From Frankiales bacterium (GTDB taxonomy: Bacteria > Actinomycetota > Actinomycetes > S36-B12 > CAIYMF01), in NCBI GenBank assembly GCA_016125335.1, contig WGLY01000017.1, forward strand, positions 1 to 64,000: a stretch of 64,000 bases of DNA, written 5' to 3'. Position numbers and translations under genes: made by a program. The notes beneath the pieces are model-generated. The model searched no databases. It was given only the letters and a program-made list of their open reading frames with translations, and was not told the DNA's origin. Positions 1 through 64,000 of the stretch are shown piece by piece (positions within the stretch are counted from its first letter, which is position 1; every line of letters starts with the position of its first letter).

Positions 1-1
1 C

Positions 2-2086
2 GGCGCTTGGACCGCCGCCTCGACTGAGAGGCTCGCGCAGTTCCTGGCTGCACAGACGCAGGCCTCGCCGTCCGAGCTGCAGGGTCTCGACGATGACGCA
101 GCCCGATTGCTGGCCGCAGAGGCATTCGCGCTGCTGCTCGGCCCCTTGTCCGACATGGTGGGCTCGACCAAGCGCAGTAGGGTCCGTTCGCCTCTCCTGC
201 TCGCCAGCGATCCGCCAGGTCTTCCGCGGCAGCTGTCGGCCGACCTCGAGCATGGGTTCGTCCGGGCTGGCAAGTCCTTCCAGGCCGACCCTTTCGCGCG
301 GTTGCGCGCCCTGCTCACTGTGCTGACCCACTGGTGGTCGGTGCCGACTTCCCGACGCGACACAGCATGGACCGACCCCTGGGCATTCCGCGATCTGGTC
401 AGCGAGGCTCAGGCCGACCCTCGAGTGGCCGCCATGCTCTGCCTCGCCGCGCACCCGAACCAGTTCACGACGGTGCTCGCGCCGGAAGACCGTCTCAGCA
501 TCGTCGAGGCCTTCGGAGATCGGCTGGCGTCAACCACTGGCGACACGGACAAGGACCTCCGCGACATCGTGCTCGCACTCCAAGCCGAGAACGACGGACG
601 CGGCGTCGACCTCGACGCCCCGCCCTGGTCGACCGCCTGGAGCGGCAGTGTCGACAACGGCGGCGCCTGGCTGGTGCGCAGCCAGGTCGACCAGCGCGAT
701 CGCGTGCCCACCTGGGTGGGGGCTGGAAACGTCAGCCTCACGGTCGGGCGCGTCCGCTCGCTGCCCACCGACCTCACGCAGGGAGCGCTCGGGCAGCTCG
801 TCGACGACCTCTACTCGGACCTCCCGGTCGTCAAGCGCGAGGCGAAACGTCGCGACGTGCTCGCCTTCACCCTGGGCGTACGCCCCGGCGACATCGTCGC
901 CACCGATGCCGGAGGCCACCTGCTGCTCGGCCGCGTGCAGGAGGGGGAGGTGACGCTGGATTCGGTGGGCGGCACCTCGGTGCTGCTGCGCCCGGTGACC
1001 TGGTCGGTGGGGGAGGGGCCTGCGATCACGGACCTCCCGGGACCAGTGCGCACCCGGCTGCGGTTCAAGGGCGAGGACGTCGTCAACCTCACCGACATCC
1101 TCGACGAGCTCGAGAACCTGGAATCCGGAGACCAGCCGGCGCCCGAGGAGCCCGATCAACCGGACGTCCCTCTCGACGAGCCCGTACTCGCCGTGGCGCG
1201 GCTCTCCTGCGACACCGTGTCCTTGGCGGCCCTGCTGCACCATGAGAACGACTCCTGGTTGCGCGAGCTGCTCGTGAGTCTCAACGAGCGCAAGCAGGTC
1301 ATCCTCGAAGGCCCTCCAGGAACGGGCAAGACGTACGTGGCCCAGCGGCTCGTCGAGGCCTGCGGACTCACGGAGAACCAGTGGGCGCTGGTGCAGTTCC
1401 ACCCGACCTACAGCTACGAGGATTTCGTCGAGGGCTTCCGCCCGACGGGGACGGACGAGTCCGGTGCGAGGCTGTCCGTCGTGCCGGGGCCTCTGCGACG
1501 CATCGCCGAGGAAGCCGGCAAGGCCCCCGGTAAGCCGCACGTGCTGGTGATCGACGAGATCAACCGAGCCAACATCGCCAAGGTCTTCGGCGAGCTGTAC
1601 TTCCTGCTCGAGTACCGCGACCGGGAGATCGAGCTGCTCTACAGCGAGGGTGAGCGGTTCGCTCTGCCCGACAACCTGTTCATCGTCGGCACGATGAACA
1701 CGGCAGACCGGTCGATCGCCCTGCTGGACGCAGCCATGCGTCGGCGTTTCGTGTTCCTAGGGATGGACTCCGACGAACCCGCCCTCAACGGAGTGCTGCG
1801 ACGGTGGTGCCAGGCCAACGGCGTTCCCACGGCGATCGCCGACCTGCAGGACCGCATCAACGCGACGATGCGGGACGCTGGACTTGAACCCGCCCTGGCG
1901 TTCGGACCGTCGTACTTCATGCGCCCCTCGCTGACCGACCCTGAGGCTCTCGGCCGGCTGTGGCGCCGTGAGCTGCTGCCAATGCTGCGCGAGCACCACT
2001 ACGGCGACGACGAGACTCTCAAGCGCTACCGCTTCGACCAGTGGTGCAGCGAGTTCGGACTGGCCGGCGATGGCCAGCCGCGCTGA
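2..2086 (+). CDS. mcrB: McrB-type AAA+ GTPase subunit, 5'-truncated by window edge
   Basis: NTP-driven motor subunit of a modification-dependent McrBC-type restriction system; it would translocate on DNA and drive the McrC nuclease. The reading frame is open from base 2, so the true start lies upstream and the N-terminal DNA-reading domain is not visible. The AAA+ core shows Walker A GPPGTGKT (nt 1310-1333), the family motif YSYEDFVEGF, Walker B-like VIDEINRAN and the McrB signature MNTADRS beginning at nt 1694. A small domain before the ATPase (GVRPGDIVAT ... LLLGRVQ) looks like a PUA/EVE-type barrel. The stop overlaps the start of mcrC by 17 bp, indicating translational coupling. The GTPase assignment is by family; sequence alone does not show nucleotide preference. 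Confidence 0.9.
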   Translation, partial: GAWTAASTERLAQFLAAQTQASPSELQGLDDDAARLLAAEAFALLLGPLSDMVGSTKRSRVRSPLLLASDPPGLPRQLSADLEHGFVRAGKSFQADPFARLRALLTVLTHWWSVPTSRRDTAWTDPWAFRDLVSEAQADPRVAAMLCLAAHPNQFTTVLAPEDRLSIVEAFGDRLASTTGDTDKDLRDIVLALQAENDGRGVDLDAPPWSTAWSGSVDNGGAWLVRSQVDQRDRVPTWVGAGNVSLTVGRVRSLPTDLTQGALGQLVDDLYSDLPVVKREAKRRDVLAFTLGVRPGDIVATDAGGHLLLGRVQEGEVTLDSVGGTSVLLRPVTWSVGEGPAITDLPGPVRTRLRFKGEDVVNLTDILDELENLESGDQPAPEEPDQPDVPLDEPVLAVARLSCDTVSLAALLHHENDSWLRELLVSLNERKQVILEGPPGTGKTYVAQRLVEACGLTENQWALVQFHPTYSYEDFVEGFRPTGTDESGARLSVVPGPLRRIAEEAGKAPGKPHVLVIDEINRANIAKVFGELYFLLEYRDREIELLYSEGERFALPDNLFIVGTMNTADRSIALLDAAMRRRFVFLGMDSDEPALNGVLRRWCQANGVPTAIADLQDRINATMRDAGLEPALAFGPSYFMRPSLTDPEALGRLWRRELLPMLREHHYGDDETLKRYRFDQWCSEFGLAGDGQPR

Positions 2087-3329
2087 CCTCGAACGCCTCG
2101 CCGAAGGACAGGTCCTCGACGACGTACCCCTCGACCGGGCCGAGGCGGTCGCGCTCAACGCCACCAAGCTGGTCAGCGTCGCACCTGGCGCGCATGGCTG
2201 GAGGGTGACGGCGGCGTACGCGGTCGGCGCGCTGCAGTGCGGCGAGTTGACCGTCCGGGTTCGGCCCAAGGTCGGCGTGCTGCAGGTACTCCGGCTCCTG
2301 GCCCGCTCCCACGGGATCAGCCTGATCGCGCTCGACGACGCTCGCGTGGGGCTCACCGACGACACGGACCTCACCACGGTCCTGGCGGTGCTGTTCGCAC
2401 GCGAAGCCGCCTCAGCGCTGGCCGGCGGCCCCATGCGCGGCTACCGCACCGAGGACCAGACCCTGCCGGTGCTGCGGGGCCGGATCCGCCTGCGCGACCA
2501 GGAGCTGCGCCGGTTCGGGGCGCTCGTGCCACTCGAGGTCACGGTCGACGAGTGGACCACCGACAGCGACGACAACCGTCGGATCCGGGCGGCGACGCGG
2601 CGACTGCTGAGCATCCCCGACCTGCCCGACAGTGTTCGGCACCGCCTCAGCCATGTCGACCGCCTCCTCGCCGTCGTCCATGTCGCGCCGCGGGGCGGAG
2701 TGGTCGCGCCTTGGACACCGACACGCCTGAACACTCGGCTGCACCGCCTGCTCCACCTTGCCGACCTCGTCCTCGACCAGGCGACCGTGGAGCACCGGGT
2801 TGGTGACGTCCAGGTGCACGGGTTTGTCCTGTCGATGTGGACCCTGTTCGAGCGCCTCGTGACCAAGTTGCTCCAGGAGAACCAGGGCTCGCTCCAGGTC
2901 ATGGCTCAAGAGACGCACGACCTGGACACACGAGGCCGGCTGAGCATCCAGCCGGACATCGAGATTAGGGACGGGCGCGTCGTCGTCGCGGTCGCGGATA
3001 CCAAGTACAAGCTGCTCGACGACAAGGGCAAGTTCCCCAACGCCGACGCCTACCAGCTGGTGACGTACTGCCGGCGCCTCGGGCTCACCACCGGCCATCT
3101 CATCTACGCCGCAGGCGACGCGCAGCCCGAGCCCTACGAGATCGTTGGGGCCGGTGTGCAACTGGTTGCCCACACCGTCGACCTGGCCCAGTCGATTACA
3201 GACGTGGAACGACAGGTTGGCTCTGTGCTTCGACGAATCTCAGGAGCGAGCGACACCACCGGGCTGAACCCAAGAAGCGGCGCCTTCTATTCAGCGGCCA
3301 CCGTGCTCAAGGTCGGAGCGACTGACTAA
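2070..3329 (+). CDS. mcrC: McrC-type nuclease subunit
   Basis: Nuclease partner of the preceding McrB-type motor, predicted to cleave DNA carrying modified cytosines. 419 residues from the ATG at 2070, chosen because it overlaps the mcrB stop and begins MASRADLER; a longer upstream reading only runs in the shadow of mcrB. The N-terminal half has the McrC beta-rich fold (ELTVRVRPKVG) and the C-terminal part has a PD-(D/E)xK nuclease signature: PDIEI followed by VADTKYK, then YQLVTYCRRLG. Together with mcrB it forms a complete two-gene cassette. Which modification is recognised depends on the McrB N-terminus outside the window. Confidence 0.88.
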   Translation: MASRADLERLAEGQVLDDVPLDRAEAVALNATKLVSVAPGAHGWRVTAAYAVGALQCGELTVRVRPKVGVLQVLRLLARSHGISLIALDDARVGLTDDTDLTTVLAVLFAREAASALAGGPMRGYRTEDQTLPVLRGRIRLRDQELRRFGALVPLEVTVDEWTTDSDDNRRIRAATRRLLSIPDLPDSVRHRLSHVDRLLAVVHVAPRGGVVAPWTPTRLNTRLHRLLHLADLVLDQATVEHRVGDVQVHGFVLSMWTLFERLVTKLLQENQGSLQVMAQETHDLDTRGRLSIQPDIEIRDGRVVVAVADTKYKLLDDKGKFPNADAYQLVTYCRRLGLTTGHLIYAAGDAQPEPYEIVGAGVQLVAHTVDLAQSITDVERQVGSVLRRISGASDTTGLNPRSGAFYSAATVLKVGATD

Positions 3330-3356
3330 CCTGGGGTCGGAGTCAGAGGAGGCGGG

Positions 3357-4400
3357 ATGCCGCTCGATGTGGGGTTGTGGCGTGTCGACGGGGGCTTCAG
3401 CCGCCTCGAGGCCTCAGGGATGCCAACGGAGAGGCGACTCGAGGATCTCATCGAGGCAGACCCCTCTGTGTTGGGCACTCCGCTTCTGATCTTGGGACGG
3501 CAAGTCGCGACCCCGCACGGCAAGTTTGTGGATCTCCTCGCGATCGATGGTGACGGGGCCTTGCACGTTCTGGAGCTCAAACGCGACAGGACGCCCCGCG
3601 ACGTCGTAGCGCAGACCCTTGACTACGGCTCGTGGGTTCAGACCCTCTCGCACGACGACGTGCGCGAGGTCTACGAGAAGTACCGGGGTCCCGAGCAGGC
3701 GTTCGAAGAGGCATTCGAGGAGACGTTCGGCGTAGCACCGCCTGACGAGCTCAATGTGGAGCAGACCCTCACCATCGTCGCGGCCGAGCTCGACTCGGAG
3801 AGCGAACGGATCGTGGACTTCCTGGCCGGAACTTTCGGTGTCCCCATCAACGCCGTCTTCTTCCGCTATTTCCGCGACGGAGATCGCGAGTACGTCGCTC
3901 GGACGTGGTTGCGGGAGCAGGCTTCGGATCCCGTCGCGAAGGCAGGCGGCGGCAGGAAGCTGAAGGAATCTTGGAACGGCAAGGACTGGTACATCTCATT
4001 CGGTGACGAGGAGACCCGCGACTGGGAGGACGCGCGGGAGCACGGGTTCGTCGCAGCCGGCGGAGGAGAGTGGTACAGCAGATCTCTGCGCTCGGTCCCG
4101 GTCGGAGCGTGGATCTGGGTCTGCATACCCAAGACCGGTTATGTCGGCGTTGGCGAGGTGGCCGGCGACGCCGAGCCGTTCACCGGTTCCCGCTTCGCTG
4201 GCCAGCGTCTTCGCGCGTCGTACTCTCACGCGAATGGCGAGGACGAATGGGTCCTGCCCGTCAACTGGCTCCAGACCCGGTCTCGAAGCGAAGCGGTCTG
4301 GCAGAAGGGCATGTTCGCGAACCAGAACTCCGCCACGCGGTTGAGGAGCTCCTTCACCCTCGACGTCCTTCACCGCGCGTTTCCTGCGGCGTCCGATTAG
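3357..4400 (+). CDS. NucS/DUF91-like nuclease with C-terminal reader-like region
   Basis: Predicted PD-(D/E)xK nuclease of the NucS/DUF91 group. 347 residues. The N-terminal 110 residues carry the nuclease core: FVDLLAIDGDG (metal-binding Asp), LHVLELKRDR (ELK motif) and AQTLDYGSWV (helix with conserved Gln). The C-terminal third (IWVCIPKTGYVGVGEVAGDAEPF) looks like a small PUA/EVE-type barrel that could read a modified base or a nucleotide; this is inference. It starts 27 bp after mcrC with GGAGGCGGG before the ATG, so it may belong to the McrBC transcript. Housekeeping NucS mismatch endonuclease has a different N-terminal dimerisation domain, so this is more likely an accessory or defence nuclease. 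Confidence 0.72.
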   Translation: MPLDVGLWRVDGGFSRLEASGMPTERRLEDLIEADPSVLGTPLLILGRQVATPHGKFVDLLAIDGDGALHVLELKRDRTPRDVVAQTLDYGSWVQTLSHDDVREVYEKYRGPEQAFEEAFEETFGVAPPDELNVEQTLTIVAAELDSESERIVDFLAGTFGVPINAVFFRYFRDGDREYVARTWLREQASDPVAKAGGGRKLKESWNGKDWYISFGDEETRDWEDAREHGFVAAGGGEWYSRSLRSVPVGAWIWVCIPKTGYVGVGEVAGDAEPFTGSRFAGQRLRASYSHANGEDEWVLPVNWLQTRSRSEAVWQKGMFANQNSATRLRSSFTLDVLHRAFPAASD

Positions 4401-4692
4401 CCAGATCCCCACCAATGTCATCGTGACAGTCGGATGGACATTGATTGACCGACGACACCAGCCGACCATCTGGCGAGGATCTCACCGCTGATCGCATCGC
4501 CTCATTCCGTCCTGACTCCCGGGAGGGTTGGCCCGACACCACCTCGGTGTCCTGGCCACTCACGTCTCATCGGTCACGTCAGCGGGGAAGAGTCGGTCGC
4601 CCCTACAGGCTCGGTGCAGGATCGCGGTTCAACGACGCAAACGCGGACCCATCCCCCCGTGGTGTCCGAGGCTAGGACTAGCCTGCGATGCC
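4401..4692. other. Intergenic region without a supported gene
   Basis: 292 bp between the NucS-like gene and the small GIY-YIG-like gene. Both strands carry only short frames without ribosome binding sites or recognisable motifs. A weak inverted pair AATGTC/GACATT flanks 17 bases near 4412-4440, too small to call a terminator. Confidence 0.4.
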
Positions 4693-5049
4693 ATGGGATG
4701 GGAAGACGAACTTGAAGCGAAGCACGGCCTTCCACTGGACCAGATCCCGGGGCATGTCTACGTGCTGCATTATGAGATTCCGCAGGTCGTTAGGTCGGTC
4801 AGTTCCGACTACGCCGGACCATCGCCGAGCGTGGACAACCGTGGCTATCTGTCTGCGACGGCAATCCGGCACTACGTCGGATGGACGCAACAGAAGACTC
4901 CCTCGAAGCGGATCAACGCGCACGGGCTCGCTGCGTCTCGTGAGGTCGTCTACTTGGAACCCGGAACCACGCGAGACGAACAAGCGATGAAGCGATCCGG
5001 CGTCTGCCCAAAGTGCGGCGAAGCGCTGGCCGACTCGTTGGCCAAGTAG
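4693..5049 (+). CDS. Small GIY-YIG-like protein
   Basis: 118 residues from the ATG at 4693; a longer frame begins upstream but its N-terminal 55 codons read as random sequence. The protein shows the layout of short GIY-YIG nuclease-like proteins: GHVYVLHY (GIY strand), RHYVGWTQQ (YIG strand), RINAHG (helix with Arg and His), then a C-terminal CPKCG pair typical of an actinobacterial or phage branch. The catalytic Glu expected in late helix positions is not obvious, so activity is uncertain. Its position inside a nuclease-rich island fits a defence or mobile-element role. Confidence 0.55.
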   Translation: MGWEDELEAKHGLPLDQIPGHVYVLHYEIPQVVRSVSSDYAGPSPSVDNRGYLSATAIRHYVGWTQQKTPSKRINAHGLAASREVVYLEPGTTRDEQAMKRSGVCPKCGEALADSLAK

Positions 5050-5159
5050 CGAGTCGCGGGCACCTGAGGACCGGAGGAGCCTGACCTGGGTTTCCCGGAC
5101 AGGTTCGCCGCGTGATTCATGGGCAAATGGTGCGGCTGAGTTCACTGCCGCGAGGTCGA

Positions 5160-5588
5160 CTACTTATCGGTGTACTTCTTCACGGTGGCCGTAATGAAGG
5201 AGTCCGCGGGAACCTTAGATCCGGGCTTGAGGTCCTGGGCCAGCACCACCCAGTTCGAGTCGATGATCGGGAGTCGATTGGCACCGGTCGCGTCGGTCGC
5301 CGGAGCCACGTGCAGGCCCGCGGCGCGCCAGAGGTCCTGAGCTGACTGGTAGTCCATGCCCACGCCGTTTGGCACGGTGATCGTGTCCGCTGCCGCCGTC
5401 TCAGCGGGCTTGCTGGTCGCAGTCTCTGGGCTCGACGAGACGGGCGCTGGCGCGGAGGACTCTGGGGTGACGGCAGCTGCGGTCGTGGTCTGTGTGACCG
5501 TGACTGCGGGCGAGGCAGTGCCGCCGCATGCGGCCGTGACGCTAGAGATCACAAAGGCCAGAGCAATGAGGCGAACGGTGCGGCGCAT
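5160..5588 (-). CDS. Lipoprotein with a single PASTA domain
   Basis: Predicted exported, lipid-anchored protein of 142 residues. The ATG at 5588 was chosen because it gives a signal peptide ending in a lipobox (SSVTAACGG) and has GGGGGAAG just upstream. A Thr/Ser/Ala/Pro-rich linker (about residues 28-68) leads to one PASTA-like domain: VPNGVGMDYQSAQDLWRAAGL and the end QDLKPGSKVPADSFITATVKK. PASTA domains bind muropeptides or act as spacers in cell-wall proteins. It is divergent from another lipoprotein with a very similar N-terminus (CGGxASPAxTVT). Confidence 0.72.
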   Translation of the reverse strand: MRRTVRLIALAFVISSVTAACGGTASPAVTVTQTTTAAAVTPESSAPAPVSSSPETATSKPAETAAADTITVPNGVGMDYQSAQDLWRAAGLHVAPATDATGANRLPIIDSNWVVLAQDLKPGSKVPADSFITATVKKYTDK

Positions 5589-5948
5589 GACTTCCCCCTG
5601 GTGATGAAGCGATCCCCCGTCTGCCTGACGCTCACAAGATGATTGAACGTGACACGACCGACGCGAGTATCGGGTTTTTGCGGTCACGAAGGTACCGCCC
5701 TTGCTCCGGCCCGCCTGGCGCGACCCGCCGAGGGCGGTGTACAAGGCACTCTCGCTGGGCAACCCCCAGACCGTTGTCGGGGCGGCGAGGGCGCAGCCGC
5801 CGCAGAAAGGCAGGGTTCTCTGCACTGACGGGCGTCGCGCTGACGTTGCGCCGAAGTGAAGGCGACACGATCGACCGCATCGCTGCGCGCATCGGACGTC
5901 CCGCCGTGCGATCCTCCTCGGTGTTCTACTAATCGGGGAGAAGAACAG
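5589..5948. other. Divergent intergenic region between two lipoprotein genes
   Basis: 360 bp holding the promoters of the PASTA lipoprotein (minus) and the DUF4839 lipoprotein (plus). Open frames here (for example minus 5632-5892) have no ribosome binding site and no recognisable protein pattern, so I treat the stretch as regulatory. No clear operator palindrome was found. Confidence 0.4.
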
Positions 5949-6557
5949 ATGAGGAACCGCACGCCTGCGGTAGTTGTGCTGCTTGGTTGCGCAATCGTTA
6001 CCGCACTCACCGGCTGCGGTGGAGCCGCAAGCCCTGCCGAGACTGTGACGAGCACCGTCACGGTAACGCCGACAGTAACGCCTACACCGGCCCCTGCACT
6101 GCCCAGCGACCAGCCCTCCCGCGAGACGAGCGACCCGGCGGCTTCCGAGAGCGGGGACTCCGTCGCCGACCAGGTGTTGACGGCCAAGAACAGCAAGGCC
6201 CTCGCCGCGATCCTGAAGGCGCCGGACTACTGCGACGAGAAGATCGCAGCATTCGCAACCACCTACGCCGGGCGTACCATTGAGTTCGATGGGTCCATCA
6301 TGGCGATGGACCCTCATGGCGACTACAAGACGCGATACGACATCCTGATCGCTCCCGGAGATAGGGGGCCCAACTCAACCATCGGGCCAGCCTTCAAGTA
6401 CGAGAACGTCAACGTCTTCGACCTCAACCTCACGGGCGCGAACATCCCGGATGCTGTCGGTGTGGGGGACCGACTTCATCTGGTCGCGATCGTGGGTGAG
6501 ATGAACCGGGACCAGTGTCTGTTCTTCTTGCAGCCTGTCTCGACAGAGGTCCGCTAG
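5949..6557 (+). CDS. DUF4839 lipoprotein
   Basis: Predicted lipoprotein of 202 residues. The ATG at 5949 follows GGGGAG and gives a signal peptide ending in lipobox LTGCGG; the longer frame upstream lacks a signal. A Thr/Pro-rich linker (residues 27-60) is followed by a DUF4839-type domain: YCDEKIAAFATTYAGRTIEF, the HGDYKTRYDILI segment and a C-terminal PVSTE. The domain is found at the end of many actinobacterial and Firmicute exported proteins, with no known reaction. The N-terminus resembles that of the divergent PASTA lipoprotein, suggesting a shared origin or paired surface function. Confidence 0.72.
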   Translation: MRNRTPAVVVLLGCAIVTALTGCGGAASPAETVTSTVTVTPTVTPTPAPALPSDQPSRETSDPAASESGDSVADQVLTAKNSKALAAILKAPDYCDEKIAAFATTYAGRTIEFDGSIMAMDPHGDYKTRYDILIAPGDRGPNSTIGPAFKYENVNVFDLNLTGANIPDAVGVGDRLHLVAIVGEMNRDQCLFFLQPVSTEVR

Positions 6558-7018
6558 GCCCGGTCTGCCATCGGAGGTGACGTTGCTCCGCGCGGGACCG
6601 CGAGTTCGGTCTCGGTGTAGGGGTTCCAGTTCCCGATGGGACTGGCGTCGGGGTCCGGCGTTCGGGCCAAGTCACTCGAGTTCCGTAAGGCTGCTGTCAC
6701 TGCGCTGTCTCCAGGCGCACCCGTGTCGAACGAGGAGTATCTGCGACACACCGACTCCCGGGGTGCAGGGGTAGGCCGAGATCTGGCCGGCGGCAAGGCC
6801 CTGGCTGTCTGTCATTCACCAGGCGGCGCGGAGTTCGGTGTGGGCAGCCATCGGGCACGCAAGGTGCTCTAGCGGCCACGTCAAGGTGCGGCCGGCTCTC
6901 GACACGCCTGACGGGCCAGCGATCGGCTGGGTCGCTGTGGCGCCGGGTTTGGCTCAGCACACGTCCTCGTGACCGATGGATGGTCGTTGCTTGACGGAGG
7001 ACAGCTGACCGCCCCAGA

Positions 7019-7045
7019 CGTCCGACTCACAGTGTGAGTCGGACG
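7019..7045. repeat. Palindrome upstream of nuclease-helicase gene
   Basis: Perfect inverted repeat with 12-base arms, CGTCCGACTCAC (7019-7030) and GTGAGTCGGACG (7034-7045), separated by 3 bases. The near-symmetric form with a tiny centre suits a dimeric repressor operator more than an intrinsic terminator. It lies about 200 bp before the start of the large nuclease-helicase gene. Confidence 0.6.
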
Positions 7046-7058
7046 GACCGAGACCCGG

Positions 7059-7090
7059 GGTGGGTTGTCGTGGGGAAGCGACAACCCACC
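7059..7090 (+). terminator. Stem-loop, possible terminator or attenuator
   Basis: Perfect 12-bp stem GGTGGGTTGTCG / CGACAACCCACC with an 8-base loop (TGGGGAAG). No T-tract follows, as is common for actinobacterial hairpin terminators. It could end transcription arriving from the left, or form in the leader of the gene starting at 7244. Confidence 0.5.
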
Positions 7091-7243
7091 GCCGGCTCAT
7101 ATCCCAAGGCCTAGAGGGCCGGATGGCCACGGGAACTGGGTCGGGGGCCCTTGGTCGAACCCGGAGGCGGTACCTGTCAGACCGGAAACACCGGCTTCTG
7201 TCGGAGGTCCAGGCTACGGTCTCATCCGGACCACGAGGGGGAC

Positions 7244-10200
7244 ATGGTGTTCCTGCTTGACGGCACGGTGGTGCACTCTGCCAGCGACCTGGCCACGGCC
7301 GCGCGGTGCGAGTTCGCGACCCTCCGGGCACTCGACGTGAAGCTGAAGCGTGCGGCGGCGCTCGTCGACGACGACGCGATGCTCGCGCGCACGGCCCGCC
7401 TCGGTGAGGCGCACGAGCAGCGCGTGCTTGGCGACTACCTCGCGGTCTACGGCGTCCACGCTCCCGGAAGGCAGGGCGGGGTAGCCACGATCGACCCGCC
7501 CCTGCGATACGACCTTCTCGGCCTCACAGCAGCCCGCGAGGCCACCCTCGTGGCGATCCAGGACGGTGCCGACGTCGTGTATCAAGGCTCATTCTTCGAT
7601 GGTCGGTTCCACGGCCGTGCCGACTTCCTCGTCCGACGTGACGGCGCATACGTCGTCCAAGACACGAAGCTGGCCCGTCACGCCAAGGTGGAGGCCCTGC
7701 TGCAGGTCGCGGCGTACGCCGACCAGCTCGCGCGACAGGGGGTGCCTGTGTCGAACCAGGTCGTTCTAGTGCTCGGCGACAGGGTTGAGTCGATGCACCC
7801 GACGCAGGAGATCTTGCCGGTCTACGTCGAGAGGCGGACCCGACTGGAGGAGATCCTCGACCTGCATCTCGGGGAGACAGACGCAGTCGCCTGGGGAGAC
7901 GATCGCTGGAGCGCGTGCGGCCGCTGCGGTGTGTGCCAGTCGGAAGTGGCGGCTGCGCGTGACGTGCTGTTGGTGGCCGGCATGCGCATGACGCAACGGG
8001 CCAAGCTTCGCGAGGCCGGGATCTACACCATCGAGGACCTCGCCGCGACCACCGTCCCTGTCGACGGAATCACCGCATCCACGCTGGCGACCCTGCAGGA
8101 GCAGGCCGCCCTCCAGGTCGCCCAGGACAATCGGCCACTGCGCGAGGACGGCTACCCCGAAGTCCGAGCTGTGGTGCACTCGAAGGCCGCGCTCGAGGCC
8201 CTGCCGGCCCCGGACCCAGGCGACATCTTCTTCGACTTCGAGGGCGACCCGCTCTGGTCAGAGGACGGCTCGTCGGACTGGGGCCTGGAGTATCTCTTCG
8301 GCGTCGTTGAGGGGGACACAGGCGCGTTTCTGCCGTTCTGGGCCCATGACAGAGTCGAGGAGAGGCAGGCGCTGATCGACTTCCTGGACTACCTAGCCGA
8401 CCGGCGTGCTCGGTTTCCCGGCATGCACGTCTACCACTACGCCTCCTACGAGAAGACGGCACTGCTCAGGCTCACTGCCCGCCACGCAGTAGGGGAAGAG
8501 GCAGTCGACGACCTGCTGCGCGCTGGTGTGCTGGTGGATCTCTACTCCACGGTGCGCCACAGCATCCGCGTATCTCAACCGTCGTACTCGATCAAGAAGC
8601 TCGAGCCGCTCTACATGGGCGACGACCTGCGTGACGACGACGGCGTGACGACAGCGGGTGACTCCATCGAGCAGTACCGACTTGCCTGTGAGGCCCGCGA
8701 CCGGGGCGAGAACGCGGAGTTTGACCGGCTCATCGCGGCCATCGCCGACTACAACCACTACGACTGCCGCTCGACTCTGCGACTGCGAGGCTGGCTTCTC
8801 GAGAGGGCGCGCGAGATCGGGGTTGTTCCGGTGGAGAGCGTCGCCGATGACGAGTTCGAGCCCGAGCAGCCCGACCAGCGCGAGCTCGACCTCCGCGCGC
8901 TGGCCGGTGAGGAGCCAGCGTCGCGGCGCACGCCGGAGCAGACGGCATACGCGATGCTGGCTTCCGCTCTCGGCTACCACCGACGCGAGCGCAAGCCCTT
9001 CTGGTGGAGCCACTTCGACCGGTTCAGCACACCAGTGGGCGACTGGTCGCTCTCACGCGATGTGTTCGTGGTCGAGCGGGGCGAGGTGCTGCAGGACTGG
9101 CACGTTCCGGCACGTGCCCGGACACAGCATCGAGTGCTTCGGCTGGTGGGGTCGTGGGGGCCAGGCAGCACTGCCGATAGTCGTGGTGTCTTCGTTCTCC
9201 ATGACCCGCCCGTGCCCGGCTGCCACGAGGTTCCGGTCGGCGGAGTGAGGGGCTTCTGCCACGGTGACATCGAGCAGGTCGGGATCGACGTGGAGGGTGA
9301 GGAGTACATCGTCCTGCGCGAGCGGATCGCCAGGGATGTCGGCACGTACGGTTCGATGCCTATGGCAGTCACGCCGGACGCTCCGCCCGGAACCGGCCAT
9401 ATCGAGGGCGCCCTTCGGGAGATCGCTGACCTGGTGATCGTCGATGGCCTTGTGCCTTCGCCCGGCCTCGATGTGCTCCTCCGGCGTCGCCCGCGGACAG
9501 AGGCGGGGTCTCTTCCTCGGCCCGGCGAGGGGCGATCCATGGTCGACGTCATCTGCGCCGCAGTTGCGTCTCTCGATCGCTCGTACATCGCCGTTCAGGG
9601 GCCGCCCGGTACTGGTAAGACCTACGTCGGCGCCCGAGTTGTCGCCGCGCTCGTCGAGCGTGGCTGGCGCGTGGGCGTCGTGGGGCAGTCGCATGCTGTC
9701 GTGGAGCACTTCCTCGACTCGGTGGTGGACGCCGGGGTGTCGCGCGATCAGGTCGGGAAAGGCGTGGCCAAGCACACGGCCGCTCCTGCGTGGACCGCGC
9801 TCGGCGGCGCCGAGAAGCTGGCTGGCTACCTCGACGAGCACGCGCGCGTCGGCTGCGTCGTCGGCGGCACTGCCTGGGATCTGTGCCATGCCGGACGGGT
9901 GCCCCGAGGATCTCTCGACCTGCTGGTGATCGATGAGGCGGGACAGTTCTCCCTCGCCAACACCTTGGCCGTGTCCGTGGCGGCTCAACGGTTACTGCTT
10001 CTGGGTGACCCGCAGCAGCTGCCCCAGGTGAGCCAGGGAACCCACCCCGAGCCGGTCGACGGCTCTGCGCTGGGCTGGCTCAACGAGGGCCACGCTGTGC
10101 TGCCGGCTGAACGCGGCTACTTCCTCGAGAAGTCATGGCGCATGCACCCGGCCCTGTGCGAACGCGTCTCCCTGCTGTCGTATGACGGTCAACTGCGGTC

Positions 10201-10723
10201 TCAGGAGCCGCAGACCACGGGCAGGAGTCTCGACGGCGTCGATCCCGGGCTGCGCGTCGTGACGGTGGATCACCTCGGGAACGCGGTGTCGTCCCCGGAG
10301 GAGGCAGATGTCGTCGTCCGACGAGTCCGGGAGCTGCTGGGTCGCCGGTGGTTCGACCCGGCCGTGGGTGTCGACCGTGCCCTCGGGGAGGAGGGGGTCC
10401 TCGTAGTGGCTGCGTACAACGCGCAGGTGAAGACCGTGAGTCAAGCCCTCGCAGCGGCAGGCCTGACCAGGGTGCGCGTTGGCACGGTCGACAAGCTGCA
10501 GGGCCAGGAGGCGCCCATCGTCATCGTCTCCATGGCGGCCTCCTCACCAGAGGATGTACCTCGTGGCATGGAGTTTCTGCTCTCTCGCAACCGGGTGAAC
10601 GTCGCGGTATCCCGTGCCCAGTGGCTCGCCATCGTGATCCGCTCACCTCGTCTCACGCACTACCTGCCGGCGACGGTAACTGGCCTGGAGGAACTCGGCG
10701 CCTTCCTCAGGCTGCAGGCTTGA
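7244..10723 (+). CDS. RecB-like Fe-S nuclease / RNase H-like / SF1 helicase fusion (TM0106/COG2251-type N-terminus)
   Basis: Large predicted DNA-processing enzyme of 1159 residues; the ATG at 7244 follows CGAGGGGGAC. Domains in order: a RecB-type PD-(D/E)xK nuclease (Asp127, Asp140, Lys142 in DTK, then LLQVAAYAD), with Cys22 plus Cys225, Cys228 and Cys231 (CGRCGVC), the spacing of an Fe-S-stabilised Cas4/AddB-like nuclease; a short helix-hairpin-helix-like stretch (about 255-275); an RNase H-like domain of the TM0106/COG2251 type starting at FFDFEGDP (Asp331, Glu333) and ending NHYDCRSTLRLR; and a DNA2/UvrD-like SF1 helicase with Walker A GPPGTGKT (786-793), LLVIDEAGQFS, GDPQQLPQ, DKLQGQEAPIV and NVAVSRAQ. 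It stands alone between hairpins and a convergent gene. A phage-defence role is inferred from the island context. Confidence 0.8.
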   Translation: MVFLLDGTVVHSASDLATAARCEFATLRALDVKLKRAAALVDDDAMLARTARLGEAHEQRVLGDYLAVYGVHAPGRQGGVATIDPPLRYDLLGLTAAREATLVAIQDGADVVYQGSFFDGRFHGRADFLVRRDGAYVVQDTKLARHAKVEALLQVAAYADQLARQGVPVSNQVVLVLGDRVESMHPTQEILPVYVERRTRLEEILDLHLGETDAVAWGDDRWSACGRCGVCQSEVAAARDVLLVAGMRMTQRAKLREAGIYTIEDLAATTVPVDGITASTLATLQEQAALQVAQDNRPLREDGYPEVRAVVHSKAALEALPAPDPGDIFFDFEGDPLWSEDGSSDWGLEYLFGVVEGDTGAFLPFWAHDRVEERQALIDFLDYLADRRARFPGMHVYHYASYEKTALLRLTARHAVGEEAVDDLLRAGVLVDLYSTVRHSIRVSQPSYSIKKLEPLYMGDDLRDDDGVTTAGDSIEQYRLACEARDRGENAEFDRLIAAIADYNHYDCRSTLRLRGWLLERAREIGVVPVESVADDEFEPEQPDQRELDLRALAGEEPASRRTPEQTAYAMLASALGYHRRERKPFWWSHFDRFSTPVGDWSLSRDVFVVERGEVLQDWHVPARARTQHRVLRLVGSWGPGSTADSRGVFVLHDPPVPGCHEVPVGGVRGFCHGDIEQVGIDVEGEEYIVLRERIARDVGTYGSMPMAVTPDAPPGTGHIEGALREIADLVIVDGLVPSPGLDVLLRRRPRTEAGSLPRPGEGRSMVDVICAAVASLDRSYIAVQGPPGTGKTYVGARVVAALVERGWRVGVVGQSHAVVEHFLDSVVDAGVSRDQVGKGVAKHTAAPAWTALGGAEKLAGYLDEHARVGCVVGGTAWDLCHAGRVPRGSLDLLVIDEAGQFSLANTLAVSVAAQRLLLLGDPQQLPQVSQGTHPEPVDGSALGWLNEGHAVLPAERGYFLEKSWRMHPALCERVSLLSYDGQLRSQEPQTTGRSLDGVDPGLRVVTVDHLGNAVSSPEEADVVVRRVRELLGRRWFDPAVGVDRALGEEGVLVVAAYNAQVKTVSQALAAAGLTRVRVGTVDKLQGQEAPIVIVSMAASSPEDVPRGMEFLLSRNRVNVAVSRAQWLAIVIRSPRLTHYLPATVTGLEELGAFLRLQA

Positions 10724-10833
10724 CCCCAAGGCGCGATCCGGTGCGTCATCGATCCACCGTCCGCTGACGGTTTCGGGGCATCGGGCGTTCCGCGAGGATG
10801 TCGGGTCCTCGACCCGTCGCATTAGTCGAGAGC

Positions 10834-11541
10834 TCACAGGCCCAACTGGGCGATGCGGGCGTTCCTGTTAGTGGTGAAGCACATCGCTGCGTCGCGGTAG
10901 GAACGGTAGGAATCCACGTCGTGAGGGACCGCTGGGGGGCGGAAGTCGTCGAAGGGCATCAGGAACCGAACCGTGCCCGTTCGTTCGTCGACGAGATCCT
11001 GGAGCAGGAAGAAGTCCACGTAGCCGTGGAAATCGACGAAGAGGTCGAAGAAGGTCCGGTACCGGGCGAGCACCGAGTCCAAGGGGCTGGGCTCGCCTCG
11101 GTAGTGACGCCTGATGCACTCGAGCGTGAGGTCGAAGCGGTCGGCGATCGTGCGACTGAACCCTCGCGCACCGTTGATCGTCATCATGCCGTCGATCTTG
11201 TTCCCCGGGAACACGATGTAGCCGCCGATCGTGCAGGCGAGTGTCTCGAACTGCTCCATCTCCGCTGGATCGAGCTCGCTGACGATCGGATGCATCGACT
11301 CCCAGTAGGAGTAGGTATGCACGATCGAGTCGCTCGACAGGTAGTGCTCGCCGACTGTCGAGCTGTGATGCAGGTAGGCGTCCGGGATTGTGTCGCTCAG
11401 CTCGAAGACGACGCCGTTCGGCAACGGCCGGCTCCAGAGAATCTGGTGGTAGCGCCGGAGAGTCGCGCTGTAGCGATCGGGATCCTGCCCGTCGCTGTCC
11501 GAACGCGTGTCGAACCCGACGTCGATGAGTGAAGGTGTCAC
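10834..11541 (-). CDS. DUF6994 family protein
   Basis: 235-residue cytosolic protein of unknown function. The GTG at 11541 is preceded by GGGGAG. Recognisable family features are GFDTRSDSDGQDPD at the N-terminus, YSATLRRYHQILWSRPLPNG, and the SSDSIVHTYSYW and FPGNKIDGMMTINGARG segments. No catalytic motif that I can name. It lies downstream of the Nudix-type regulator on the same strand, with a 15-base palindrome in between, so it may be a separate unit. DUF6994 genes occur in variable chromosomal regions; a defence link is guesswork. Confidence 0.6.
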   Translation of the reverse strand: MTPSLIDVGFDTRSDSDGQDPDRYSATLRRYHQILWSRPLPNGVVFELSDTIPDAYLHHSSTVGEHYLSSDSIVHTYSYWESMHPIVSELDPAEMEQFETLACTIGGYIVFPGNKIDGMMTINGARGFSRTIADRFDLTLECIRRHYRGEPSPLDSVLARYRTFFDLFVDFHGYVDFFLLQDLVDERTGTVRFLMPFDDFRPPAVPHDVDSYRSYRDAAMCFTTNRNARIAQLGL

Positions 11542-11562
11542 TGGTCTCCCCGTTCCTTGTCG

Positions 11563-11577
11563 CTGTCACTGTGACAG
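11563..11577. promoter_or_regulatory. Palindrome CTGTCACTGTGACAG, candidate operator
   Basis: Perfect 7-bp arms around a central T, located 22 bases upstream of the DUF6994 GTG start. The size and symmetry fit a dimeric helix-turn-helix repressor site. No cognate regulator is identified. Confidence 0.45.
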
Positions 11578-11599
11578 GCACCGGTGACAACGCTCCGGA

Positions 11600-12253
11600 T
11601 CAGTGGCGGAACATGCGTGCGGGCCTGCCGACTTCGCCGGCGGTGCGCTCTCCCGTCGGTCGCAGCTGCGGCTCCATGAGTCGCCGGAAGGTGTCGCGCT
11701 GGAGTTCGCGTCCTGCGACAGCCTCGTGCACCCGACGGAGCTGGGCGAGGGAGAACGGCTCGGGGACGAGACGCCGCGGGTCGGGGTGCTCGGCGTACTG
11801 GTCCCTCAGCGCATCCACCGCGCGTCGCACCACTTCGGCGTGGTCGAACGCGAGGCGCGGTAGCGAATCCACGGGCGCGAGGCGGACGTCGTCGCCGTCG
11901 GAGAGCTGCGGGGCGAGCGACTCGTAGGGCGAGGTCTCGAGATGAGCCACCGACAGCACCCAGCCGCGGGCGTCACGGTGTGGGTCGTCGAGCACGACGA
12001 GCTGCTGGGGGGAGAGGCCGGTGACACCGGCCTTGTCGCGCAGCGACCGTCGCACGGCGTCCGCGAGCCGCTCACCCTCGTGCAGGAAGGTGCCGGGCAG
12101 CGCCCACGCGGGGCGCATGCCGGCCGGCCGTCGAACCAGCAGCACCGACAGGACGTCTCCTGGCGCCACGGTGAGAACGGCGGTGTCGACCGCCACGCTC
12201 GGGCGCGGGAAGTCGGTGAGCGGTCGCTCTGCGCCGTTCAGGTGATCCTTCAC
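11600..12253 (-). CDS. NrtR-like regulator: degenerate Nudix domain plus winged helix
   Basis: Predicted ligand-sensing transcription factor of 217 residues, GTG start at 12253. The N-terminal 140 residues form a Nudix domain (VLLVRRP, WALPGTF), but the Nudix box reads GERLADAVRRSLRDKAG: the REUxEE metal-binding core is replaced by RS-L-RDK, so hydrolysis is unlikely. The C-terminal 70 residues (PEPFSLAQLRRVHEAVAG ... RDTFRRLM) match the winged helix of NrtR-type regulators, which sense ADP-ribose or related compounds. It is divergent from the ADP-ribosylglycohydrolase operon with a 40-bp palindrome 12 bp from its start, suggesting it controls both directions. Confidence 0.78.
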   Translation of the reverse strand: MKDHLNGAERPLTDFPRPSVAVDTAVLTVAPGDVLSVLLVRRPAGMRPAWALPGTFLHEGERLADAVRRSLRDKAGVTGLSPQQLVVLDDPHRDARGWVLSVAHLETSPYESLAPQLSDGDDVRLAPVDSLPRLAFDHAEVVRRAVDALRDQYAEHPDPRRLVPEPFSLAQLRRVHEAVAGRELQRDTFRRLMEPQLRPTGERTAGEVGRPARMFRH

Positions 12254-12265
12254 GGCTCTGATTTA

Positions 12266-12305
12266 AGCAGAGTTGCGCTAACTCCAGCAATAGCGCAATA
12301 CTGCT
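12266..12305. promoter_or_regulatory. 40-bp operator-like palindrome between NrtR-like gene and ADP-ribosylglycohydrolase operon
   Basis: Left arm AGCAGAGTTGCGCTA (12266-12280) and right arm TAGCGCAATACTGCT (12291-12305) flank 10 bases. The inner 8 bp (TTGCGCTA/TAGCGCAA) pair perfectly and 13 of 15 positions pair overall. The site sits 12 bp upstream of the regulator start and 32 bp upstream of the ADP-ribosylglycohydrolase start, the usual place for autoregulated divergent control. Confidence 0.7.
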
Positions 12306-12337
12306 CAAAGTCACACCGGATCACCGAGGGGGACGTC

Positions 12338-13432
12338 ATGACCGCTGCTGCACCCACCGATGCCTGGGCCTACCTTCTGGCGGAGACCGGCACGGGGCCG
12401 GGCTCGCCTCCTCCGGTGCTGGCCGCGGCGACACCGTCCGACGGTCTGCGCGACAGGTTCGTCGCCACGATCGTCGGAGGCGCGGTGGGGGATGCGCTCG
12501 GCCGTCCCGTCGAGCGTTGGGCTCGCGAGGATGTCGCCTCCACCTACCCGGACGGGCTGCGCGACTACGTGAGGAGCCCGGGAGACGGTTCCGGCCCGGC
12601 CGGGACGATCACCGACGACACTCAGCTCTCGCTGGAGGTGGCCCGCTGGCTCGTGGCGGGTGGCGTCGACGATGTGCCGGATGCCGCAGAGTTCGGCCGC
12701 CGCGTGGCTGCCTGGGGACCGGTCGCGATCATGGCCGGCGAGGGGTCCGAGGGCTCCGCTCGCCGACTCGCCGCGGGTGACCCGTGGTGGCTGTCGGGTC
12801 GCCCCACCATCGGGAACGGCGTCGCGATGCGATCCGCAGCGATCGGTCTCCGCTACCAGGGCGACGGCGGCCGGATCCGTGAGGCGGTCGCGAGGTCCGG
12901 CATGACGACGCACCGGCACACAACTGGTGTGGCCGGCGGCGTCATCATCTCCTCGCTGGTGAGCCACCTCCTCGCCGGTGATGGCCAGGAGCCCGACGTC
13001 GCCGCCGCGCTGGACGCAGCCGTGAGCGGGCTCGACGGCGTCCGGCTCGAAGGGCACCCGGTGGGCGCCGGGCCGGCGACGGCCACCCTCGTCGAGAGTG
13101 TGCGCTCGATCGAGTCGATGCTCCACCTGACGACCCACGAGGTGTTCGACCACTTCTTCAACGGCTCGCGGGTCACCGAGAGCCTGCCGTGCGCGCTGTG
13201 GCTGTTCTTCCGCTACGGCCACGACCCGGAGCGGCTGCTCGTCGAGGCCGTGAGTGGTGGACGGGACGCCGACACGATCGCGGCGATGTGCGGCAACCTC
13301 GCAGGTGCCCGGCACGGCCTCGACGCGTTCCCCGCCCGCTGGACCGGCGACGACCTGGAGTTCCGCGACGAGCTGGAGACGCTGGCGCTCGAGCTGTACC
13401 GCCTGTGGGCGGCGGAGAGGGGGTCGCGATGA
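12338..13432 (+). CDS. ADP-ribosylglycohydrolase (DraG/ARH family), first copy
   Basis: Predicted hydrolase that removes ADP-ribose from modified protein, nucleic acid or small molecules. 364 residues; the ATG at 12338 has CGAGGGGGAC before it. All family metal-site motifs are present: GGAVGDALG (about 47-55), TDDTQ (92-96), GNGVAMR, MTTHRHT and GRDADTIAAMCGNLAGA (RDAD at 309-312). A 30-residue N-terminal extension (DAWAYLLAETG) precedes the fold. It is the first gene of a tightly packed operon: its stop overlaps the next start as ATGA. Confidence 0.88.
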   Translation: MTAAAPTDAWAYLLAETGTGPGSPPPVLAAATPSDGLRDRFVATIVGGAVGDALGRPVERWAREDVASTYPDGLRDYVRSPGDGSGPAGTITDDTQLSLEVARWLVAGGVDDVPDAAEFGRRVAAWGPVAIMAGEGSEGSARRLAAGDPWWLSGRPTIGNGVAMRSAAIGLRYQGDGGRIREAVARSGMTTHRHTTGVAGGVIISSLVSHLLAGDGQEPDVAAALDAAVSGLDGVRLEGHPVGAGPATATLVESVRSIESMLHLTTHEVFDHFFNGSRVTESLPCALWLFFRYGHDPERLLVEAVSGGRDADTIAAMCGNLAGARHGLDAFPARWTGDDLEFRDELETLALELYRLWAAERGSR

Positions 13433-14133
13433 CGACGACCAGTCAGGCCCGGGCGAAGCCCGTCAAGACCCTGCGGCGAGACCAGGTGGAGCACGCCATC
13501 TACCTCGACTTCGAGGGCAATGTCGACTCCGCGCCGTCGCTGCTCGGAGTGCTGGTCGACGACGAACTCGTCCAGTACGTCGTGGAGCCGGCGATGTGGG
13601 CCATGCAGCACGACGGGCCCGGTGGACCCATCGCCCTGACACTCGAGGACGCCCTCGCCGATGTCGTGCGGCGCTACGGCGAGGATCGCACCGTTCTGGC
13701 CTACACGTGGCACGACCGCACCGTGATCGATGACTTCGCCGAGCCCACCACGACATTGCGCTGGCACGGCCGGTTCGTGAACGCCAAGCTCGTCGCAGAT
13801 CGCTGGGTCAACAGCGGTCGAGCCGTGGCGTTGCCCACGTGGGCGCCGGACGGCACGTTGGCCTCCTACCTCAGACTCATCGGCTATCGAGTCCCGCCCG
13901 CTCAGGGGCGGAACGTCGCGGGTCCTGGTCTCAGGCGCGTGCGGCGGGGACTGGAGCGGACGCATGGTGATCCCACGGCGTTGACGAGCGGGACGAAGCG
14001 ACACTGGACTCGCGTGCTGGGGCACAACAGGCACGATCTGGTGGGCCTCCGGGCCCTCATGCGGCACGCGGCGCTGGACACCGACCAGGAGGTCCATCGG
14101 TCGTGGGTGGCCACCGCCGCATCGGACGCGTGA
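13429..14133 (+). CDS. RNase H-like (DEDD-type) protein within the ADP-ribose operon
   Basis: 234 residues, start ATG at 13429 overlapping the previous stop by 4 bp. The N-terminal strand IYLDFEGN and the late segment GHNRHDLVGLRALM match the first and last acidic motifs of the RNase H-like domain seen in COG2251/YprB proteins; VLAYTWHDRTVIDDF fills the middle position. The same domain type appears inside the large nuclease-helicase at 7244 (FFDFEGDP ... NHYDC). It is therefore a candidate 3'-5' exonuclease or nucleic-acid binding subunit. The stop lies 75 bp before the second ADP-ribosylglycohydrolase start. Activity is inferred only. Confidence 0.6.
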   Translation: MTTTSQARAKPVKTLRRDQVEHAIYLDFEGNVDSAPSLLGVLVDDELVQYVVEPAMWAMQHDGPGGPIALTLEDALADVVRRYGEDRTVLAYTWHDRTVIDDFAEPTTTLRWHGRFVNAKLVADRWVNSGRAVALPTWAPDGTLASYLRLIGYRVPPAQGRNVAGPGLRRVRRGLERTHGDPTALTSGTKRHWTRVLGHNRHDLVGLRALMRHAALDTDQEVHRSWVATAASDA

Positions 14134-14207
14134 CAGCCAACGACGTCGTGCCGGGAGACCCCAGCGTCGGTGTCGTCTGGCAGGCTCGGATCACGAGGGG
14201 GACGAGG

Positions 14208-15152
14208 ATGGACACAACTTCCGCCAGAGCCGCGGGGTCGCTGGTAGCGATGGCGGCGGGCGACGCGCTCGGGGCGCCGTACGAGTTCCGGCCGCCGCTG
14301 CCGGCGACGCAGCCGGTGGTGATGAGCGGGGGCGGGTCCTTCGGCTGGGAGCCGGGGGAGTGGACCGACGACACCTCCATGGCGGTTCCGCTGCTGGAGG
14401 CGGCCGAGAGCGCACACGCGGCGGGGCACGAGCTGCTCGACGGGCTCGACGACGTGGCCGGCGCCTGGTGCGACTGGGCGCTCACCGCCCCCGACGTCGG
14501 CTACCAAACCCGGGCCGTGCTCGGCGGCGCGTGGCAGGACGGCGACCTCACGGCCGACGCGCTGCAGCGAGGCGCACATGCCCTCTACCGCGCCACGGGG
14601 CGAGCCGGAGGCAACGGGTCGCTCATGCGCACCGCCCCGGTGGCGCTGGCCTACCTCGGGCGCCGCGACGACATCGCCGCCGCGGCCCGCGCCGTCAGCG
14701 ACCTCACCCACGCGGAGCCCGACGCCGGCGACGCCTGCGTGCTGTGGTGCCTCGCCATCGACCACGCGATCGAGACGGGTGATCTCGACGTCCGCACGGG
14801 GCTCGACCACCTGCCGGGAGAGAGGCGGGACCGCTGGGCCTCGCTGATCGCCGAGGCGGAGGCGGTGCCGCCGGTGGGGTTCGAGAACAACGGGTGGGTG
14901 GTGCACGCCTTCCAGGCAGCGTGGTCGGCCATCTCTCGGACGCACGGGGACGACCACGTGCGTCGGGCTCTCGAGGCCGCCGTGCGGGCCGGGCGCGACA
15001 CCGACACGGTCGCCTGCATCACCGGCCAGCTTGTGGGTGCGGCGTACGGCGTCGACGCCGTGCCCGGCGAGTGGGTGGAGATCCTGCACGGCTGGCCGGG
15101 CATCTCCGGCGTCGAGCTCGGGGAGCGGGCGGCCGCCCTGGTGGCCCCGTGA
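14208..15152 (+). CDS. ADP-ribosylglycohydrolase (DraG/ARH family), second copy
   Basis: 314 residues. The ATG at 14208 (MDTTSARAAG) was preferred over an in-frame GTG at 14103 because of the upstream GAGGGGGACGAGG and because the fold begins directly after it. Motifs: AMAAGDALGAPYE, EWTDDTSM (WTDDT 52-56), GGNGSLMRTAP, LTHAEPDAGDAC and GRDTDTVACITGQLVGAAYG (RDTD 263-266). Metal-binding residues are intact, so it should be active. It is clearly diverged from the first copy in the same operon, which suggests different substrates. Its stop overlaps the GTG start of the downstream helicase. Confidence 0.87.
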   Translation: MDTTSARAAGSLVAMAAGDALGAPYEFRPPLPATQPVVMSGGGSFGWEPGEWTDDTSMAVPLLEAAESAHAAGHELLDGLDDVAGAWCDWALTAPDVGYQTRAVLGGAWQDGDLTADALQRGAHALYRATGRAGGNGSLMRTAPVALAYLGRRDDIAAAARAVSDLTHAEPDAGDACVLWCLAIDHAIETGDLDVRTGLDHLPGERRDRWASLIAEAEAVPPVGFENNGWVVHAFQAAWSAISRTHGDDHVRRALEAAVRAGRDTDTVACITGQLVGAAYGVDAVPGEWVEILHGWPGISGVELGERAAALVAP

Positions 15153-16765
15153 CGCCGCGCCTGATCCCGCCCGATCCCGACTTCCGCTCGCCGGCGGAGC
15201 GCAAGCTGTGGCAGGCGCTGAAGTCGGCCCTGCCCCCGGAGGCGTTCCTTGCGGCGAACCTCCGGGTGAGCTCGCACGAGGACTTCTACGAGGCCGACCT
15301 GGTGGTGGGCCTGCCGGAGCAGGGCTTCGCCGTCATCGAGGTCAAGGGCGGCCGGGTGGCGCACACCGACTCGGGCTGGGTGCAGTACACCCGCGAGGGC
15401 GCGAAGGCGATCGACCCGGCGTACCAGGCCGACCGGGTCAAGCGGTGCCTGGACACCTACGTCCGCGGTCGGCACTGGACGCACGGCCCTCTGCGGTTCG
15501 AGCACCTCGTCGCCTTCCCGGATCAGGACTTCGACGCCGAGTCGCCGGCACCGGACCTGCCGCGCTGGCAGCTGATCGCGCAGAACGACCTCGAGGACGC
15601 CGCCGGCCGAGTGTGGGACGCGCTCGACAAGCGGCTCACCGACAAGAGGCGACCGTCGGCCGCCTGGGTCGCCGAGCTGGCCGACCTGCTCGGAGGGCGA
15701 CCCGAGCCGGCTCGCGAGCTGCTGGGCACCGCCGTGGCGCGCGAGGAGCACGTGCGGCTGCTCACCGAGGCGCAGTACGCGGTGCTCGACAACCTCCGCG
15801 TGGCTCAGCGGGTGCAGGTCATCGGCGGCCCGGGCACGGGCAAGACCTGGCTCGCGATCGAGCAGGCCCGGCGATGGGCCGACGAGGGTCATCGGGTGCT
15901 GTTCGTGTGCTACTCCCGAGGCCTGGCCCAGTGGATCCAGCAGGCGATCGCCGCGCGCGGGCCGAAGGTGCAGCGACGCGTCGACGTCTCGACGTTCTCG
16001 GCGTACCTCGTGCGGCTCAGCGGCGCGCAGGTGCCCGAGGGCGCCGACCAGAGCTGGTGGGACACGGTGCTCCCCGAGCTCGCCGCGCCGCACATCACCG
16101 CCGACTACGACGCGATCGTCGTGGACGAGTCGCAGGACTTCGCCGGGGGATGGTGGCCGGTGCTGCTGTCGGCCTCGCGCGGGCGCCGGCTGTTCGTCGC
16201 CGGCGACCAGCACCAGACGGTGTTCGCCGGGCGCAACGGTGCCCCCGACGTCGAGCTGCTGCCCTTCGTGCTCAACGAGAACCTGCGCAACACCAGCCAG
16301 ATCGTCTCGGTCTTCTCCCCGCTCTCGCCGGACAAGCAGCGGCACCGTGGCGGAGACGGCCCGCCTGTGCGCTTCGTCCCCTGCCGCACCGAGGAGGCGC
16401 ACGACGTCGCCGATCGCGAGGCGGAACGGCTCATGGAGGCCGGCCACGAGCCTGGCCACATCGCCCTGCTTACCACGCAGCACCGGCACACCTACCAGCT
16501 CGGCCAGGAGGCCGAGCTGGGCAAGGACGGCTACTGGCAGACCTTCGGCCTCGGCGACGAGATCTTCTACGCCACCGTGATGGGCTTCAAGGGACTCGAA
16601 CGCCCCGTGGTGGTGCTCGCCGTCGACGGCTTCCACGACGGCGTGGCCCGCGACGTCATGTACGCCGGTCTCTCCCGCGCCCGAGACGAGCTCGTCGTCG
16701 TGGGCGACCTCGATCTCATCCGAGAGACCTGCGGCGACGAGGTCTGCCGGCGCCTCATCCAGTGA
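15149..16765 (+). CDS. NERD-domain nuclease / SF1 helicase
   Basis: 538 residues from the GTG at 15149, which overlaps the preceding stop (GTGA). The N-terminal NERD nuclease-related domain carries the acidic and lysine residues (EAD at 48-50, VIEVKGG with Glu64 and Lys66). The UvrD/Rep-like helicase follows: GGPGTGKT (226-233), IVVDESQDF, FVAGDQHQTVF, NENLRNTSQI, MGFKGLERPVVVLA and YAGLSRARDELVVVG. It is the last gene of the four-gene ADP-ribose operon and converges with a second NERD helicase. NERD-helicase proteins occur in phage-defence and plasmid loci; coupling to ADP-ribose enzymes suggests joint action on nucleic acid. Confidence 0.8.
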   Translation: MTPRLIPPDPDFRSPAERKLWQALKSALPPEAFLAANLRVSSHEDFYEADLVVGLPEQGFAVIEVKGGRVAHTDSGWVQYTREGAKAIDPAYQADRVKRCLDTYVRGRHWTHGPLRFEHLVAFPDQDFDAESPAPDLPRWQLIAQNDLEDAAGRVWDALDKRLTDKRRPSAAWVAELADLLGGRPEPARELLGTAVAREEHVRLLTEAQYAVLDNLRVAQRVQVIGGPGTGKTWLAIEQARRWADEGHRVLFVCYSRGLAQWIQQAIAARGPKVQRRVDVSTFSAYLVRLSGAQVPEGADQSWWDTVLPELAAPHITADYDAIVVDESQDFAGGWWPVLLSASRGRRLFVAGDQHQTVFAGRNGAPDVELLPFVLNENLRNTSQIVSVFSPLSPDKQRHRGGDGPPVRFVPCRTEEAHDVADREAERLMEAGHEPGHIALLTTQHRHTYQLGQEAELGKDGYWQTFGLGDEIFYATVMGFKGLERPVVVLAVDGFHDGVARDVMYAGLSRARDELVVVGDLDLIRETCGDEVCRRLIQ

Positions 16766-16811
16766 TAGGTGTTGGGTGTAGATGCCAAGCGGATCCGCCG
16801 CCACGAACCGC

Positions 16812-19022
16812 TCAAAATTGAGCGGAGAGCACACTCTCCTCGTCCGGGCGGTCGTCGCGGGGCGCGGATCGAGTTCGTGTTCCGAGCCAGAGGCGGTCCC
16901 TTGCGCGCGTCATAGCCACGAAGAGTTGGCGGCGCTGCAGCTCGGCGCGTTCCGCGTAGGTGGCGTCGCTCTCTCCCGCGCGCTGAGGTTCGACGGCGGC
17001 GTCGTGGTCCGGCAGGAAGACCGCGGCGAACTCGAGGCCCTTGGCGCGCTGATAGGTCCCGACCTTCACGGCGTCGACGGTGACGCCGTCGTAGTCGCTG
17101 AGGAGCACGGAGGGGACGCCGAGCCCGTACAGAAGGTCCCGCCACCGACGTGCCTGCACGTTGGAACGGACGAGCACGGCCATGTCGCCGCGCCGGTGCT
17201 CGCGGCCGGCCCAGCCCAGCGCTGAGTGCAGGGCCGCGACAAGGGACTGCTCGTCGTCGGCCCGGACCTCGAGCACTCGACCACCCGGCCGTGCCACCTC
17301 GACCTCGCGAGCTCCAGGCTCGGGCACGGCGTCGAGGTCGTCGAAGGCGTCCGACGAGAGGAGCTGCAGGGAGCGGCTGAGGATCTCGGCGCCGTTGCGG
17401 TAGTTCATGGAGAGGACGGCTGCTCTGCCACCGGGCACGTAGACGCCTGCTTCACGGAGGGTGAAACCGCCGGGGTAGACGGCCTGCTGTCCGTCGCCGA
17501 CGAGAAGGAGGCCGTCGTCGGCGTCGCCCACGAGGGCGTGCAGGAGGCGCAGCCCCTGGCAGGTGAGGTCCTGCACCTCGTCGACGATCACCGACGTGTA
17601 GGCGGGGTCGATCGGCTCGGCGCGCACCGACGCCAACGCGGCGTCGATGACGTCGGCGAAGTCGATGAGTCCGCGCTCGGCGAGCGCCTGCTGGTAGCGC
17701 TGGTAGAGGGTCCACACCTGGCGTCTGGTCGGCTCCTGCAGCGGAGTGCGTCGGCCAACGCGGGTGAGCGCGAGGTACTCCGCCTCAGAGCGCAGGCCGC
17801 GCCCCTTGATGACGGCGTGGATCTCGTCCCACCAGTAGTCCTCGGAGTCGACGACGGAGAGCAGCGCCGCACGGTCCGCGGACCTGGTCCACACCTCGCG
17901 GAAGCAGCCACGTCCGCCGTTGGGTGCGATCTCCGCGGGCATCGCTCCGCGCCCGCGGAGGAGACGGGTCGCCCAGGCGTGCACGCCGACGAACTCGACG
18001 CGTGCGGCCTCCGCGGGCGCGAGCCGTGCGAACAAGCCCCGGTGCACCTGGGGGAGCGTGCGCACGAACGAGGTCACGAGCACCCTCGAGCCGGGACGCC
18101 GGGCCAGCAGTCGGGCCCGGTGCAGGGCGACGACGGTCTTGCCCGTGCCGGCCGCTCCGCGGATGCGGGCAGGCCCGTTGTAGGGGCGGGTCACCAGCTG
18201 CGCCTGGAGAGGGTGCAGCCATGTCATCCAGCTCTCGATCGGCTCGCGCTCGGCGGCCGCGATGAGCTCCTGCCAGACGTCCCCCTCGTCGAGCAGCGCC
18301 AACGGCTCGCCACCGGGTCGGTCGCCCCCGTGTGACGGAACCTCGCGTCGTACAGCGGGACCGCTGATGGTGCGCCGGTCGGGCGTCGCGCCTCGTGACG
18401 CAGGCGGACACGTCTTCTCGAGCGCGGTGACGACGGCGGCGATCTCATCCGTGCCCAGTCGCACTGGCAACCGGATCAGGCTGCGGTGGATGCTGCGCTC
18501 CCCGACGACATGCACGCCTCGAACGAGAACGGGTGCCAGCAGGCGACCGGCCAGCACGAGGAACGGCTCGACAGCCGCCGCCGAGAGCCCCGTGCCTGTC
18601 AACGCATGAGCGACGGCTTCGGCTTGGTCCCGCAGCGAGTCGAGCTGGTCGTCCTCGTTCGCGTCTCCGTTCCACAAGCTTCCCCGCTCGATCCGGGGAT
18701 GTGCCCACTTCTTCGAGTCGAGCACGAGGACGCCGGGTGGTCCCACCAGGAGCAGATCGAGGTTGGCGTGCCGGCTCCCCGGCCACCGCCGATCGGCCAG
18801 GACGTGCCAGTCCGTGGAGCCGAGGTCGACGAGCACCTGCTCCACTCGATCGGCGACAGCGCGTTCGCCCTGTGCCCCGGCTCGGAAGCTCGCCGACCGG
18901 CGACGGAGGTCCCCGAGGATCTCGGTGAGGGTCCGCAACTGCCACTCGACGGCGTCGGCCAGCTCGTCGCTGAGCGCCGCCTGCTCCAACGCCGATCGAC
19001 CAGCGTCGTTCGTCGCCATCAT
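16812..19022 (-). CDS. NERD-domain nuclease / UvrD-like SF1 helicase, second copy
   Basis: 736 residues from ATG at 19022, preferred over the GTG at 19037 because GGGGG lies just upstream. The N-terminal region has a coiled segment, then a NERD domain (HANLDLLLVGPPGVLVLDSKK, Asp89, Asp102, Lys104). Helicase motifs: GAAGTGKTVVALHRAR, VIVDEVQDLTCQG, LLLVGDGQQAVYPG, MNYRNGAEIL, YQRAKGLEFAAVF and LFVAMTRARDRLWLG. It is convergent with the operon helicase (46 bp between stops) and divergent from the HNH gene. Larger than the first copy, mainly through the N-terminal part and 2A/2B-like insertions. Confidence 0.8.
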   Translation of the reverse strand: MMATNDAGRSALEQAALSDELADAVEWQLRTLTEILGDLRRRSASFRAGAQGERAVADRVEQVLVDLGSTDWHVLADRRWPGSRHANLDLLLVGPPGVLVLDSKKWAHPRIERGSLWNGDANEDDQLDSLRDQAEAVAHALTGTGLSAAAVEPFLVLAGRLLAPVLVRGVHVVGERSIHRSLIRLPVRLGTDEIAAVVTALEKTCPPASRGATPDRRTISGPAVRREVPSHGGDRPGGEPLALLDEGDVWQELIAAAEREPIESWMTWLHPLQAQLVTRPYNGPARIRGAAGTGKTVVALHRARLLARRPGSRVLVTSFVRTLPQVHRGLFARLAPAEAARVEFVGVHAWATRLLRGRGAMPAEIAPNGGRGCFREVWTRSADRAALLSVVDSEDYWWDEIHAVIKGRGLRSEAEYLALTRVGRRTPLQEPTRRQVWTLYQRYQQALAERGLIDFADVIDAALASVRAEPIDPAYTSVIVDEVQDLTCQGLRLLHALVGDADDGLLLVGDGQQAVYPGGFTLREAGVYVPGGRAAVLSMNYRNGAEILSRSLQLLSSDAFDDLDAVPEPGAREVEVARPGGRVLEVRADDEQSLVAALHSALGWAGREHRRGDMAVLVRSNVQARRWRDLLYGLGVPSVLLSDYDGVTVDAVKVGTYQRAKGLEFAAVFLPDHDAAVEPQRAGESDATYAERAELQRRQLFVAMTRARDRLWLGTRTRSAPRDDRPDEESVLSAQF

Positions 19023-19098
19023 CGAGACCCCCGTCACCCTGTGGTCATCGGCCTCGAGAGTAGGTCCTTGAGCGTCCCTCGGTGGCAGCTTGCGGTTT

Positions 19099-19132
19099 GC
19101 GACAGGCCTAGAAGGCCGTCTGCGTCTGTCGC
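19099..19132. promoter_or_regulatory. Inverted repeat in divergent promoter region
   Basis: GCGACAG (19099-19105) and CTGTCGC (19126-19132) flank 20 bases that include GGCCTAGAAGGCC. It lies between the NERD helicase (minus) and the HNH gene (plus), where a shared operator would be expected. Confidence 0.35.
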
Positions 19133-19174
19133 GGATAGTCCTGTAGGCGCGCTGCCCGTGGCTAAGCTGCCTAC

Positions 19175-20104
19175 GTGCGGTACTGGTGGGTGAATCAGAA
19201 CCAGACCTATCGCCATGAGGTCCCGGGCGGCTACCTCTGGTCGCCTGTGACGCGAGCAGATGGCGTTCGCAACTACTTCTACGACACGATGACGGAAGTC
19301 CAGCCCGGCGATGTCATCTACTCGTTCAGTGACACGTTCATCAAGGCCGTCGGGATCGCAACGAGTGCCGCCGAGCCGTCGGTCAAGCCCGACTTCGGCG
19401 GCGCCGGAGACAGCTGGGCGAACTATGGCTGGCTCGTTCAGGTCGAGTTTCAGGAGTTGGACAAGCCCATCCGACCCAAGGACCACATGGCCGTGCTAGC
19501 CCCGCTCCTGCCGTCCAAGTACGCACCACTTCAGGCGAACGGCAACGGCCTTCAAGGGGTCTACCTGACGGAGTTGCCCCTTCGGCTTGCGTCGGCGCTG
19601 GATGCCATGGTCGGCGAGCAGGCCCAACTCACAGCCAACGACGTCCTGGCAAAGCCGGATCCCCTTTCGTTGCTGGAGGTCGAGCTTGAATCGCTCATCG
19701 GCCGTGTCGACCTGCCTGCAACCGAGAAGCGACAGTTGATCAACGCACGTGTCGGGCAGGGTCTGTTCCGCAACAATGTGCGGCTCAATGAGCAGGCCTG
19801 TCGCGTAACCGGAGTGCGTCAGTTGCATCACTTACGGGCCAGCCACATCAAGCCCTGGCGCGAGTCAAGCGATGTAGAGAAGCTCCACGGCTGCAACGGT
19901 CTACTGTTGGCGCCGCACGTCGACCACTTGTTCGATCGCGGATTCATCTCGTTCGAAGGTGATGGCAGTCTGATCGTGAGCGAGGCGATGGAGCCGGAAG
20001 TCTTGGATGCCTGGGGCATCGCTGAGCTGCAAGCCCCCCGCGCGTTCAATGTGGATCAACGACACTTCCTCGAGTTCCACAGGAGTCAGGTGCTGATCGC
20101 CTGA
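19175..20104 (+). CDS. HNH endonuclease with N-terminal reader-like domain
   Basis: Predicted restriction-type endonuclease of 309 residues, GTG start at 19175 (MRYWWVNQNQTY). The N-terminal 110 residues (YLWSP, NYFYDTM, VQPGDVIYSF, AVGIA) look like a PUA/EVE-type domain that reads modified bases. The C-terminal part is a canonical HNH fold: LHHLRASHIKPWR, CNGLLLAPHVDHLFDRGFISF. The combination resembles stand-alone type IV or modification-dependent enzymes. It is the last island gene before a perfect 25-bp inverted repeat and the higher-GC core region. Confidence 0.8.
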   Translation: MRYWWVNQNQTYRHEVPGGYLWSPVTRADGVRNYFYDTMTEVQPGDVIYSFSDTFIKAVGIATSAAEPSVKPDFGGAGDSWANYGWLVQVEFQELDKPIRPKDHMAVLAPLLPSKYAPLQANGNGLQGVYLTELPLRLASALDAMVGEQAQLTANDVLAKPDPLSLLEVELESLIGRVDLPATEKRQLINARVGQGLFRNNVRLNEQACRVTGVRQLHHLRASHIKPWRESSDVEKLHGCNGLLLAPHVDHLFDRGFISFEGDGSLIVSEAMEPEVLDAWGIAELQAPRAFNVDQRHFLEFHRSQVLIA

Positions 20105-20129
20105 TGGCCTCGCGCACCGCGGTCACGTG

Positions 20130-20197
20130 CCAGAACGTGAAACGCCGACCGTGGGTGGTATTCGGACCTAAGCCACGGTCGGCGTTTCACGTTCTGG
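20130..20197. terminator. Perfect 25-bp inverted repeat between convergent genes
   Basis: Arms at 20130-20154 (beginning CCAGAACGTGAAACG) and 20173-20197 pair without mismatch around an 18-base loop. It lies between the convergent HNH and DUF7144 genes, so a bidirectional terminator is the simplest reading. The length and perfection also fit a dispersed repeat of the kind seen at 36-62 kb. Confidence 0.7.
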
Positions 20198-20218
20198 TCT
20201 GCCTCCGGCGAGGCAGTT

Positions 20219-20686
20219 CTAGGTCGTGGTGTGAGCGCCCTCGCTGGAGCGCAGGGCCCCGGACACGGTTCCGGGGTCGAGGTAGATCATCTGCTCGCGC
20301 TTGTGCACCGCGAGGGAGTGGATGATCCACAGGTCGATGGCGATGAGCGCCAGCGACGTGAACGGCTGCACCGGGATGAACAGGAAGCTCACGACGGCGG
20401 ACACCGCGACGATGGCGATGCCGAGCCAGCGGGCCCACGTCGCTCCGGTGAGGACGGCCAGGCCGGCCGCGAAGAGGATCACGCCGACGACGAGGTGCGT
20501 CCAGCCCCACGTGGTGGGGTTCAGCGTGATCCAGTAGTCGGACGGCACCACGAAGAAGGTGCTCTTGGTGATCCCGGCGATGCCCTGCAGCGCACTCATG
20601 GCGCCACCGACCATCATGAGGACCGACGCGAACACGGCGCCGCCGGTGCCGCGCTCACTGAGGCGTTCGCTTGCGTGCATGGACAT
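20219..20686 (-). CDS. DUF7144 family small membrane protein
   Basis: 155 residues from ATG at 20686, with GGAGGAGG 8 bases upstream. Four predicted membrane helices: VFASVLMMVGGAMSALQGI, a segment around WGWTHLVVGVILFAAG, WLGIAIVAVSAVVSFLF and SLALIAIDLWIIHSLAV. The FFVVPSDYWITLNPTTWGW loop is characteristic of the family. Function unknown. The C-terminal tail (residues 125-155) is hydrophilic. Confidence 0.75.
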   Translation of the reverse strand: MSMHASERLSERGTGGAVFASVLMMVGGAMSALQGIAGITKSTFFVVPSDYWITLNPTTWGWTHLVVGVILFAAGLAVLTGATWARWLGIAIVAVSAVVSFLFIPVQPFTSLALIAIDLWIIHSLAVHKREQMIYLDPGTVSGALRSSEGAHTTT

Positions 20687-20898
20687 CGTCCACGCCTCCT
20701 CCTGCGCCACGCGCTCCACCGGCTCGGGTGGTCGATGGCGACGCGGCGCCTGAAGGCACCGTGTCCCTCGCGGGTCATCAGGTCCGGCCGTCGAGGGGGC
20801 GGGCAGGCCACGCGGTGAAGGACCGCGCGACCAGCGCACCAGGTTCCTCCGTCGCCAGTATGCGCCGTTCGGGTGACCCACTGCCACCGCGGCGAGCG

Positions 20899-21351
20899 TC
20901 AGCCGGTGGCCACTCGGCGTCCGACGTCGCGGCCCAGGCGCACGAGCCACACCACCACTGCGATGCCGCCTCCGACGATGGCGATCCACAGCAGCACGCG
21001 GGTGAGCGCGGCGTAGTCGATGGAGTACGCCGTGAAGTCGAACGGGAAGGTCTCGAGCAGCTGCCAGCCGACCACCACGGTGAACACCGCGCTCACGAGC
21101 TGGCCGGCGTCCACGAGCCACGGCGGGTCGTGCACGAGGGTGACGACGTTGACCGCGACCGCGACCCACATCGACAGGTTCACCAGCGGCAGCACGTCGG
21201 TGAACGATGGCGTGAGGAACGGGACCACATCCCAACCGGGGCGGATGTTCACCAGGAACAGCAGCACGAGGTTCACCGCCACCGCGACGACGTAGCCGAA
21301 CCGCCGCGATGCTCCGCTGCGCTGGGTGGTGCCGGTGGTGGTCTCGTCCAT
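20899..21351 (-). CDS. Small four-helix membrane protein
   Basis: 150 residues, ATG at 21351 with GAGG upstream. Hydrophobic segments at about 22-40 (VVAVAVNLVLLFLV), 53-72, 82-100 and 118-138 predict four membrane helices; the C-terminus is Arg-rich and cytoplasmic. No conserved domain that I can name. It is divergent from the alcohol dehydrogenase (158 bp between starts) and upstream of the DUF7144 gene on the same strand. Confidence 0.6.
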   Translation of the reverse strand: MDETTTGTTQRSGASRRFGYVVAVAVNLVLLFLVNIRPGWDVVPFLTPSFTDVLPLVNLSMWVAVAVNVVTLVHDPPWLVDAGQLVSAVFTVVVGWQLLETFPFDFTAYSIDYAALTRVLLWIAIVGGGIAVVVWLVRLGRDVGRRVATG

Positions 21352-21508
21352 GGTGGAACCTCGATCCACCGTCCACGCTACTGCGGTCGTGCGGCCCGTC
21401 GCCGCGCGAGCAGCCGCGACGTTCCCCGTGGTCGACGTCGCCCTGCGCCTGCGAAGCCGTGGCGTTCGGACGAGACTGGACGGCGTTCCCGCTGGAGCAG
21501 GTGGTCGC

Positions 21509-22513
21509 ATGCGCGCGTGGGTGGTCGACGTCCCGGGACCGATCGCCGGTGGTCCGGTGGTCCCGGTCGACCGGGCCGACCCGGTGCCCGGCCCCGGCCA
21601 GGTGAGGGTGCGGATCGAGGTCTGCGGCGTGTGCCGCACCGACCTGCACCTCGCCGAGGGCGACCTGCCGCCCCGGCGGCACGGGGTCGTGCCCGGGCAC
21701 GAGATCGTCGGCCACGTCGACGCCCTGGGCGAGGGCGCACAGCGCTTCGCCGAGGGCGACGGCGTGGGCGTCGCGTGGCTCGCCCGCACCGACGGCACCT
21801 GCCGGTTCTGCCTCACCGGCCGCGAGAACCTGTGCCTGCAGCCCACGTTCACCGGCTGGGACGTCGACGGCGGCTACGCCCAGCTGTGCGTCGTCGACGA
21901 GCGGTTCGCCTACGCCGTGCCCGACGACCTCGACGCGCAGGCGACCGCGCCGCTGCTGTGCGCCGGCATCATCGGCTACCGCTCGCTGCGCGCCAGCGCT
22001 GTACGGCCCGGGGGAGTGCTCGGCATCTACGGCTTCGGCGGCTCGGCCCACATCACCGCGCAGGTGGCCCTCGCCGAGGGCATGCGGGTGCACGTGCTCA
22101 CCCGGGGCGAGGCCAACCAGGAGCTCGCCCGCGAGCTCGGCGCGCACTCCGTGGGCGGAGCCACCGACGAGCCGCCCGAGCCGCTCGACGGCGCGATCCT
22201 CTTCGCGCCCGCGGGCGAGCTGGTGCCCGTCGCGCTACGCGCCCTCGACCGCGGCGGCACCCTCGCCTGCGCCGGCATCTGGCTCTCGGACATCCCCTCG
22301 CTGAACTACGACCGCGACCTGTTCCAGGAGCGACGCCTGCGCAGCGTCACCGCCAACACCCGCGAGGACGGCGAGGAGCTGCTGCGCCTCGCCGCGCAGT
22401 ACGGCGTCCGCACCACGACCACGCCCTACCCGTTCGACCATGCCGACCAGGCCCTCGCCGACCTGGCTGCGGGAACCTTCAGCGGAGCCGCAGTCCTGCA
22501 GGTCGGCAAGTAG
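21509..22513 (+). CDS. Zinc-binding alcohol dehydrogenase (MDR superfamily)
   Basis: NAD(P)-dependent zinc alcohol dehydrogenase of 334 residues. The ATG at 21509 follows GGAGCAGG; the longer frame is noncoding-like. Catalytic zinc motif CGVCRTDLHL (Cys39) and GHE (63-65), and a Rossmann fold with GIYGFGGSAH. The structural-zinc loop reads DGTCRFCLTGRENLC: Cys98, Cys101 and Cys109 are present, but the usual first Cys is Asp95. Substrate cannot be told. An imperfect hairpin follows the stop. Confidence 0.85.
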   Translation: MRAWVVDVPGPIAGGPVVPVDRADPVPGPGQVRVRIEVCGVCRTDLHLAEGDLPPRRHGVVPGHEIVGHVDALGEGAQRFAEGDGVGVAWLARTDGTCRFCLTGRENLCLQPTFTGWDVDGGYAQLCVVDERFAYAVPDDLDAQATAPLLCAGIIGYRSLRASAVRPGGVLGIYGFGGSAHITAQVALAEGMRVHVLTRGEANQELARELGAHSVGGATDEPPEPLDGAILFAPAGELVPVALRALDRGGTLACAGIWLSDIPSLNYDRDLFQERRLRSVTANTREDGEELLRLAAQYGVRTTTTPYPFDHADQALADLAAGTFSGAAVLQVGK

Positions 22514-22515
22514 GG

Positions 22516-22553
22516 AGTGACCGCCCCTCGTGCGCGTCACGGAGGGCGATCAC
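22516..22553 (+). terminator. Hairpin after alcohol dehydrogenase
   Basis: The arms GTGACCGCCCCTCGTG and (reverse complement) GTGATCGCCCTCCGTG agree at 13 of 16 positions around a short loop, starting 3 bases after the alcohol dehydrogenase stop. It could terminate from both sides because a small gene converges on it. Confidence 0.5.
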
Positions 22554-22558
22554 GCTCG

Positions 22559-22738
22559 TCACGAAGCCTGGGAAAGCAGCCAGACCCCAGCGTCGCGGCG
22601 AGTGGCGAACACGTCGCGCGGCTGGGGCCCGTCGCGTAGCAGAAATACGCGCCACACCTTTCCCTCACGACGGACGACGCCGAGCGGTTCCGCCTTCGCC
22701 GGCGAGGTGACGAGGTACGCGTCAAGGAACGAGACCAT
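22559..22738 (-). CDS. Small conserved-looking protein, 59 residues
   Basis: A short frame with high third-position GC, ATG at 22738 and GGAG immediately upstream. The protein starts MVSFLDAYLVTSPAKAEPLG and continues with WRVFLLRDGPQPRDVFATRR and a WLL near the end, which reads as a structured beta-rich protein, not random translation. Convergent with the alcohol dehydrogenase and sharing its hairpin. Function unknown; the tight spacing between GGAG and ATG lowers confidence. Confidence 0.5.
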   Translation of the reverse strand: MVSFLDAYLVTSPAKAEPLGVVRREGKVWRVFLLRDGPQPRDVFATRRDAGVWLLSQAS

Positions 22739-23197
22739 GTCTCCAGCATCTGGGGCCGGACCTTCACGGGCAAGGGGCAGTCATCCAAACGCGAGGTGGT
22801 CGCGGCAGGTGGCGCCACGACGGACCCGGTCGGCAGTCGATGGGGGCGATGGCGAACAGCACGCGAGATGAGTTGCGACCGACGGGTCAGCCACCTCGCT
22901 AGCCGCGACTGCCGGGGGCGCGGGTGGGACACTGGGCGTGTGTGGTGGGACTGACGGAACGACCCGGACGACGGCCTCCGGCCGCCTGGGACGTACGACC
23001 CTGATCGACACCGTCGTACGCCGGGAATCCTGTGCCGCCGTTGGCATCCCGCCGCGCGACCTGCGCTGGTGCCGCGCCCGCCCTGCTCACCGTTACGCCG
23101 TCGTCCTGGCCTGCCGGCCGTCGGCCACGGTGGTGTGCGCGGAGTCCCGATGCCGGCGTCGAGTCCCCTACGTCGTCACCCGTGAGGAGGGATCGGC
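22739..23197. other. Gene-free region upstream of aldolase
   Basis: 459 bp without a supported gene; the open frames on both strands are Arg/Ser/Pro-rich and lack ribosome binding sites. An 8-bp inverted repeat CGTACGAC (22992-22999) / GTCGTACG (23013-23020) might be a regulatory site for the aldolase gene. Otherwise nothing recognisable. Confidence 0.35.
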
Positions 23198-24085
23198 ATG
23201 AGCATCGAGCAGCTCGAACGCATGCGCAGCGGACACGGCTTCATCGCGGCTCTCGACCAGAGCGGTGGCAGCACGCCGCATGCCCTGGAGTGCTACGGCA
23301 TCCCGTCGACGGCGTACGCCGACGAGGCCGCGATGTTCGACCTGGTGCACGAGATGCGCACCCGGATCATGACCAGCCCGGTGTTCACCGGCGAGCGGAT
23401 CCTCGGCGCGATCCTGTTCCTGGACACGATGCGGCGCACTGTGGCCGGGATGGGAGCGGCCGAGTACCTGTGGCAGGTCAAGCACGTGGTGCCGTTCCTC
23501 AAGGTCGACCTCGGCCTGGAGGGCGAGCGGCACGGGGCGAAGCTGATGAAGCCGATCCCCGACCTCGACGCGACGCTGGCCGAGGCGGTCGGCCACGGCG
23601 TGTTCGGCACCAAGCTGCGCTCGGTGATCCGGCTGGCCGACCGCACGGGCGTGGAGGCCGTCGTCGACCAGCAGCTCGACCTCGCGCAGCGCATCCTCGA
23701 CGCCGGTCTCGTCCCCATCATCGAGCCGGAGATCGACATCCACAGCGCGCAGAAGGAGGCCGCGGAGGACCTGCTCCGCGAGTCGCTGCTGCACCACCTC
23801 GACCGGATCCCCGAGGGCCAGCAGGTGATGCTCAAGCTCACCCTGCCGGAGGAGAACGGCTTCCACACCAAGCTCGTCGAGCACCCGCGCGTGCTGCGCG
23901 TGGCCGCGCTGTCCGGCGGCTACCCGCGGGCCGAGGCCGTCGAGCGCCTGGCTGACCAGCCCGGCGTGATCGCCAGCTTCTCCCGCGCGCTCACCGAGGG
24001 CCTCACCGCCCAGCAGAGCCAGGCGGACTTCGACCACATGCTCGACGCCTCCATCGCGAGCATCTACCGCGCGTCGACCACCTGA
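23198..24085 (+). CDS. fda: Class I fructose-bisphosphate aldolase
   Basis: Glycolytic/gluconeogenic enzyme cleaving fructose 1,6-bisphosphate into two triose phosphates through a Schiff-base lysine. 295 residues, ATG at 23198 with GAGGAGGGATC upstream. Typical bacterial short class I features: ALDQSGGSTPHALECYGI near the N-terminus, PFLKVDLGLE, FGTKLRS, PIIEPEIDIHS, VMLKLTLPEEN (likely Schiff-base Lys) and AALSGGYPR. Neighbours are not glycolytic. In several actinobacteria this metal-independent aldolase is one of two isozymes; whether a class II enzyme exists elsewhere cannot be seen. Confidence 0.88.
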   Translation: MSIEQLERMRSGHGFIAALDQSGGSTPHALECYGIPSTAYADEAAMFDLVHEMRTRIMTSPVFTGERILGAILFLDTMRRTVAGMGAAEYLWQVKHVVPFLKVDLGLEGERHGAKLMKPIPDLDATLAEAVGHGVFGTKLRSVIRLADRTGVEAVVDQQLDLAQRILDAGLVPIIEPEIDIHSAQKEAAEDLLRESLLHHLDRIPEGQQVMLKLTLPEENGFHTKLVEHPRVLRVAALSGGYPRAEAVERLADQPGVIASFSRALTEGLTAQQSQADFDHMLDASIASIYRASTT

Positions 24086-24283
24086 CCCCTCACGTCCCCG
24101 GGCCGACGGCTGCCCCCGCTCCGGCCCGGGGACCCGTCTGCCCGCTCTGTCGCGGGCGTAACCCGGGGGGACGCCGGATCGCCCGGACGCCGACGCGCTC
24201 GCGGCCGTGGCCGCACGCGCATCCAGCGTCGCCGCCACCACACCCACGCGACGCCGGACGGCCGACGGCGGCATAGTCGGGCC

Positions 24284-24772
24284 ATGGCCCCGCGCTACGT
24301 CGCCGCCGTCGGACCGTCGGCCGCCTCCGCCTCCGAGCTCGAGCACGCCCGCGCGGTCGGCCGGCTGCTCGCGGAGGCCGGGTGCGTGGTGGTGACCGGG
24401 GGAGGCGACGGCGTGATGGGCGCGGCCGCCACCGGGGCGACCGCGGCCGGCGGCACCGCCGTCGGGCTGCTGCCCGGGCTCGACCGCGAGGCGGGCCACC
24501 CCGCGCACACCGTGCTGGTCGCCACCGGCCTGGGCGAGCTGCGCAACGGGCTCGTCGTGCGGGCCGCCGACGCCGTCATCGCCGTGGGCGGCAGCTGGGG
24601 CACGGCGAGCGAGATCGCGCTGGCGGTGCGCACCGGCGTGCCCGTGGTGGTGCTGGCCGGCTGGCCGCTGCCCGGCGCGCCGGCGCCCGACCCCGCAGCC
24701 GCACCGGTGGCCGCGACCACGCCGGAGGACGCCGTGGCGCAGGCCCTCGACCGCGCACGTCGTTCCGGCTGA
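24284..24772 (+). CDS. LOG-like TIGR00725 family protein
   Basis: 162 residues of the Rossmann-like LOG/DprA-related fold. Motifs: VAAVGPSAAS at the N-terminus, VVVTGGGDGVMGAAATGA, GLGELRNGLVVRAADAVIAVGG and SWGTASEIALA. It lacks the PGGxGTxxE motif of LOG cytokinin-activating enzymes, having GGSWGTASE at the equivalent place, so phosphoribohydrolase activity on nucleotides is uncertain; the family may bind nucleotides. No clear ribosome binding site, so a leaderless transcript is possible. Confidence 0.72.
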   Translation: MAPRYVAAVGPSAASASELEHARAVGRLLAEAGCVVVTGGGDGVMGAAATGATAAGGTAVGLLPGLDREAGHPAHTVLVATGLGELRNGLVVRAADAVIAVGGSWGTASEIALAVRTGVPVVVLAGWPLPGAPAPDPAAAPVAATTPEDAVAQALDRARRSG

Positions 24773-24898
24773 GCCCAGACCCAGCGTGCACAGGGCTCGG
24801 GCCAGGACCTGCCCGACGTCCGGCAGGACCGACGTACGCACGCTGGACATCCACGCGGGCACGCGGCCGCGCGAACCGGGTGCCCGTCGAGGACTCGC

Positions 24899-25531
24899 CT
24901 ACGTCGCGGCGGCGTGCAGGATCGCGGTGACGTCGTCGTCGGTCGTGGGGGTGAAGTCGCGGTAGTGGTAGCCCACCGCCTCGAAGTCGCGCGGCAGGGC
25001 GACGGCGACGAACCGGTCGGCCTCGGGGAACTCCTCCGGCGCCGACGACGGCGCCACCGGCGTCGCCAGCACCACGCGCGCTGCACCGAGCTCGCGGGCG
25101 ACCTGGCAGGCGGCGCGTGCGGTGGCACCCGTGGCGATCCCGTCGTCGACGACGACCGCCGTGCGGCCGGACAGGTCGTGCGGGGGCAGCTCGCGCCGCC
25201 ACCGGCCGACGCGCTGCTGCACCTCGGTGCGCTCGCGCAGCTCGATCGCGGCGACCTCGTCCTGGCTCACGCCCATCTGCGTCACGATGCGCTCGTCGAG
25301 CACCGTGACGCCGCCCTCGCCCACGGCGCCCATGGCAAGCTCCGGGCGCCACGGCACCCCGAGCTTGCGCACCACGATCACGTCGAGCGGGGCGCCGAGG
25401 GCCCGCGCCACCTCGGCCGCGACCGGCACGCCGCCGCGCGGGATGCCGAGCACCACGGTGCCCTCGCCGCGCTCGCCCTCGAGCAGCGGTGCGAGCCGGC
25501 GTCCCGCGTCCACGCGGTCGGTGAACCGCAC
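24899..25531 (-). CDS. Phosphoribosyltransferase family protein
   Basis: 210 residues, GTG start at 25531 (MRFTDRVDAGRRLAPLL). A type I phosphoribosyltransferase fold: VVLGIPRGGVPVAAEVARAL, LDVIVVRKLGVPWRPELAMGAVGEGG and the PRPP-binding loop VVVDDGIATGATA. This subgroup is found as stand-alone or Hsp20- and stress-linked proteins in actinobacteria and its base or acceptor is unknown. Convergent with the LOG-like gene. Confidence 0.8.
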   Translation of the reverse strand: MRFTDRVDAGRRLAPLLEGERGEGTVVLGIPRGGVPVAAEVARALGAPLDVIVVRKLGVPWRPELAMGAVGEGGVTVLDERIVTQMGVSQDEVAAIELRERTEVQQRVGRWRRELPPHDLSGRTAVVVDDGIATGATARAACQVARELGAARVVLATPVAPSSAPEEFPEADRFVAVALPRDFEAVGYHYRDFTPTTDDDVTAILHAAAT

Positions 25532-25717
25532 CCGTCCATCCTCGCCCGATCGCTCGCGCGATGCCGGTCCGGCGCCGGATCGGGCACCGCAGGCCTCGGC
25601 GGACGCGGAAGATCACGGTCGCGCTAGGTTCCTCGGGTTCGCGGCGTCGGGAAAAGTCGAACACCGGCGACCCGGTTCGTGCACAGGGTGACACCCCCAC
25701 CCAGCCAGGAGGCCGCC

Positions 25718-26353
25718 ATGCGCATCACCGTCCACGCCTTCCTCACCCTCGACGGCGTCGTGCAGGGCCCGGGCGCGCCCGACGAGGACCCCAGCGGCGG
25801 CTTCACCGCCGGCGGGTGGCTCGTGCCCTACGCGGACGACGACATGGGCGAGATCGTCGACGGCTGGTTCCACGGCACCGACGCCCTGCTCTACGGCCGC
25901 ACGACCTACCAGATCATGGCCGCGTTCTGGCCGCAGGTGACCGACCCGGACAACCTCGTGGCCCGCGTGCTCAACGAGGGCACCAAGTACGTCGTCACCA
26001 GCACCCTCGCCGACGCCGACTGGGGACCCACCACGATCCTGCGCAGCCTGGACGACGTGCGCCGGCTGCGCGAGCAGGACGGCGGCGAGCTCCAGGTGCA
26101 CGGCAGCGCCGGGCTCGCGGCCTCGCTGCACGCGGCCGGCCTCGTGGACGAGTACCGCCTCATCACGTTCCCGGTCACTGTCGGCGCGGGCAAGCGGCTC
26201 TTCCCCGTCGACGCGCCGCCGCGCGGCTTCGAGCTGCTCGCCACCCGCACCACGAGCACCGGCGCCGTCTACACCGCGCTGCGCCCCACCGCCTACGCCG
26301 GTGCCGGCAGCTTCGGCGTCGTCGACGGCCGGGAGACGATCGACCGCGGCTGA
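25718..26353 (+). CDS. Dihydrofolate reductase / RibD C-terminal domain family protein
   Basis: 211 residues. ATG at 25718 with CAGGAGG 7 bases upstream; the longer frame adds a meaningless leader. Fold features: ITVHAFLTLDGVVQGPGAPDE at the start, DALLYGRTTYQIMAAFWP, TKYVVTSTL, LQVHGSAGLAASL and DEYRLITFPVTVGAGKRLFP. An NADPH-dependent reductase of unknown substrate; not a housekeeping DHFR, which is shorter and lacks the GAGKRLF segment. Confidence 0.82.
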   Translation: MRITVHAFLTLDGVVQGPGAPDEDPSGGFTAGGWLVPYADDDMGEIVDGWFHGTDALLYGRTTYQIMAAFWPQVTDPDNLVARVLNEGTKYVVTSTLADADWGPTTILRSLDDVRRLREQDGGELQVHGSAGLAASLHAAGLVDEYRLITFPVTVGAGKRLFPVDAPPRGFELLATRTTSTGAVYTALRPTAYAGAGSFGVVDGRETIDRG

Positions 26354-26484
26354 CGGCGGCTCGACGGGCAACGGCGTCCGCCACCCGCCTAGCGTGGACG
26401 TGGACGCGAGCCGTCGCCGCTCGCACCGCCGCGAGTGACGGCTCGCCCGAGGGGATCGTGGATCCCGGGGAGGCGGGCACGAGC

Positions 26485-26694
26485 ATGACCGAGAAGTGGG
26501 AGAGCCGGGACACGTCGCGCACGCCCATGCGCGGCGGGGGAGGGAGCCCGGTGTACGGGCTCGGCATGATCGGCGCGCTGGTCTACTTCTGGAAGCGCGC
26601 CGAGGGTGGCAAGGGCAAGGCCGCCGCGGTCGGCAAGTCCGTGGTGTGGCCGGCGTTCCTCGTCCACGACCTGCTGCGCCACCTCGAGGGCTGA
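26485..26694 (+). CDS. Small actinobacterial membrane protein
   Basis: 69 residues, ATG at 26485 following GGGGAGGCGGG. One membrane helix (VYGLGMIGALVYFWKRA) is followed by a Lys/Gly-rich stretch and a second hydrophobic patch VVWPAFLVHDLLRHL. This layout is common in small unnamed actinobacterial proteins. It lies 131 bp after the reductase gene on the same strand and converges on the cupredoxin gene. Confidence 0.6.
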   Translation: MTEKWESRDTSRTPMRGGGGSPVYGLGMIGALVYFWKRAEGGKGKAAAVGKSVVWPAFLVHDLLRHLEG

Positions 26695-26732
26695 GCACCG
26701 CGTCGGCGCCCGGAGATGGGCGCGCGCCGGGC

Positions 26733-27398
26733 TCAGGTGACGACGATCTCCTGCCACATGCCGTCGGCGTAGTGGTTGGACTTGTTGCACACCAGCTCGT
26801 AGCGGCCGGGCGCGAGGTCGAGCGTGACCCAGCCGACGGTGCCCGCGGTGAGGCCGTCGCCCGCGCCCTGCGCGCACGGCGCGGACGACTCGCCGAGGCT
26901 GTCCGACTCGTCCACCGTGCCGTCGGGCCCCGGCACGCGGCTGCCCGCCGCCTGCCCGGCCGCGAGCGGCAGCACCACGAGCTCGTGCGCGCGCCAGCCG
27001 ACGTTCTCGGCCACGAACGACACCTGCCCGGCCGGCACCGACACCGGGGTCGCGCGCAGCATCATCGGGACGCCGAGCGGGGCGGGATCGGTGGTGAGGC
27101 CGCGCATGCCCATGTCGCCGAGCACGACGGTGACCGTGGTGCCCGGCAGCGACGCGGGCGCCGAGCAGGTGAGCGTGGTGCGCATCATCGTGCCGGACCC
27201 CATGCCCGAGCCCATCCCCGCGCCCATGCCCGTTCCCGAGCCCATCATCGATCCGGGCCCGACCGCGCTGCCGTCGGTCGTGCCGGACCCGCCCATCATG
27301 GCGCCGCCGTGCCCGGCGACGTTCACGGTGGTGCAGCCCGCCAGAGCCAGCGGGACGACGGCGAGCAGGGCGACGACGGCAGTACGCGTGCGGGTCAC
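26733..27398 (-). CDS. Cupredoxin-like lipoprotein with Met-rich linker
   Basis: 221 residues from GTG at 27398, which gives a compact signal peptide and lipobox (LALAGC, Cys22); a 12-residue longer start exists. Residues about 30-75 are a Gly/Met repeat (MMGSGTGMGAGMGSGMGSG). The C-terminal cupredoxin-like domain has candidate type-1 copper ligands: His in WRAHELVV and Cys, His and Met in VCNKSNHYADGM. An exported copper-binding protein, possibly copper handling or electron transfer. The linker may add soft-metal binding sites. Confidence 0.72.
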   Translation of the reverse strand: MTRTRTAVVALLAVVPLALAGCTTVNVAGHGGAMMGGSGTTDGSAVGPGSMMGSGTGMGAGMGSGMGSGTMMRTTLTCSAPASLPGTTVTVVLGDMGMRGLTTDPAPLGVPMMLRATPVSVPAGQVSFVAENVGWRAHELVVLPLAAGQAAGSRVPGPDGTVDESDSLGESSAPCAQGAGDGLTAGTVGWVTLDLAPGRYELVCNKSNHYADGMWQEIVVT

Positions 27399-27503
27399 CC
27401 GTCCAGTAGAGGACGGCCCGACGGGCGAGTCCACACGGGGCCGCGCCGGCGCGGCGACACCCCGGTGAGGCTGCTCACACCCGCGCCGGGCGCACCGTGC
27501 GGG

Positions 27504-28145
27504 TCAGCCGGTCGGGGTGCCGATCCCGCCCGTCACCTCGCCCCGCGGCTCGGGCGCCTTCGTGCCGTCGGCGTACGCCGCGATGAACTGCGCCAGGCGC
27601 GGGTCCGACGCGGAATCCAGCTGGAGCTGCACGCCCCACGCCGTCGCCTCGACCGGTGCCGGCTGCCCGGGGTAGGGGGACACCACGGCGTAGGGCTGCC
27701 CCTTCACGGCGGCCTTGATGATCGCGATCTGGTCGGCTGCGAGCCCCGGCTGGTAGGTGATCCAGAACCCGCCGTGCTCGAGCGTGTGGACGGCGTTCAC
27801 GTCCGGCACGGGCGAGTCGTAGATGCCGGCGTTGAGCCACACCGGGGAGTGGTCGCCACCCACCGGCGGCTTCTGCGCGTAGGTCACCGGGCCGTCGACG
27901 TGGTTGCGCGACTCGTCCGGGTAGGTCGTGAGCCCCGCGATGGCCGACGTCGACGGCGACGCCGTGGGGGTCGCATCGCCGCTGCCCGCCGCACGGACAC
28001 CCCACGCGACCGCACCGACGACGAGCAGCGCACCCACGACGGTGACGGCGACGACGGTCGTCCGCCGCTGGCGCTCGGCGCGCACGTCAGCCGCCCTCAG
28101 CTCGGCAGCCTTCGCCTTCGTCGACCGCTCCGGGGGCTTGCTCAT
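27504..28145 (-). CDS. DUF3105 membrane-anchored protein
   Basis: 213 residues, ATG at 28145. A charged cytoplasmic N-terminus (SKPPERSTKAKAAELRAADV) precedes one membrane helix (about 29-50) and a Ser/Thr/Pro linker. The extracellular DUF3105 domain shows YPDESRNHVDGPVTYAQKPP, VGGDHSPVWLNAGIYDSPV and VHTLEHGGFWITYQP. The His-rich invariant motifs suggest metal binding, but the family has no known activity. It lies upstream of the cupredoxin gene on the same strand, as is often seen for copper-related genes. Confidence 0.82.
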   Translation of the reverse strand: MSKPPERSTKAKAAELRAADVRAERQRRTTVVAVTVVGALLVVGAVAWGVRAAGSGDATPTASPSTSAIAGLTTYPDESRNHVDGPVTYAQKPPVGGDHSPVWLNAGIYDSPVPDVNAVHTLEHGGFWITYQPGLAADQIAIIKAAVKGQPYAVVSPYPGQPAPVEATAWGVQLQLDSASDPRLAQFIAAYADGTKAPEPRGEVTGGIGTPTG

Positions 28146-28233
28146 CGTGTGCTCTCCCTGCTCGTCCCGACCGTTGCGTCACCGGGCATCCGCCGTCTCC
28201 CGACGAGATCGCCCGAGGGGGACTGCCACCCGC

Positions 28234-28869
28234 TCACGCCCGCCGCAGCGCGACCCACGTGAAGGGTTGCACCGCGCCGCTCGGGGTGAGGTGCTCCTCG
28301 CGGCGTGTCTCCAGCACCTCGAACCCCGGGCCGAGCGCCGCGACCAGCTCGTCCGGCGAGTACCGGGCCACCGGCAGGCCCGAGCACTGGGCGGGGCCGT
28401 CGTCGGCGAAGGTCCCCACGAGCACGACGGCGCCCGGCGCGAGGGCCCGGCCGAGCAGCTCGCGGTAGCGGAGCCGGTCGGGCTCCTCGACCAGGAAGTG
28501 GAACACCGCCCGGTCGTGCCAGACGGCGTACTGCCGGTCCGGCTCCCAGGTGAGCAGGTCGTGGACGACCCAGTGCACGTGCGCGTCCGCCCCCACGCGA
28601 GCCCGCGCCCTCGCGAGGGCGACCTCGGAGATGTCGAGCACCGTCACGTCCTGCCGGCCGTCGGCGACGAGGTGGTCGACGAGCCGTCCCGATCCGCCGC
28701 CGATGTCGATGACGGCGGCGGTCCGGTCGGGGACGGCGGCGGCCAGCAGCGCGAGCGAGACGTCCGGCCGCACCTGGAACCAGCTCACCTCGTCGTCGGC
28801 CGACGTCGCGTAACGCCGGTCCCAGTGCTGCTGACGCTGCTCGGTCGCGGGCCCGCTCTGCTCGTCCAC
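28234..28869 (-). CDS. Class I SAM-dependent methyltransferase
   Basis: 211 residues from GTG at 28869 (an alternative GTG lies 15 bases upstream). Motif I VIDIGGGSGRLVDHL, motif II region VTVLDISEVAL, motif post-II VVHDLLTW and motif IV region AVWHDRAVFHF identify a Rossmann methyltransferase; HWDRRYATSADDEVSWFQ at the N-terminus matches a group of small-molecule methyltransferases, including some thiol or tellurite-related ones. Substrate unknown. Confidence 0.8.
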   Translation of the reverse strand: MDEQSGPATEQRQQHWDRRYATSADDEVSWFQVRPDVSLALLAAAVPDRTAAVIDIGGGSGRLVDHLVADGRQDVTVLDISEVALARARARVGADAHVHWVVHDLLTWEPDRQYAVWHDRAVFHFLVEEPDRLRYRELLGRALAPGAVVLVGTFADDGPAQCSGLPVARYSPDELVAALGPGFEVLETRREEHLTPSGAVQPFTWVALRRA

Positions 28870-28916
28870 GCGCCCAGTGTCCACGCCCGCCCCGTGCGCC
28901 CGCCCGCCCACGCGGC

Positions 28917-29621
28917 TCAGTCGCCCGGTGGCGCCGAGGGGGCGGCGTCGCGCGCGAGCAGCCAGGCGTGCGCGGCCGCGGCCAGCGCCACGACGACGAC
29001 CGCCAGGGCGAGGGCACCGACGACGTCGGTGAGCCAGTGCGCGCCGGCGACGAGCCGGTCGACGCCCACCACGGTGGACGCCGCGGCCGCGAGCAGCACC
29101 CCGGCCACGCGGGCGCGCCGGCCGAGGTGGCGCCAGGCCAGCAGGAGCGCGACGAACGCGACGGTCGTGATCACCAGCACGTGGCCGGACGGGAACGACG
29201 GCTCGGTCTCGGGCGCCAGGTTGATCGGCGCGGCGGGGCGTGCCCGGTGCTCGCCGTACTTGGCCGCGCCGCCGAGGGCGTAGGCGAGCACCACGCTCGC
29301 GCCGAGCACCAGCGCCTCGCGGCGTCGGCCGCGCCACGCGAGCAGCAGCACTGCGACGGCGACGGCGGCCACCAGCACGGCCGGCGAGGTCACCTTCGCG
29401 AGCAGCAGCGCGACGTCGCCCTCGACCAGCGTGCGGTGCGCGGCGACCCACAGCGCGACCGGACGGTCGACCACGGTGAGGCCGTCGTGCTCGCCGACGG
29501 CGTCGCACAGCACGGCGAAGACCAGCCCCGCGGCCGCGGCGACGGCGGCGAACGGGAGCAGCGCCCGCGCGACGCCGATCTGCGCGGTCATCCGGGACCA
29601 CGCGACGGTCGTGTGCGGCAC
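28917..29621 (-). CDS. PAP2 family membrane phosphatase
   Basis: 234 residues, GTG at 29621 with GAGGAGG upstream. An integral membrane phosphatase with several hydrophobic helices and the three PAP2 catalytic motifs: KYGEHRARP (motif 1), PSFPSGH (motif 2) and GVDRLVAGAHWLTDV (motif 3). Likely acts on a lipid phosphate or polyprenyl pyrophosphate at the outer face of the membrane. Its start is 266 bp from the next divergent gene. Confidence 0.85.
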   Translation of the reverse strand: MPHTTVAWSRMTAQIGVARALLPFAAVAAAAGLVFAVLCDAVGEHDGLTVVDRPVALWVAAHRTLVEGDVALLLAKVTSPAVLVAAVAVAVLLLAWRGRRREALVLGASVVLAYALGGAAKYGEHRARPAAPINLAPETEPSFPSGHVLVITTVAFVALLLAWRHLGRRARVAGVLLAAAASTVVGVDRLVAGAHWLTDVVGALALAVVVVALAAAAHAWLLARDAAPSAPPGD

Positions 29622-29887
29622 GCTGCCTCCTCACCTCGGGGCCGTCAGGCTACGTCAGCATCCGGAGGTCGCCGCTCGCCCGCGCACCCCGGCGCGTCGG
29701 CCCGCCGACCACCTGCGGGAACCGTCCCGCCGGCCGCTCGGACGCCGGGATCCCGCTCTCCCGTGCGGCGAACGGGTGACGGCCCGGCCAGATCCGGGCC
29801 GTTCTTGTCCGTTCCTTGGGTCAGCCCCGCCCGGGCCCGCGACGACGGACTCGTAGCGTGAACTCAGTCGATCCTCAGGAGGACCAC

Positions 29888-30370
29888 ATGCGCGCCACCC
29901 GCTACCGCAACGCCAAGGTCGTGCTGCCCGTGGCCGTCGCCACCGTCGTCCTGTGCGGCACCGCCGCGATGGCGGCCACCGGAGTCGGCAGCGGCCTCGG
30001 CGACGACCAGCCCAGCACGGTGCAGCCCACCACCTCCGCCACGGTGCTCATCGACGACTCCGACGACGACTCGACGCCCGCCCCGGCGACCTCGACGTCC
30101 GCCGCGAGCACGACCGCCCCGCAGCACCACGAGACCGAGTCGCCCGAGCCCTCGGAGACCCCCGAGTCGCACGCCCCCCGGCCGAGCACCTCGGCGTCGT
30201 CCTACGACGACGACGGCGACGACGCCTACGACGACGAGCAGGGCGACGACAACGACGACCACGGCGGCATGCAGCAGGGGTCGACGCAGGGCGGCTACAC
30301 CCAGGACGGCTCCCACCACGACGACTCGCACGGCGACTCGCACGGCGGCTGGGGCGGCGAGGACGACTGA
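29888..30370 (+). CDS. Secreted low-complexity Asp/His-rich protein
   Basis: 160 residues, ATG at 29888 with CAGGAGG upstream. N-terminal signal peptide (VVLPVAVATVVLCGTAAMA) with likely AMA-A cleavage, then Thr/Ser/Pro-rich and Asp-rich stretches (DDSDDDST, DDDGDDAYDDEQGDDNDD) and a Gly/His/Asp/Ser tail (HHDDSHGDSHGGWGG). Probably intrinsically disordered and a divalent-cation binder. No known domain. Ends at a hairpin shared with the convergent esterase. Confidence 0.65.
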   Translation: MRATRYRNAKVVLPVAVATVVLCGTAAMAATGVGSGLGDDQPSTVQPTTSATVLIDDSDDDSTPAPATSTSAASTTAPQHHETESPEPSETPESHAPRPSTSASSYDDDGDDAYDDEQGDDNDDHGGMQQGSTQGGYTQDGSHHDDSHGDSHGGWGGEDD

Positions 30371-30381
30371 CGCCTCGCCCG

Positions 30382-30412
30382 CGCGTCGGGTCGCGAGGGG
30401 CGGCCCGACGCG
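30382..30412. terminator. Hairpin between convergent genes
   Basis: Perfect 9-bp arms CGCGTCGGG (30382-30390) and CCCGACGCG (30404-30412) around 13 bases, lying between the stop codons of the secreted low-complexity protein and the lipoprotein esterase. A plausible bidirectional terminator. Confidence 0.55.
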
Positions 30413-31300
30413 TCACCAGCCCTGGGCGCGCAGCCAGCGCAGGATCGGCGGGCCGGAGACCCCAGGCTCGATGAGGCTCAGGTGCGTCTGGCCCGGCAGC
30501 ACCTGCAGCTGGACGTCGTAGCCGCCGGCGCGCAGGGCGTCGGCGAAGTCGCGCGACTGGCTCACCGGCACCACGGCGTCGTCGTCGCCGTGCAGCAGCA
30601 GCACGCGCAGGCCGTGGGGGGCGAAGCCCGAGGTGACGTAGTACGTCGGGTCGCCGGAGTCCCACTCCTGCGCGGCGTCGAGCGGTGCGGAGCCGAACCA
30701 GTCCTGCATCGCGTAGGCGAAGCTGCGCACGTCGTACACCCCGGCGAGGCCGACGACGCCGTCGACGTGCGGCATCGGATCGGCGCACGGCGCGGTGAGC
30801 GCGCCGTCGGAGACGCCGACCAGCATCGCGAGATGGCCGCCCGCGGAGTGGCCCACGAGCACCACGTGCGCGGGCACGTAGCCGGCGTCCTTCACCTGCG
30901 CCGCGGCCCAGGCCACGGAGCACTCCACGTCGTGCACGGTCGTGGGGAAGCCGACTCCGTCCCTGAGCGCGCGGTACTCCGTGGCCACCACGGCGTAGCC
31001 GGCGCCCTCGAGGGTGCGTGCGAGCGGCAGCAGGCCGCTGCGGTCGTGCGTGTCCCAGCCACCGCCCGGCACGAGCACCACGAGCGTGACCGACGCGCCG
31101 GGGGCCGGCGTCCGCGCGGGGAGCAGCACGTCCGCGCTCGCGGCCGGGTCGAACGCCGCGGCCGCCGCGGACGACGCCGGCGTCCCCGACGCAGATCCGC
31201 TGCTCGCGGCGGATCCGCACGCGGCCAGCAGCGCGGCGACGGCGAGCGCCGCGAGGGCGCCCGCGGCCCTCGTCCGGGAGCGGGGGAGCACGGTCACCAT
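30413..31300 (-). CDS. Alpha/beta hydrolase lipoprotein (esterase-like)
   Basis: 295 residues, ATG at 31300, giving signal peptide and lipobox (ALLAACGS). Alpha/beta hydrolase fold: VPGGGWDTHD as oxyanion region, GHSAGGHLA as nucleophile elbow, LHGDDDAVVPVSQS for the acid and LPGQTHLSLI for the His. Resembles the BD-FAE/carboxylesterase group. Membrane-anchored outer-face esterase of unknown substrate. Divergent from the large membrane protein. Confidence 0.8.
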   Translation of the reverse strand: MVTVLPRSRTRAAGALAALAVAALLAACGSAASSGSASGTPASSAAAAAFDPAASADVLLPARTPAPGASVTLVVLVPGGGWDTHDRSGLLPLARTLEGAGYAVVATEYRALRDGVGFPTTVHDVECSVAWAAAQVKDAGYVPAHVVLVGHSAGGHLAMLVGVSDGALTAPCADPMPHVDGVVGLAGVYDVRSFAYAMQDWFGSAPLDAAQEWDSGDPTYYVTSGFAPHGLRVLLLHGDDDAVVPVSQSRDFADALRAGGYDVQLQVLPGQTHLSLIEPGVSGPPILRWLRAQGW

Positions 31301-31529
31301 CGTGCCGCGAGACCGCCCTCTTGACGCGGCCGACGGTCGGTCGCAGCGGCCCGGTCGGCGCCTGCTCGCCACGACGAGCGACGCCGCGGGCACGCCGTGC
31401 AGGGACGGGCAGGACGCCGCTGACGGCAGACCGGGAACGGCCCGGTCACGTGCGGGTCACGGCCTCGCCGCGGCGGGCAACGGCCGAGCCGCGCGAGGAG
31501 ACTTTCGTCCTGAGGACACCCTTTCGACC

Positions 31530-31705
31530 GTGACCCCGCCGGGTGGTACCTCGACCCCACGGGGCGTGCACGACTGCGCTACTGGGACGGCCGCGCGCTG
31601 ACCGACTGGGTCAGCGACGACGGCGTCACCCGCCTCGACCCGCGCCCTGCCGGACCGCGACCCATCACCGCCGCGGACACCGACGCGCTCGCCTTCGTCC
31701 GCGAG
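31530..31705 (+). pseudogene. Apparent frameshifted N-terminus (DUF2510) of the following membrane protein
   Basis: Frame 2 encodes GWYLDPTGRARLRYWDG followed by ALTDWV, a clear DUF2510 module, and runs without a stop into the gene starting at 31706, but has no ATG/GTG/TTG after its upstream TGA at 31511. A GTG at 31530 starts MTPPGG in another frame. One extra G in the GGG run at 31541-31543 would join them as MTPPGWYLDP, the usual start of DUF2510 proteins. Either a single-base sequencing error or a real frameshift. Confidence 0.6.
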
Positions 31706-34700
31706 GTGTACCTCCCCGCGGCGCGCGAGCACCTCTATCTGCCTCCCCCCGAGTTCGACGCGCTGCTGCTGGAGGCGTGGCGGCTCCAGGACCTGGCCGT
31801 GGCGCCCGTGCCGGCACCCGCTCTGGCCACGGCTGCGGCCACGACAGCCGCGGCCACCGTCGCGCCGGCGGCGGCACCCGTGGGTCCGAGCCGCGGAGCA
31901 TGGCCGGCACCGCGGCCTGCGGTCCCGGCCACGACGCCGGCGGCCGGCTGGACGCAGCCGCGCACGACGACGGCCCCGGCCCCCACGCCGAGCCGCTTCT
32001 CCCGGTGGTGGGACCGGCTGACCGACGCCGTCGGCTCCGACCTCGCCGCGCACGGGCTCGCCTACATCGGCGTGCTGCTGCTGTTCGTCGGCGTCTTCGG
32101 CCTCGTCGCCTTCGCGTTCGGCGACGTGTCCGAGGGCGTGCGGCCGGTGGCCGAGCTCGGCATCGTGCGCGCACCGTTCGCGGCGTCGTGGATGCTGCTG
32201 CGCCGCGGCGCGGAGATCGCCGGGCGCGCGCTCGAGCTCGCGGGCGGCCTCCTGCTGCCCGTGATGCTCGCGACGTCGATGCTCGACGGCGTCGCCGTGC
32301 CGCCGGACCCGTCGGGGACGACGCTCGTGGTGGCGCTCACGGCCGAGGCCGCGCTCACCTCGCTCGGGTACTGGTGGTGGAGCCGCCGGCACCACGACTC
32401 CGCGCTGCGCTTCCTGGTCGCCCCGGTGGCCTGGCTCGCCGTCGGCTTCGCCGTCACCGGCGCGGGGCGGGAGATCCCGGCCGGCCGCGACGTCGCGTCC
32501 ATCACGGCCTGGCAGGTCGCGGCGATGTCGGCCGCGGTCGTCGTCACCCTGGCCTGGGCGCGGTGGCGCCCGTCGGCCGCGCTCTCCGGGCCGAGCATCA
32601 CCTCGAGCCGCGTGGGTGCCGTGGTGCTGGCACTGCTCGCGCTGCTCACCTGGGTGTCCGAGGGCTGGCCGACGGGCCCGGTGCTCGTCGCCGGGACGGC
32701 CCTGCTGCTCGTGCTCGAGCTGCTGCGCGGCCACGTGCCGCGGCTCGTCGTGGGCGTCGGCGCTCCGCTCTGGTGGGCCGTGACGTCGATGGCGCTGGTG
32801 ATCGCGCTCGGCTCGGACGCAGGCGGGATCGCCCTGGCCGCAACGGTTTCCGCGGCAGGCTTCCTGGTGCTGCTCGATCTCGTGGCCGTGCTCGGCGCGA
32901 CCTGGCTCGAGCTGACCCTGCCCGCCGTGGGCCTGGTCGTGGCGCTGTCGCTCTCCGGGGTGTCGGCCGGCTGGGCGCTCGTGGCTACCGCCGTGGTGGC
33001 CGGCTGGGCGCACGTGCGCCGCGTGATCGGCTGGATCCGCACCCGGGTGCCGCAGCCGGTGCGCGACCTCGCCGCGGTGATGTTCAGCGTGTGGGCGCTG
33101 GTCGAGGTCGCCGCCGTGACGACGGACGGGCCGCTGACGCTGCTGATCGGCACCGTGGCCGTCGTCGGCGCGCTGCTGCCGATCCGGGTCCCCGTCGTGC
33201 GGCGCGCGGTGTCCGCGTCGTCGGGTGACGGGTTCTGGCTCTACTGGTGGGACGCCGGCACCGTCGCGGCGTCGGCCGCCGCCCTGCTCGTCGCCACGGT
33301 CGGCCGGCCGGCGACGTCGACGGGCGAGTGGCTGCTCGTCGCGTCCGCGGCCCTGCTCACCGTGGGCGTGGTGATCGGACCGATCCCGGCGTCGTGGCGG
33401 GTGTGGCCGAGCAGCACGCTCGGCGCGCTCACCTGGCTGACCCTCGTCGCAGCCCTCGGCCTCGGCGACCTCACGCGCGACACGGTGCTGCTCGCCGCCT
33501 CGGCGCTCGGCGTCGTCGCGGCGCATCTCCGTCCCGCGCTCGTGGGGCGGTGGTCGTCCGCCTCCGCGGTGGCGGGGGCCGGCTACGTCGTGGCCCTGCT
33601 GGCGCTCGGCCTCACGCAGTCCGAGGTGCTCGGCGCGGTGGCGCTCGGGGTGCTGCTCGCGGAGTGGCTGCTGACCCTCGTGCTGGCCGAGGTGCGGTCC
33701 TCGCCGTTCGTCGACGACGCGGTGCGCCTCGCCGGCGGTGCCGCGCACTACCTCGCGCCGTCCCTCGTCGGGCTGCTCGTGCCGGTGACGGCCTTCGCCG
33801 CGCTCGACGCGGCGCAGGTCGCGACCGTGCCCTGGCTCGTCGGCGTGCTCCCGGTCGTGTCCGTGGCGTACGCCGCGTGCGCGTGGCTGCCGGCGTCGGC
33901 CGCGCTGCGCAGGACGCTGGCCTGGAGCGCGCTGCTCGCCGCGGTGCTGGGCGAGGCCGGTCTGGTGCTCCAGACCGAGGACCTCGGCCGGGCGCTGGGC
34001 CTGGCTGCCCTCGTGGCCGGCGTGCTGGTGCTGCCGCGCGCGCTTCGCTCGGTGGTCCATGTGTGGACCGCGTGGGTGGCCGTCCCGCCCGCTCTCGTGC
34101 TCGGGACGCGGGCGGCGTCGACCGGCTTCGCGGGCCTGGACACCGTGCTCCAGCTCGCCGCGTCGGCAGTGGTGATCGGCGGCGCGATGCTGGTGCTGGC
34201 CTACGGGACCGGCGCGCTGCTGGACCGCTGGACCCCGATGCTCGTGCCTGCCCGGCACTGGCTGTGGCCGCCCGCCGCCCTCGGCGGCGTGCAGCTGGCG
34301 CTGGGCACGCTGCTCGCGCTCGGGCTGGATGCGGAGCCGGCCGCCCGGCTGCTGCTCGCCTCCGGGCTCGTGGTCGCCCTGCGGGCGGCGCTGTCGCGCG
34401 CCTGGGCGCTGCTCGGCGTCGCGGTGCTGGTGCTCGGGGCGGCCGCGTGGGTCGCCTGGGAGTGGCTGGCCACTGCTCCGTGGGTGTGGCTGGGTGTCGC
34501 GGTCGCGCTGCTCGGCTGCGCGGAGGCTGCGGCCCGCGTCGTCGCCGACCGGCACTGGTGGGCCCGGGCCGACGTCGCGATGTTCTCCGCGGCGCACCTC
34601 GCGGCGCTGATCGCGCTGGGCACGGTCGCCGGCGGGACGCAGGCCGGTGAGGTGCTCGTGGCCACCGGCGTGCTGGCCCTCGCCGTGGCCGCCCGCCTGC

Positions 34701-36055
34701 GGGCTCGGACCGCCGCCCTGGCCGTCTACGGCACGCTCGGCACCGTCGCCGTGGTGGGGGGCGCGGGCCTGGTGGGGCCAGGCTGGCTCGCCCTCGCGCT
34801 CGCGGTGCTCGCCCTCGCACTCGGGGTGCTCGCGACCAGACCGCGGGCGCAGGTGGTGCGCGGCGAGCTCACCGCCGCCTCCGCGGCTGCGGCACTCGGG
34901 GCGTGGGCGTCGCTCCTGGTGTGGCTCGAGCTCGCGCCCGGCACCGCGGTCGACGTCACGGTGGGCGCGGCGGCCGTCGCGCTCGTGGTGGTCACCGCGC
35001 TGCTGCGACTCGGGGTGGGCACACGGCAGGACGCGCTGGTGCGCGGTGGGGCCGCGCTGGCCGCGCTGGTGCTCGCACCCGCCGTGCCCGCCCTCGTCGG
35101 GGCCACCTCGGAGCTCGCGCTGCTCTCGTGGTGGACCGTCGCGTCGCTCGCGGTCGCGGCGTGCTGCCTCGCCGTGGCGGCGACGGTGATCGGCTCGGCC
35201 GTCCTGCGCTACGGCACCGCGGCCCTGCTCGGTCTCGCCCTGGCGGAGGGGGTCGTCGTCGCCGGGGCCACTCCCGCGCAGCAGGTGATCGCCCTGGCGG
35301 TGGTGACGGCCGTGGCGTCGGTCGGGGTGCTGGTGCGCGACGCGCGGCTCGCCCCCTGGCGGCCGGTGCTCGTGACCGCGGGCGGCGCGTCCGCCGCGGC
35401 CGGGGTGCTCGTGGCCTTCGCGGCGCTGCCGGACTCCGCGCTCTTCGCGACCGCGTGGCTCGTGGCCGCGGCGTACCTGCTGGTGACCGGCACCGCGCTG
35501 CATGCCGTGGTGCTCCAGGCGTTCGCGCCGGTGACCGCCTGCGTCGCGTGGCTGTCGTGGGCGGCGGGCGCGCTCGACGGCAACCCGCAGTGGTTCGCCG
35601 TGCCCTCCGCGCTCGCACTGTTCGCCTCGCTCGGCCTCGTGCGCAGGGACCGGCGCTCGCGCGGCCTGCCGGCGTCCAACGCCGCCATGGTGCTGATGGA
35701 GACGATCGGCGTCGTGGTGCTGGTGGGGCCGTCGTTCGTGCAGACGTTCACGGACTCGATCGCCTACGCCGTGCTCGCCGCGGGCCTCGGCGTCGCTGTG
35801 GTGGTGTGGGGCGTGCTGACGCAGGTGCGGCGGCGGCTGCTCGGCGGCAGCGCGGTGGTGCTGCTCGCCCTGCTGCTGCTCGTGGCCGTGCCGCTGGCGC
35901 GGCTGCTGCCGGCGTGGAGCGGCGCGATGCTGTGGGTGGCGCTCGCCTGCGTGGGCCTGGTGGCCATCCTGGCCGCGACGCTGCTGGAGAAGGGCCGGGC
36001 GGTGGTGCGGCGCGGCCTCGGCCAGCTGCACGAGCTCACCAGCGAGTGGGAGTGA
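31706..36055 (+). CDS. Giant polytopic membrane protein (SCO7613 C-terminal domain-like)
   Basis: 1449 residues as read from the GTG at 31706, probably longer (see the DUF2510 extension). The N-terminal cytosolic part is Ala/Pro-rich, followed from about residue 115 by dozens of hydrophobic helices (for example AYIGVLLLFVGVFGLVAFAF) with almost no soluble loops. This matches the very large SCO7613-type membrane proteins of actinomycetes, often with an N-terminal DUF2510 or zinc ribbon. Role unknown. A 13-bp inverted repeat follows the stop. Confidence 0.72.
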   Translation: MYLPAAREHLYLPPPEFDALLLEAWRLQDLAVAPVPAPALATAAATTAAATVAPAAAPVGPSRGAWPAPRPAVPATTPAAGWTQPRTTTAPAPTPSRFSRWWDRLTDAVGSDLAAHGLAYIGVLLLFVGVFGLVAFAFGDVSEGVRPVAELGIVRAPFAASWMLLRRGAEIAGRALELAGGLLLPVMLATSMLDGVAVPPDPSGTTLVVALTAEAALTSLGYWWWSRRHHDSALRFLVAPVAWLAVGFAVTGAGREIPAGRDVASITAWQVAAMSAAVVVTLAWARWRPSAALSGPSITSSRVGAVVLALLALLTWVSEGWPTGPVLVAGTALLLVLELLRGHVPRLVVGVGAPLWWAVTSMALVIALGSDAGGIALAATVSAAGFLVLLDLVAVLGATWLELTLPAVGLVVALSLSGVSAGWALVATAVVAGWAHVRRVIGWIRTRVPQPVRDLAAVMFSVWALVEVAAVTTDGPLTLLIGTVAVVGALLPIRVPVVRRAVSASSGDGFWLYWWDAGTVAASAAALLVATVGRPATSTGEWLLVASAALLTVGVVIGPIPASWRVWPSSTLGALTWLTLVAALGLGDLTRDTVLLAASALGVVAAHLRPALVGRWSSASAVAGAGYVVALLALGLTQSEVLGAVALGVLLAEWLLTLVLAEVRSSPFVDDAVRLAGGAAHYLAPSLVGLLVPVTAFAALDAAQVATVPWLVGVLPVVSVAYAACAWLPASAALRRTLAWSALLAAVLGEAGLVLQTEDLGRALGLAALVAGVLVLPRALRSVVHVWTAWVAVPPALVLGTRAASTGFAGLDTVLQLAASAVVIGGAMLVLAYGTGALLDRWTPMLVPARHWLWPPAALGGVQLALGTLLALGLDAEPAARLLLASGLVVALRAALSRAWALLGVAVLVLGAAAWVAWEWLATAPWVWLGVAVALLGCAEAAARVVADRHWWARADVAMFSAAHLAALIALGTVAGGTQAGEVLVATGVLALAVAARLRARTAALAVYGTLGTVAVVGGAGLVGPGWLALALAVLALALGVLATRPRAQVVRGELTAASAAAALGAWASLLVWLELAPGTAVDVTVGAAAVALVVVTALLRLGVGTRQDALVRGGAALAALVLAPAVPALVGATSELALLSWWTVASLAVAACCLAVAATVIGSAVLRYGTAALLGLALAEGVVVAGATPAQQVIALAVVTAVASVGVLVRDARLAPWRPVLVTAGGASAAAGVLVAFAALPDSALFATAWLVAAAYLLVTGTALHAVVLQAFAPVTACVAWLSWAAGALDGNPQWFAVPSALALFASLGLVRRDRRSRGLPASNAAMVLMETIGVVVLVGPSFVQTFTDSIAYAVLAAGLGVAVVVWGVLTQVRRRLLGGSAVVLLALLLLVAVPLARLLPAWSGAMLWVALACVGLVAILAATLLEKGRAVVRRGLGQLHELTSEWE

Positions 36056-36080
36056 GCCCGTCGCTCGGGCTCCTTCCCGG

Positions 36081-36131
36081 GCCGGACGGCGGGACCATGG
36101 TGGGGGACCGGGTTCTCACCCGCCGTCCGGC
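36081..36131 (+). terminator. 13-bp inverted repeat before hsp20
   Basis: Perfect arms GCCGGACGGCGGG (36081-36093) and CCCGCCGTCCGGC (36119-36131), 25-base loop. It lies between the membrane protein stop and the Hsp20 ribosome binding site, so it may terminate the first gene or lie in the Hsp20 leader. It does not resemble the HAIR or CIRCE heat-shock operators. Confidence 0.5.
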
Positions 36132-36167
36132 GGGCGGTTGCGAGAGGAGAGGACAGGAGGGTCACCC

Positions 36168-36608
36168 ATGACGACTCTCGAGAAGTACGACCGGCTGGGC
36201 ATCGACGACCTGCTGCGGTCCACGTGGCCGTTCAGCGCGATCGCCCTGGACCTGCCGGTCCGCGACGTGCTCTCGATGCGCGTCGAGGAGTACACCGACG
36301 GCGACACGCTCGTCGTCAAGGCCGAGCTGCCCGGCGTCGACCCCGACGAGGACGTCGAGATCACCGTCGAGGGCGGGCTGCTCACCATCGAGGCCGAGCG
36401 CCGCGAGGAGAAGACCGAGGGCGAGCAGGGCAAGCCCGGCTACCGCAGCGAGTTCCGCTACGGGTCCATGCGCCGGGTGCTGCGCCTGCCCGACGGCGCG
36501 CAGGAGGACGCCGTGACGGCGACGTACGCCGACGGCATCCTCGAGGTGCGCGTGCCGGTCGGCGCCGCCGAGGCGGCACCGACGAGGATCCCGGTGGCCC
36601 GGGGCTGA
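36168..36608 (+). CDS. Hsp20 / alpha-crystallin small heat-shock protein
   Basis: ATP-independent holdase chaperone of 146 residues. ATG at 36168 preceded by CAGGAGGG. Alpha-crystallin domain from about 38 to 135: RVEEYTDGDTLVVKAELPGV, LTIEAERREE, FRYGSMRRVLRLPDGA and the C-terminal strand ADGILEVRVPV; the tail TRIPVA supplies the I-x-V anchor for oligomerisation. Followed by a strong 12-bp hairpin. Confidence 0.9.
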   Translation: MTTLEKYDRLGIDDLLRSTWPFSAIALDLPVRDVLSMRVEEYTDGDTLVVKAELPGVDPDEDVEITVEGGLLTIEAERREEKTEGEQGKPGYRSEFRYGSMRRVLRLPDGAQEDAVTATYADGILEVRVPVGAAEAAPTRIPVARG

Positions 36609-36620
36609 CCCGGGTCGCCC

Positions 36621-36649
36621 ACGGCCGGAGCCCCGTCGGCTCCGGCCGT
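36621..36649 (+). terminator. Terminator hairpin after hsp20
   Basis: Perfect 12-bp stem ACGGCCGGAGCC / GGCTCCGGCCGT with a 5-base loop, starting 12 bases after the hsp20 stop. A strong GC stem without T-tract, as expected in a high-GC actinomycete. Confidence 0.7.
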
Positions 36650-36655
36650 CCCGCA

Positions 36656-36712
36656 CGTTACTGCCGCAATGACCGGATCCGGCGCGATTCTCCGTGCTTT
36701 CGGGCAGTAACG
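36656..36712. repeat. Dispersed inverted repeat, family A copy 1
   Basis: Arms CGTTACTGCC (36656-36665) and GGCAGTAACG (36703-36712). The interior contains CGGATCCGG. The same outer arms occur at 44260-44316 and 62186-62258. It sits between the convergent hsp20 and lipoprotein genes. Confidence 0.75.
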
Positions 36713-36736
36713 ACGGGGCCTCGGGGGCGTGGGTCG

Positions 36737-37684
36737 TCAGGCCGCGGCGTGGCCCGGGCCCGTCGGACGGTTCTCGACGGCCGCGAGCAGCGTGTCGCGC
36801 TGGTGGCCGATGGTCTGCAGGTTGGCGTCGAGGTCGCGGGCCGTGGTGGGCGTCTCCGGGCCGGTGCGCAGGGCGACGTCGCGCTCGAGCGACTGCTGCA
36901 GCGCGGCCAGCGATCCGGACACCGTGCCGAGGTGCGTGGCGCGTGCGGTGTTCGGCGGGTTGGCGCCGAGCCGGTAGAGGTCGCTCTGCAGGTCGTCGAG
37001 GCGGCGCTTGCCGTCGAGCCACTGCCGGCCCACCTGGTCGGCCGGCAGGGTGCGGTCGGTCACCGAGGGCACGAGCGAGTCCATCACCCACCGCGCCTCG
37101 CTGAGGTCCGCGGCGAAGGCGGCGTCCCAGCGACGCCGCGGCACCATCAGCAGGAACCACCACAGGATCAGCGCGACGACGACCACCGCGGCGAGGATCC
37201 ACGGCCACCACACGGTGGACGTCTCGCCGCCGGTGCCGGCCTCGGGGCTGGCGGACGGCGACGCCGAGGTCGGCTCGACCGAGGGCGAGGCGGACGACGG
37301 TGAAGCGCTGGTGGGCGTCGGCGACTCGCTCGTGGGCGTCGGCGTCGGGGTCTCGCTGGTGGGCGTGGGGGTCGGCGTCTCGGTGGTGGGCGTGGGGGTC
37401 GGCGACGTCGGCGTGGGCGTGGGCGTCTCGGTGGAGGGCGTCGGTGTGGGCGTCTCGCTCGTGGGAGTCGGGGTCGGGGTCTCGGACGTCGGGGTCGCCG
37501 TGGGCGTCTCGCTGGTCGGCGTCGGCGAGGCCGGCTCGGACGTGCGCGACGGGAAGGTGGGGACCGACACCGACAGCGACGGTCGCGCCGTCGGCAGGCT
37601 GATCGAGCCGTCGCCGCAGCCGCTGAGACCGCCGAGGACGAGCACCGCGCAGCCCGCCACGAGCGCCGTGCGCACCGACCTCAT
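36737..37684 (-). CDS. Thr/Pro-repeat lipoprotein with membrane helix
   Basis: 315 residues, ATG at 37684 after GGGAGGGGCG. Signal peptide and lipobox (LGGLSGCGDG), then about 90 residues of near-tandem TPTPTSETPT repeats, a hydrophobic helix (WWPWILAAVVVVALILWW, about 165-185), and a C-terminal helical region of about 130 residues (RRRWDAAFAADLSEARW). A lipobox followed by a later membrane helix is unusual; the helix may place the C-terminal domain in the cytosol. Function unknown. Confidence 0.65.
   Translation of the reverse strand: MRSVRTALVAGCAVLVLGGLSGCGDGSISLPTARPSLSVSVPTFPSRTSEPASPTPTSETPTATPTSETPTPTPTSETPTPTPSTETPTPTPTSPTPTPTTETPTPTPTSETPTPTPTSESPTPTSASPSSASPSVEPTSASPSASPEAGTGGETSTVWWPWILAAVVVVALILWWFLLMVPRRRWDAAFAADLSEARWVMDSLVPSVTDRTLPADQVGRQWLDGKRRLDDLQSDLYRLGANPPNTARATHLGTVSGSLAALQQSLERDVALRTGPETPTTARDLDANLQTIGHQRDTLLAAVENRPTGPGHAAA
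37300..37520 (-). repeat. Degenerate tandem repeat coding for TPTPTSE units
   Basis: Within the lipoprotein gene, units built on the sequence GTGGGCGTCGG (as read on the plus strand) recur roughly every 24-36 bases and encode Thr/Pro/Ser/Glu units. Copy number is likely to vary between strains, as with other extracellular Thr/Pro stalks. Confidence 0.6.
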
Positions 37685-37863
37685 CGCCCCTCCCGGACCC
37701 TTGGACGCCGGCGTTCCCCACGCCTGCCGACCGACCGTAGCCGCGGGGGGCCACCCACTCGCGCCGAGCACCGAGGTGCGACACGACCGTGACCCGGTCG
37801 AGCCGCGCCGTTCGGCATCGGGGACCGGTTGCGTTGCGACGGCAGGCTGTTCCGGGCCGGCGC

Positions 37864-38304
37864 CTACGCGGTGTGGGTCTCCAGGAGGGTCTTCAGACCG
37901 GCGAGGTTCCTGCGGTACCCCGATCGCACGAGTGCCGGCATCACGGGTGTGAGGATCCGCAGGGCGCCCTTGAGCTTGATGTCGTCGGTGAGGACGACCA
38001 GAGTGCCGCCGTCCTGGCTCTCGAACCGGTAGAGGTTGTTGGTCCGCAAGGGGCCTTTGATCGGCCGGTAGCCGAACCTCGCCCCGGGCTCGAGGGCTGT
38101 CACCTCCACGTCGATGGCGATCTCGCGCCCGAGGAGCAGGCCGACCCCCCGCGCCTGCGACCCCACGCGCAGCGGGCCGTCGGTGAGCATGTGTCCTCTC
38201 ACCACGTCGCTGCGCCACTTCGGCCAGTCGTCCAGCGTGATGACCGCGTCGTACACGTCCTCCACGGGTCGGTCGATCCAGACACGAACCTCGATCGTCT
38301 TCAC
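37864..38304 (-). CDS. SRPBCC (START-like) family protein
   Basis: 146 residues from the GTG at 38304, with GGAGG 6 bases upstream. Helix-grip fold pattern: an N-terminal strand TIEVRVWIDRPVEDVYDAV, DDWPKWRSDV, LEPGARFGYRPI and a long C-terminal helix YRRNLAGLKTLLE. A ligand-binding cavity protein (polyketide cyclase/dehydrase-like). Another SRPBCC gene lies just upstream on the same strand; the two are clearly diverged. Confidence 0.78.
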   Translation of the reverse strand: MKTIEVRVWIDRPVEDVYDAVITLDDWPKWRSDVVRGHMLTDGPLRVGSQARGVGLLLGREIAIDVEVTALEPGARFGYRPIKGPLRTNNLYRFESQDGGTLVVLTDDIKLKGALRILTPVMPALVRSGYRRNLAGLKTLLETHTA

Positions 38305-38449
38305 TGCGTCCTCCGGTGGTCGGCGCCGAGCCCGGAAGGGGCGGTCGGCATGGATGCTGGATCGGCTCCTGGCGGGCGGCCTCCGGGAAGCGGCGACCGG
38401 CCGGGGCCGGTGTCCGCACTCCCCGCCGCGGCGCGGGCGCGACGGGGCG

Positions 38450-38944
38450 TCACGCGTCCGCGGACGCCGTGAGCGCTTCGAGGTTCTGCAGCGTCCTGGC
38501 CATCCCGGCACGGATGGCCGAGCCCCGCAGCGCGCGGTAGGGCAGCCGCGCCAAGACGCTGAGGGCACCGAGGCCGAGGTCTACCTCGACCCGTTCGGTG
38601 ACCAGCGTTCCCTCGTCGTGCGGCGTCATCTCGTACCACCACTGAACACGGCTCCCACGCGGGGCGTCCGGTGCGACCGAGGTCCACGAGATCACGTGCG
38701 GCGGGTCGTACTCGACGACGGTCGACACGGCGGTGAACCGCTGCCACCTCCGGGCGATCCGGATCTCCTCGTCCGCCTCGAAGCGGGACCCGACGCCGAC
38801 GACGCGATCGCCGAGCAGCCGGACGGTCTTGACCTCGCCGCTGCCGGCCAGGCGCGGGTGCTGTGCGAGGTCGCCGACGACGTCGAAGACCGCCTTCGCT
38901 GCCGCCGGGACGACCCGCTGCTGCATGTGCTGGTAGATGAGCAT
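38450..38944 (-). CDS. SRPBCC family protein
   Basis: 164 residues, ATG at 38944 with AAGGAG upstream. Fold features: VVPAAAKAVFDVVGDLAQHP, GSRFEADEEIRIARRW, DPPHVISWTSV, and the C-terminal helix MARTLQNLEALTA. Divergent from the HD-GYP/LuxR regulator; the palindrome CCAGGGGGAGTTCTCCCC lies in the shared promoter region 80 bp upstream, so it may be a target of that regulator. Confidence 0.77.
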   Translation of the reverse strand: MLIYQHMQQRVVPAAAKAVFDVVGDLAQHPRLAGSGEVKTVRLLGDRVVGVGSRFEADEEIRIARRWQRFTAVSTVVEYDPPHVISWTSVAPDAPRGSRVQWWYEMTPHDEGTLVTERVEVDLGLGALSVLARLPYRALRGSAIRAGMARTLQNLEALTASADA

Positions 38945-39023
38945 CGTCGACTCCTTGCCGAGTGGGTGGAGACGAGCTGGTCAACTGTCCCTCGTCGACC
39001 TTGGCGCCGGCCGTCGTCGGCCA

Positions 39024-39041
39024 CCAGGGGGAGTTCTCCCC
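39024..39041. promoter_or_regulatory. Palindromic box CCAGGGGGAGTTCTCCCC (copy 1)
   Basis: 18 bases containing the near-palindrome GGGGAGTTCTCCCC, located in the divergent promoter between the SRPBCC gene and the HD-GYP/LuxR gene. An identical 18-mer in inverse orientation lies at 40739-40756, before the NTF2-like gene. Probable operator of the encoded LuxR-type regulator. Confidence 0.65.
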
Positions 39042-39161
39042 CCCCGCCCCCGATCCCTGGGCCGGCCCCGGTAGCCCGTGACGGCGACACGGTGCGAACC
39101 TGCGGGAGATCGGCGCAGCTGGGCCCGGCTCAGCGACCGTTCACGCCGCTAGGGTGTGCGC

Positions 39162-40739
39162 GTGAGCGAAGGTCGGTCAGACCCTGCCGAGGTACCGACC
39201 GTCTCCTGGCCCGAACTGATGGCAGCGATGTCCCTTGCCTGCGACACCGCAATGGCTCTGCCGCTCGAGACCGGACTCGCGATCTGCCTCGCGGCGATGC
39301 GGCTGGCCCGGTCGGCGGGGCTCGACGACGGCGAGCTGTCCCGGACGTACGCGGTCTCACTGCTCGAGCACATCGGTTGCACGGCCTCGTCGTCGGACAA
39401 CGCCGCCGTGATGGGTGACGAGCTCGTCCTGCGGGAGCACACCCCGCTCCTGGACCTCACCGACCCGCGAGCCATGGTGCGCTTCATGTTCGCTCACACC
39501 GCCAGGGTCAGCACCCTGCCGGGGCGGCCGATGGCGATGGCACGGATGGTGGTGGGAGCCGGACGGATCGCGGCGAACTCCGAGGAGGTGTGCGAGGCCG
39601 GCCGGATGCTCGGCGCGCGATGCGGCTACGACCCGCAGTGCCTGGCCGACCTCGAGGCGGTCTACGAGCGCTGGGACGGGTCGGGGACGCCGGGCAGGTT
39701 GGCGGGCGACCAGATCCCCGTACCGGTGCAGGTGGCCCAGGTGGCCACTCTGACTGTGAACGCCGAGCGGATGCTCGGCGCCCAGGCGGCTGTGGAGCTG
39801 GTACGGGCCCGCCGTGGCCGGGCCCTGTCGCCGGCGATCGTCGACGTGCTGCTCGACAATCTGGACGAGATCCTGCGTCCGCTGTCGGCGACCGAGTCGC
39901 TGTGGGAGGCCGTCCTGGCCGCCGACCCGGTGCCCGCCGCGACCCCCGCCCCGGCCGACATCGACAGCGCCTTGGCCGCGATGGCCGACTTCGCCGACCT
40001 CCACGCGTCCAGCCTGGTCGGGCACTCGAGCGGCGTGGCCCGCCTCGCAGGCGCCGCCGCCGAGGCGTACGGCTTGCCCGCCGCCGAGGTCGACCTGGTG
40101 CGCAGGTCCGGGTACGTGCACGACCTCGGGCGGGTGGCGGTGTCCGCGGGGGTCTGGAACAGCGCGAAGCCGCTCACCGCGGAGCAGCGGGAGCAGGTGC
40201 GTATGCACCCGTACTACACCCAACGGGTGCTGGGGCGTTCGCCGTACCTGCGCTCGCTGAGCGAGGTCGCTTCCTGCCACCACGAGCGGCTGGACGGCAG
40301 CGGCTACTTCCGCGGCGCCACCGGTCAGGCCCTGGGTGCGCCCGCCAGGATCCTTGCTGCCGCCGACGCCTACCACACCAAGATCGAGGACCGACCGCAC
40401 CGGGCAGCGCTCGCCCCGCAGGACGCGGCGGCCCACCTCAGGGCCGAGGCCGACGGAGGGCGGCTCGACCGGCTCGCGGTCGACGCCGTGCTGGCAGCAG
40501 TCGGCTCGACACGCCCAGGCGCCGACTCCCGTCTCACCGCACGGGAGCTCGAGATCCTGGTCGCCGCCGCACGAGGCGGGTCGATGCGCCAGCTCGCCAA
40601 GCAGCTCGGCATCGCGCCGAAGACCGTCGACGGGCACCTCCAGAGGATCTATCCCAAGATCGGAGTCTCGACCCGCACCGGGGCCACGCTGTTCGCACTC
40701 GAGCACGGCTTGCTGCAGCCCTCGGCCGTCTCCGGGTAG
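39162..40739 (+). CDS. HD-GYP domain regulator with C-terminal LuxR helix-turn-helix
   Basis: 525 residues from GTG at 39162 (another GTG lies 6 bases earlier). The N-terminal half resembles a degenerate HD-GYP domain (YERWDGSGTPGRLAGDQIPVPVQVAQVA, without the HD pair). The second HD-GYP (about 265-435) keeps HSSGVARL, YVHDLGR and HHERLDGSGYFRG. The C-terminal 65 residues are LuxR-type (LTARELEILVAAARGGS, LGIAPKTVDGHLQRI). It probably senses or hydrolyses a small ligand, perhaps a cyclic nucleotide, and binds DNA. Flanked by two copies of the same palindrome. Confidence 0.82.
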   Translation: MSEGRSDPAEVPTVSWPELMAAMSLACDTAMALPLETGLAICLAAMRLARSAGLDDGELSRTYAVSLLEHIGCTASSSDNAAVMGDELVLREHTPLLDLTDPRAMVRFMFAHTARVSTLPGRPMAMARMVVGAGRIAANSEEVCEAGRMLGARCGYDPQCLADLEAVYERWDGSGTPGRLAGDQIPVPVQVAQVATLTVNAERMLGAQAAVELVRARRGRALSPAIVDVLLDNLDEILRPLSATESLWEAVLAADPVPAATPAPADIDSALAAMADFADLHASSLVGHSSGVARLAGAAAEAYGLPAAEVDLVRRSGYVHDLGRVAVSAGVWNSAKPLTAEQREQVRMHPYYTQRVLGRSPYLRSLSEVASCHHERLDGSGYFRGATGQALGAPARILAAADAYHTKIEDRPHRAALAPQDAAAHLRAEADGGRLDRLAVDAVLAAVGSTRPGADSRLTARELEILVAAARGGSMRQLAKQLGIAPKTVDGHLQRIYPKIGVSTRTGATLFALEHGLLQPSAVSG

Positions 40740-40756
40740 GGGAGAACTCCCCCTGG
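40739..40756. promoter_or_regulatory. Palindromic box GGGGAGAACTCCCCCTGG (copy 2)
   Basis: Reverse complement of the 18-mer at 39024-39041. It begins on the last base of the HD-GYP/LuxR stop codon and lies 62 bp upstream of the NTF2-like start, the expected position for a regulator binding site. Confidence 0.65.
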
Positions 40757-40818
40757 AGCCGTGGCGGGGGTCGACCAACACTCAGATCCGTCAGCCCCGA
40801 CGAACTGAGGAGAACCCG

Positions 40819-41220
40819 ATGGCCACCTACGAGCACCCGAACGCCTCGATCATCCGCTCGGCGTACGAACTGATGGGCAAGGGGGACGCGATCGGCTACG
40901 CGGCGCTCCTGGACGACGACGTCATCTGGCACGAGTCGACGCCTGGCATGCAGGGCGAGTACCGCGGACGCGACCAGGTGCTGGCATTCATGGGCCAGGT
41001 CTTCGTCGAGTCCGGCCTGCAGATGAGCATCGACGTCCACGATGTCCTGGCCAACGACGAGCACGCCGTCATCCTTCACGAGACCACCGGCACCATGGGC
41101 GAGTGCACCCTGAGCAACAAGTACGTCGACGTGTACCACCTGAGCAACGGCAAGATCACCGAGCACTGGCACCTCTCTCTCGACCCGAGCGCCGACGAGG
41201 AGTTCTTCGCGGCAGGCTGA
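40819..41220 (+). CDS. SnoaL/NTF2-like protein
   Basis: 133 residues, ATG at 40819 with TGAGGAGAA upstream. Cone-shaped NTF2 fold: IIRSAYELMGKGDAIGYAAL, LDDDVIWHESTPGMQGEYRG, QVLAFMGQVF and a C-terminal GKITEHWHLSLDPS. Such proteins act as small-molecule isomerases, hydrolases or binding proteins. Placement behind the palindromic box suggests control by the upstream HD-GYP/LuxR protein. Confidence 0.8.
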   Translation: MATYEHPNASIIRSAYELMGKGDAIGYAALLDDDVIWHESTPGMQGEYRGRDQVLAFMGQVFVESGLQMSIDVHDVLANDEHAVILHETTGTMGECTLSNKYVDVYHLSNGKITEHWHLSLDPSADEEFFAAG

Positions 41221-41291
41221 CCTCCAGGGGTGGCCTCCTGCGCGTCCCCGGGGTCCGGTCCCGCGGGCCGGCCGCGTTCGGCGCGACCGCG

Positions 41292-42749
41292 TCAGGAGCG
41301 GTGCGGGGTGTAGAGGAGGCCGAGGAACTCGCTGAGCACGCGCTCGCGCAGCCGCGGCGGCATCGACTCGAGCAGGTGGTTGACGCCGGCCATCCGCGTC
41401 GGCAGGCCGCCACCCGTGACGGCGGCGGGGTCCATGCCGGCGAAGGCCAGCAGGCCGGCGAACTCCTCCGGCGTGAGCGCGTCCGGGTCGATCGACTGCG
41501 CCGCGGCGACCAGCTCGGGCGCCGGGGCGGCCGACGGCGCGGACCGCGCGGCGGCCACGGCGTCGGCAAGGTCGGCGAGCAGCGGGTCGACGTTGGCCGG
41601 CGACGCCGCGGTCACCGTGAGGTGCAGGTTGCGCGGCAGGTCGAGGTAGGCGAACTGCGGCTGCAGGTACCAGCCACGCTCGCGCATCTCGTCGACGACG
41701 ACGAACACGTCGACGTCCGGGTCGGTCGAGCGCACGGCGACGAGCGAGGCGTCCGGCACGCCGAGCACCTCGAGCCCCGGGACGGTCCCGATCCGCTGCA
41801 CGAGCGCCACCGTGGCCTCGTGGGTCCGGCGCGCGAGCTCGGAGTAGCCGTCGGCCCCGAGGTGCTGGAAGGCCGCCCAGGCCGCCGCGAGCGGTCCGGC
41901 CGACTTCGTCGACTGCATGGTCGTGTTGATCATCGCGTAGCCCGGCCAGTCGGCCGACGCGAAGTACGACGCGCGCCGCATGGCCGGGTCGCGGAAGAGC
42001 AGGGTCGAGGCGCCCTTCGCGGCGTAGGCGTACTTGTGCAGGTCGACCGAGATCGACGTGACGCCGTCGACGGCGAAGTCCCACGCCGGCACGTCGATGC
42101 CGAGGCGCCGGTACCAGGCCAGCACCCAGCCGCCGATGCAGCCGTCGACGTGGCAGGCGACGCCGCGAGCGCTTGCGGCGGAGGCGATCTCGGGCACCGG
42201 GTCGCACACGCCGTGGGCGTACGACACCGCCGAGCACACCACGAGCACTGTGCTGTCGTCGACGGCGTCGGCCATCGCCTGCGGGTCGGCGCGGAAGGTG
42301 ACCGGGTCGACCGGCACGAGGCGCAGGTCGAGGCCGAAGTACTCGCAGCCCTTCACGAACGCCGCGTGCACGGTGGTGGGGGCCACGAGGTTGGGCCGCT
42401 CCACCTCCGGCCGCGCGTCGCGCGCGGCCTTGACGGCGAGCATGCACGACTCGGTGCCGCCGGAGGTGAACGTGCCGACCGCACCGGCGGGTGCCTGCAC
42501 GAGGTCGAGCACCGTGCCCACGACGTCGTTCTCCAGCGCGACGATCGAGGTGAACACGGTGGGGTCGAGCATGTTGACCGCGCCGTACATCGCGCGGGCG
42601 GCGTCCATCACCGGGTCGAGGCCGGCCAGGCCGCTGTCGTAGACGTAGGCCCAGGTGCGGCCGCCGTGGGTCGGCAGGTCGGTGCTGTGCCGCGCGGTGA
42701 GGTCGTCGAGCACCTCGGGGCCGGGTCGTCCGTGCTCGGGCAGGCTCAT
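41292..42749 (-). CDS. PLP-dependent group II decarboxylase-like enzyme
   Basis: 485 residues, ATG at 42749 overlapping the transporter stop by 4 bp. Fold type I PLP enzyme of the glutamate decarboxylase/sphingosine-phosphate lyase group: GTFTSGGTESCMLAV (phosphate site), CHVDGCIGGWVLAWY (Asp for the PLP nitrogen) and SVDLHKYAYAAKGAS (Schiff-base Lys in DLHKY). A C-terminal extension of about 90 residues is unusual. Coupled to a GPH-type transporter, so it likely decarboxylates or cleaves the imported compound, unknown. Confidence 0.82.
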   Translation of the reverse strand: MSLPEHGRPGPEVLDDLTARHSTDLPTHGGRTWAYVYDSGLAGLDPVMDAARAMYGAVNMLDPTVFTSIVALENDVVGTVLDLVQAPAGAVGTFTSGGTESCMLAVKAARDARPEVERPNLVAPTTVHAAFVKGCEYFGLDLRLVPVDPVTFRADPQAMADAVDDSTVLVVCSAVSYAHGVCDPVPEIASAASARGVACHVDGCIGGWVLAWYRRLGIDVPAWDFAVDGVTSISVDLHKYAYAAKGASTLLFRDPAMRRASYFASADWPGYAMINTTMQSTKSAGPLAAAWAAFQHLGADGYSELARRTHEATVALVQRIGTVPGLEVLGVPDASLVAVRSTDPDVDVFVVVDEMRERGWYLQPQFAYLDLPRNLHLTVTAASPANVDPLLADLADAVAAARSAPSAAPAPELVAAAQSIDPDALTPEEFAGLLAFAGMDPAAVTGGGLPTRMAGVNHLLESMPPRLRERVLSEFLGLLYTPHRS

Positions 42750-44197
42750 GGCGTGGTCCCCTCCGTGGTCGACTCGTGCGTGGCGGCGGCGCCCGCTGCG
42801 CCGGCGTCCTCGGGGACGACCGGCGCGACGCCGGTGCCGGTGCCGGCGTCCTCGACCACCTGGGCCAGCCGCTCGGCCGAGAGGTCGTAGCGGCGCAGCA
42901 CCAGCAGCGAGAGCAGCATCGCCGCGGCGGGCAGCAGGCTGAAGGCGACGACGATGCCGGTGATCGCGGTGGTGCTCTGGGCCACCACCGTGTCTCCCTC
43001 GCTGGAGACGAACCCGGTCACCGCGAGCACTGCGCCGACCAGGGCCGGCCCGATGGCGAACGCACCCGTCTCGCCGGCGGTCCACAGCCCGGTGAGCAGG
43101 CCGCTGCGGCGCACGCCGGCGCGCGCCTCGTCGGCCTCCACCGTGTCCGGCAGCATCGCCAGCGGGAACAGCTGCATGCCGGAGTAGCCCACGCCGGCGA
43201 GGACGACGAGCGCGAGCACGCCGCCCATCCCGATCACGCGGCCGGCCGCGAGGCCGAGGGAGGCCGCGGCGTAGAGCAGCGACGCGATCACGTAGGCGCG
43301 CTTCTTGCCCGCGCCGGCTGCGTAGCGGGTCCACAGCGGCATCACCAGGATCGCCGGCGCCACCAGCCCCGCGAACAGGATCGTCGTGGCGCCCTTGCGG
43401 TCGAGGATGTAGGTGGCGAAGTAGGGGATCGCGGCCAGCGTGGCGGCCGAGGCGAGGGCCTGGATGACGAAGGTGACCCACAGGCTGAGGAACCACGGGT
43501 TCTGGCGGGCCGCGCGCACCGCGACGGCGAGCGAGCCGGCGCCCGACGGGCGCGACGTGCGCGGTGCGCGGGCGGTGCCGATCACGGTGCCGACCATCGA
43601 CACGGCCATGAACGTCGCGATCGCGACCGCCATGACGAGGTATCCGGTGCGGCCGCCGCCGGCGGCCTCGACGAGCACCGGCGCGAGCGCGCCCGCCGCG
43701 AGGATGCCGATCGTGAGCGCCACGATGCGGTACGACACGATCGTCGTCCGCTCCTGGTAGTCGTCGGTCATCTCGGCCGGCATCGAGACGTAGGGCACCT
43801 GGAACAGCGCGTACGACGCGGCCGCCACGAGGAACGCGACGCCGGTCCACACCGCGGCCGCCCCGGTGGACAGCGTCGTCGGCGCGGCGAACATCCCGAC
43901 GAAGAACACCGGCAGCACCAGGGCGCCGAGGAGCATCCACGGCCGTCGCGCGCCCCAGCGGGTGTGGGTGCGGTCGGACCACCCGCCCACGAGCGGGTTC
44001 CACACGACGTCCCACAGCTTGGGCAGCAGCACCGTCACACCGGCGACGCCGGCCGCGACCCCGAGGGTGTCGGTGAGGAAGTAGAGCAGCAGCAGGCCAG
44101 GGACCGTGCCGAACGTGCCGGTGGCCAGCGAGCCGAGCGAGTAGCCCAGGTAGGTGCCGCGCCCCAGCCGCCGTGTCGTCGTCGCCACGCCCGGCAT
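42746..44197 (-). CDS. GPH-family sodium/proton symporter (MFS)
   Basis: 483 residues, ATG at 44197. About 12 membrane helices. The GPH (glycoside-pentoside-hexuronide:cation) signature is clear: KLWDVVWNPLVGGWSDRTHT and the following RWGARRPWMLLG. A second signature, VPYVSMPAEMTDDYQER, is after helix 4. Substrates are usually sugars, but some relatives move lipids or other solutes. The stop overlaps the decarboxylase start (ATGA), a two-gene operon. Confidence 0.85.
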   Translation of the reverse strand: MPGVATTTRRLGRGTYLGYSLGSLATGTFGTVPGLLLLYFLTDTLGVAAGVAGVTVLLPKLWDVVWNPLVGGWSDRTHTRWGARRPWMLLGALVLPVFFVGMFAAPTTLSTGAAAVWTGVAFLVAAASYALFQVPYVSMPAEMTDDYQERTTIVSYRIVALTIGILAAGALAPVLVEAAGGGRTGYLVMAVAIATFMAVSMVGTVIGTARAPRTSRPSGAGSLAVAVRAARQNPWFLSLWVTFVIQALASAATLAAIPYFATYILDRKGATTILFAGLVAPAILVMPLWTRYAAGAGKKRAYVIASLLYAAASLGLAAGRVIGMGGVLALVVLAGVGYSGMQLFPLAMLPDTVEADEARAGVRRSGLLTGLWTAGETGAFAIGPALVGAVLAVTGFVSSEGDTVVAQSTTAITGIVVAFSLLPAAAMLLSLLVLRRYDLSAERLAQVVEDAGTGTGVAPVVPEDAGAAGAAATHESTTEGTTP

Positions 44198-44259
44198 CCT
44201 GGCATCACACCCGACGCCGATGCCGCCGCTGCGCCACCAGCCGCCCGGACCCCCTCCGT

Positions 44260-44316
44260 CGTTACTGCCCGAACGACCGGATCCGGGCCCAGGATCCGTG
44301 CTTTCGGGCAGTAACG
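44260..44316. repeat. Dispersed inverted repeat, family A copy 2
   Basis: Perfect 14-bp arms CGTTACTGCCCGAA (44260-44273) and TTCGGGCAGTAACG (44303-44316). The interior has GGATCC twice and GGGCCC. It separates the transporter promoter from the end of the metal-receptor-like gene on the same strand. Confidence 0.8.
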
Positions 44317-44336
44317 TGCGGGCTCACCCGGCGGGC

Positions 44337-45101
44337 TCAGGCCAGGGCGGCGCGGATGGGGGCGAGCAGCTCCTCGCGGGCGGTGAGCAGCGAGGGGCCG
44401 TACCAGGTGAGGGCGCGGCCCGGGACGAGCGCGGTGCGCACGGCGACGGCGTCGGGGCCGTCGTCCGGGGTGAACACGTAGGGCTCGTCGGGCAGGAGCA
44501 CGAGGTCGACGTCGCGCGAGGTGAGTGCGGCCACGTCGACCTTCGGGTAGCGCTCGGCCGAGTCGCCGAACACGTTGACGACGCCGATCCGCCGCAGCAC
44601 GTCGTCGGCGAACGTGCGGGCGCCAACGACGAACCAGGGGTCGCGCCACACGGGCACGGCGACCCGCAGCCCGAGCGGCTGCACGGGTGCGTCCCACAGC
44701 GCGCGCGCCTGCGCCAGCCACGCGGGCTCCTCGACACCGACCGCCTCGGTGAGCAGCCGCGACATCGAGGCGAACGCGTCCGCGACGGTCTCGATCCGGG
44801 TCACCCACACGGTGACGCCGGCATCGCGGAGCCGGCGCACGTCGAGCTCGCGGTTCTCCTCCATGTTGGCCACGACGAGGTCCGGCTCGAGCCGCTCGAT
44901 CGCGGCACGGTTCGGGTTCTTCGTGCCCCGCACCCGCGCGACGTCGAGGCCGGGCGGGTACGTGCACCAGTCGGTGGCGCCTACGAGCAGCTGCGGCACG
45001 GTGGCCGCGAGCGCCTCCGTCAGCGACGGCACGAGCGACACGATCCGCCGCACGGGGCGGGCGAGCTCCATCGCCTGCCCGAGGTCGTCGTACGCGGTCA
45101 C
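44337..45101 (-). CDS. Helical backbone metal receptor-like protein (BtuF/FhuD fold)
   Basis: 254 residues, GTG at 45101. Fold of class III periplasmic binding proteins: RRIVSLVPSLTEALAAT at the start, GATDWCTYPPGLDVARVRGTK, NPNRAAIERLEPDLVVANMEEN and VDLVLLPDEPYVF. There is no signal peptide or lipobox, so it is probably cytosolic; such stand-alone forms are known and may bind cobalamin-like or metal ligands. No ABC transporter genes are near. Confidence 0.78.
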   Translation of the reverse strand: MTAYDDLGQAMELARPVRRIVSLVPSLTEALAATVPQLLVGATDWCTYPPGLDVARVRGTKNPNRAAIERLEPDLVVANMEENRELDVRRLRDAGVTVWVTRIETVADAFASMSRLLTEAVGVEEPAWLAQARALWDAPVQPLGLRVAVPVWRDPWFVVGARTFADDVLRRIGVVNVFGDSAERYPKVDVAALTSRDVDLVLLPDEPYVFTPDDGPDAVAVRTALVPGRALTWYGPSLLTAREELLAPIRAALA

Positions 45102-45111
45102 ACCCGCGACC

Positions 45112-46017
45112 CTAGGCGTCCGGCTCGGCGCCGGACGCCGGCACCCGCAGCGCGAGACGCCGGCCCGGGACGTCCACGGCCAGCGCCGTGCGCAGCAGGA
45201 AGGCCGTGCCCACCAGGCCGTCGTGGATGATCTCCTGGAAGATCACGCGAGGGGACTCCTGCCGGGTGCCGGGGGCTCCCGCCAGCGCGACGGCTCCCGC
45301 GATGTCGGCGATGTGCCGCCGCCACGGTGCCCCGGTCTGGTCGGTGCCCGAGACGAACTCGACGGTGTCCGGGTCGATGCCGCAGTCGGGCAGGAACCGG
45401 GTGTCGAGGATCAGCGCCTCGGACCCGGTGTCCACCTCCACCCTCACCACGCGCCCGCTGGGCAGCTCGAGGTCGACGAACGGGTCCGTGGAGGGGCCGT
45501 CGTCCTCCACGTGCAGCGGCACGCTCGCCCAGCCCCGCGCCGCGGCGGCGGGGCCCGCCCCCGCGCCGTCCGCGGCGGGCTCGACGTCCGCGGTGGCGGC
45601 CGCGTCCCGGTGGTCGTCCGGCGGCCAGGAGAGCGGGTCGTCGCCGGCCAGCACGGTGAGCGTGCGCTCACCGGCGTCGAGCACGAAGCGGGGGAGCGCG
45701 CGCAGGCCGAGGATCCCGACCGCGACGTCCGGCGGGATGCCCAGGTCGATCGAGCCGGCCACCTGCCCGGTGATCGCGTGGCCGCCCACCGAGAGCGCGG
45801 GCAGGCGCACCAGCGGCGTGGTGACCGCCTGACCGGACATGCGCCGCCCCGTGTGCTGCTCGCCGGTCGGCTCGAGGCCGAGCCGCTCGGCCACCACGGG
45901 CGAGACGACGGAGACGCCGATGCCGGTGTCGACCAGGAAGGGCAGCGGCCCGACGCCGTCGACCTCCACCGGGATCCGCACCAGGTGCTCGACCTGGTCG
46001 TAGCCGACGGCGGTCAC
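45112..46017 (-). CDS. Tandem retropepsin-like aspartic protease domain protein
   Basis: 301 residues, GTG at 46017. Two retropepsin-like halves in one chain, each with the catalytic triad motif: FLVDTGIGVSVVS (DTG at 30-32) and VEVDTGSEALIL (DTG at 196-198). Each half continues with the glycine-containing strand expected (GILGLRALPRFVLD; LVGTAFLLRTALAVD). No signal peptide. The pair could act as a single-chain pseudodimer aspartic protease, unlike homodimeric bacterial retropepsins. Activity is not proven. Confidence 0.7.
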   Translation of the reverse strand: MTAVGYDQVEHLVRIPVEVDGVGPLPFLVDTGIGVSVVSPVVAERLGLEPTGEQHTGRRMSGQAVTTPLVRLPALSVGGHAITGQVAGSIDLGIPPDVAVGILGLRALPRFVLDAGERTLTVLAGDDPLSWPPDDHRDAAATADVEPAADGAGAGPAAAARGWASVPLHVEDDGPSTDPFVDLELPSGRVVRVEVDTGSEALILDTRFLPDCGIDPDTVEFVSGTDQTGAPWRRHIADIAGAVALAGAPGTRQESPRVIFQEIIHDGLVGTAFLLRTALAVDVPGRRLALRVPASGAEPDA

Positions 46018-46069
46018 GACGCGACCACCGTCGGCCGGGGCGGGGCGGGCCGCTGCACGGGCACAGCCG

Positions 46070-46468
46070 CTACTTCGCCTCGGGGTCGGGCTGGTGGATG
46101 CCGAAGGTGTTGCCCTCGGTGTCGAGGTAGTAGCCCTGCCACGCCATCCCGGTGAGCGCCATCTTGGGCAGCGCGACCACGCCGCCGGCGTCGAGGATCT
46201 TCTTCTCGGTGGCGTCGTAGTCGTCGACGGCCATCGTGCACACATAGGCGTTGGTGCCCTGCATCGGGCCGGGGGTGGCCGCCGGGCGCATGAGCAGCCC
46301 GCCGTTGATGCCCATCTCGTCGTCGGGGCCGGTGATCGCGCCCCAGTAGACGGCGCCGCCGACCGAGCTGCTCCAGTCCTGGAACTGCCAGCCGAAGACG
46401 CTGCCGTAGAACTCCTTCGCGCGATCCATGTCGTCGACCTGGATCTCGAAGTGCACCACCCGGCCCAT
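46070..46468 (-). CDS. VOC (glyoxalase-like) family protein
   Basis: 132 residues, ATG at 46468 with GGAGAGGAG upstream. Two beta-alpha-beta-beta-beta modules: VVHFEIQVDDMDRAKEFYGSV with FGWQF, and CTMAVDDYDATEKKILDAGG with LPKMALTGMAWQGYYLDTEG. Typical of small single-domain VOC proteins for resistance or metabolite conversion. Likely dimeric; metal ligands His and Glu are plausible. Substrate unknown. Confidence 0.84.
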   Translation of the reverse strand: MGRVVHFEIQVDDMDRAKEFYGSVFGWQFQDWSSSVGGAVYWGAITGPDDEMGINGGLLMRPAATPGPMQGTNAYVCTMAVDDYDATEKKILDAGGVVALPKMALTGMAWQGYYLDTEGNTFGIHQPDPEAK

Positions 46469-46654
46469 GGGATCTCCTCTCCTCGACCCGGCGGCCGAGC
46501 GCCGAGGGTCATGACGTTCAGGCTGTCATCCCAGCAGCGCCCTCCGACAGTGCCCGCGGGCCCCGCTCCGCGCACCGGACGCGCCAGGCCACGCGTCCGA
46601 GTGGACCGTGCCGGCCGCGTGCACGCACTACCCTCGCCGCAAGGGGAGGCAGCC

Positions 46655-49600
46655 ATGGCCTGTGCCGCGTGCGGCGTCGTCAACGACGTCGGCCGCAAGT
46701 TCTGCAAGGAGTGCGGAGCCCGCCTCGCCCTGGCCTGCCCCGCGTGCGGCTCGGCCAACGCCCCGGACGACAAGTTCTGCGGCGAGTGCGGCTCGGTGCT
46801 CACCTCGTCCACCGCCCCCGCGACCGCCGCGGCGGCCCCGCGGGATCCGACCGTCACCCGCACCGACACGGACAGCTCGGCCACGGAACGGCGGCTGGTC
46901 TCGGTGCTGTTCGTCGACCTCGTCGGCTTCACCTCCTACTCGGAGGGGCGCGACGCCGAGGAGGTCCGCGCGATGCTGACGCGGTACTTCGACGCCGCCT
47001 CCGACGCCGTGGCCCGCCATGGCGGGCGCGTCGAGAAGTTCATCGGCGACGCCGTGATGGCGGTGTGGGGGACACCCGTCGCGCACGAGGACGACGCCGA
47101 GCGCGCCGTGCGGTCGGCGCTGGAGATCGTCGACCGTGTCCGCGCCCTCGGGGCCAGCGTCGGGACGCCGATCGACGCCCGGGCCGGGGTGCTCACCGGC
47201 GAGGCGGTCGCCGTCGTGGGTGCGGTCGACCAGGGCATCGTCACCGGCGACCTGGTGAACACGGCGTCACGCCTGCAGAGCGCGGCCGAGCCCGGCACCG
47301 TGCTCGTGGGCGACCGCACCTACCGCTCCGTGGGGGAGTCGATCGCCTGCGTCCCCGTCGAGCCGCTCAGCCTGAAGGGAAAGGCCGAGCCGGTCCGTGC
47401 ATGGCGCGCCGTCCGGGTGATCAGCGAGATGCGCGGCTCCAACCGCGGTGCCGCGCCGGAGCCGCCGTTCCGCGGGCGCGACGAGGAGCTGCGGCTGGCC
47501 AAGGAGCTGCTGCACGCGACCGGGCGCGAGGGCCGCCCGCGCCTCCTGCACGTCACCGGCGTCGCCGGCATCGGCAAGTCCCGCCTGGTGTGGGAGCTGC
47601 AGAAGTACCTCGACGGGCTGACCGAGACCTTCCTGTGGCACCAGGGGCGCTGCCCCAGCTACGGCGACGGCGTCACCTTCTGGGCGCTGGCCGAGATGGT
47701 GCGCAGCCGCGCGCGCATCGCCGACACCGACGACGACGCCACCGCGCGCGCCAACCTCGCCGAGACGCTGGCCTGGCTGGTGCCGGACGAGGAGGAGCGC
47801 CGCTGGATCGAGCCGCGCCTCCAGCAGCTCATCGGCCTCGACGGCGCGGCCGGCGACCGCGACGAGATGTTCGGGGCCTGGCGCCGGTTCTTCGAGCACG
47901 TGGCAGACCAGGGCACGGTGGTGCTCGTCTTCGAGGACCTCCACTGGGCCGACGCCGGCCTGCTCGACTTCGTGGAGTCCCTCCTGGAGTGGAGCCGCTC
48001 GTCGCCCATCCTGGTCCTCACCCTCGCGCGCCCGGAGCTCGCGGACCGGCGTGCCGCCTGGGGCTCCGGCGTCCGCACCTCCACCACGCTGCACCTCGAC
48101 CGGCTCGCCGACGGCGAGATCGAGGCGATGGTGGAGGGCTACGTCGACGGGCTGCCCGCCGAGGGGATGCGCCGGCTCGTGGCCCGCGCCGAGGGCGTGC
48201 CCATGTACGCGGTCGAGACCGTGCGCATGCTGGCCAGCAGGGGCGTGCTCGAGCAGACGGGCGAGTCCTACGTCGCCGTCGGCGACCTCGGCGACGAGAT
48301 CGACATCCCCGAGACCCTGCACGCGCTGGTGGCCGCGCGCCTCGACGGCCTCCCGGACGAGGAGCGCGCGCTCGTGCAGGACGCCGCGGTCGCCGGGCAC
48401 AGCTTCACCGTGGGCGCCGTCTCCGCCGTGTCGGGCCGCGCCACGTCCGAGGTCGAGCCGCTGCTGCGCAACCTCGTCCGCAAGGAGGTGCTCGACCAGG
48501 ACGTCGACCCCCGATCCGCCGAGCGCGGCCAGTACCGCTTCGTGCAGGCCGTGATCCAGGAGGTGTCGTACTCGACGCTGTCGAAGGCGGCCCGCCGCGC
48601 GAAGCACGTGGCGGTCGCGCGCTGGCTCGAGGGCATCGGCGACGAGGAGCTGTCCGGCGTGGTGGCCAGCCACTGGCTCGAGGCCTACCGCGCCGAGCCG
48701 GGTGCGGCCGACGCGGAGGAGATCGCGGGCCGCGCGTCGGCGTGGCTGCTGCGCGCGAGCGAGCGCGCGTCGTCGCTCGGCGCGCCGGAGCAGGCCCTCG
48801 CGTATGCCGAGCAGGCGCTCACCCTCGTCTCCGACGCCGAGGAGCGGGTGAAGGTGCTCGACCGGGCCGTGCGCAGCGCGTTCGCCGCCGGCGAGGTCGA
48901 GACCTGCCTCGGTCACCTGCGCGCCGCCTGCGCGGACTACCAGGCCCTGGGGCGACCCGTCGACGAGGCCCTGCTCGTCTACAGCGTCGGCTCCCTCGGC
49001 AGCAACACCTTCGAGATCACCGACCTGCTGCTCGACGTCGAGCGGCGCCTGCCCGAGGACGCCGTCGTCGAGCGCGCCCTCTGCCTGGCCAGCGTGGGTG
49101 CGGGTCACGCGCACGCGGCCGAGCACGCCCAGGCACTGGAGTACTCCGAGCGCGCGCTCGTGCTCGTGCAGAGCGTGGACGTCGAGGACGACCTCGTGCT
49201 GCGCGACGTGCTCAGCGGGCGGGCGTTCGCGCTGCACATGGCCGGGCGGCACCTCGAGTCGCAGCTGTACGAGGAGGCGACCCTGGAGCTGGCGCGGCGC
49301 AGCGGCAGCGCCGCCTCGCTCGCCCGTGCGCTGATGCAGCATGGCGTCGCCACCAACGAGGACGACCCGAAGGCCGCGCTCGCCGCCATGCTGGAGAGCG
49401 CGCGGCTGCTCCGGGTCGCGGGGATCCGTCAGGGCGAGGCCCTGGCGCTGAGCAACGTCGCCGAGGGCGCGGCCGACCTCGGCGAGTTCGACACGGCCGA
49501 GGAGGCGCTCGCGCAGTCCGAGGCGCTCTCGTCCGGCGTCGTCGACGAGGCGGAGGGCTTGGCGCTCAGCCGCGCGATGCTGCTGGCCCAGCGGGGCGAC

Positions 49601-50155
49601 CCGCCCGGTGCCCTCCGGCTGCTCGCCGAGATCGAGGCGCACCGGGCCGAGCCGTCGATCCTGGTCATGATGCGCACGTGGTACTCCCGGGTCCTCGGCC
49701 TGTGCCGCTACCTGGCCGGCGACGCCGCCGGGGCCCGCGACGCCGCGGCCGAGTCCCTCGCGCTGGACCCGTCCGGTGGCAACGCGTCGTCGTCGCTGTG
49801 GGTGGCCGTGCAGGCGGGTGCTGCGCTGCGGGACGCGGTCTCCATCAGGGCCGCCCTGGACGCGACCCCGGGCCTGCGCGGCGCGTGGGTCCACCTGGTG
49901 CGGTCCTCGGGCCGGGCCGCGGTCGCCGCGGTCGAGGGTCGCGCGGACGCCGGCGCCCTCACCGGCGCGGCGCTGGACGCCTGGAGCGCCGCCGAGCTGC
50001 ACCTCGACCACGCGAACGCGGTGATCTGCGCGCTGCACACCGCCCCGGACGACGTCGCGCCGTCGCACGTGGCGCAGGCGCGGGATTTCCTCGCCGCCAT
50101 CCGCGCCGTGGCGCTGCTACGGCTGCTCGACGCCGCGCAGGCCGGCCGGGCGTGA
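46655..50155 (+). CDS. Zinc-ribbon / class III nucleotide cyclase / AAA / TPR protein
   Basis: 1166 residues from ATG at 46655 with AAGGGGAGG upstream. Domains: two four-Cys zinc ribbons (Cys3, 6, 17, 20 and 28, 31, 42, 45); class III cyclase catalytic domain (about 78-225) with metal Asp in VLFVDLVGFT (Asp88) and IGDAVMAVWG (Asp132), and the transition-state Asn and Arg in VNTASRL (202, 206); an AAA domain with GVAGIGKS (302-309) and VLVFEDLHWAD; then TPR-like helices. Cyclase residues look intact. This architecture is a common but uncharacterised signalling protein in actinobacteria and proteobacteria. Confidence 0.84.
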   Translation: MACAACGVVNDVGRKFCKECGARLALACPACGSANAPDDKFCGECGSVLTSSTAPATAAAAPRDPTVTRTDTDSSATERRLVSVLFVDLVGFTSYSEGRDAEEVRAMLTRYFDAASDAVARHGGRVEKFIGDAVMAVWGTPVAHEDDAERAVRSALEIVDRVRALGASVGTPIDARAGVLTGEAVAVVGAVDQGIVTGDLVNTASRLQSAAEPGTVLVGDRTYRSVGESIACVPVEPLSLKGKAEPVRAWRAVRVISEMRGSNRGAAPEPPFRGRDEELRLAKELLHATGREGRPRLLHVTGVAGIGKSRLVWELQKYLDGLTETFLWHQGRCPSYGDGVTFWALAEMVRSRARIADTDDDATARANLAETLAWLVPDEEERRWIEPRLQQLIGLDGAAGDRDEMFGAWRRFFEHVADQGTVVLVFEDLHWADAGLLDFVESLLEWSRSSPILVLTLARPELADRRAAWGSGVRTSTTLHLDRLADGEIEAMVEGYVDGLPAEGMRRLVARAEGVPMYAVETVRMLASRGVLEQTGESYVAVGDLGDEIDIPETLHALVAARLDGLPDEERALVQDAAVAGHSFTVGAVSAVSGRATSEVEPLLRNLVRKEVLDQDVDPRSAERGQYRFVQAVIQEVSYSTLSKAARRAKHVAVARWLEGIGDEELSGVVASHWLEAYRAEPGAADAEEIAGRASAWLLRASERASSLGAPEQALAYAEQALTLVSDAEERVKVLDRAVRSAFAAGEVETCLGHLRAACADYQALGRPVDEALLVYSVGSLGSNTFEITDLLLDVERRLPEDAVVERALCLASVGAGHAHAAEHAQALEYSERALVLVQSVDVEDDLVLRDVLSGRAFALHMAGRHLESQLYEEATLELARRSGSAASLARALMQHGVATNEDDPKAALAAMLESARLLRVAGIRQGEALALSNVAEGAADLGEFDTAEEALAQSEALSSGVVDEAEGLALSRAMLLAQRGDPPGALRLLAEIEAHRAEPSILVMMRTWYSRVLGLCRYLAGDAAGARDAAAESLALDPSGGNASSSLWVAVQAGAALRDAVSIRAALDATPGLRGAWVHLVRSSGRAAVAAVEGRADAGALTGAALDAWSAAELHLDHANAVICALHTAPDDVAPSHVAQARDFLAAIRAVALLRLLDAAQAGRA

Positions 50156-50256
50156 GCGTCGTCCGGCCCGGGGACCGGCAGCCGGCCGCGAGCCGGCGCC
50201 GACCGCCCGGGCGCCCCGCCGGCCGCGTCGGGAGCAGCGGCTAGGGTCGTCGGGAC

Positions 50257-52143
<1,887 letters not shown>

Positions 52144-52305
52144 CCCGTACCGCGGGGGCGCCGTGCCGCGGTGACGACCGTCCCGGCCTGGGAGGGGCGG
52201 CAAGCGTCGTGCGAGGTCAGGGCAGTCGGCGCCGATCCTGCGTGCGTCAGGGCGCCGATGGCCTCACAGTGGGACTACGCAGGCACGGCCGCGGAGGGAG
52301 GTCGC

Positions 52306-52914
52306 ATGGACGACGTCCTCTTCGTGCGCGAGCTCGCCGACGGCCGCGACCTCGTCTACGCCGTCGCGGCCGACGGGGAGCCGCTGTGGGCGCTCGACCA
52401 GGACACCGGGCTGCAGTGGTGGTACGCCGACCGTGACCGCGACGCGGTGCGGCGCCGGATCGCGGCGGAGCGCGAGACCTTCACCCGGATGCCCGTCATG
52501 GCCAGGTCCGGCTCGGCCGGGGCCGTGTCGCGGCCGCGCCATCCCGCGCTGGAGCTGTCGCGGCGCACGTCGACGCCGGTGCTCGACCGGCCGGCACCCC
52601 CGGGGCGCTTCTACGCCGACGACCCGGCGTACTCCGAACGGCCCTCGTTCCTGCGCACCCCGGCCGGGGTGCTGCTGATCGTGTGCGTGGGGATGCTGCT
52701 GGCCGGGCTCGTGCTCACCGTGCTGGGCGGGGGCTCCACCGAGCGCAATCCCGTCGGCGACGACAGCTGGGTGGTGCCCAGCGCGCCGCAGACCGCGGGC
52801 GACACCTGCGACGTGCGCGGCGAGATCGCCCACGACACCGCCGGCGGGGTGCTGGTGTGCGCACCGCTGTCGCGGGTGACGCCGTCCGAGCTCGTGTGGC
52901 GCGCCGCCGGCTGA
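52306..52914 (+). CDS. Unknown single-pass membrane protein
   Basis: 202 residues, ATG at 52306 with CGGAGGGAGG upstream. A hydrophilic N-terminal part (WALDQDTGLQWWYADRDRDAVRRR) precedes one membrane helix at about 122-143 (VLLIVCVGMLLAGLVLTVLGG) and a short outer domain with two Cys (TCDVRGEI, VLVCAPL) that may form a disulfide. No family recognised. It follows recQ by 162 bp and may be an independent unit. Confidence 0.55.
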   Translation: MDDVLFVRELADGRDLVYAVAADGEPLWALDQDTGLQWWYADRDRDAVRRRIAAERETFTRMPVMARSGSAGAVSRPRHPALELSRRTSTPVLDRPAPPGRFYADDPAYSERPSFLRTPAGVLLIVCVGMLLAGLVLTVLGGGSTERNPVGDDSWVVPSAPQTAGDTCDVRGEIAHDTAGGVLVCAPLSRVTPSELVWRAAG

Positions 52915-52954
52915 CGGCGTCGGGACCGGGATCCGGTCCGCCGGCCCGGTCCGG

Positions 52955-53521
52955 TCAGGCCGCGGCGATGGGGCAGGGGATCCACGGCTCGTCGCAGGAC
53001 GCGACGCTGATGCTCGTCCAGCTCGTCGGCTCGCCCACGTGGTGCGGACCGTCGTGCAGGTCGAGGTCCCACGAGGGCACCAGCAGCAGCGAGTACTGCG
53101 GCACCCACCACAGCCCCACCCCGCCGCAGGCGTCGAGCGCCGCGGCCGCGTGGGTGCGGTGGGTGAGCAGGCCAGCGGTGCTGCCGTCCTGGCGGGCCAG
53201 CTCCATCCTCAGCACGGGCCGGGTGGGGTCCGCGCCGGCCACCGAGCGGTCCGACCACGCCAGCGTGCCGGCGTCGAGCACGCGGTGCCCGACGAGGCTC
53301 ATCCGGTCGCCGTGGCCGCCGGCCCGCAGCGACCGGGCCCGCTCGGCGCTCACCGGGTGCGCCCCGTGCCCCGGCAGCGCGTAGCGGCACAGGCTGCCCG
53401 GCGGGTCGAGCGCCGGTGCGGCGTCCTCGTCGCGCGGCAGCCGCGGCGTCCGCCCCTCGCCGAGCACGGTCTCGAGCGCGGCCGAGGCCCATGCCCCGAC
53501 CGATCGCCGTCCCCTCGTCAT
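52955..53521 (-). CDS. Hypothetical cytosolic protein
   Basis: 188 residues, ATG at 53521 with GGGGGG upstream. No signal or membrane segment. The sequence contains a fold-like C-terminus (GLLTHRTHAAAALDACGG, VGLWWVPQYSLLLVPSWDLDL). No recognised domain or motif. Convergent with the preceding gene; an inverted repeat of family B lies upstream of the start. Confidence 0.5.
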   Translation of the reverse strand: MTRGRRSVGAWASAALETVLGEGRTPRLPRDEDAAPALDPPGSLCRYALPGHGAHPVSAERARSLRAGGHGDRMSLVGHRVLDAGTLAWSDRSVAGADPTRPVLRMELARQDGSTAGLLTHRTHAAAALDACGGVGLWWVPQYSLLLVPSWDLDLHDGPHHVGEPTSWTSISVASCDEPWIPCPIAAA

Positions 53522-53643
53522 CGTCGCAACCCCCCGTCCGCGGTCCAGCCTCGCAGGCGGACGACGGCGGCGGAATCGGCCTGCGGACCGACTCCGAACG
53601 GAGCAACGGCGGCCCCGACGACGTAACGCCCCGCCGGAGACGC

Positions 53644-53704
53644 GATGTCACCGGCGGCAGGGTCGCTTCCCGGCGTGAGAAGCGACCCTGTCACCAGTGA
53701 CGTC
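53644..53704. repeat. Dispersed inverted repeat, family B copy 1 (diverged)
   Basis: Outer arms GATGTCACCGGCGG and TCACCAGTGACGTC pair imperfectly; inner arms CAGGGTCGCTTC (53658-53669) and GAAGCGACCCTG (53679-53690) pair perfectly. Matches copies at 58040-58100 and 59430-59490. Lies between two genes on the minus strand. Confidence 0.75.
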
Positions 53705-53719
53705 GGCGGGGTGGGGGCG

Positions 53720-54409
53720 TCAGCGGCGCACCGGGGTGCCGTCGGTGGCGGCGATCGCGCCGGCGCCGCCGTGCGCGGTGCCGACCGAGTCGGCCGGCGA
53801 GGTCGCGGCCATCGGGGGCAGCGGGCCGGTGGGGGCGGTGGCCACGCGGGTGCCGGTGGACGACGTCACCGCACCGGCGTCGCCGTGCGCGATGCCGACG
53901 CTGTCGCCGGCGACCAGCTGGGGCGCGGGCGCGGCGTGCGGGTCGATGGCCAGGCCCTGGCTGGAGACGAGGCTGCCGGCCTGGCCGTGGGCGATGCCCA
54001 CGCTGTCGCCGGCGACCAGCGACGCGGGCAGCGACTCGGCGGCCGGCAGCTCGACGCGCTGTCCGGAACCCGTCGAGAGCGACGTGCCCGAGCCGTGCAG
54101 CGACTCCTGGGCGTCCGTGGTGCTCGGTGCCACGACGGCGGAGCCGACCGAGGCCGGTGTCTCGGCGGACCGCTGGCCCCACGCGAAGCCCGCGGACGTC
54201 GCGGCCACGGCCACGATCCCCGCCACGATCCAGCCGGCGGAGCGGGCGGTGAGGTGACCGGCCCCGGGCACCGGCGAGCCGGGCCGACGGGAGGAGGACG
54301 CCGTGCCGGGCGCCACAGGGGCGACGGGCCCGGGGCCGGACGTCGTGGTGGCCGGCGTCGTGGTCGGCTCGGTGGCGGTGCTGGTGCGGGGGCTCAGGGT
54401 GGTGGTCAT
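53720..54409 (-). CDS. Membrane-anchored protein with DSVGxAHG repeats
   Basis: 229 residues, ATG at 54409 with GAGGAG upstream. A Thr/Pro-rich cytosolic N-terminus precedes one membrane helix at about 58-75 (AGWIVAGIVAVAATSAGFA); the outer part carries three copies of a DSVG[IT]AHGxAG motif (VAGDSVGIAHGQAGS, VAGDSVGIAHGDAGA, PADSVGTAHGGAGA). No family recognised. Divergent from the SARP/LuxR regulator, so it may be one of its targets. Confidence 0.55.
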   Translation of the reverse strand: MTTTLSPRTSTATEPTTTPATTTSGPGPVAPVAPGTASSSRRPGSPVPGAGHLTARSAGWIVAGIVAVAATSAGFAWGQRSAETPASVGSAVVAPSTTDAQESLHGSGTSLSTGSGQRVELPAAESLPASLVAGDSVGIAHGQAGSLVSSQGLAIDPHAAPAPQLVAGDSVGIAHGDAGAVTSSTGTRVATAPTGPLPPMAATSPADSVGTAHGGAGAIAATDGTPVRR

Positions 54410-54578
54410 GGGGGGCTCTCCTCGGCTGGGGCGGGGCGGGGACCGGAGCGGTGGTCCGGGGGGCTGCCACCCGGTCGGTGGCACGCCACGACGCTCGCCG
54501 AGGGCGCTGGCAGCGGGCTGGAGGGCACAGGGGGCGGCCTCCCCGGTCTGCTGCAACGGCGCTGCAAGGCCCGAATCT

Positions 54579-54592
54579 GGGGATTTCTCCCC
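54579..54592. promoter_or_regulatory. Palindrome GGGGATTTCTCCCC upstream of SARP/LuxR regulator
   Basis: 14-base near-palindrome, 37 bp upstream of the regulator ATG. It differs by one base from the GGGGAGTTCTCCCC core at the HD-GYP/LuxR locus. Its position in the divergent promoter suggests an operator for the LuxR-type DNA-binding domain. Confidence 0.5.
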
Positions 54593-54629
54593 TCACGCGC
54601 GCGTGGGCAGGCTCCCTACTGTCGTCGGC

Positions 54630-57600
54630 ATGGAGATCTGGGTTCTCGGCACGCTCGAGGTCAGCCACGACGGACGTCCCGTGCAGGTGCGCGGCCCGCT
54701 GCCCCGGCGGCTGCTCGCGCTGCTCGCGCTCTCGCCCGGCCGGGAGGTGAGCGCCGACACCCTCGTCGACGGGCTGTGGGGGCAGGACGCGCCGCCGGGG
54801 GCGTCGGCCACGCTCCAGTCGCACGTGGCCCGGCTGCGCCGCGACCTGCCCGCCGACGTCGTGCGCACCGGGCGCCACGGCTACGTGCTCGACGTCGCGC
54901 CCGACGACGTCGACGCCCTGCTGCTGCAGGCCGAGCTGGCCCGGGGCAGCGCCGCGCTGCTCGACCGCCGGCCCGAGGAGGCCAGCGAGATCCTCGCCGC
55001 GGCGCTGGGCCTGTGGCGCGGGACGCCGTACGCCGAGTTTGCCGGCTGCGAGCCGCTCGAGGCGGAGGCCGAGCGCCTCGCGGCGATCCGGCTCGACGCG
55101 CTGGAACGGCGGATCTCCGCCGACCTGGCCCGGCCGGGCGTCGCCCCGCCGGTGGCCGAGCTCGAGGCGCTCGTGCGGTGGCACCCGATGCGCGAGTCGT
55201 TCTGGGCCCTGCTCATGGCCGCGCAGTACCGGGCGGGCCGCCAGGGCGACGCGCTCGCCTCCTACCAGCGCGCCCGGGAGACCCTGGCCGAGGAGCTCGG
55301 CGTCGACCCGGGCCCGGCCCTTCAGGAGCTCGAGCGGCTGATCCTGGCCCAGGACCCGTCGCTGGAGACCATCGGCATCTCGACGTTCCTGCCCGCCGCG
55401 CCCACGGGGCGCGCCTACCCTGGGCCCGTGGCGCTCCTCGAGAGAGCCGACCAGCTCGCCGCCCTCACCGGACTCCTCGACGACGCCGTCGCCGGGGACG
55501 GCCGCTTCGTGCTGGTGCACGGCGAGGCCGGTGTCGGGAAGTCCGCCCTGGCCCGTGCCTTCTCCGCCTCCGTGGGCGAGCGCGCCCGTGTGCTGTGGGG
55601 CGCCTGCGACCCGCTGTCGTCGCCGCGCCCCCTCGGCCCGCTGGCCGACGTCGCCCCGCACCTCGACCCGGTGGTCGGCGAGCGCCTGGGGTCCGGGGAG
55701 CGCGACGGGCTGTTCGAGGCGGCGCTGGAGGCACTCGACGCCGCCGGGCCCGTGGTGCTCGTCGTCGAGGACCTGCACTGGGCCGACGTCGCCACGCTCG
55801 ACCTGCTGCGCTTCCTCGCCCGCCGCGTGGGCGGCACGGACGTGCTCGTGGTGGCGACCTACCGCGACGACCAGCTCGCCGCCGCGGACCCGCTGCGGGT
55901 GATGGTGGGCGACATCAGCGGGCTGGCCACGGTGAGCCGCGTCCCTGTGCTGCCGCTGTCCGTGCAGGCAGTCGCCACGCTCGCGGACGAGACCGAGATC
56001 GACCCCGAGCGGCTCTACCGCGAGACCGGCGGCAACGCCTTCTTCGTCACCGAGCTGATCGCCGCCGGGGGCGACGCCCTGCCGCCCACCGTGCAGGACG
56101 CCGTCCTCGCGAGGGTGCACCGGCTCAGCGCACAGGCCCGGCTGTCGCTGGAGTCGGCCGCGGTCATCGGCGCGCGCTGCGAGCCGTCGCTGCTGCACGG
56201 CATGCCGGGCGTCACCGCGCTCACCGTCGACGAGTGCGTCGACGCCGGCATGCTCGGGTTCGACGCGCCGACGTACGGCTTCCGGCACGAGCTCATCCGC
56301 CAGGCGGTGCTCTCCGGGATCTCGCCGGGGCGGCTCGGCGCGCTGCACTGGCAGGTGCTCGAGCGGCTGCGGGACATGCCCATGAGCCCGGCGCCCTACA
56401 CGCGGCTGGCCGACCACGCGGTGCACTCGGGCGATCCCGCCGCGATCGTGGAGTACGCCCGGGCCGCCGGCGACGCCGCGGCCGCGCTCGGCTCGCACCG
56501 TGAAGCGGCGTACCAGTACGGCCAGGTGATGCCGTACGCCGACCTGCTCGACGTCGACGACCGGATCGAGCTGCTGGCGGCGAGAGGCCGCGAGTGCAGC
56601 ATCAACGACCAGCACGACGAGGCGATCGAGGCGTGGACGCAGCAGATCGAGCTGCTGCGCGGCCGCGGCCGCGACCTCGAGATCGTGGACGCGCTCATCG
56701 GGATCGACTACTCGCTCTACACGATCGGCGACGCCAGCCGCGGCGGCGAGCTGGTGGACGAGGCGTTCGCGCTGCTCGACGAGGACGTCGCCACGCCGCA
56801 GCTGGCCCGCGCGATGCAGGCACGCGGGCGGCGGCTGCTGCTCACCGCGCACCTTCAGGAGTCGCTGCCGTGGTTCGAGCGGGCGCTCGAGGTCGCGGAG
56901 CAGGTGGGCGAGCACGCGGTGGTCGCGCGGGCCCGGGGCAACGGCGCCATCGTGCGGCTGCTGCTCGGCGACGAGGAGCGGGGCCGCGCCGAGGCGCGCG
57001 CCGCGCTCGACCACGCCACGGCCTACGGCCAGGTGGAGATGGCCTCGCGCCTCTACCAGACCGTGGCCGGGCTCGACTGGCTCACGCTGCGCCACGAGGA
57101 CGCGCTGGCGACGTTCGAGGAGGGCTCGCGCTACTCCGACGACCACGACCTCAACGGCGACCTGCTCTGCGCGCTGGCCTCGACGGTCACGCTCAAGGCG
57201 GAGATGGGTCTCTGGGACGAGGCCGTGGCGGAGGCGCACGACCTGCTCTACGTGCGCAACACCGGCCGGGCCAGCCGGATCGAGCCGCTCTCGGTGCTCG
57301 CGCTCGTGGGCGCCCGACGCGGCGACCGCGACGACGTGTGGGAGCTGCTCGACGAGATGCAGGCGTGGATCGCGAAGTCGCAGACGCTCGACTACCAGGG
57401 CACGGTGGCGATGGCCCGCGGCGAGGCGCACCTGCTCGAGGGCGACGACGACGCCGTGGCCCGCCTCGTGCTGCCGTGGTACGAGCGCGCCGTCGAGGCC
57501 GGGGATCGGGACTGGATCGCGCGCCTGGGGCTGCTCGCCTGGCGCGCCGGGCACCTTGACGGCCCACCGCCGGGGATGCGCGAGCCGGAGGTGCTCTGCC

Positions 57601-58022
57601 TCACCGGCGAGCACCGCCGTGCGTCGGACATGTGGGCCGCCGCCGGCGCGCGCTACCCCGCGGCCTGGGCCCTGCTCGACAGCGACGACGAGGTGGACAT
57701 CCGCGAGGCCAGGGCGCGCTTCGACCAGCTCGGGGCGGCCGTGCTCGTGGCGCGCTGCGACGACAAGCTGCGCTCGATCGGCGCGAAGGTGCCGCGCGGC
57801 GCACGAGCCAGCACCCGGGCCAACCCGGGCGGCCTCACCGACCGCGAGCTCGACGTCCTCGCCCTGCTCGACGAGGGGCTGCGCAACGCCGAGATCGCGG
57901 CCCGGCTGCACCTGTCGGAGAAGACGGTCGGGCACCACGTGTCGGCGATCCTGGCCAAGCTCGGCGTGGCCTCGCGGCTCGAGGCGGTGCGCCGCGCCCG
58001 CGACCTCACCGCCGTCGGCTGA
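54630..58022 (+). CDS. SARP-type BTAD / AAA / LuxR fusion regulator
   Basis: 1130 residues from ATG at 54630. The N-terminal OmpR-like winged helix (EIWVLGTLEVSHDGRPVQV, about 1-95) is followed by the bacterial transcriptional activation domain (about 95-240, EELGVDPGPALQELE), an AAA/STAND ATPase with HGEAGVGKS (Walker A 298-305) and VVLVVEDLHWAD, a large TPR-like region, and a C-terminal LuxR helix-turn-helix (LTDRELDVLALLDEGLRN, LHLSEKTVGHHVSAILAKLG). Having DNA-binding modules at both ends is unusual; AfsR-type proteins have only the first and MalT/LAL types only the last. No ribosome binding site is obvious. Confidence 0.85.
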   Translation: MEIWVLGTLEVSHDGRPVQVRGPLPRRLLALLALSPGREVSADTLVDGLWGQDAPPGASATLQSHVARLRRDLPADVVRTGRHGYVLDVAPDDVDALLLQAELARGSAALLDRRPEEASEILAAALGLWRGTPYAEFAGCEPLEAEAERLAAIRLDALERRISADLARPGVAPPVAELEALVRWHPMRESFWALLMAAQYRAGRQGDALASYQRARETLAEELGVDPGPALQELERLILAQDPSLETIGISTFLPAAPTGRAYPGPVALLERADQLAALTGLLDDAVAGDGRFVLVHGEAGVGKSALARAFSASVGERARVLWGACDPLSSPRPLGPLADVAPHLDPVVGERLGSGERDGLFEAALEALDAAGPVVLVVEDLHWADVATLDLLRFLARRVGGTDVLVVATYRDDQLAAADPLRVMVGDISGLATVSRVPVLPLSVQAVATLADETEIDPERLYRETGGNAFFVTELIAAGGDALPPTVQDAVLARVHRLSAQARLSLESAAVIGARCEPSLLHGMPGVTALTVDECVDAGMLGFDAPTYGFRHELIRQAVLSGISPGRLGALHWQVLERLRDMPMSPAPYTRLADHAVHSGDPAAIVEYARAAGDAAAALGSHREAAYQYGQVMPYADLLDVDDRIELLAARGRECSINDQHDEAIEAWTQQIELLRGRGRDLEIVDALIGIDYSLYTIGDASRGGELVDEAFALLDEDVATPQLARAMQARGRRLLLTAHLQESLPWFERALEVAEQVGEHAVVARARGNGAIVRLLLGDEERGRAEARAALDHATAYGQVEMASRLYQTVAGLDWLTLRHEDALATFEEGSRYSDDHDLNGDLLCALASTVTLKAEMGLWDEAVAEAHDLLYVRNTGRASRIEPLSVLALVGARRGDRDDVWELLDEMQAWIAKSQTLDYQGTVAMARGEAHLLEGDDDAVARLVLPWYERAVEAGDRDWIARLGLLAWRAGHLDGPPPGMREPEVLCLTGEHRRASDMWAAAGARYPAAWALLDSDDEVDIREARARFDQLGAAVLVARCDDKLRSIGAKVPRGARASTRANPGGLTDRELDVLALLDEGLRNAEIAARLHLSEKTVGHHVSAILAKLGVASRLEAVRRARDLTAVG

Positions 58023-58039
58023 CCTCCCACCACGGACGC

Positions 58040-58100
58040 GATGTCACTGGTGAAAAGGTTGCTACCGGCGCCGGGAAGCGACCGTTCCACCAGTGACATC
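58040..58100. repeat. Dispersed inverted repeat, family B copy 2
   Basis: Arms GATGTCACTGGTG (58040-58052) and CACCAGTGACATC (58088-58100) perfect, with partly paired interior. It fills the gap between the SARP/LuxR gene and the MFS gene, which are in the same direction, so it may reduce read-through. Confidence 0.8.
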
Positions 58101-58131
58101 GGGACCGGACGGCGTGAATAGCCTGGTGGCG

Positions 58132-59427
58132 ATGAGCACCGAGGCCGGCGCGTCCATCGGCGCGAGCCGTTACCGCCTCGACGTCGCGGTCGTGGCGATG
58201 CTGCAGGGCCTTCAGTTCGCCTTCCTCGTGCCCTCGCTCGCGCTGCTGCTGACGACGCTCTACGGCGCGTCGGTGGCGCAGGTGTCGCTCGTGCTCATGG
58301 TCTACAACGCCGCGTGTCTGGTCACGGTGTGGGCCGGCAGCCGGCTCGCCGACCGGCGGGGGAGCTACCGCACGCTCGTGGTGCTCGCGGGCCCGCTCGT
58401 GGTGGTGCTCGGTCTCGCGCTCGGGCTCGCGCCGTCGCTCGGCCCGGCGCTGCTGGCGCTGGTGCTGCTCGGTGCTCCGGCCGCGGTGGGGACGCCGCTG
58501 GCCTTCGGCTACGCCAAGCGCACCGGCGCGACGCAGTCGCAGGTGGTGCTCACGCGCGCGGCGTTCTCGTTCGCCTGGTTCCTCGGGCCGCCGGTCGCGG
58601 CGCTGGTGATCTCGGGGCCCGGCCCGCACGCGCTGCTGCTCGTGGTGAGCGCCGTCGGCGCCCTCACCGCGGTCGCCGGCTTCGGCCTGCGCAACCTGCC
58701 CGCCGCCGACGCCGGCCACCACGCCGAGGGCCGAGCGGAGCCGGTGGGCGCGCCCGACGGGCTGCTCCCCGCCGACGCCCCGAGCGCCGAGGAGGGCGTG
58801 GTGCGGGGGGCCTCTCCCGACGTCGATCCGGCTGTCGAGGCCGGGCACCCGGCGCGGTCGCCGCGCACCCTGATGGTGCTGCTCGTGGTGACCTTCGCCG
58901 CGCTCCAGGCCGCGAACATCGCGGGCACGTCGGTGATGACGCTCTACGTCACCGAGACCCTGCACCTGCCGACCGTGTGGGGCGGTGCGGCGCTCGGCGT
59001 CGCCGCCGCCCTCGAGGTGCCCGCCCTGTTCGCCCTCGCCCGGCTCTACCGCAACCCGCAGGACGACCTGCGCCTCCTCGCCGGGGCCACGGTGATCGGC
59101 GTCCTCTACTACCTCGGTGCCGCGGCCGTGGCCAGCGGGCCGGTGCTGCTGGCGCTCCAGGTGCTCAACGCCGCCTTCTACGCCGTGGTCGCAGGCGTGG
59201 GGCTCACCCTGTTCCAGGCACGGATCGCCGGGCCGAGCAGGGCCTCGGGGATGCTCACCAACTCCCAGCGCGTGGGCGCGATCTTCGCCGGGTCGATCAT
59301 CGGCCTCGGGTCGGTCGGGTCGTGGGGGCTGCGCGCCGTGTGGGTGGGCTGCGCCGGCGTCACGCTCGCCGCGCTCGGCCTGCTGCTGGCCGCCCGCCGC
59401 GCGGACCGCCGTCCCAGCCCTCCCTGA
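58132..59427 (+). CDS. MFS transporter, sugar efflux (SET)-like
   Basis: 431 residues from the ATG at 58132; the in-frame ATG at 58093 lies inside the inverted repeat and is unlikely. Twelve hydrophobic helices in two halves joined by a charged central loop (about 200-255). Motif A-like ADRRGSYRTLVVL after helix 2 and a second-half TSVMTLYVTETLHLP resemble the SotA/SetA sugar efflux group. An exporter of unknown substrate. The ribosome binding site is weak (GGTGGCG). Confidence 0.75.
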   Translation: MSTEAGASIGASRYRLDVAVVAMLQGLQFAFLVPSLALLLTTLYGASVAQVSLVLMVYNAACLVTVWAGSRLADRRGSYRTLVVLAGPLVVVLGLALGLAPSLGPALLALVLLGAPAAVGTPLAFGYAKRTGATQSQVVLTRAAFSFAWFLGPPVAALVISGPGPHALLLVVSAVGALTAVAGFGLRNLPAADAGHHAEGRAEPVGAPDGLLPADAPSAEEGVVRGASPDVDPAVEAGHPARSPRTLMVLLVVTFAALQAANIAGTSVMTLYVTETLHLPTVWGGAALGVAAALEVPALFALARLYRNPQDDLRLLAGATVIGVLYYLGAAAVASGPVLLALQVLNAAFYAVVAGVGLTLFQARIAGPSRASGMLTNSQRVGAIFAGSIIGLGSVGSWGLRAVWVGCAGVTLAALGLLLAARRADRRPSPP

Positions 59428-59429
59428 CC

Positions 59430-59490
59430 GATGTCACTGGTGAAACGGTCGCTTCCTGGCCCGGGTAGCAGCCGTTTCACCAGTGACATC
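59430..59490. repeat. Dispersed inverted repeat, family B copy 3
   Basis: Perfect 19-bp arms beginning GATGTCACTGGTGAAACGG (59430-59448) and matching 59472-59490. The best-preserved copy of family B, positioned 2 bases after the MFS stop codon and before the M14 gene. Confidence 0.85.
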
Positions 59491-59587
59491 GCGGCCGGGC
59501 GCACGGATTCCGGTGGGCGGGTGCCTCGACACTCCGAACGGGTGCGGGGCGCTTCTCGGTCCGCGGGTGCTCGGTGATGATGGGGCG

Positions 59588-60478
59588 ATGCGCCCGCTCC
59601 TCGCCCGCACCCTCGTCGCCGCCACAGCCGTCGCCCTGCTGTCCGGCTCGGTCGCCGTCACGGCGTACGCCGCCACCTCGCCCGTGGCGGGGGCGACGGC
59701 GTCGGTCGCGCCGTCCCGGGTGTCGCACCTCGCGGCGAACCGCGACTACCCCTCCGGGTGGGCCTGCCGCGGCGCCCGGGCCGGGTCGGTCAACCTCGTC
59801 TGCGTCATCGGGCGCTCGGTCGACGGCCGGCCGATCGTCGCCGAGCGCCAGGGCAACCCGGGCGCGCGGCGCGTCCTCGTGGTGTCCGGCCAGAAGCACG
59901 GCGAGGAGTGGCCGGGGCCGCGCTCGGTCGACGTCATCCGGCACCTGCCCACCCCCCGCACCGCGAGCTACGTCATCTGGACCGTGCGCACGATGAACCC
60001 GGACGGCGGCGCCATCGGCCGGCGCCGCAACAGCCACGGCGTCGACCTCAACGGCAACTTCCCGGCGAAGTTCAAGCGGATGGCCGACACCGGCCCGCGG
60101 CCGCTGAGCGAGCCCGAGTCGCGGGCGATGGCGACGTTCCTCACCTGGGTGCAGCCGGACCTCGTGATCTCGCTGCACGGCTTCTCGACCGCGGTCGACA
60201 CCACCGGGGGAGGACGGCGGGCCGAGCTCGCCCGGCAGTTCTCGGCGCTCTCGCGCATCACGCCGGCGCACAACGTGCCGTGCAACGGGCCGTGCCACGG
60301 CAACATGACCGACTGGTACACCGCCACCTCGACGGTCGGCGGCGTCGCGTTCACCGTCGAGATGCCGCGCTCGTCGCTCGTGGTGCGCACGTGCGGAGTG
60401 CCCGGCCACCGTCGCGGCACGCCGATCCAGTGCGTGGCGTGGGCGGCGTCGTCCATGGCCGCCCGTCTCCCGCGCTGA
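59588..60478 (+). CDS. Secreted M14-family zinc carboxypeptidase
   Basis: 296 residues from ATG at 59588, giving a signal peptide (TLVAATAVALLSGSVAVTAYA). Catalytic zinc motif HGEE in SGQKHGEEWPG, RTMNPDGGA (Arg), VDLNGNFP, SLHGFST (third zinc ligand His) and the catalytic Glu in FTVEMPR. Two Cys pairs likely stabilise the exported enzyme. Acts outside on peptides or peptidoglycan. Smaller than many M14 enzymes, with no C-terminal extra domain. Confidence 0.87.
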   Translation: MRPLLARTLVAATAVALLSGSVAVTAYAATSPVAGATASVAPSRVSHLAANRDYPSGWACRGARAGSVNLVCVIGRSVDGRPIVAERQGNPGARRVLVVSGQKHGEEWPGPRSVDVIRHLPTPRTASYVIWTVRTMNPDGGAIGRRRNSHGVDLNGNFPAKFKRMADTGPRPLSEPESRAMATFLTWVQPDLVISLHGFSTAVDTTGGGRRAELARQFSALSRITPAHNVPCNGPCHGNMTDWYTATSTVGGVAFTVEMPRSSLVVRTCGVPGHRRGTPIQCVAWAASSMAARLPR

Positions 60479-60541
60479 CCAGGAGCTCACAGCCCGGGAA
60501 CCGGTGCGGCACACGGCATCCGGGCGGCGCCGGCGCTGCGG

Positions 60542-61546
60542 TCAGGGAGCGAGCCGGTCGACCAGGAAGGACAGGATCCGGTCGTCGCGCTCGGGCATGG
60601 ACTCGTGCTCGAAGTCCGGGTAGACGAGCATCTCCTTCGGCGCGGTGATCTTGTTGTACGCCGCGAACTGGGTCGACGGCGGGCACACGGTGTCCATGAG
60701 GCCGGTGACCATGAGGACGTCGCCGCGGATCCGCGGCGCGAGGTGCTGGACGTCGATGTAGCCGAGCCGGCGGAACATCTCGTCGACCCGCTCGTGCCGC
60801 GGGTCGAACCGGCGCAGGTACTCGCGCAGCTCGACGTAGGCGTCGGTGGCGAGGTCCATCTCCCACACCCGCAGGAAGTCCGACAGGAACGGGTACACGG
60901 ACGCGCAGGCGCGCACGCGCGGCTCGAGCGCCGCGCACGCCAGCGAGAGGGCGCCGCCCTGCGAGGCCCCGGTGACCCCGACGCGGTCGGCGTCCACCTG
61001 CGGCATCGCCATGACGATCCGGGTGAGCTGCACGGTGTCGAGGTAGATGTGGCGGAACGCGAGGTGCTGGGGGTCGTCGTCCAGGCCGCGCACGATGTGC
61101 CCGTTGAGCGTGGTGCCGAGCGCGCCGCCGACGTCCTGGCTGCGCCCGCCCTGGCCGCGGCAGTCCAGCGCGGCCACGGTGTAGCCCTGCGCGACGTAGG
61201 GGAGCAGGGCGAACCAGTCCGGGCTCATCCCCGAGTAGCCGTGGAACACCACCACCGCAGGGCGCTGCTCCACCTCGCCGGACGCCGACCCCGCGGGCCG
61301 CAGGTACTTCGCGTACACCCGGGCACCGCGCACCCCGGTGAACCACAGGTCGAAGCACTCGGCGTAGGGGGCCACGTGCTCGACCCGGTCGAGGCGCACG
61401 TCCGCCTCGGGGACGCCGTCGGAAGCCGCCATCACGGCGTCGAGCTCGGCCAGCGCCTCGGCCCAGTACGCGTCGAGGTCGTCGGGGCGGGGGTTGCGCC
61501 CGACGTAGTGCCGCAGCTCCTCGAGCGGCAGGTCGAAGATCGGCAC
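60542..61546 (-). CDS. Acetylxylan esterase / cephalosporin-C deacetylase-like (CE7)
   Basis: 334 residues, GTG at 61546 with GGAGGG upstream. Alpha/beta hydrolase of carbohydrate esterase family 7: VVVFHGYSGMSPDWF, LDCRGQGGRSQD (RGQ motif), GVTGASQGGALSLA (Ser nucleophile), MVTGLMDTVCPPSTQF (Asp), YPDFEHES (His). Cytosolic, no signal peptide. Deacetylates small sugars or xylooligosaccharides or related esters. Confidence 0.87.
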   Translation of the reverse strand: MPIFDLPLEELRHYVGRNPRPDDLDAYWAEALAELDAVMAASDGVPEADVRLDRVEHVAPYAECFDLWFTGVRGARVYAKYLRPAGSASGEVEQRPAVVVFHGYSGMSPDWFALLPYVAQGYTVAALDCRGQGGRSQDVGGALGTTLNGHIVRGLDDDPQHLAFRHIYLDTVQLTRIVMAMPQVDADRVGVTGASQGGALSLACAALEPRVRACASVYPFLSDFLRVWEMDLATDAYVELREYLRRFDPRHERVDEMFRRLGYIDVQHLAPRIRGDVLMVTGLMDTVCPPSTQFAAYNKITAPKEMLVYPDFEHESMPERDDRILSFLVDRLAP

Positions 61547-61599
61547 GGGCCCTCCAGCGACGTCGACGGGTGCGGGACCGTCACGCTAGCGCAGCGCGC

Positions 61600-62179
61600 T
61601 CAGCCGCCCGCCGGCCGCGCGGGACGCCGCATCCACCACGTGAGCGGCCCCGCCGGCACGGCCACCTCGATGCGCTCGGTGAAGCCGCGCCGCTCGTAGA
61701 ACCCGGTGTTCGCGGGCTTGGACGTCTCGAGCCAGCAGTCGAGCCCCTCGGCGTCGGCGAGGGCGAGCGCCGGGGCGATGACGGCCTGGGCCAGGCCGCG
61801 GCGCTGCGCCGTGGGGTGGGTGGCCAGCACCCCGAGGTACCAGTAGGGCGGCAGCGGCCCCACCTCCGCGAGGGCGGCGTCATAGCCCTCGATGCGCGCC
61901 CAGACCGCGGGGCGCCACGGCGGCGCGGAACTCGCGCCACACGCCGGCGCCCTCGAGGTCGTGCTCGCCGTCGCGGCGCTCCCAGAGCGACGCCGAGAGC
62001 AGGTCATCGCTCACCCACACCGTGCCGCGTCCGACGCGCGAGTCGAACAGCGCCTCCGCGAACGCGCGCGACACGGCGGGGTCGCGCTCGGTCATGAAGT
62101 CCCACGCCGGGTCGGCCACGAAGGCCGCGAGCACCGTGGCCAGGACGCCCTCGCGGTCGTCGACCGTCGCCCGCCGCAC
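61600..62179 (-). pseudogene. GNAT acetyltransferase split by a frameshift
   Basis: The N-terminal half reads from GTG at 62179 (VRRATVDDREGVLATVLAAF ... EGAGVWREFRAAV); the C-terminal half continues in another frame (VWARIEGYDAALAEV, YLGVLATHPTAQRRGLAQAVI, NTGFYERRGFTER). The join falls at a GGGG run (plus strand 61909-61912); removing one base restores a continuous reading. The second half holds the acetyl-CoA loop (QRRGLA). Could be a sequencing error, so the gene may be intact. Confidence 0.75.
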
Positions 62180-62185
62180 CCCGAC

Positions 62186-62258
62186 GCCCCCGTCGTTACT
62201 GCCCGAATGACCGGAGACCGGCCCGGATTCCGGTTCTTGGGGCAGTAACGACGGGGGC
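62186..62258. repeat. Dispersed inverted repeat, family A copy 3
   Basis: Perfect 19-bp arms beginning GCCCCCGTCGTTACTGCCC (62186-62204) and matching at 62240-62258, 35-base interior. The longest arms of the three family A copies. It lies between the GNAT gene start and the thioredoxin reductase fusion. Confidence 0.85.
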
Positions 62259-62331
62259 ATGGGGTCACGGTAGCGAGCGCGGGGCCCGGGCGCCGTGCGT
62301 GCGTGCGGGCGGGCGGGGGTGAGCGGGGCGG

Positions 62332-63552
62332 TCAGCGGCCGGCGGCGATGGTGTCGAGGTGGTGGCGGATCTGGAGGGCGACCGCAGCCCCCTCGCCGAC
62401 AGCGGAGGCCAGCTGCTTGGTGGACCCGGACCGGACGTCGCCGGCCGCGAACACCCCGGGCAGCGAGGTCTCGAAGGTGCGGTCGGTGACGACGAACCCC
62501 GCGGCGTCGAGCTCCACGAGCCCGTCGAGCCAGCCGGTGTTGGGGTCGAGGCCCACGAAGACGAAGGCCGCGTCCGCGTCGTGCCGCGACTCCTCGCCCG
62601 CGGGCTCGCCCGCGGCGTCGAGCGGCACCAGCGACACCGACTCCAGCGCCCCGTCCTCGCCCGCGCCGAAGCGGGTGACGCCGGTCTCGGTGAGCACGGT
62701 CATCGCGGGGTGGTGCTCGACCTTGTCCTGGAGCAGGCGGGAGGCGCGGGGCATCCCGCCGCGCTCGACGATGGTCACGTGGCGGGCGAACTGGGTGAGG
62801 AACAGCCCCTCCTCGAACCCGCTGTTGCCGCCGCCGATCACCACCAGCTCGTCCGCGTCGCGGTAGAACGGTCCGTCGCAGGTGGCGCAGAAGTGCACCC
62901 CGCGGCCGATGAGGTCATCCTCGCCCGGCGCCCCCGTGCGGCGGTAGGTCGACCCGGTGGCGATGAGCACGGCGCCGGCGTGCAGCTCCTGCCCGGTGGA
63001 CGTGGTGACGACGGACGTCCCGCCCTCGGTGCTCACCCGTGCCGCGCCGACGGCAGGCAGCAGCTCGACGCCGTAGCGGCGCGCCTGCGCGGCGAAGCGG
63101 TCGGCCAGCTCGGCGCCGCCGACGCCCTCCGGGAAGCCGGGGTAGTTGTCCAGCCGCTCGGTCACCCCGGCCTGCCCGCCCAGGGCGGACCGGTCCAGCA
63201 CGAGGGTGCGCAGGTTCTCCCGCGCGGCGTAGATCGCGGTGGTGAGACCCGTGGGACCGCCGCCGACGATCACCACGTCGTACGACGTCATCGCGGCCTC
63301 GCGGCTCAGGCCCAGCTTGTCGGCCAGCTCCTCGTTGCTGGGCTCGGCGAGGTGGCTGCCGTCGGGGAAGACGATGGTCGGGATGATGCGCCGGCCGTCG
63401 TTGAACCGCTCGACCGTCGCGTTCTCCTCGGGGTGCTCCTCGAGGTCGACGTAGTGGAACGGCACGCGCTGCTCGCCCAGGAAGGCCTTGCTGCGGCGGC
63501 AGTCCGGGCACCAGGCGGCGCCGTAGAGGGTGAGCATCGGGTCGTCGGTCAC
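62332..63552 (-). CDS. Glutaredoxin-thioredoxin reductase fusion flavoprotein
   Basis: 406 residues from GTG at 63552, with GAGGAGG upstream. The N-terminal glutaredoxin-like domain has CPDC (15-18) in LYGAAWCPDCRRSKAF. From about residue 90 a thioredoxin reductase follows: FAD motif VIVGGGPTG (97-102), NAD motif VVIGGGNSGFEE (240-245), redox pair CATC (222-225), C-terminal FAD motif GVFAAGDVRSG. Electrons may pass internally from NADPH through CATC to CPDC, making a self-contained reductant for an unknown partner. A similar fusion is known in some actinomycetes and mycobacteria-related species. Confidence 0.87.
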   Translation of the reverse strand: MTDDPMLTLYGAAWCPDCRRSKAFLGEQRVPFHYVDLEEHPEENATVERFNDGRRIIPTIVFPDGSHLAEPSNEELADKLGLSREAAMTSYDVVIVGGGPTGLTTAIYAARENLRTLVLDRSALGGQAGVTERLDNYPGFPEGVGGAELADRFAAQARRYGVELLPAVGAARVSTEGGTSVVTTSTGQELHAGAVLIATGSTYRRTGAPGEDDLIGRGVHFCATCDGPFYRDADELVVIGGGNSGFEEGLFLTQFARHVTIVERGGMPRASRLLQDKVEHHPAMTVLTETGVTRFGAGEDGALESVSLVPLDAAGEPAGEESRHDADAAFVFVGLDPNTGWLDGLVELDAAGFVVTDRTFETSLPGVFAAGDVRSGSTKQLASAVGEGAAVALQIRHHLDTIAAGR

Positions 63553-63740
63553 GGGTTCCTCCTCGCAGATGGTGCTCCTAGCAACCCTGCGGCGTCGCCG
63601 CGCCTTCCGGCCAGGTCTTACGGAACTGTGTCGGCTCCTGACGGTCGCCGCCACCGGCGCCCCCGGACGGCGGACCCGGGCTCCGCCGGCCCGGCGTCGG
63701 GCGTGCATCGGTGGGACGATGGAGGTGTCGAAAGGTGGTC
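63553..63740. other. Intergenic region right of thioredoxin reductase gene
   Basis: No supported gene in this stretch; together with the following weak small frame it forms a 389-bp region between two minus-strand genes. No hairpin of note. Confidence 0.3.
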
Positions 63741-63917
63741 ATGATGTCCTCCGTGTGGGCGCCGGACCGTCGTCCCGAGTCCTCACCGCACCCCGTCTAC
63801 GGCGTCGAGCTGCTGGCTCACGCCCCGACCCGCGGCTACGACCGCCGGACCGCGCCGAGGTCCGTGCGGCACAGCCGCCGCCTGTGCGTGCGGGTGCGGC
63901 GCTCCGGTCACCGGTAG
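63741..63917 (+). CDS. Possible small Arg-rich protein
   Basis: 58 residues from ATG at 63741, with AAGGTGG upstream. Starts MMSSVWAPDRRPESSPHPV and ends Arg-rich. Reading frame composition is compatible with coding but no family is recognised. Antisense or intergenic chance cannot be excluded. Confidence 0.28.
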   Translation: MMSSVWAPDRRPESSPHPVYGVELLAHAPTRGYDRRTAPRSVRHSRRLCVRVRRSGHR

Positions 63918-63941
63918 TGCCCGTGGGTGCGCAGCGCCGGG

Positions 63942-64000
63942 TCATCCCCCGTCGCGGGGGAAGGCCGGGCCGAAGAAGGACGCCTGCCCGTCCTTGATGA
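63942..64000 (-). CDS. C-terminal fragment of a gene entering from the right edge
   Basis: The minus strand reads IKDGQASFFGPAFPRDGG then stop (TGA complement at 63942-63944). Only 19 codons are in the window, so the protein cannot be identified. Confidence 0.5.
   Translation of the reverse strand, partial: IKDGQASFFGPAFPRDGG

Follow-up and report, generated by a model that had tools for sequence, protein, structure and literature searches.

The closest described relatives of the locus analyzed here are the ARG-centric conflict systems, a class predicted in section 3.8 of PMC9503650 (Viruses 2022), with a Nudix regulator, an ARG (ADP-ribosylglycohydrolase), an REase and a helicase as its parts. 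They are proposed to undo phage ADP-ribosylation, which is a prediction in that paper too, and section 3.8 gives no bench test of them. As described in that paper, a Nudix or WYL one-component regulator is present in over 42% of the systems and a coupled phosphatase, which is not obligatory, in a little over 55%; the variable part is an REase-fold nuclease, possibly plus a helicase, and no ADP-ribosyltransferase or sirtuin is genomically coupled to them. NrtR regulators, in turn, have known roles in NAD control and bind ADP-ribose, ADP-ribose has been reported to release MsNrtR from DNA, and the mycobacterial nad-type NrtR box is GTTTTCGA-N7-TCGAAAAC (PMC6800001).

A preliminary description of this DNA knew of no named system of its composition, and yet the ARG-centric systems, a comparable class that has been predicted, are in print. 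In the window (the whole stretch of DNA analyzed, 64,000 nucleotides), we found four co-directional genes, in the order ARH1, DEDD-exonuclease-fold gene, ARH2 and NERD-SF1 helicase (Hel1), opposite a divergent degenerate-Nudix NrtR-like gene. The features are as follows:

10834-11541, minus strand: DUF6994 protein, 235 aa (Pfam PF22507, 1.1e-92)
11600-12253, minus strand: NrtR-like putative repressor, degenerate Nudix sensor plus NrtR winged helix (Pfam, NCBIfam, phmmer)
12262-12281, minus strand: likely NrtR operator box 1, TTAGCGCAACTCTGCTTAAA (matrix, genome scan, inverted-repeat arm)
12290-12309, plus strand: likely NrtR operator box 2, ATAGCGCAATACTGCTCAAA, 28 bp ahead of the ARH1 start (matrix, genome scan, inverted-repeat arm)
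12338-13432, plus strand: ARH1, ADP-ribosylglycohydrolase, 364 aa, MJ1187/DraG/ARH3-like (PF03747, PDB relatives, motifs)
13429-14133, plus strand: predicted DEDD 3'-5' exonuclease-fold protein, 234 aa, of a rare unnamed family (AlphaFold2, VIA-align, family alignment)
14208-15152, plus strand: ARH2, ADP-ribosylglycohydrolase, 314 aa (PF03747, PDB relatives)
15149-16765, plus strand: Hel1, NERD nuclease-domain SF1 helicase, 538 aa (PF08378, AAA_19, UvrD; PADLOC; motifs)

The divergent layout stands as first described, with its ATGA overlap between ARH1 and the exonuclease-like gene (13429-13432) and its GTGA overlap between ARH2 and the helicase gene (15149-15152); the gap ahead of ARH2 is 74 bp (14134-14207) and not 75. 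The DUF6994 gene behind nrtR, the two likely NrtR boxes and the defence-type neighbours go beyond that description. The DUF6994 gene shares the strand of nrtR and follows it after 58 bp, possibly as its co-transcript, and no homolog of it turned up when the ARH loci of relatives were searched with the nine window proteins. A scan for promoters and terminators was scarcely informative. With a probability of about 0.6, we read the locus as an ADP-ribose-triggered defence, an actinobacterial variant of the ARG-centric conflict systems that PMC9503650 predicts.

Both ADP-ribosylglycohydrolases reported previously are borne out by matches to ADP_ribosyl_GH (PF03747; 1.8e-58 for ARH1, 8e-50 for ARH2) and by the metal motifs TDDT and GRDADT/GRDTDT, and the two proteins belong to different clades. 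ARH2 is a single-domain protein in Pfam, with no C-terminal phosphatase-like domain, while a DSPc-like C-terminus is present in four of six scanned relatives (in one of the four above Pfam's cut-off). In NCBIfam, ARH2 also shows a resemblance to the model of the Tri1 immunity hydrolase (1.6e-28; its 99.5 bits are far below the cut-off of 490), and PDB 6dre is among its structural-database relatives. These resemblances would fit hydrolases that are orphan antidotes against a competitor's ADP-ribosylating effector and have no anti-phage role, a reading that we consider quite improbable, since simple immunity should need neither restriction-type neighbours, nor nuclease and helicase partners, nor an ADP-ribose sensor.

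The protein between the two hydrolases has no Pfam match. Its AlphaFold2 model (mean pLDDT 82.2, pTM 0.81) gave no match at E <=0.001 with Foldseek alone, and VIA-align gave Z 13.2-14.7 across the 50 matches listed, mostly PolB-family polymerases, the tighter matches having an rmsd of 2.4-3.0 over 158-171 residues. The "RNase H-like" assignment made earlier thus appears right at the level of the fold, the model matching PolB-type 3'-5' exonuclease domains, and a DnaQ/PolB-type 3'-5' exonuclease fold is predicted. DEDD exonucleases have four acids, D-E-D-D, and a Y or H in motif III (Yx3D, Hx4D). The candidate acids D27, E29, D96 and D203 align in the family, although the D96 position is E in the seven relatives and motif I is missing from one (L037); motif III here is Hx3D, between those two patterns. 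A common origin with the TM0106 RNase_H_2 domain was given only 13.7% probability by hhalign, with the expected motif II inside the aligned stretch.

This family is rare: counting our own genome, it occurs in 1/17 genomes of the family, 3/166 of the order, 2/394 of the class and 3/396 of the phylum. Six loci were found in genome_contigs, three of which coincide with G046, G067 and G534, and outside the window there are seven distinct loci (the match in L037 is weak). No ARH was found beside the exonuclease in the examined flanks of these seven (only 3.1 kb for L025 and one short side for L024, L033 and L037), and no relatives of the exonuclease were detected in plasmids or phages. A phage-borne module was rejected: for ARH1, for ARH2, for the exonuclease and for DUF6994, peptide-pattern scans of viral_contigs, in which single-protein queries detect close relatives only, found no relative.

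Conservation was sought in the gene neighbourhoods of relatives, including the flanks of Hel1 and of the exonuclease in the same family and order. At 21 of 54 ARH2 loci, NrtR is found no more than 2.5 kb from ARH2, divergently in all 21, and a Hel1 homolog is present in 9/21 NrtR-linked loci and in 1/33 without NrtR. Among 60 genomes of one genus, ARH2 occurs in 17, Hel1 in 20 and both in 14 (Fisher p 1e-6, uncorrected for kinship). The conserved core is therefore the NrtR/ARH2 pairing, with the helicase linked in part of the loci. In the genomes searched, ARH1 and the exonuclease stand beside ARH2 only here, ARH1 adjoining ARH2 in 1 of 396 phylum genomes, our own; for the full set, this is the outcome that the preliminary description had named as refuting. 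The full gene set was not found outside this genome in the genomes searched, and a conserved four-gene system was rejected, given the rarity of the exonuclease family and the lack of an ARH in the examined flanks of its outside loci.

The NERD helicase is confirmed by matches to NERD (6.1e-08) and to SF1/UvrD-type domains, and by the Walker A, VVDESQDF and IEVKGG motifs. It had no plasmid match at 1e-40 and matched seven other genomes of the family to which our genome belongs, where the flanks of the best match in each contained neither ARH nor NrtR. The operon is surrounded by McrBC, a PDC-S11 candidate, a TM0106-type nuclease-helicase, a second NERD-UvrD helicase (Hel2) and an HNH gene. Possibly, though on balance unlikely, an NrtR-ARH cassette was inserted beside a stand-alone NERD helicase in a helicase/nuclease island, the GTGA overlap being recent and the true partners of Hel1 being TM0106, HNH and the second helicase. 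In the same genus, G010 clusters TM0106, Hel1, HNH and Hel2 without any cassette gene, and within the family the Hel1 homologs most similar to ours (65 and 60% identity) likewise have none in their examined flanks. However, NrtR-ARH2 has a Hel1-type helicase nearby in several g42 genomes and in G166, G295 and G603, and therefore the link is not private to our genome.

The regulator, described previously as a degenerate Nudix protein, indeed matches NrtR_WHD (5.7e-13) and NUDIX (1.9e-09) in Pfam and lacks the canonical Nudix box pattern; phmmer relates it to PDB 3gz5 (2.8e-22), and its Nudix-like domain plus NrtR winged helix are features of the NrtR family. Its likely operator, approximately TTAGCGCAnATnTGCGCAAA, has two inverted copies in the window and recurs in 12-13 of the 21 NrtR-linked ARH2 loci; judged from sequence, our regulator probably shares the NrtR-family trait of having a palindromic operator in its divergent promoter. 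The operator matrix was built from 12 sites in other genomes, the window being left out of training; its seed was picked by eye and sites with <13 seed matches were dropped, which kept 12 of 18 regions. The window boxes score 19.5-20.9 bits, the next best score within the 64 kb being 9.4. A box of at least 16 bits is present in 13/21 loci with NrtR and 1/33 without, but 12 of these 13 box-bearing loci had supplied training sites, which makes the counts largely circular; among the nine NrtR-linked loci that gave none, one reaches 16 bits (G295, 17.8). Four of the eight NrtR-linked loci without a 16-bit box belong to the g42 genus. Two boxes at the equivalent position occur in a Rhodococcus plasmid that was not part of the training set. 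Control of unlinked Hel1 genes by NrtR was rejected, no box of at least 16 bits being found near Hel1 itself in the other loci scanned. In G211, a weak 12-bit palindrome precedes Hel1 and may be due to chance.

The regulator probably senses free ADP-ribose. NrtR might read this molecule as a sign of NAD turnover, with the hydrolases feeding NAD/ribose-phosphate salvage and the nuclease and helicase unrelated, as the ties of NrtR regulators to NAD control and ADP-ribose binding (PMC6800001) and the metabolic setting of G755 (NrtR opposite pnuC and a nadR-like gene, then ARH2) would allow. We regard this as unlikely: a scan of the 14 window proteins within 0-20.1 kb found no NAD gene, the window box differs from the mycobacterial nad-type box given above, the helicase tracks NrtR-ARH2, and a scan of our own genome found no clear further operator site (the two-site window pattern with <=3 mismatches occurred in two other places, against one for the reversed control).

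Removal of ADP-ribosylation, as first suggested, is the likeliest role of the operon. Its regulator belongs to a family that senses ADP-ribose and goes together with an ARH and, in relatives, with a NERD-SF1 helicase. In the defence that we propose, the NrtR-like protein would repress both transcripts from the two inverted operators. A phage or toxin ADP-ribosyltransferase would attach ADP-ribose to host molecules, basal ARH activity would free some of it, and NrtR would leave the DNA; ARH1 and ARH2 might then strip off ADP-ribose, acting on two different linkages or substrates. As a second line, the putative DEDD exonuclease and the NERD nuclease-helicase could degrade invading or damaged DNA or RNA. 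The operon may act directly on ADP-ribosylated nucleic acid. A stronger version, which we find rather doubtful, is an ADP-ribose-inducible nucleic-acid de-ADP-ribosylation machine in which the helicase would open modified DNA or RNA, the two hydrolases, differing in specificity, would strip bases or ends and the exonuclease would trim the strand thus exposed; free ADP-ribose would be both product and alarm signal, in positive feedback.

Several known systems share parts of this arrangement. With RTasNERD-Hel, listed by PADLOC with defence-associated reverse transcriptases, the locus shares the NERD-SF1 helicase (5.2e-31 for Hel1), but the 14 window proteins within 0-20.1 kb that were scanned include no reverse transcriptase. 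NrtR of NAD metabolism (M. smegmatis MsNrtR; the PDB 3gz5/3gz6 group) likewise combines a degenerate-box Nudix-like sensor with the NrtR winged helix and has a palindromic box at a divergent promoter (the operator here being a candidate), but our regulator faces ARH genes rather than nad genes, with another box sequence and no clear second genomic site. The operon of the Pimelobacter simplex plasmid pA-N39 (L198) has an ARH2-type ARG followed by an exonuclease-type RNase_H_2-domain protein of the TM0106 family, and therefore the combination of an ARG with an exonuclease-type domain recurs; this pairing, in its two forms, hints at a nucleic-acid target. That operon differs in its ARPP-1, REase-ARP and weak DSPc-like domain (21.1 bits against a cut-off of 33.5), and no NrtR homolog was found in the stretch. 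NrtR was present in one of six ARH2 plasmid regions viewed.

With the ARG-centric systems, as far as PMC9503650 describes them, the locus shares the ARG core (here the two PF03747 proteins), the Nudix-HTH regulator (here with operator-like boxes), the REase-fold nuclease plus helicase (here the NERD-SF1 protein), variable accessory genes and presence in actinobacteria; a coupled ADP-ribosyltransferase or sirtuin was also absent from the Pfam scan of the 14 proteins in 0-20.1 kb. A relative (G166, L162/L101) brings together NrtR, ARPP-1, an ARG with a weak DSPc-like C-terminus, TY-Chap3 and Hel1, parts that section 3.8 names. Our locus differs in that it has two ARGs of different clades and an inserted putative DEDD exonuclease, no fused phosphatase, no phosphatase, ARPP or chaperone among the window proteins scanned, and a single protein, attached to the operon, that unites NERD with the SF1 helicase. 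It is a compact ARG-centric version: its genes are few, its regulator is apparently dedicated to them and candidate operators are at hand, and therefore the proposal that bacteria sense released ADP-ribose and then undo phage or toxin ADP-ribosylation becomes directly testable.

The locus proved real, while the interpretation offered for it in the preliminary description was borne out only in part. Starts and overlaps read directly in the sequence place an NrtR-like regulator gene divergent from four plus-strand genes; the positions of these five were read directly, and all but the 234-aa protein were assigned with Pfam, PADLOC or NCBIfam.

Genes of the locus
10834-11541, minus strand, DUF6994 gene, 58 bp after nrtR
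11600-12253, minus strand, NrtR-like gene
12338-13432, plus strand, ADP-ribosylglycohydrolase ARH1
13429-14133, plus strand, 234-aa protein
14208-15152, plus strand, ADP-ribosylglycohydrolase ARH2
15149-16765, plus strand, NERD-SF1 helicase Hel1

The ATGA and GTGA overlaps stood as described, but the gap given as 75 bp is 74 bp. An AAA_5 ATPase and McrC gene pair (107-3329), a McrBC-type restriction system, marks the edge of the same island, and the PADLOC candidate PDC-S11 (3357-4400, 3.7e-136) lies immediately 3' of the McrC gene. On the other side, 16812-20104 holds a NERD-UvrD helicase convergent with Hel1 and, farther out, an HNH protein; homologs of both are likewise together in the relative G010 (L022).

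The metal motifs are preserved in both ARHs, and the regulator has a non-canonical Nudix box, by the motif definitions that we assume. The regulator matches 3gz5/3gz6 at 2.8e-22. The top PDB matches are MJ1187, DraG and ARH3 for ARH1, and 2cwc and 6dre (which we take to be the Tri1 group) for ARH2; from these distinct matches and their weak mutual scores, the two are taken as members of different clades.

For the 234-aa protein, Pfam, PADLOC and NCBIfam all gave no hit at the 0.01 threshold. Its structure model, built from an 8-row alignment (mean pLDDT 82.2, pTM 0.81), gave no match at or below 0.001 with Foldseek alone; in VIA-align the 50 rows listed have Z 13.2-14.7, above the tool's own "common" level, with PolB-family polymerases predominating. 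D27, E29, D96 and D203 are compatible with a DEDD set and a His occupies the position of the DEDDy Tyr, the motifs being as we presume them. The protein is called the predicted exonuclease, or exonuclease, below.

The four genes are not conserved as a set. The exonuclease family is rare in family, order, class and phylum searches of genomes and contigs, and none of its seven loci outside the window has an ARH in the available flanks. In two of the seven (L036, L034) it lies 3' of a DUF499/HEPN_Swt1 gene and a ResIII helicase gene, which suggests an unnamed defence-linked family. At E 1e-20 or better, own genome included, ARH1-type genes occur in 33 of 396 phylum genomes, ARH2-type genes in 64 and both in three, adjacent in the window only. 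The window's own family holds a single further ARH1 match, weak (G010, 33%) and located elsewhere, and no NrtR, Hel1, TM0106 or exonuclease was found near ARH1 homologs in the 19 of 33 other phylum matches inspected. The phylum search's best ARH1 homolog (40% identity; L118, G721) adjoins an N6_N4 DNA methyltransferase.

What recurs is the pairing of NrtR with ARH2. Among ARH2 loci from 54 genomes (39 of the 63 others from the phylum search, 15 from a genus search), with flanks of varying length, some ending at contig ends, 21 have an NrtR gene no farther than 2.5 kb away, divergent in every case. Hel1 homologs (E <=1e-20) occur in 10 of the 54, nine of them NrtR-linked. At L167 (G603), a SIR2_2 gene, a calcineurin-like phosphatase, a NERD-SF1 helicase and a TM0106 homolog surround ARH2 and NrtR; L152 too has a SIR2_2 gene, on the far side of NrtR. 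A rival reading is that the cassette of NrtR and ARH genes joined Hel1 by chance. In the genus g42 (60 genomes), ARH2 is found in 17, Hel1 in 20 and both in 14 (Fisher p 1e-6, kinship ignored); the two are within 10 kb in five of the 14 (G211, G906, G913, G915, G918) while the remaining pairs either occupy separate contigs or are separated by about 19 kb or much more. By contrast, Hel1 has a match in seven other genomes of the window's family (in G016 the first part only), with no ARH or NrtR in the available flanks of each best match (only 4.4 kb at L020); in G010, TM0106, Hel1, HNH and the second helicase cluster without the cassette.

A box near TTAGCGCAnATnTGCGCAAA is common to 12 NrtR-ARH2 intergenic regions of relatives, the seed having been picked by eye and regions lacking a good match dropped (12 of 18 kept). 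With this matrix, which contains no window site, the window boxes (inverted repeat, 19 nt, 10-nt spacer) score 19.5-20.9 bits; no other site in the 64 kb exceeds 9.4, which is also the maximum over 2993 random 84-bp window pieces. In a plasmid of Rhodococcus sp. DN22 that supplied no training site, NrtR again faces an ARG (ADP-ribosylglycohydrolase) gene, and the two boxes there reach 26.7 and 19.7 bits. The box does not occur universally: only G295 among nine NrtR-linked loci without a training site reaches at least 16 bits. A pattern from the two window sites found both in their own genome plus two other places at three mismatches (reversed control, whole genome: one place), and the mycobacterial nad-type NrtR box (PMC6800001) differs from the window box. 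These operator-site results make the regulator look dedicated to this operon. In the loci scanned elsewhere, Hel1 genes are preceded by no strong box. An imperfect palindrome, TTACCGCAAATATCGGGAAA, with weak likeness to the box, precedes Hel1 in G211 (L160, 15030-15049), and may be another regulator's site or chance.

NrtR bound at the paired operators would probably repress both transcripts and released ADP-ribose would induce them; the two ARHs would serve two linkages, and the exonuclease and NERD helicase would work on nucleic acid. The first steps of this scheme come from family knowledge and we infer the last two. Because a section heading of PMC11833690 has phosphate RNA ADP-ribosylation reversed by macrodomain- and ARH-like hydrolases, nucleic acid is a possible substrate. 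The operon might instead confer toxin immunity, or be a NAD-salvage module rather than defence-like, a reading favoured by G755, where pnuC and a nadR-like gene sit between NrtR and ARH2.

The preliminary description gave no named system of this composition, and for the exact set no published account was recognised in a literature search that covered few subscription papers; but the kind has been predicted. Section 3.8 of PMC9503650 predicts ARG-centred systems in which Nudix or WYL regulators are accompanied by phosphatases, chaperones, REases, helicases, ARPP, Macro and NADAR, and proposes that they reverse viral ADP-ribosylation and are induced by released ADP-ribose. In G166 a single stretch contains NrtR, ARPP-1, TY-Chap3, Hel1 and an ARG whose C-terminus weakly resembles DSPc, and G276 has a Macro gene 3' of ARH2. 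At L162 of G166 (4467-7076), one open frame apparently fuses a ResIII helicase to sigma-70 regions 1.2, 2 and 4. ARH2-type genes occur in 36 of 72,556 plasmid records (1e-20); in the six regions inspected, NrtR is present in Rhodococcus, and the Pimelobacter plasmid pA-N39 combines ARPP-1, ARG, a TM0106-type nuclease and an REase-ARP. The window locus is thus a variant, itself new, of the predicted ARG-centred class.
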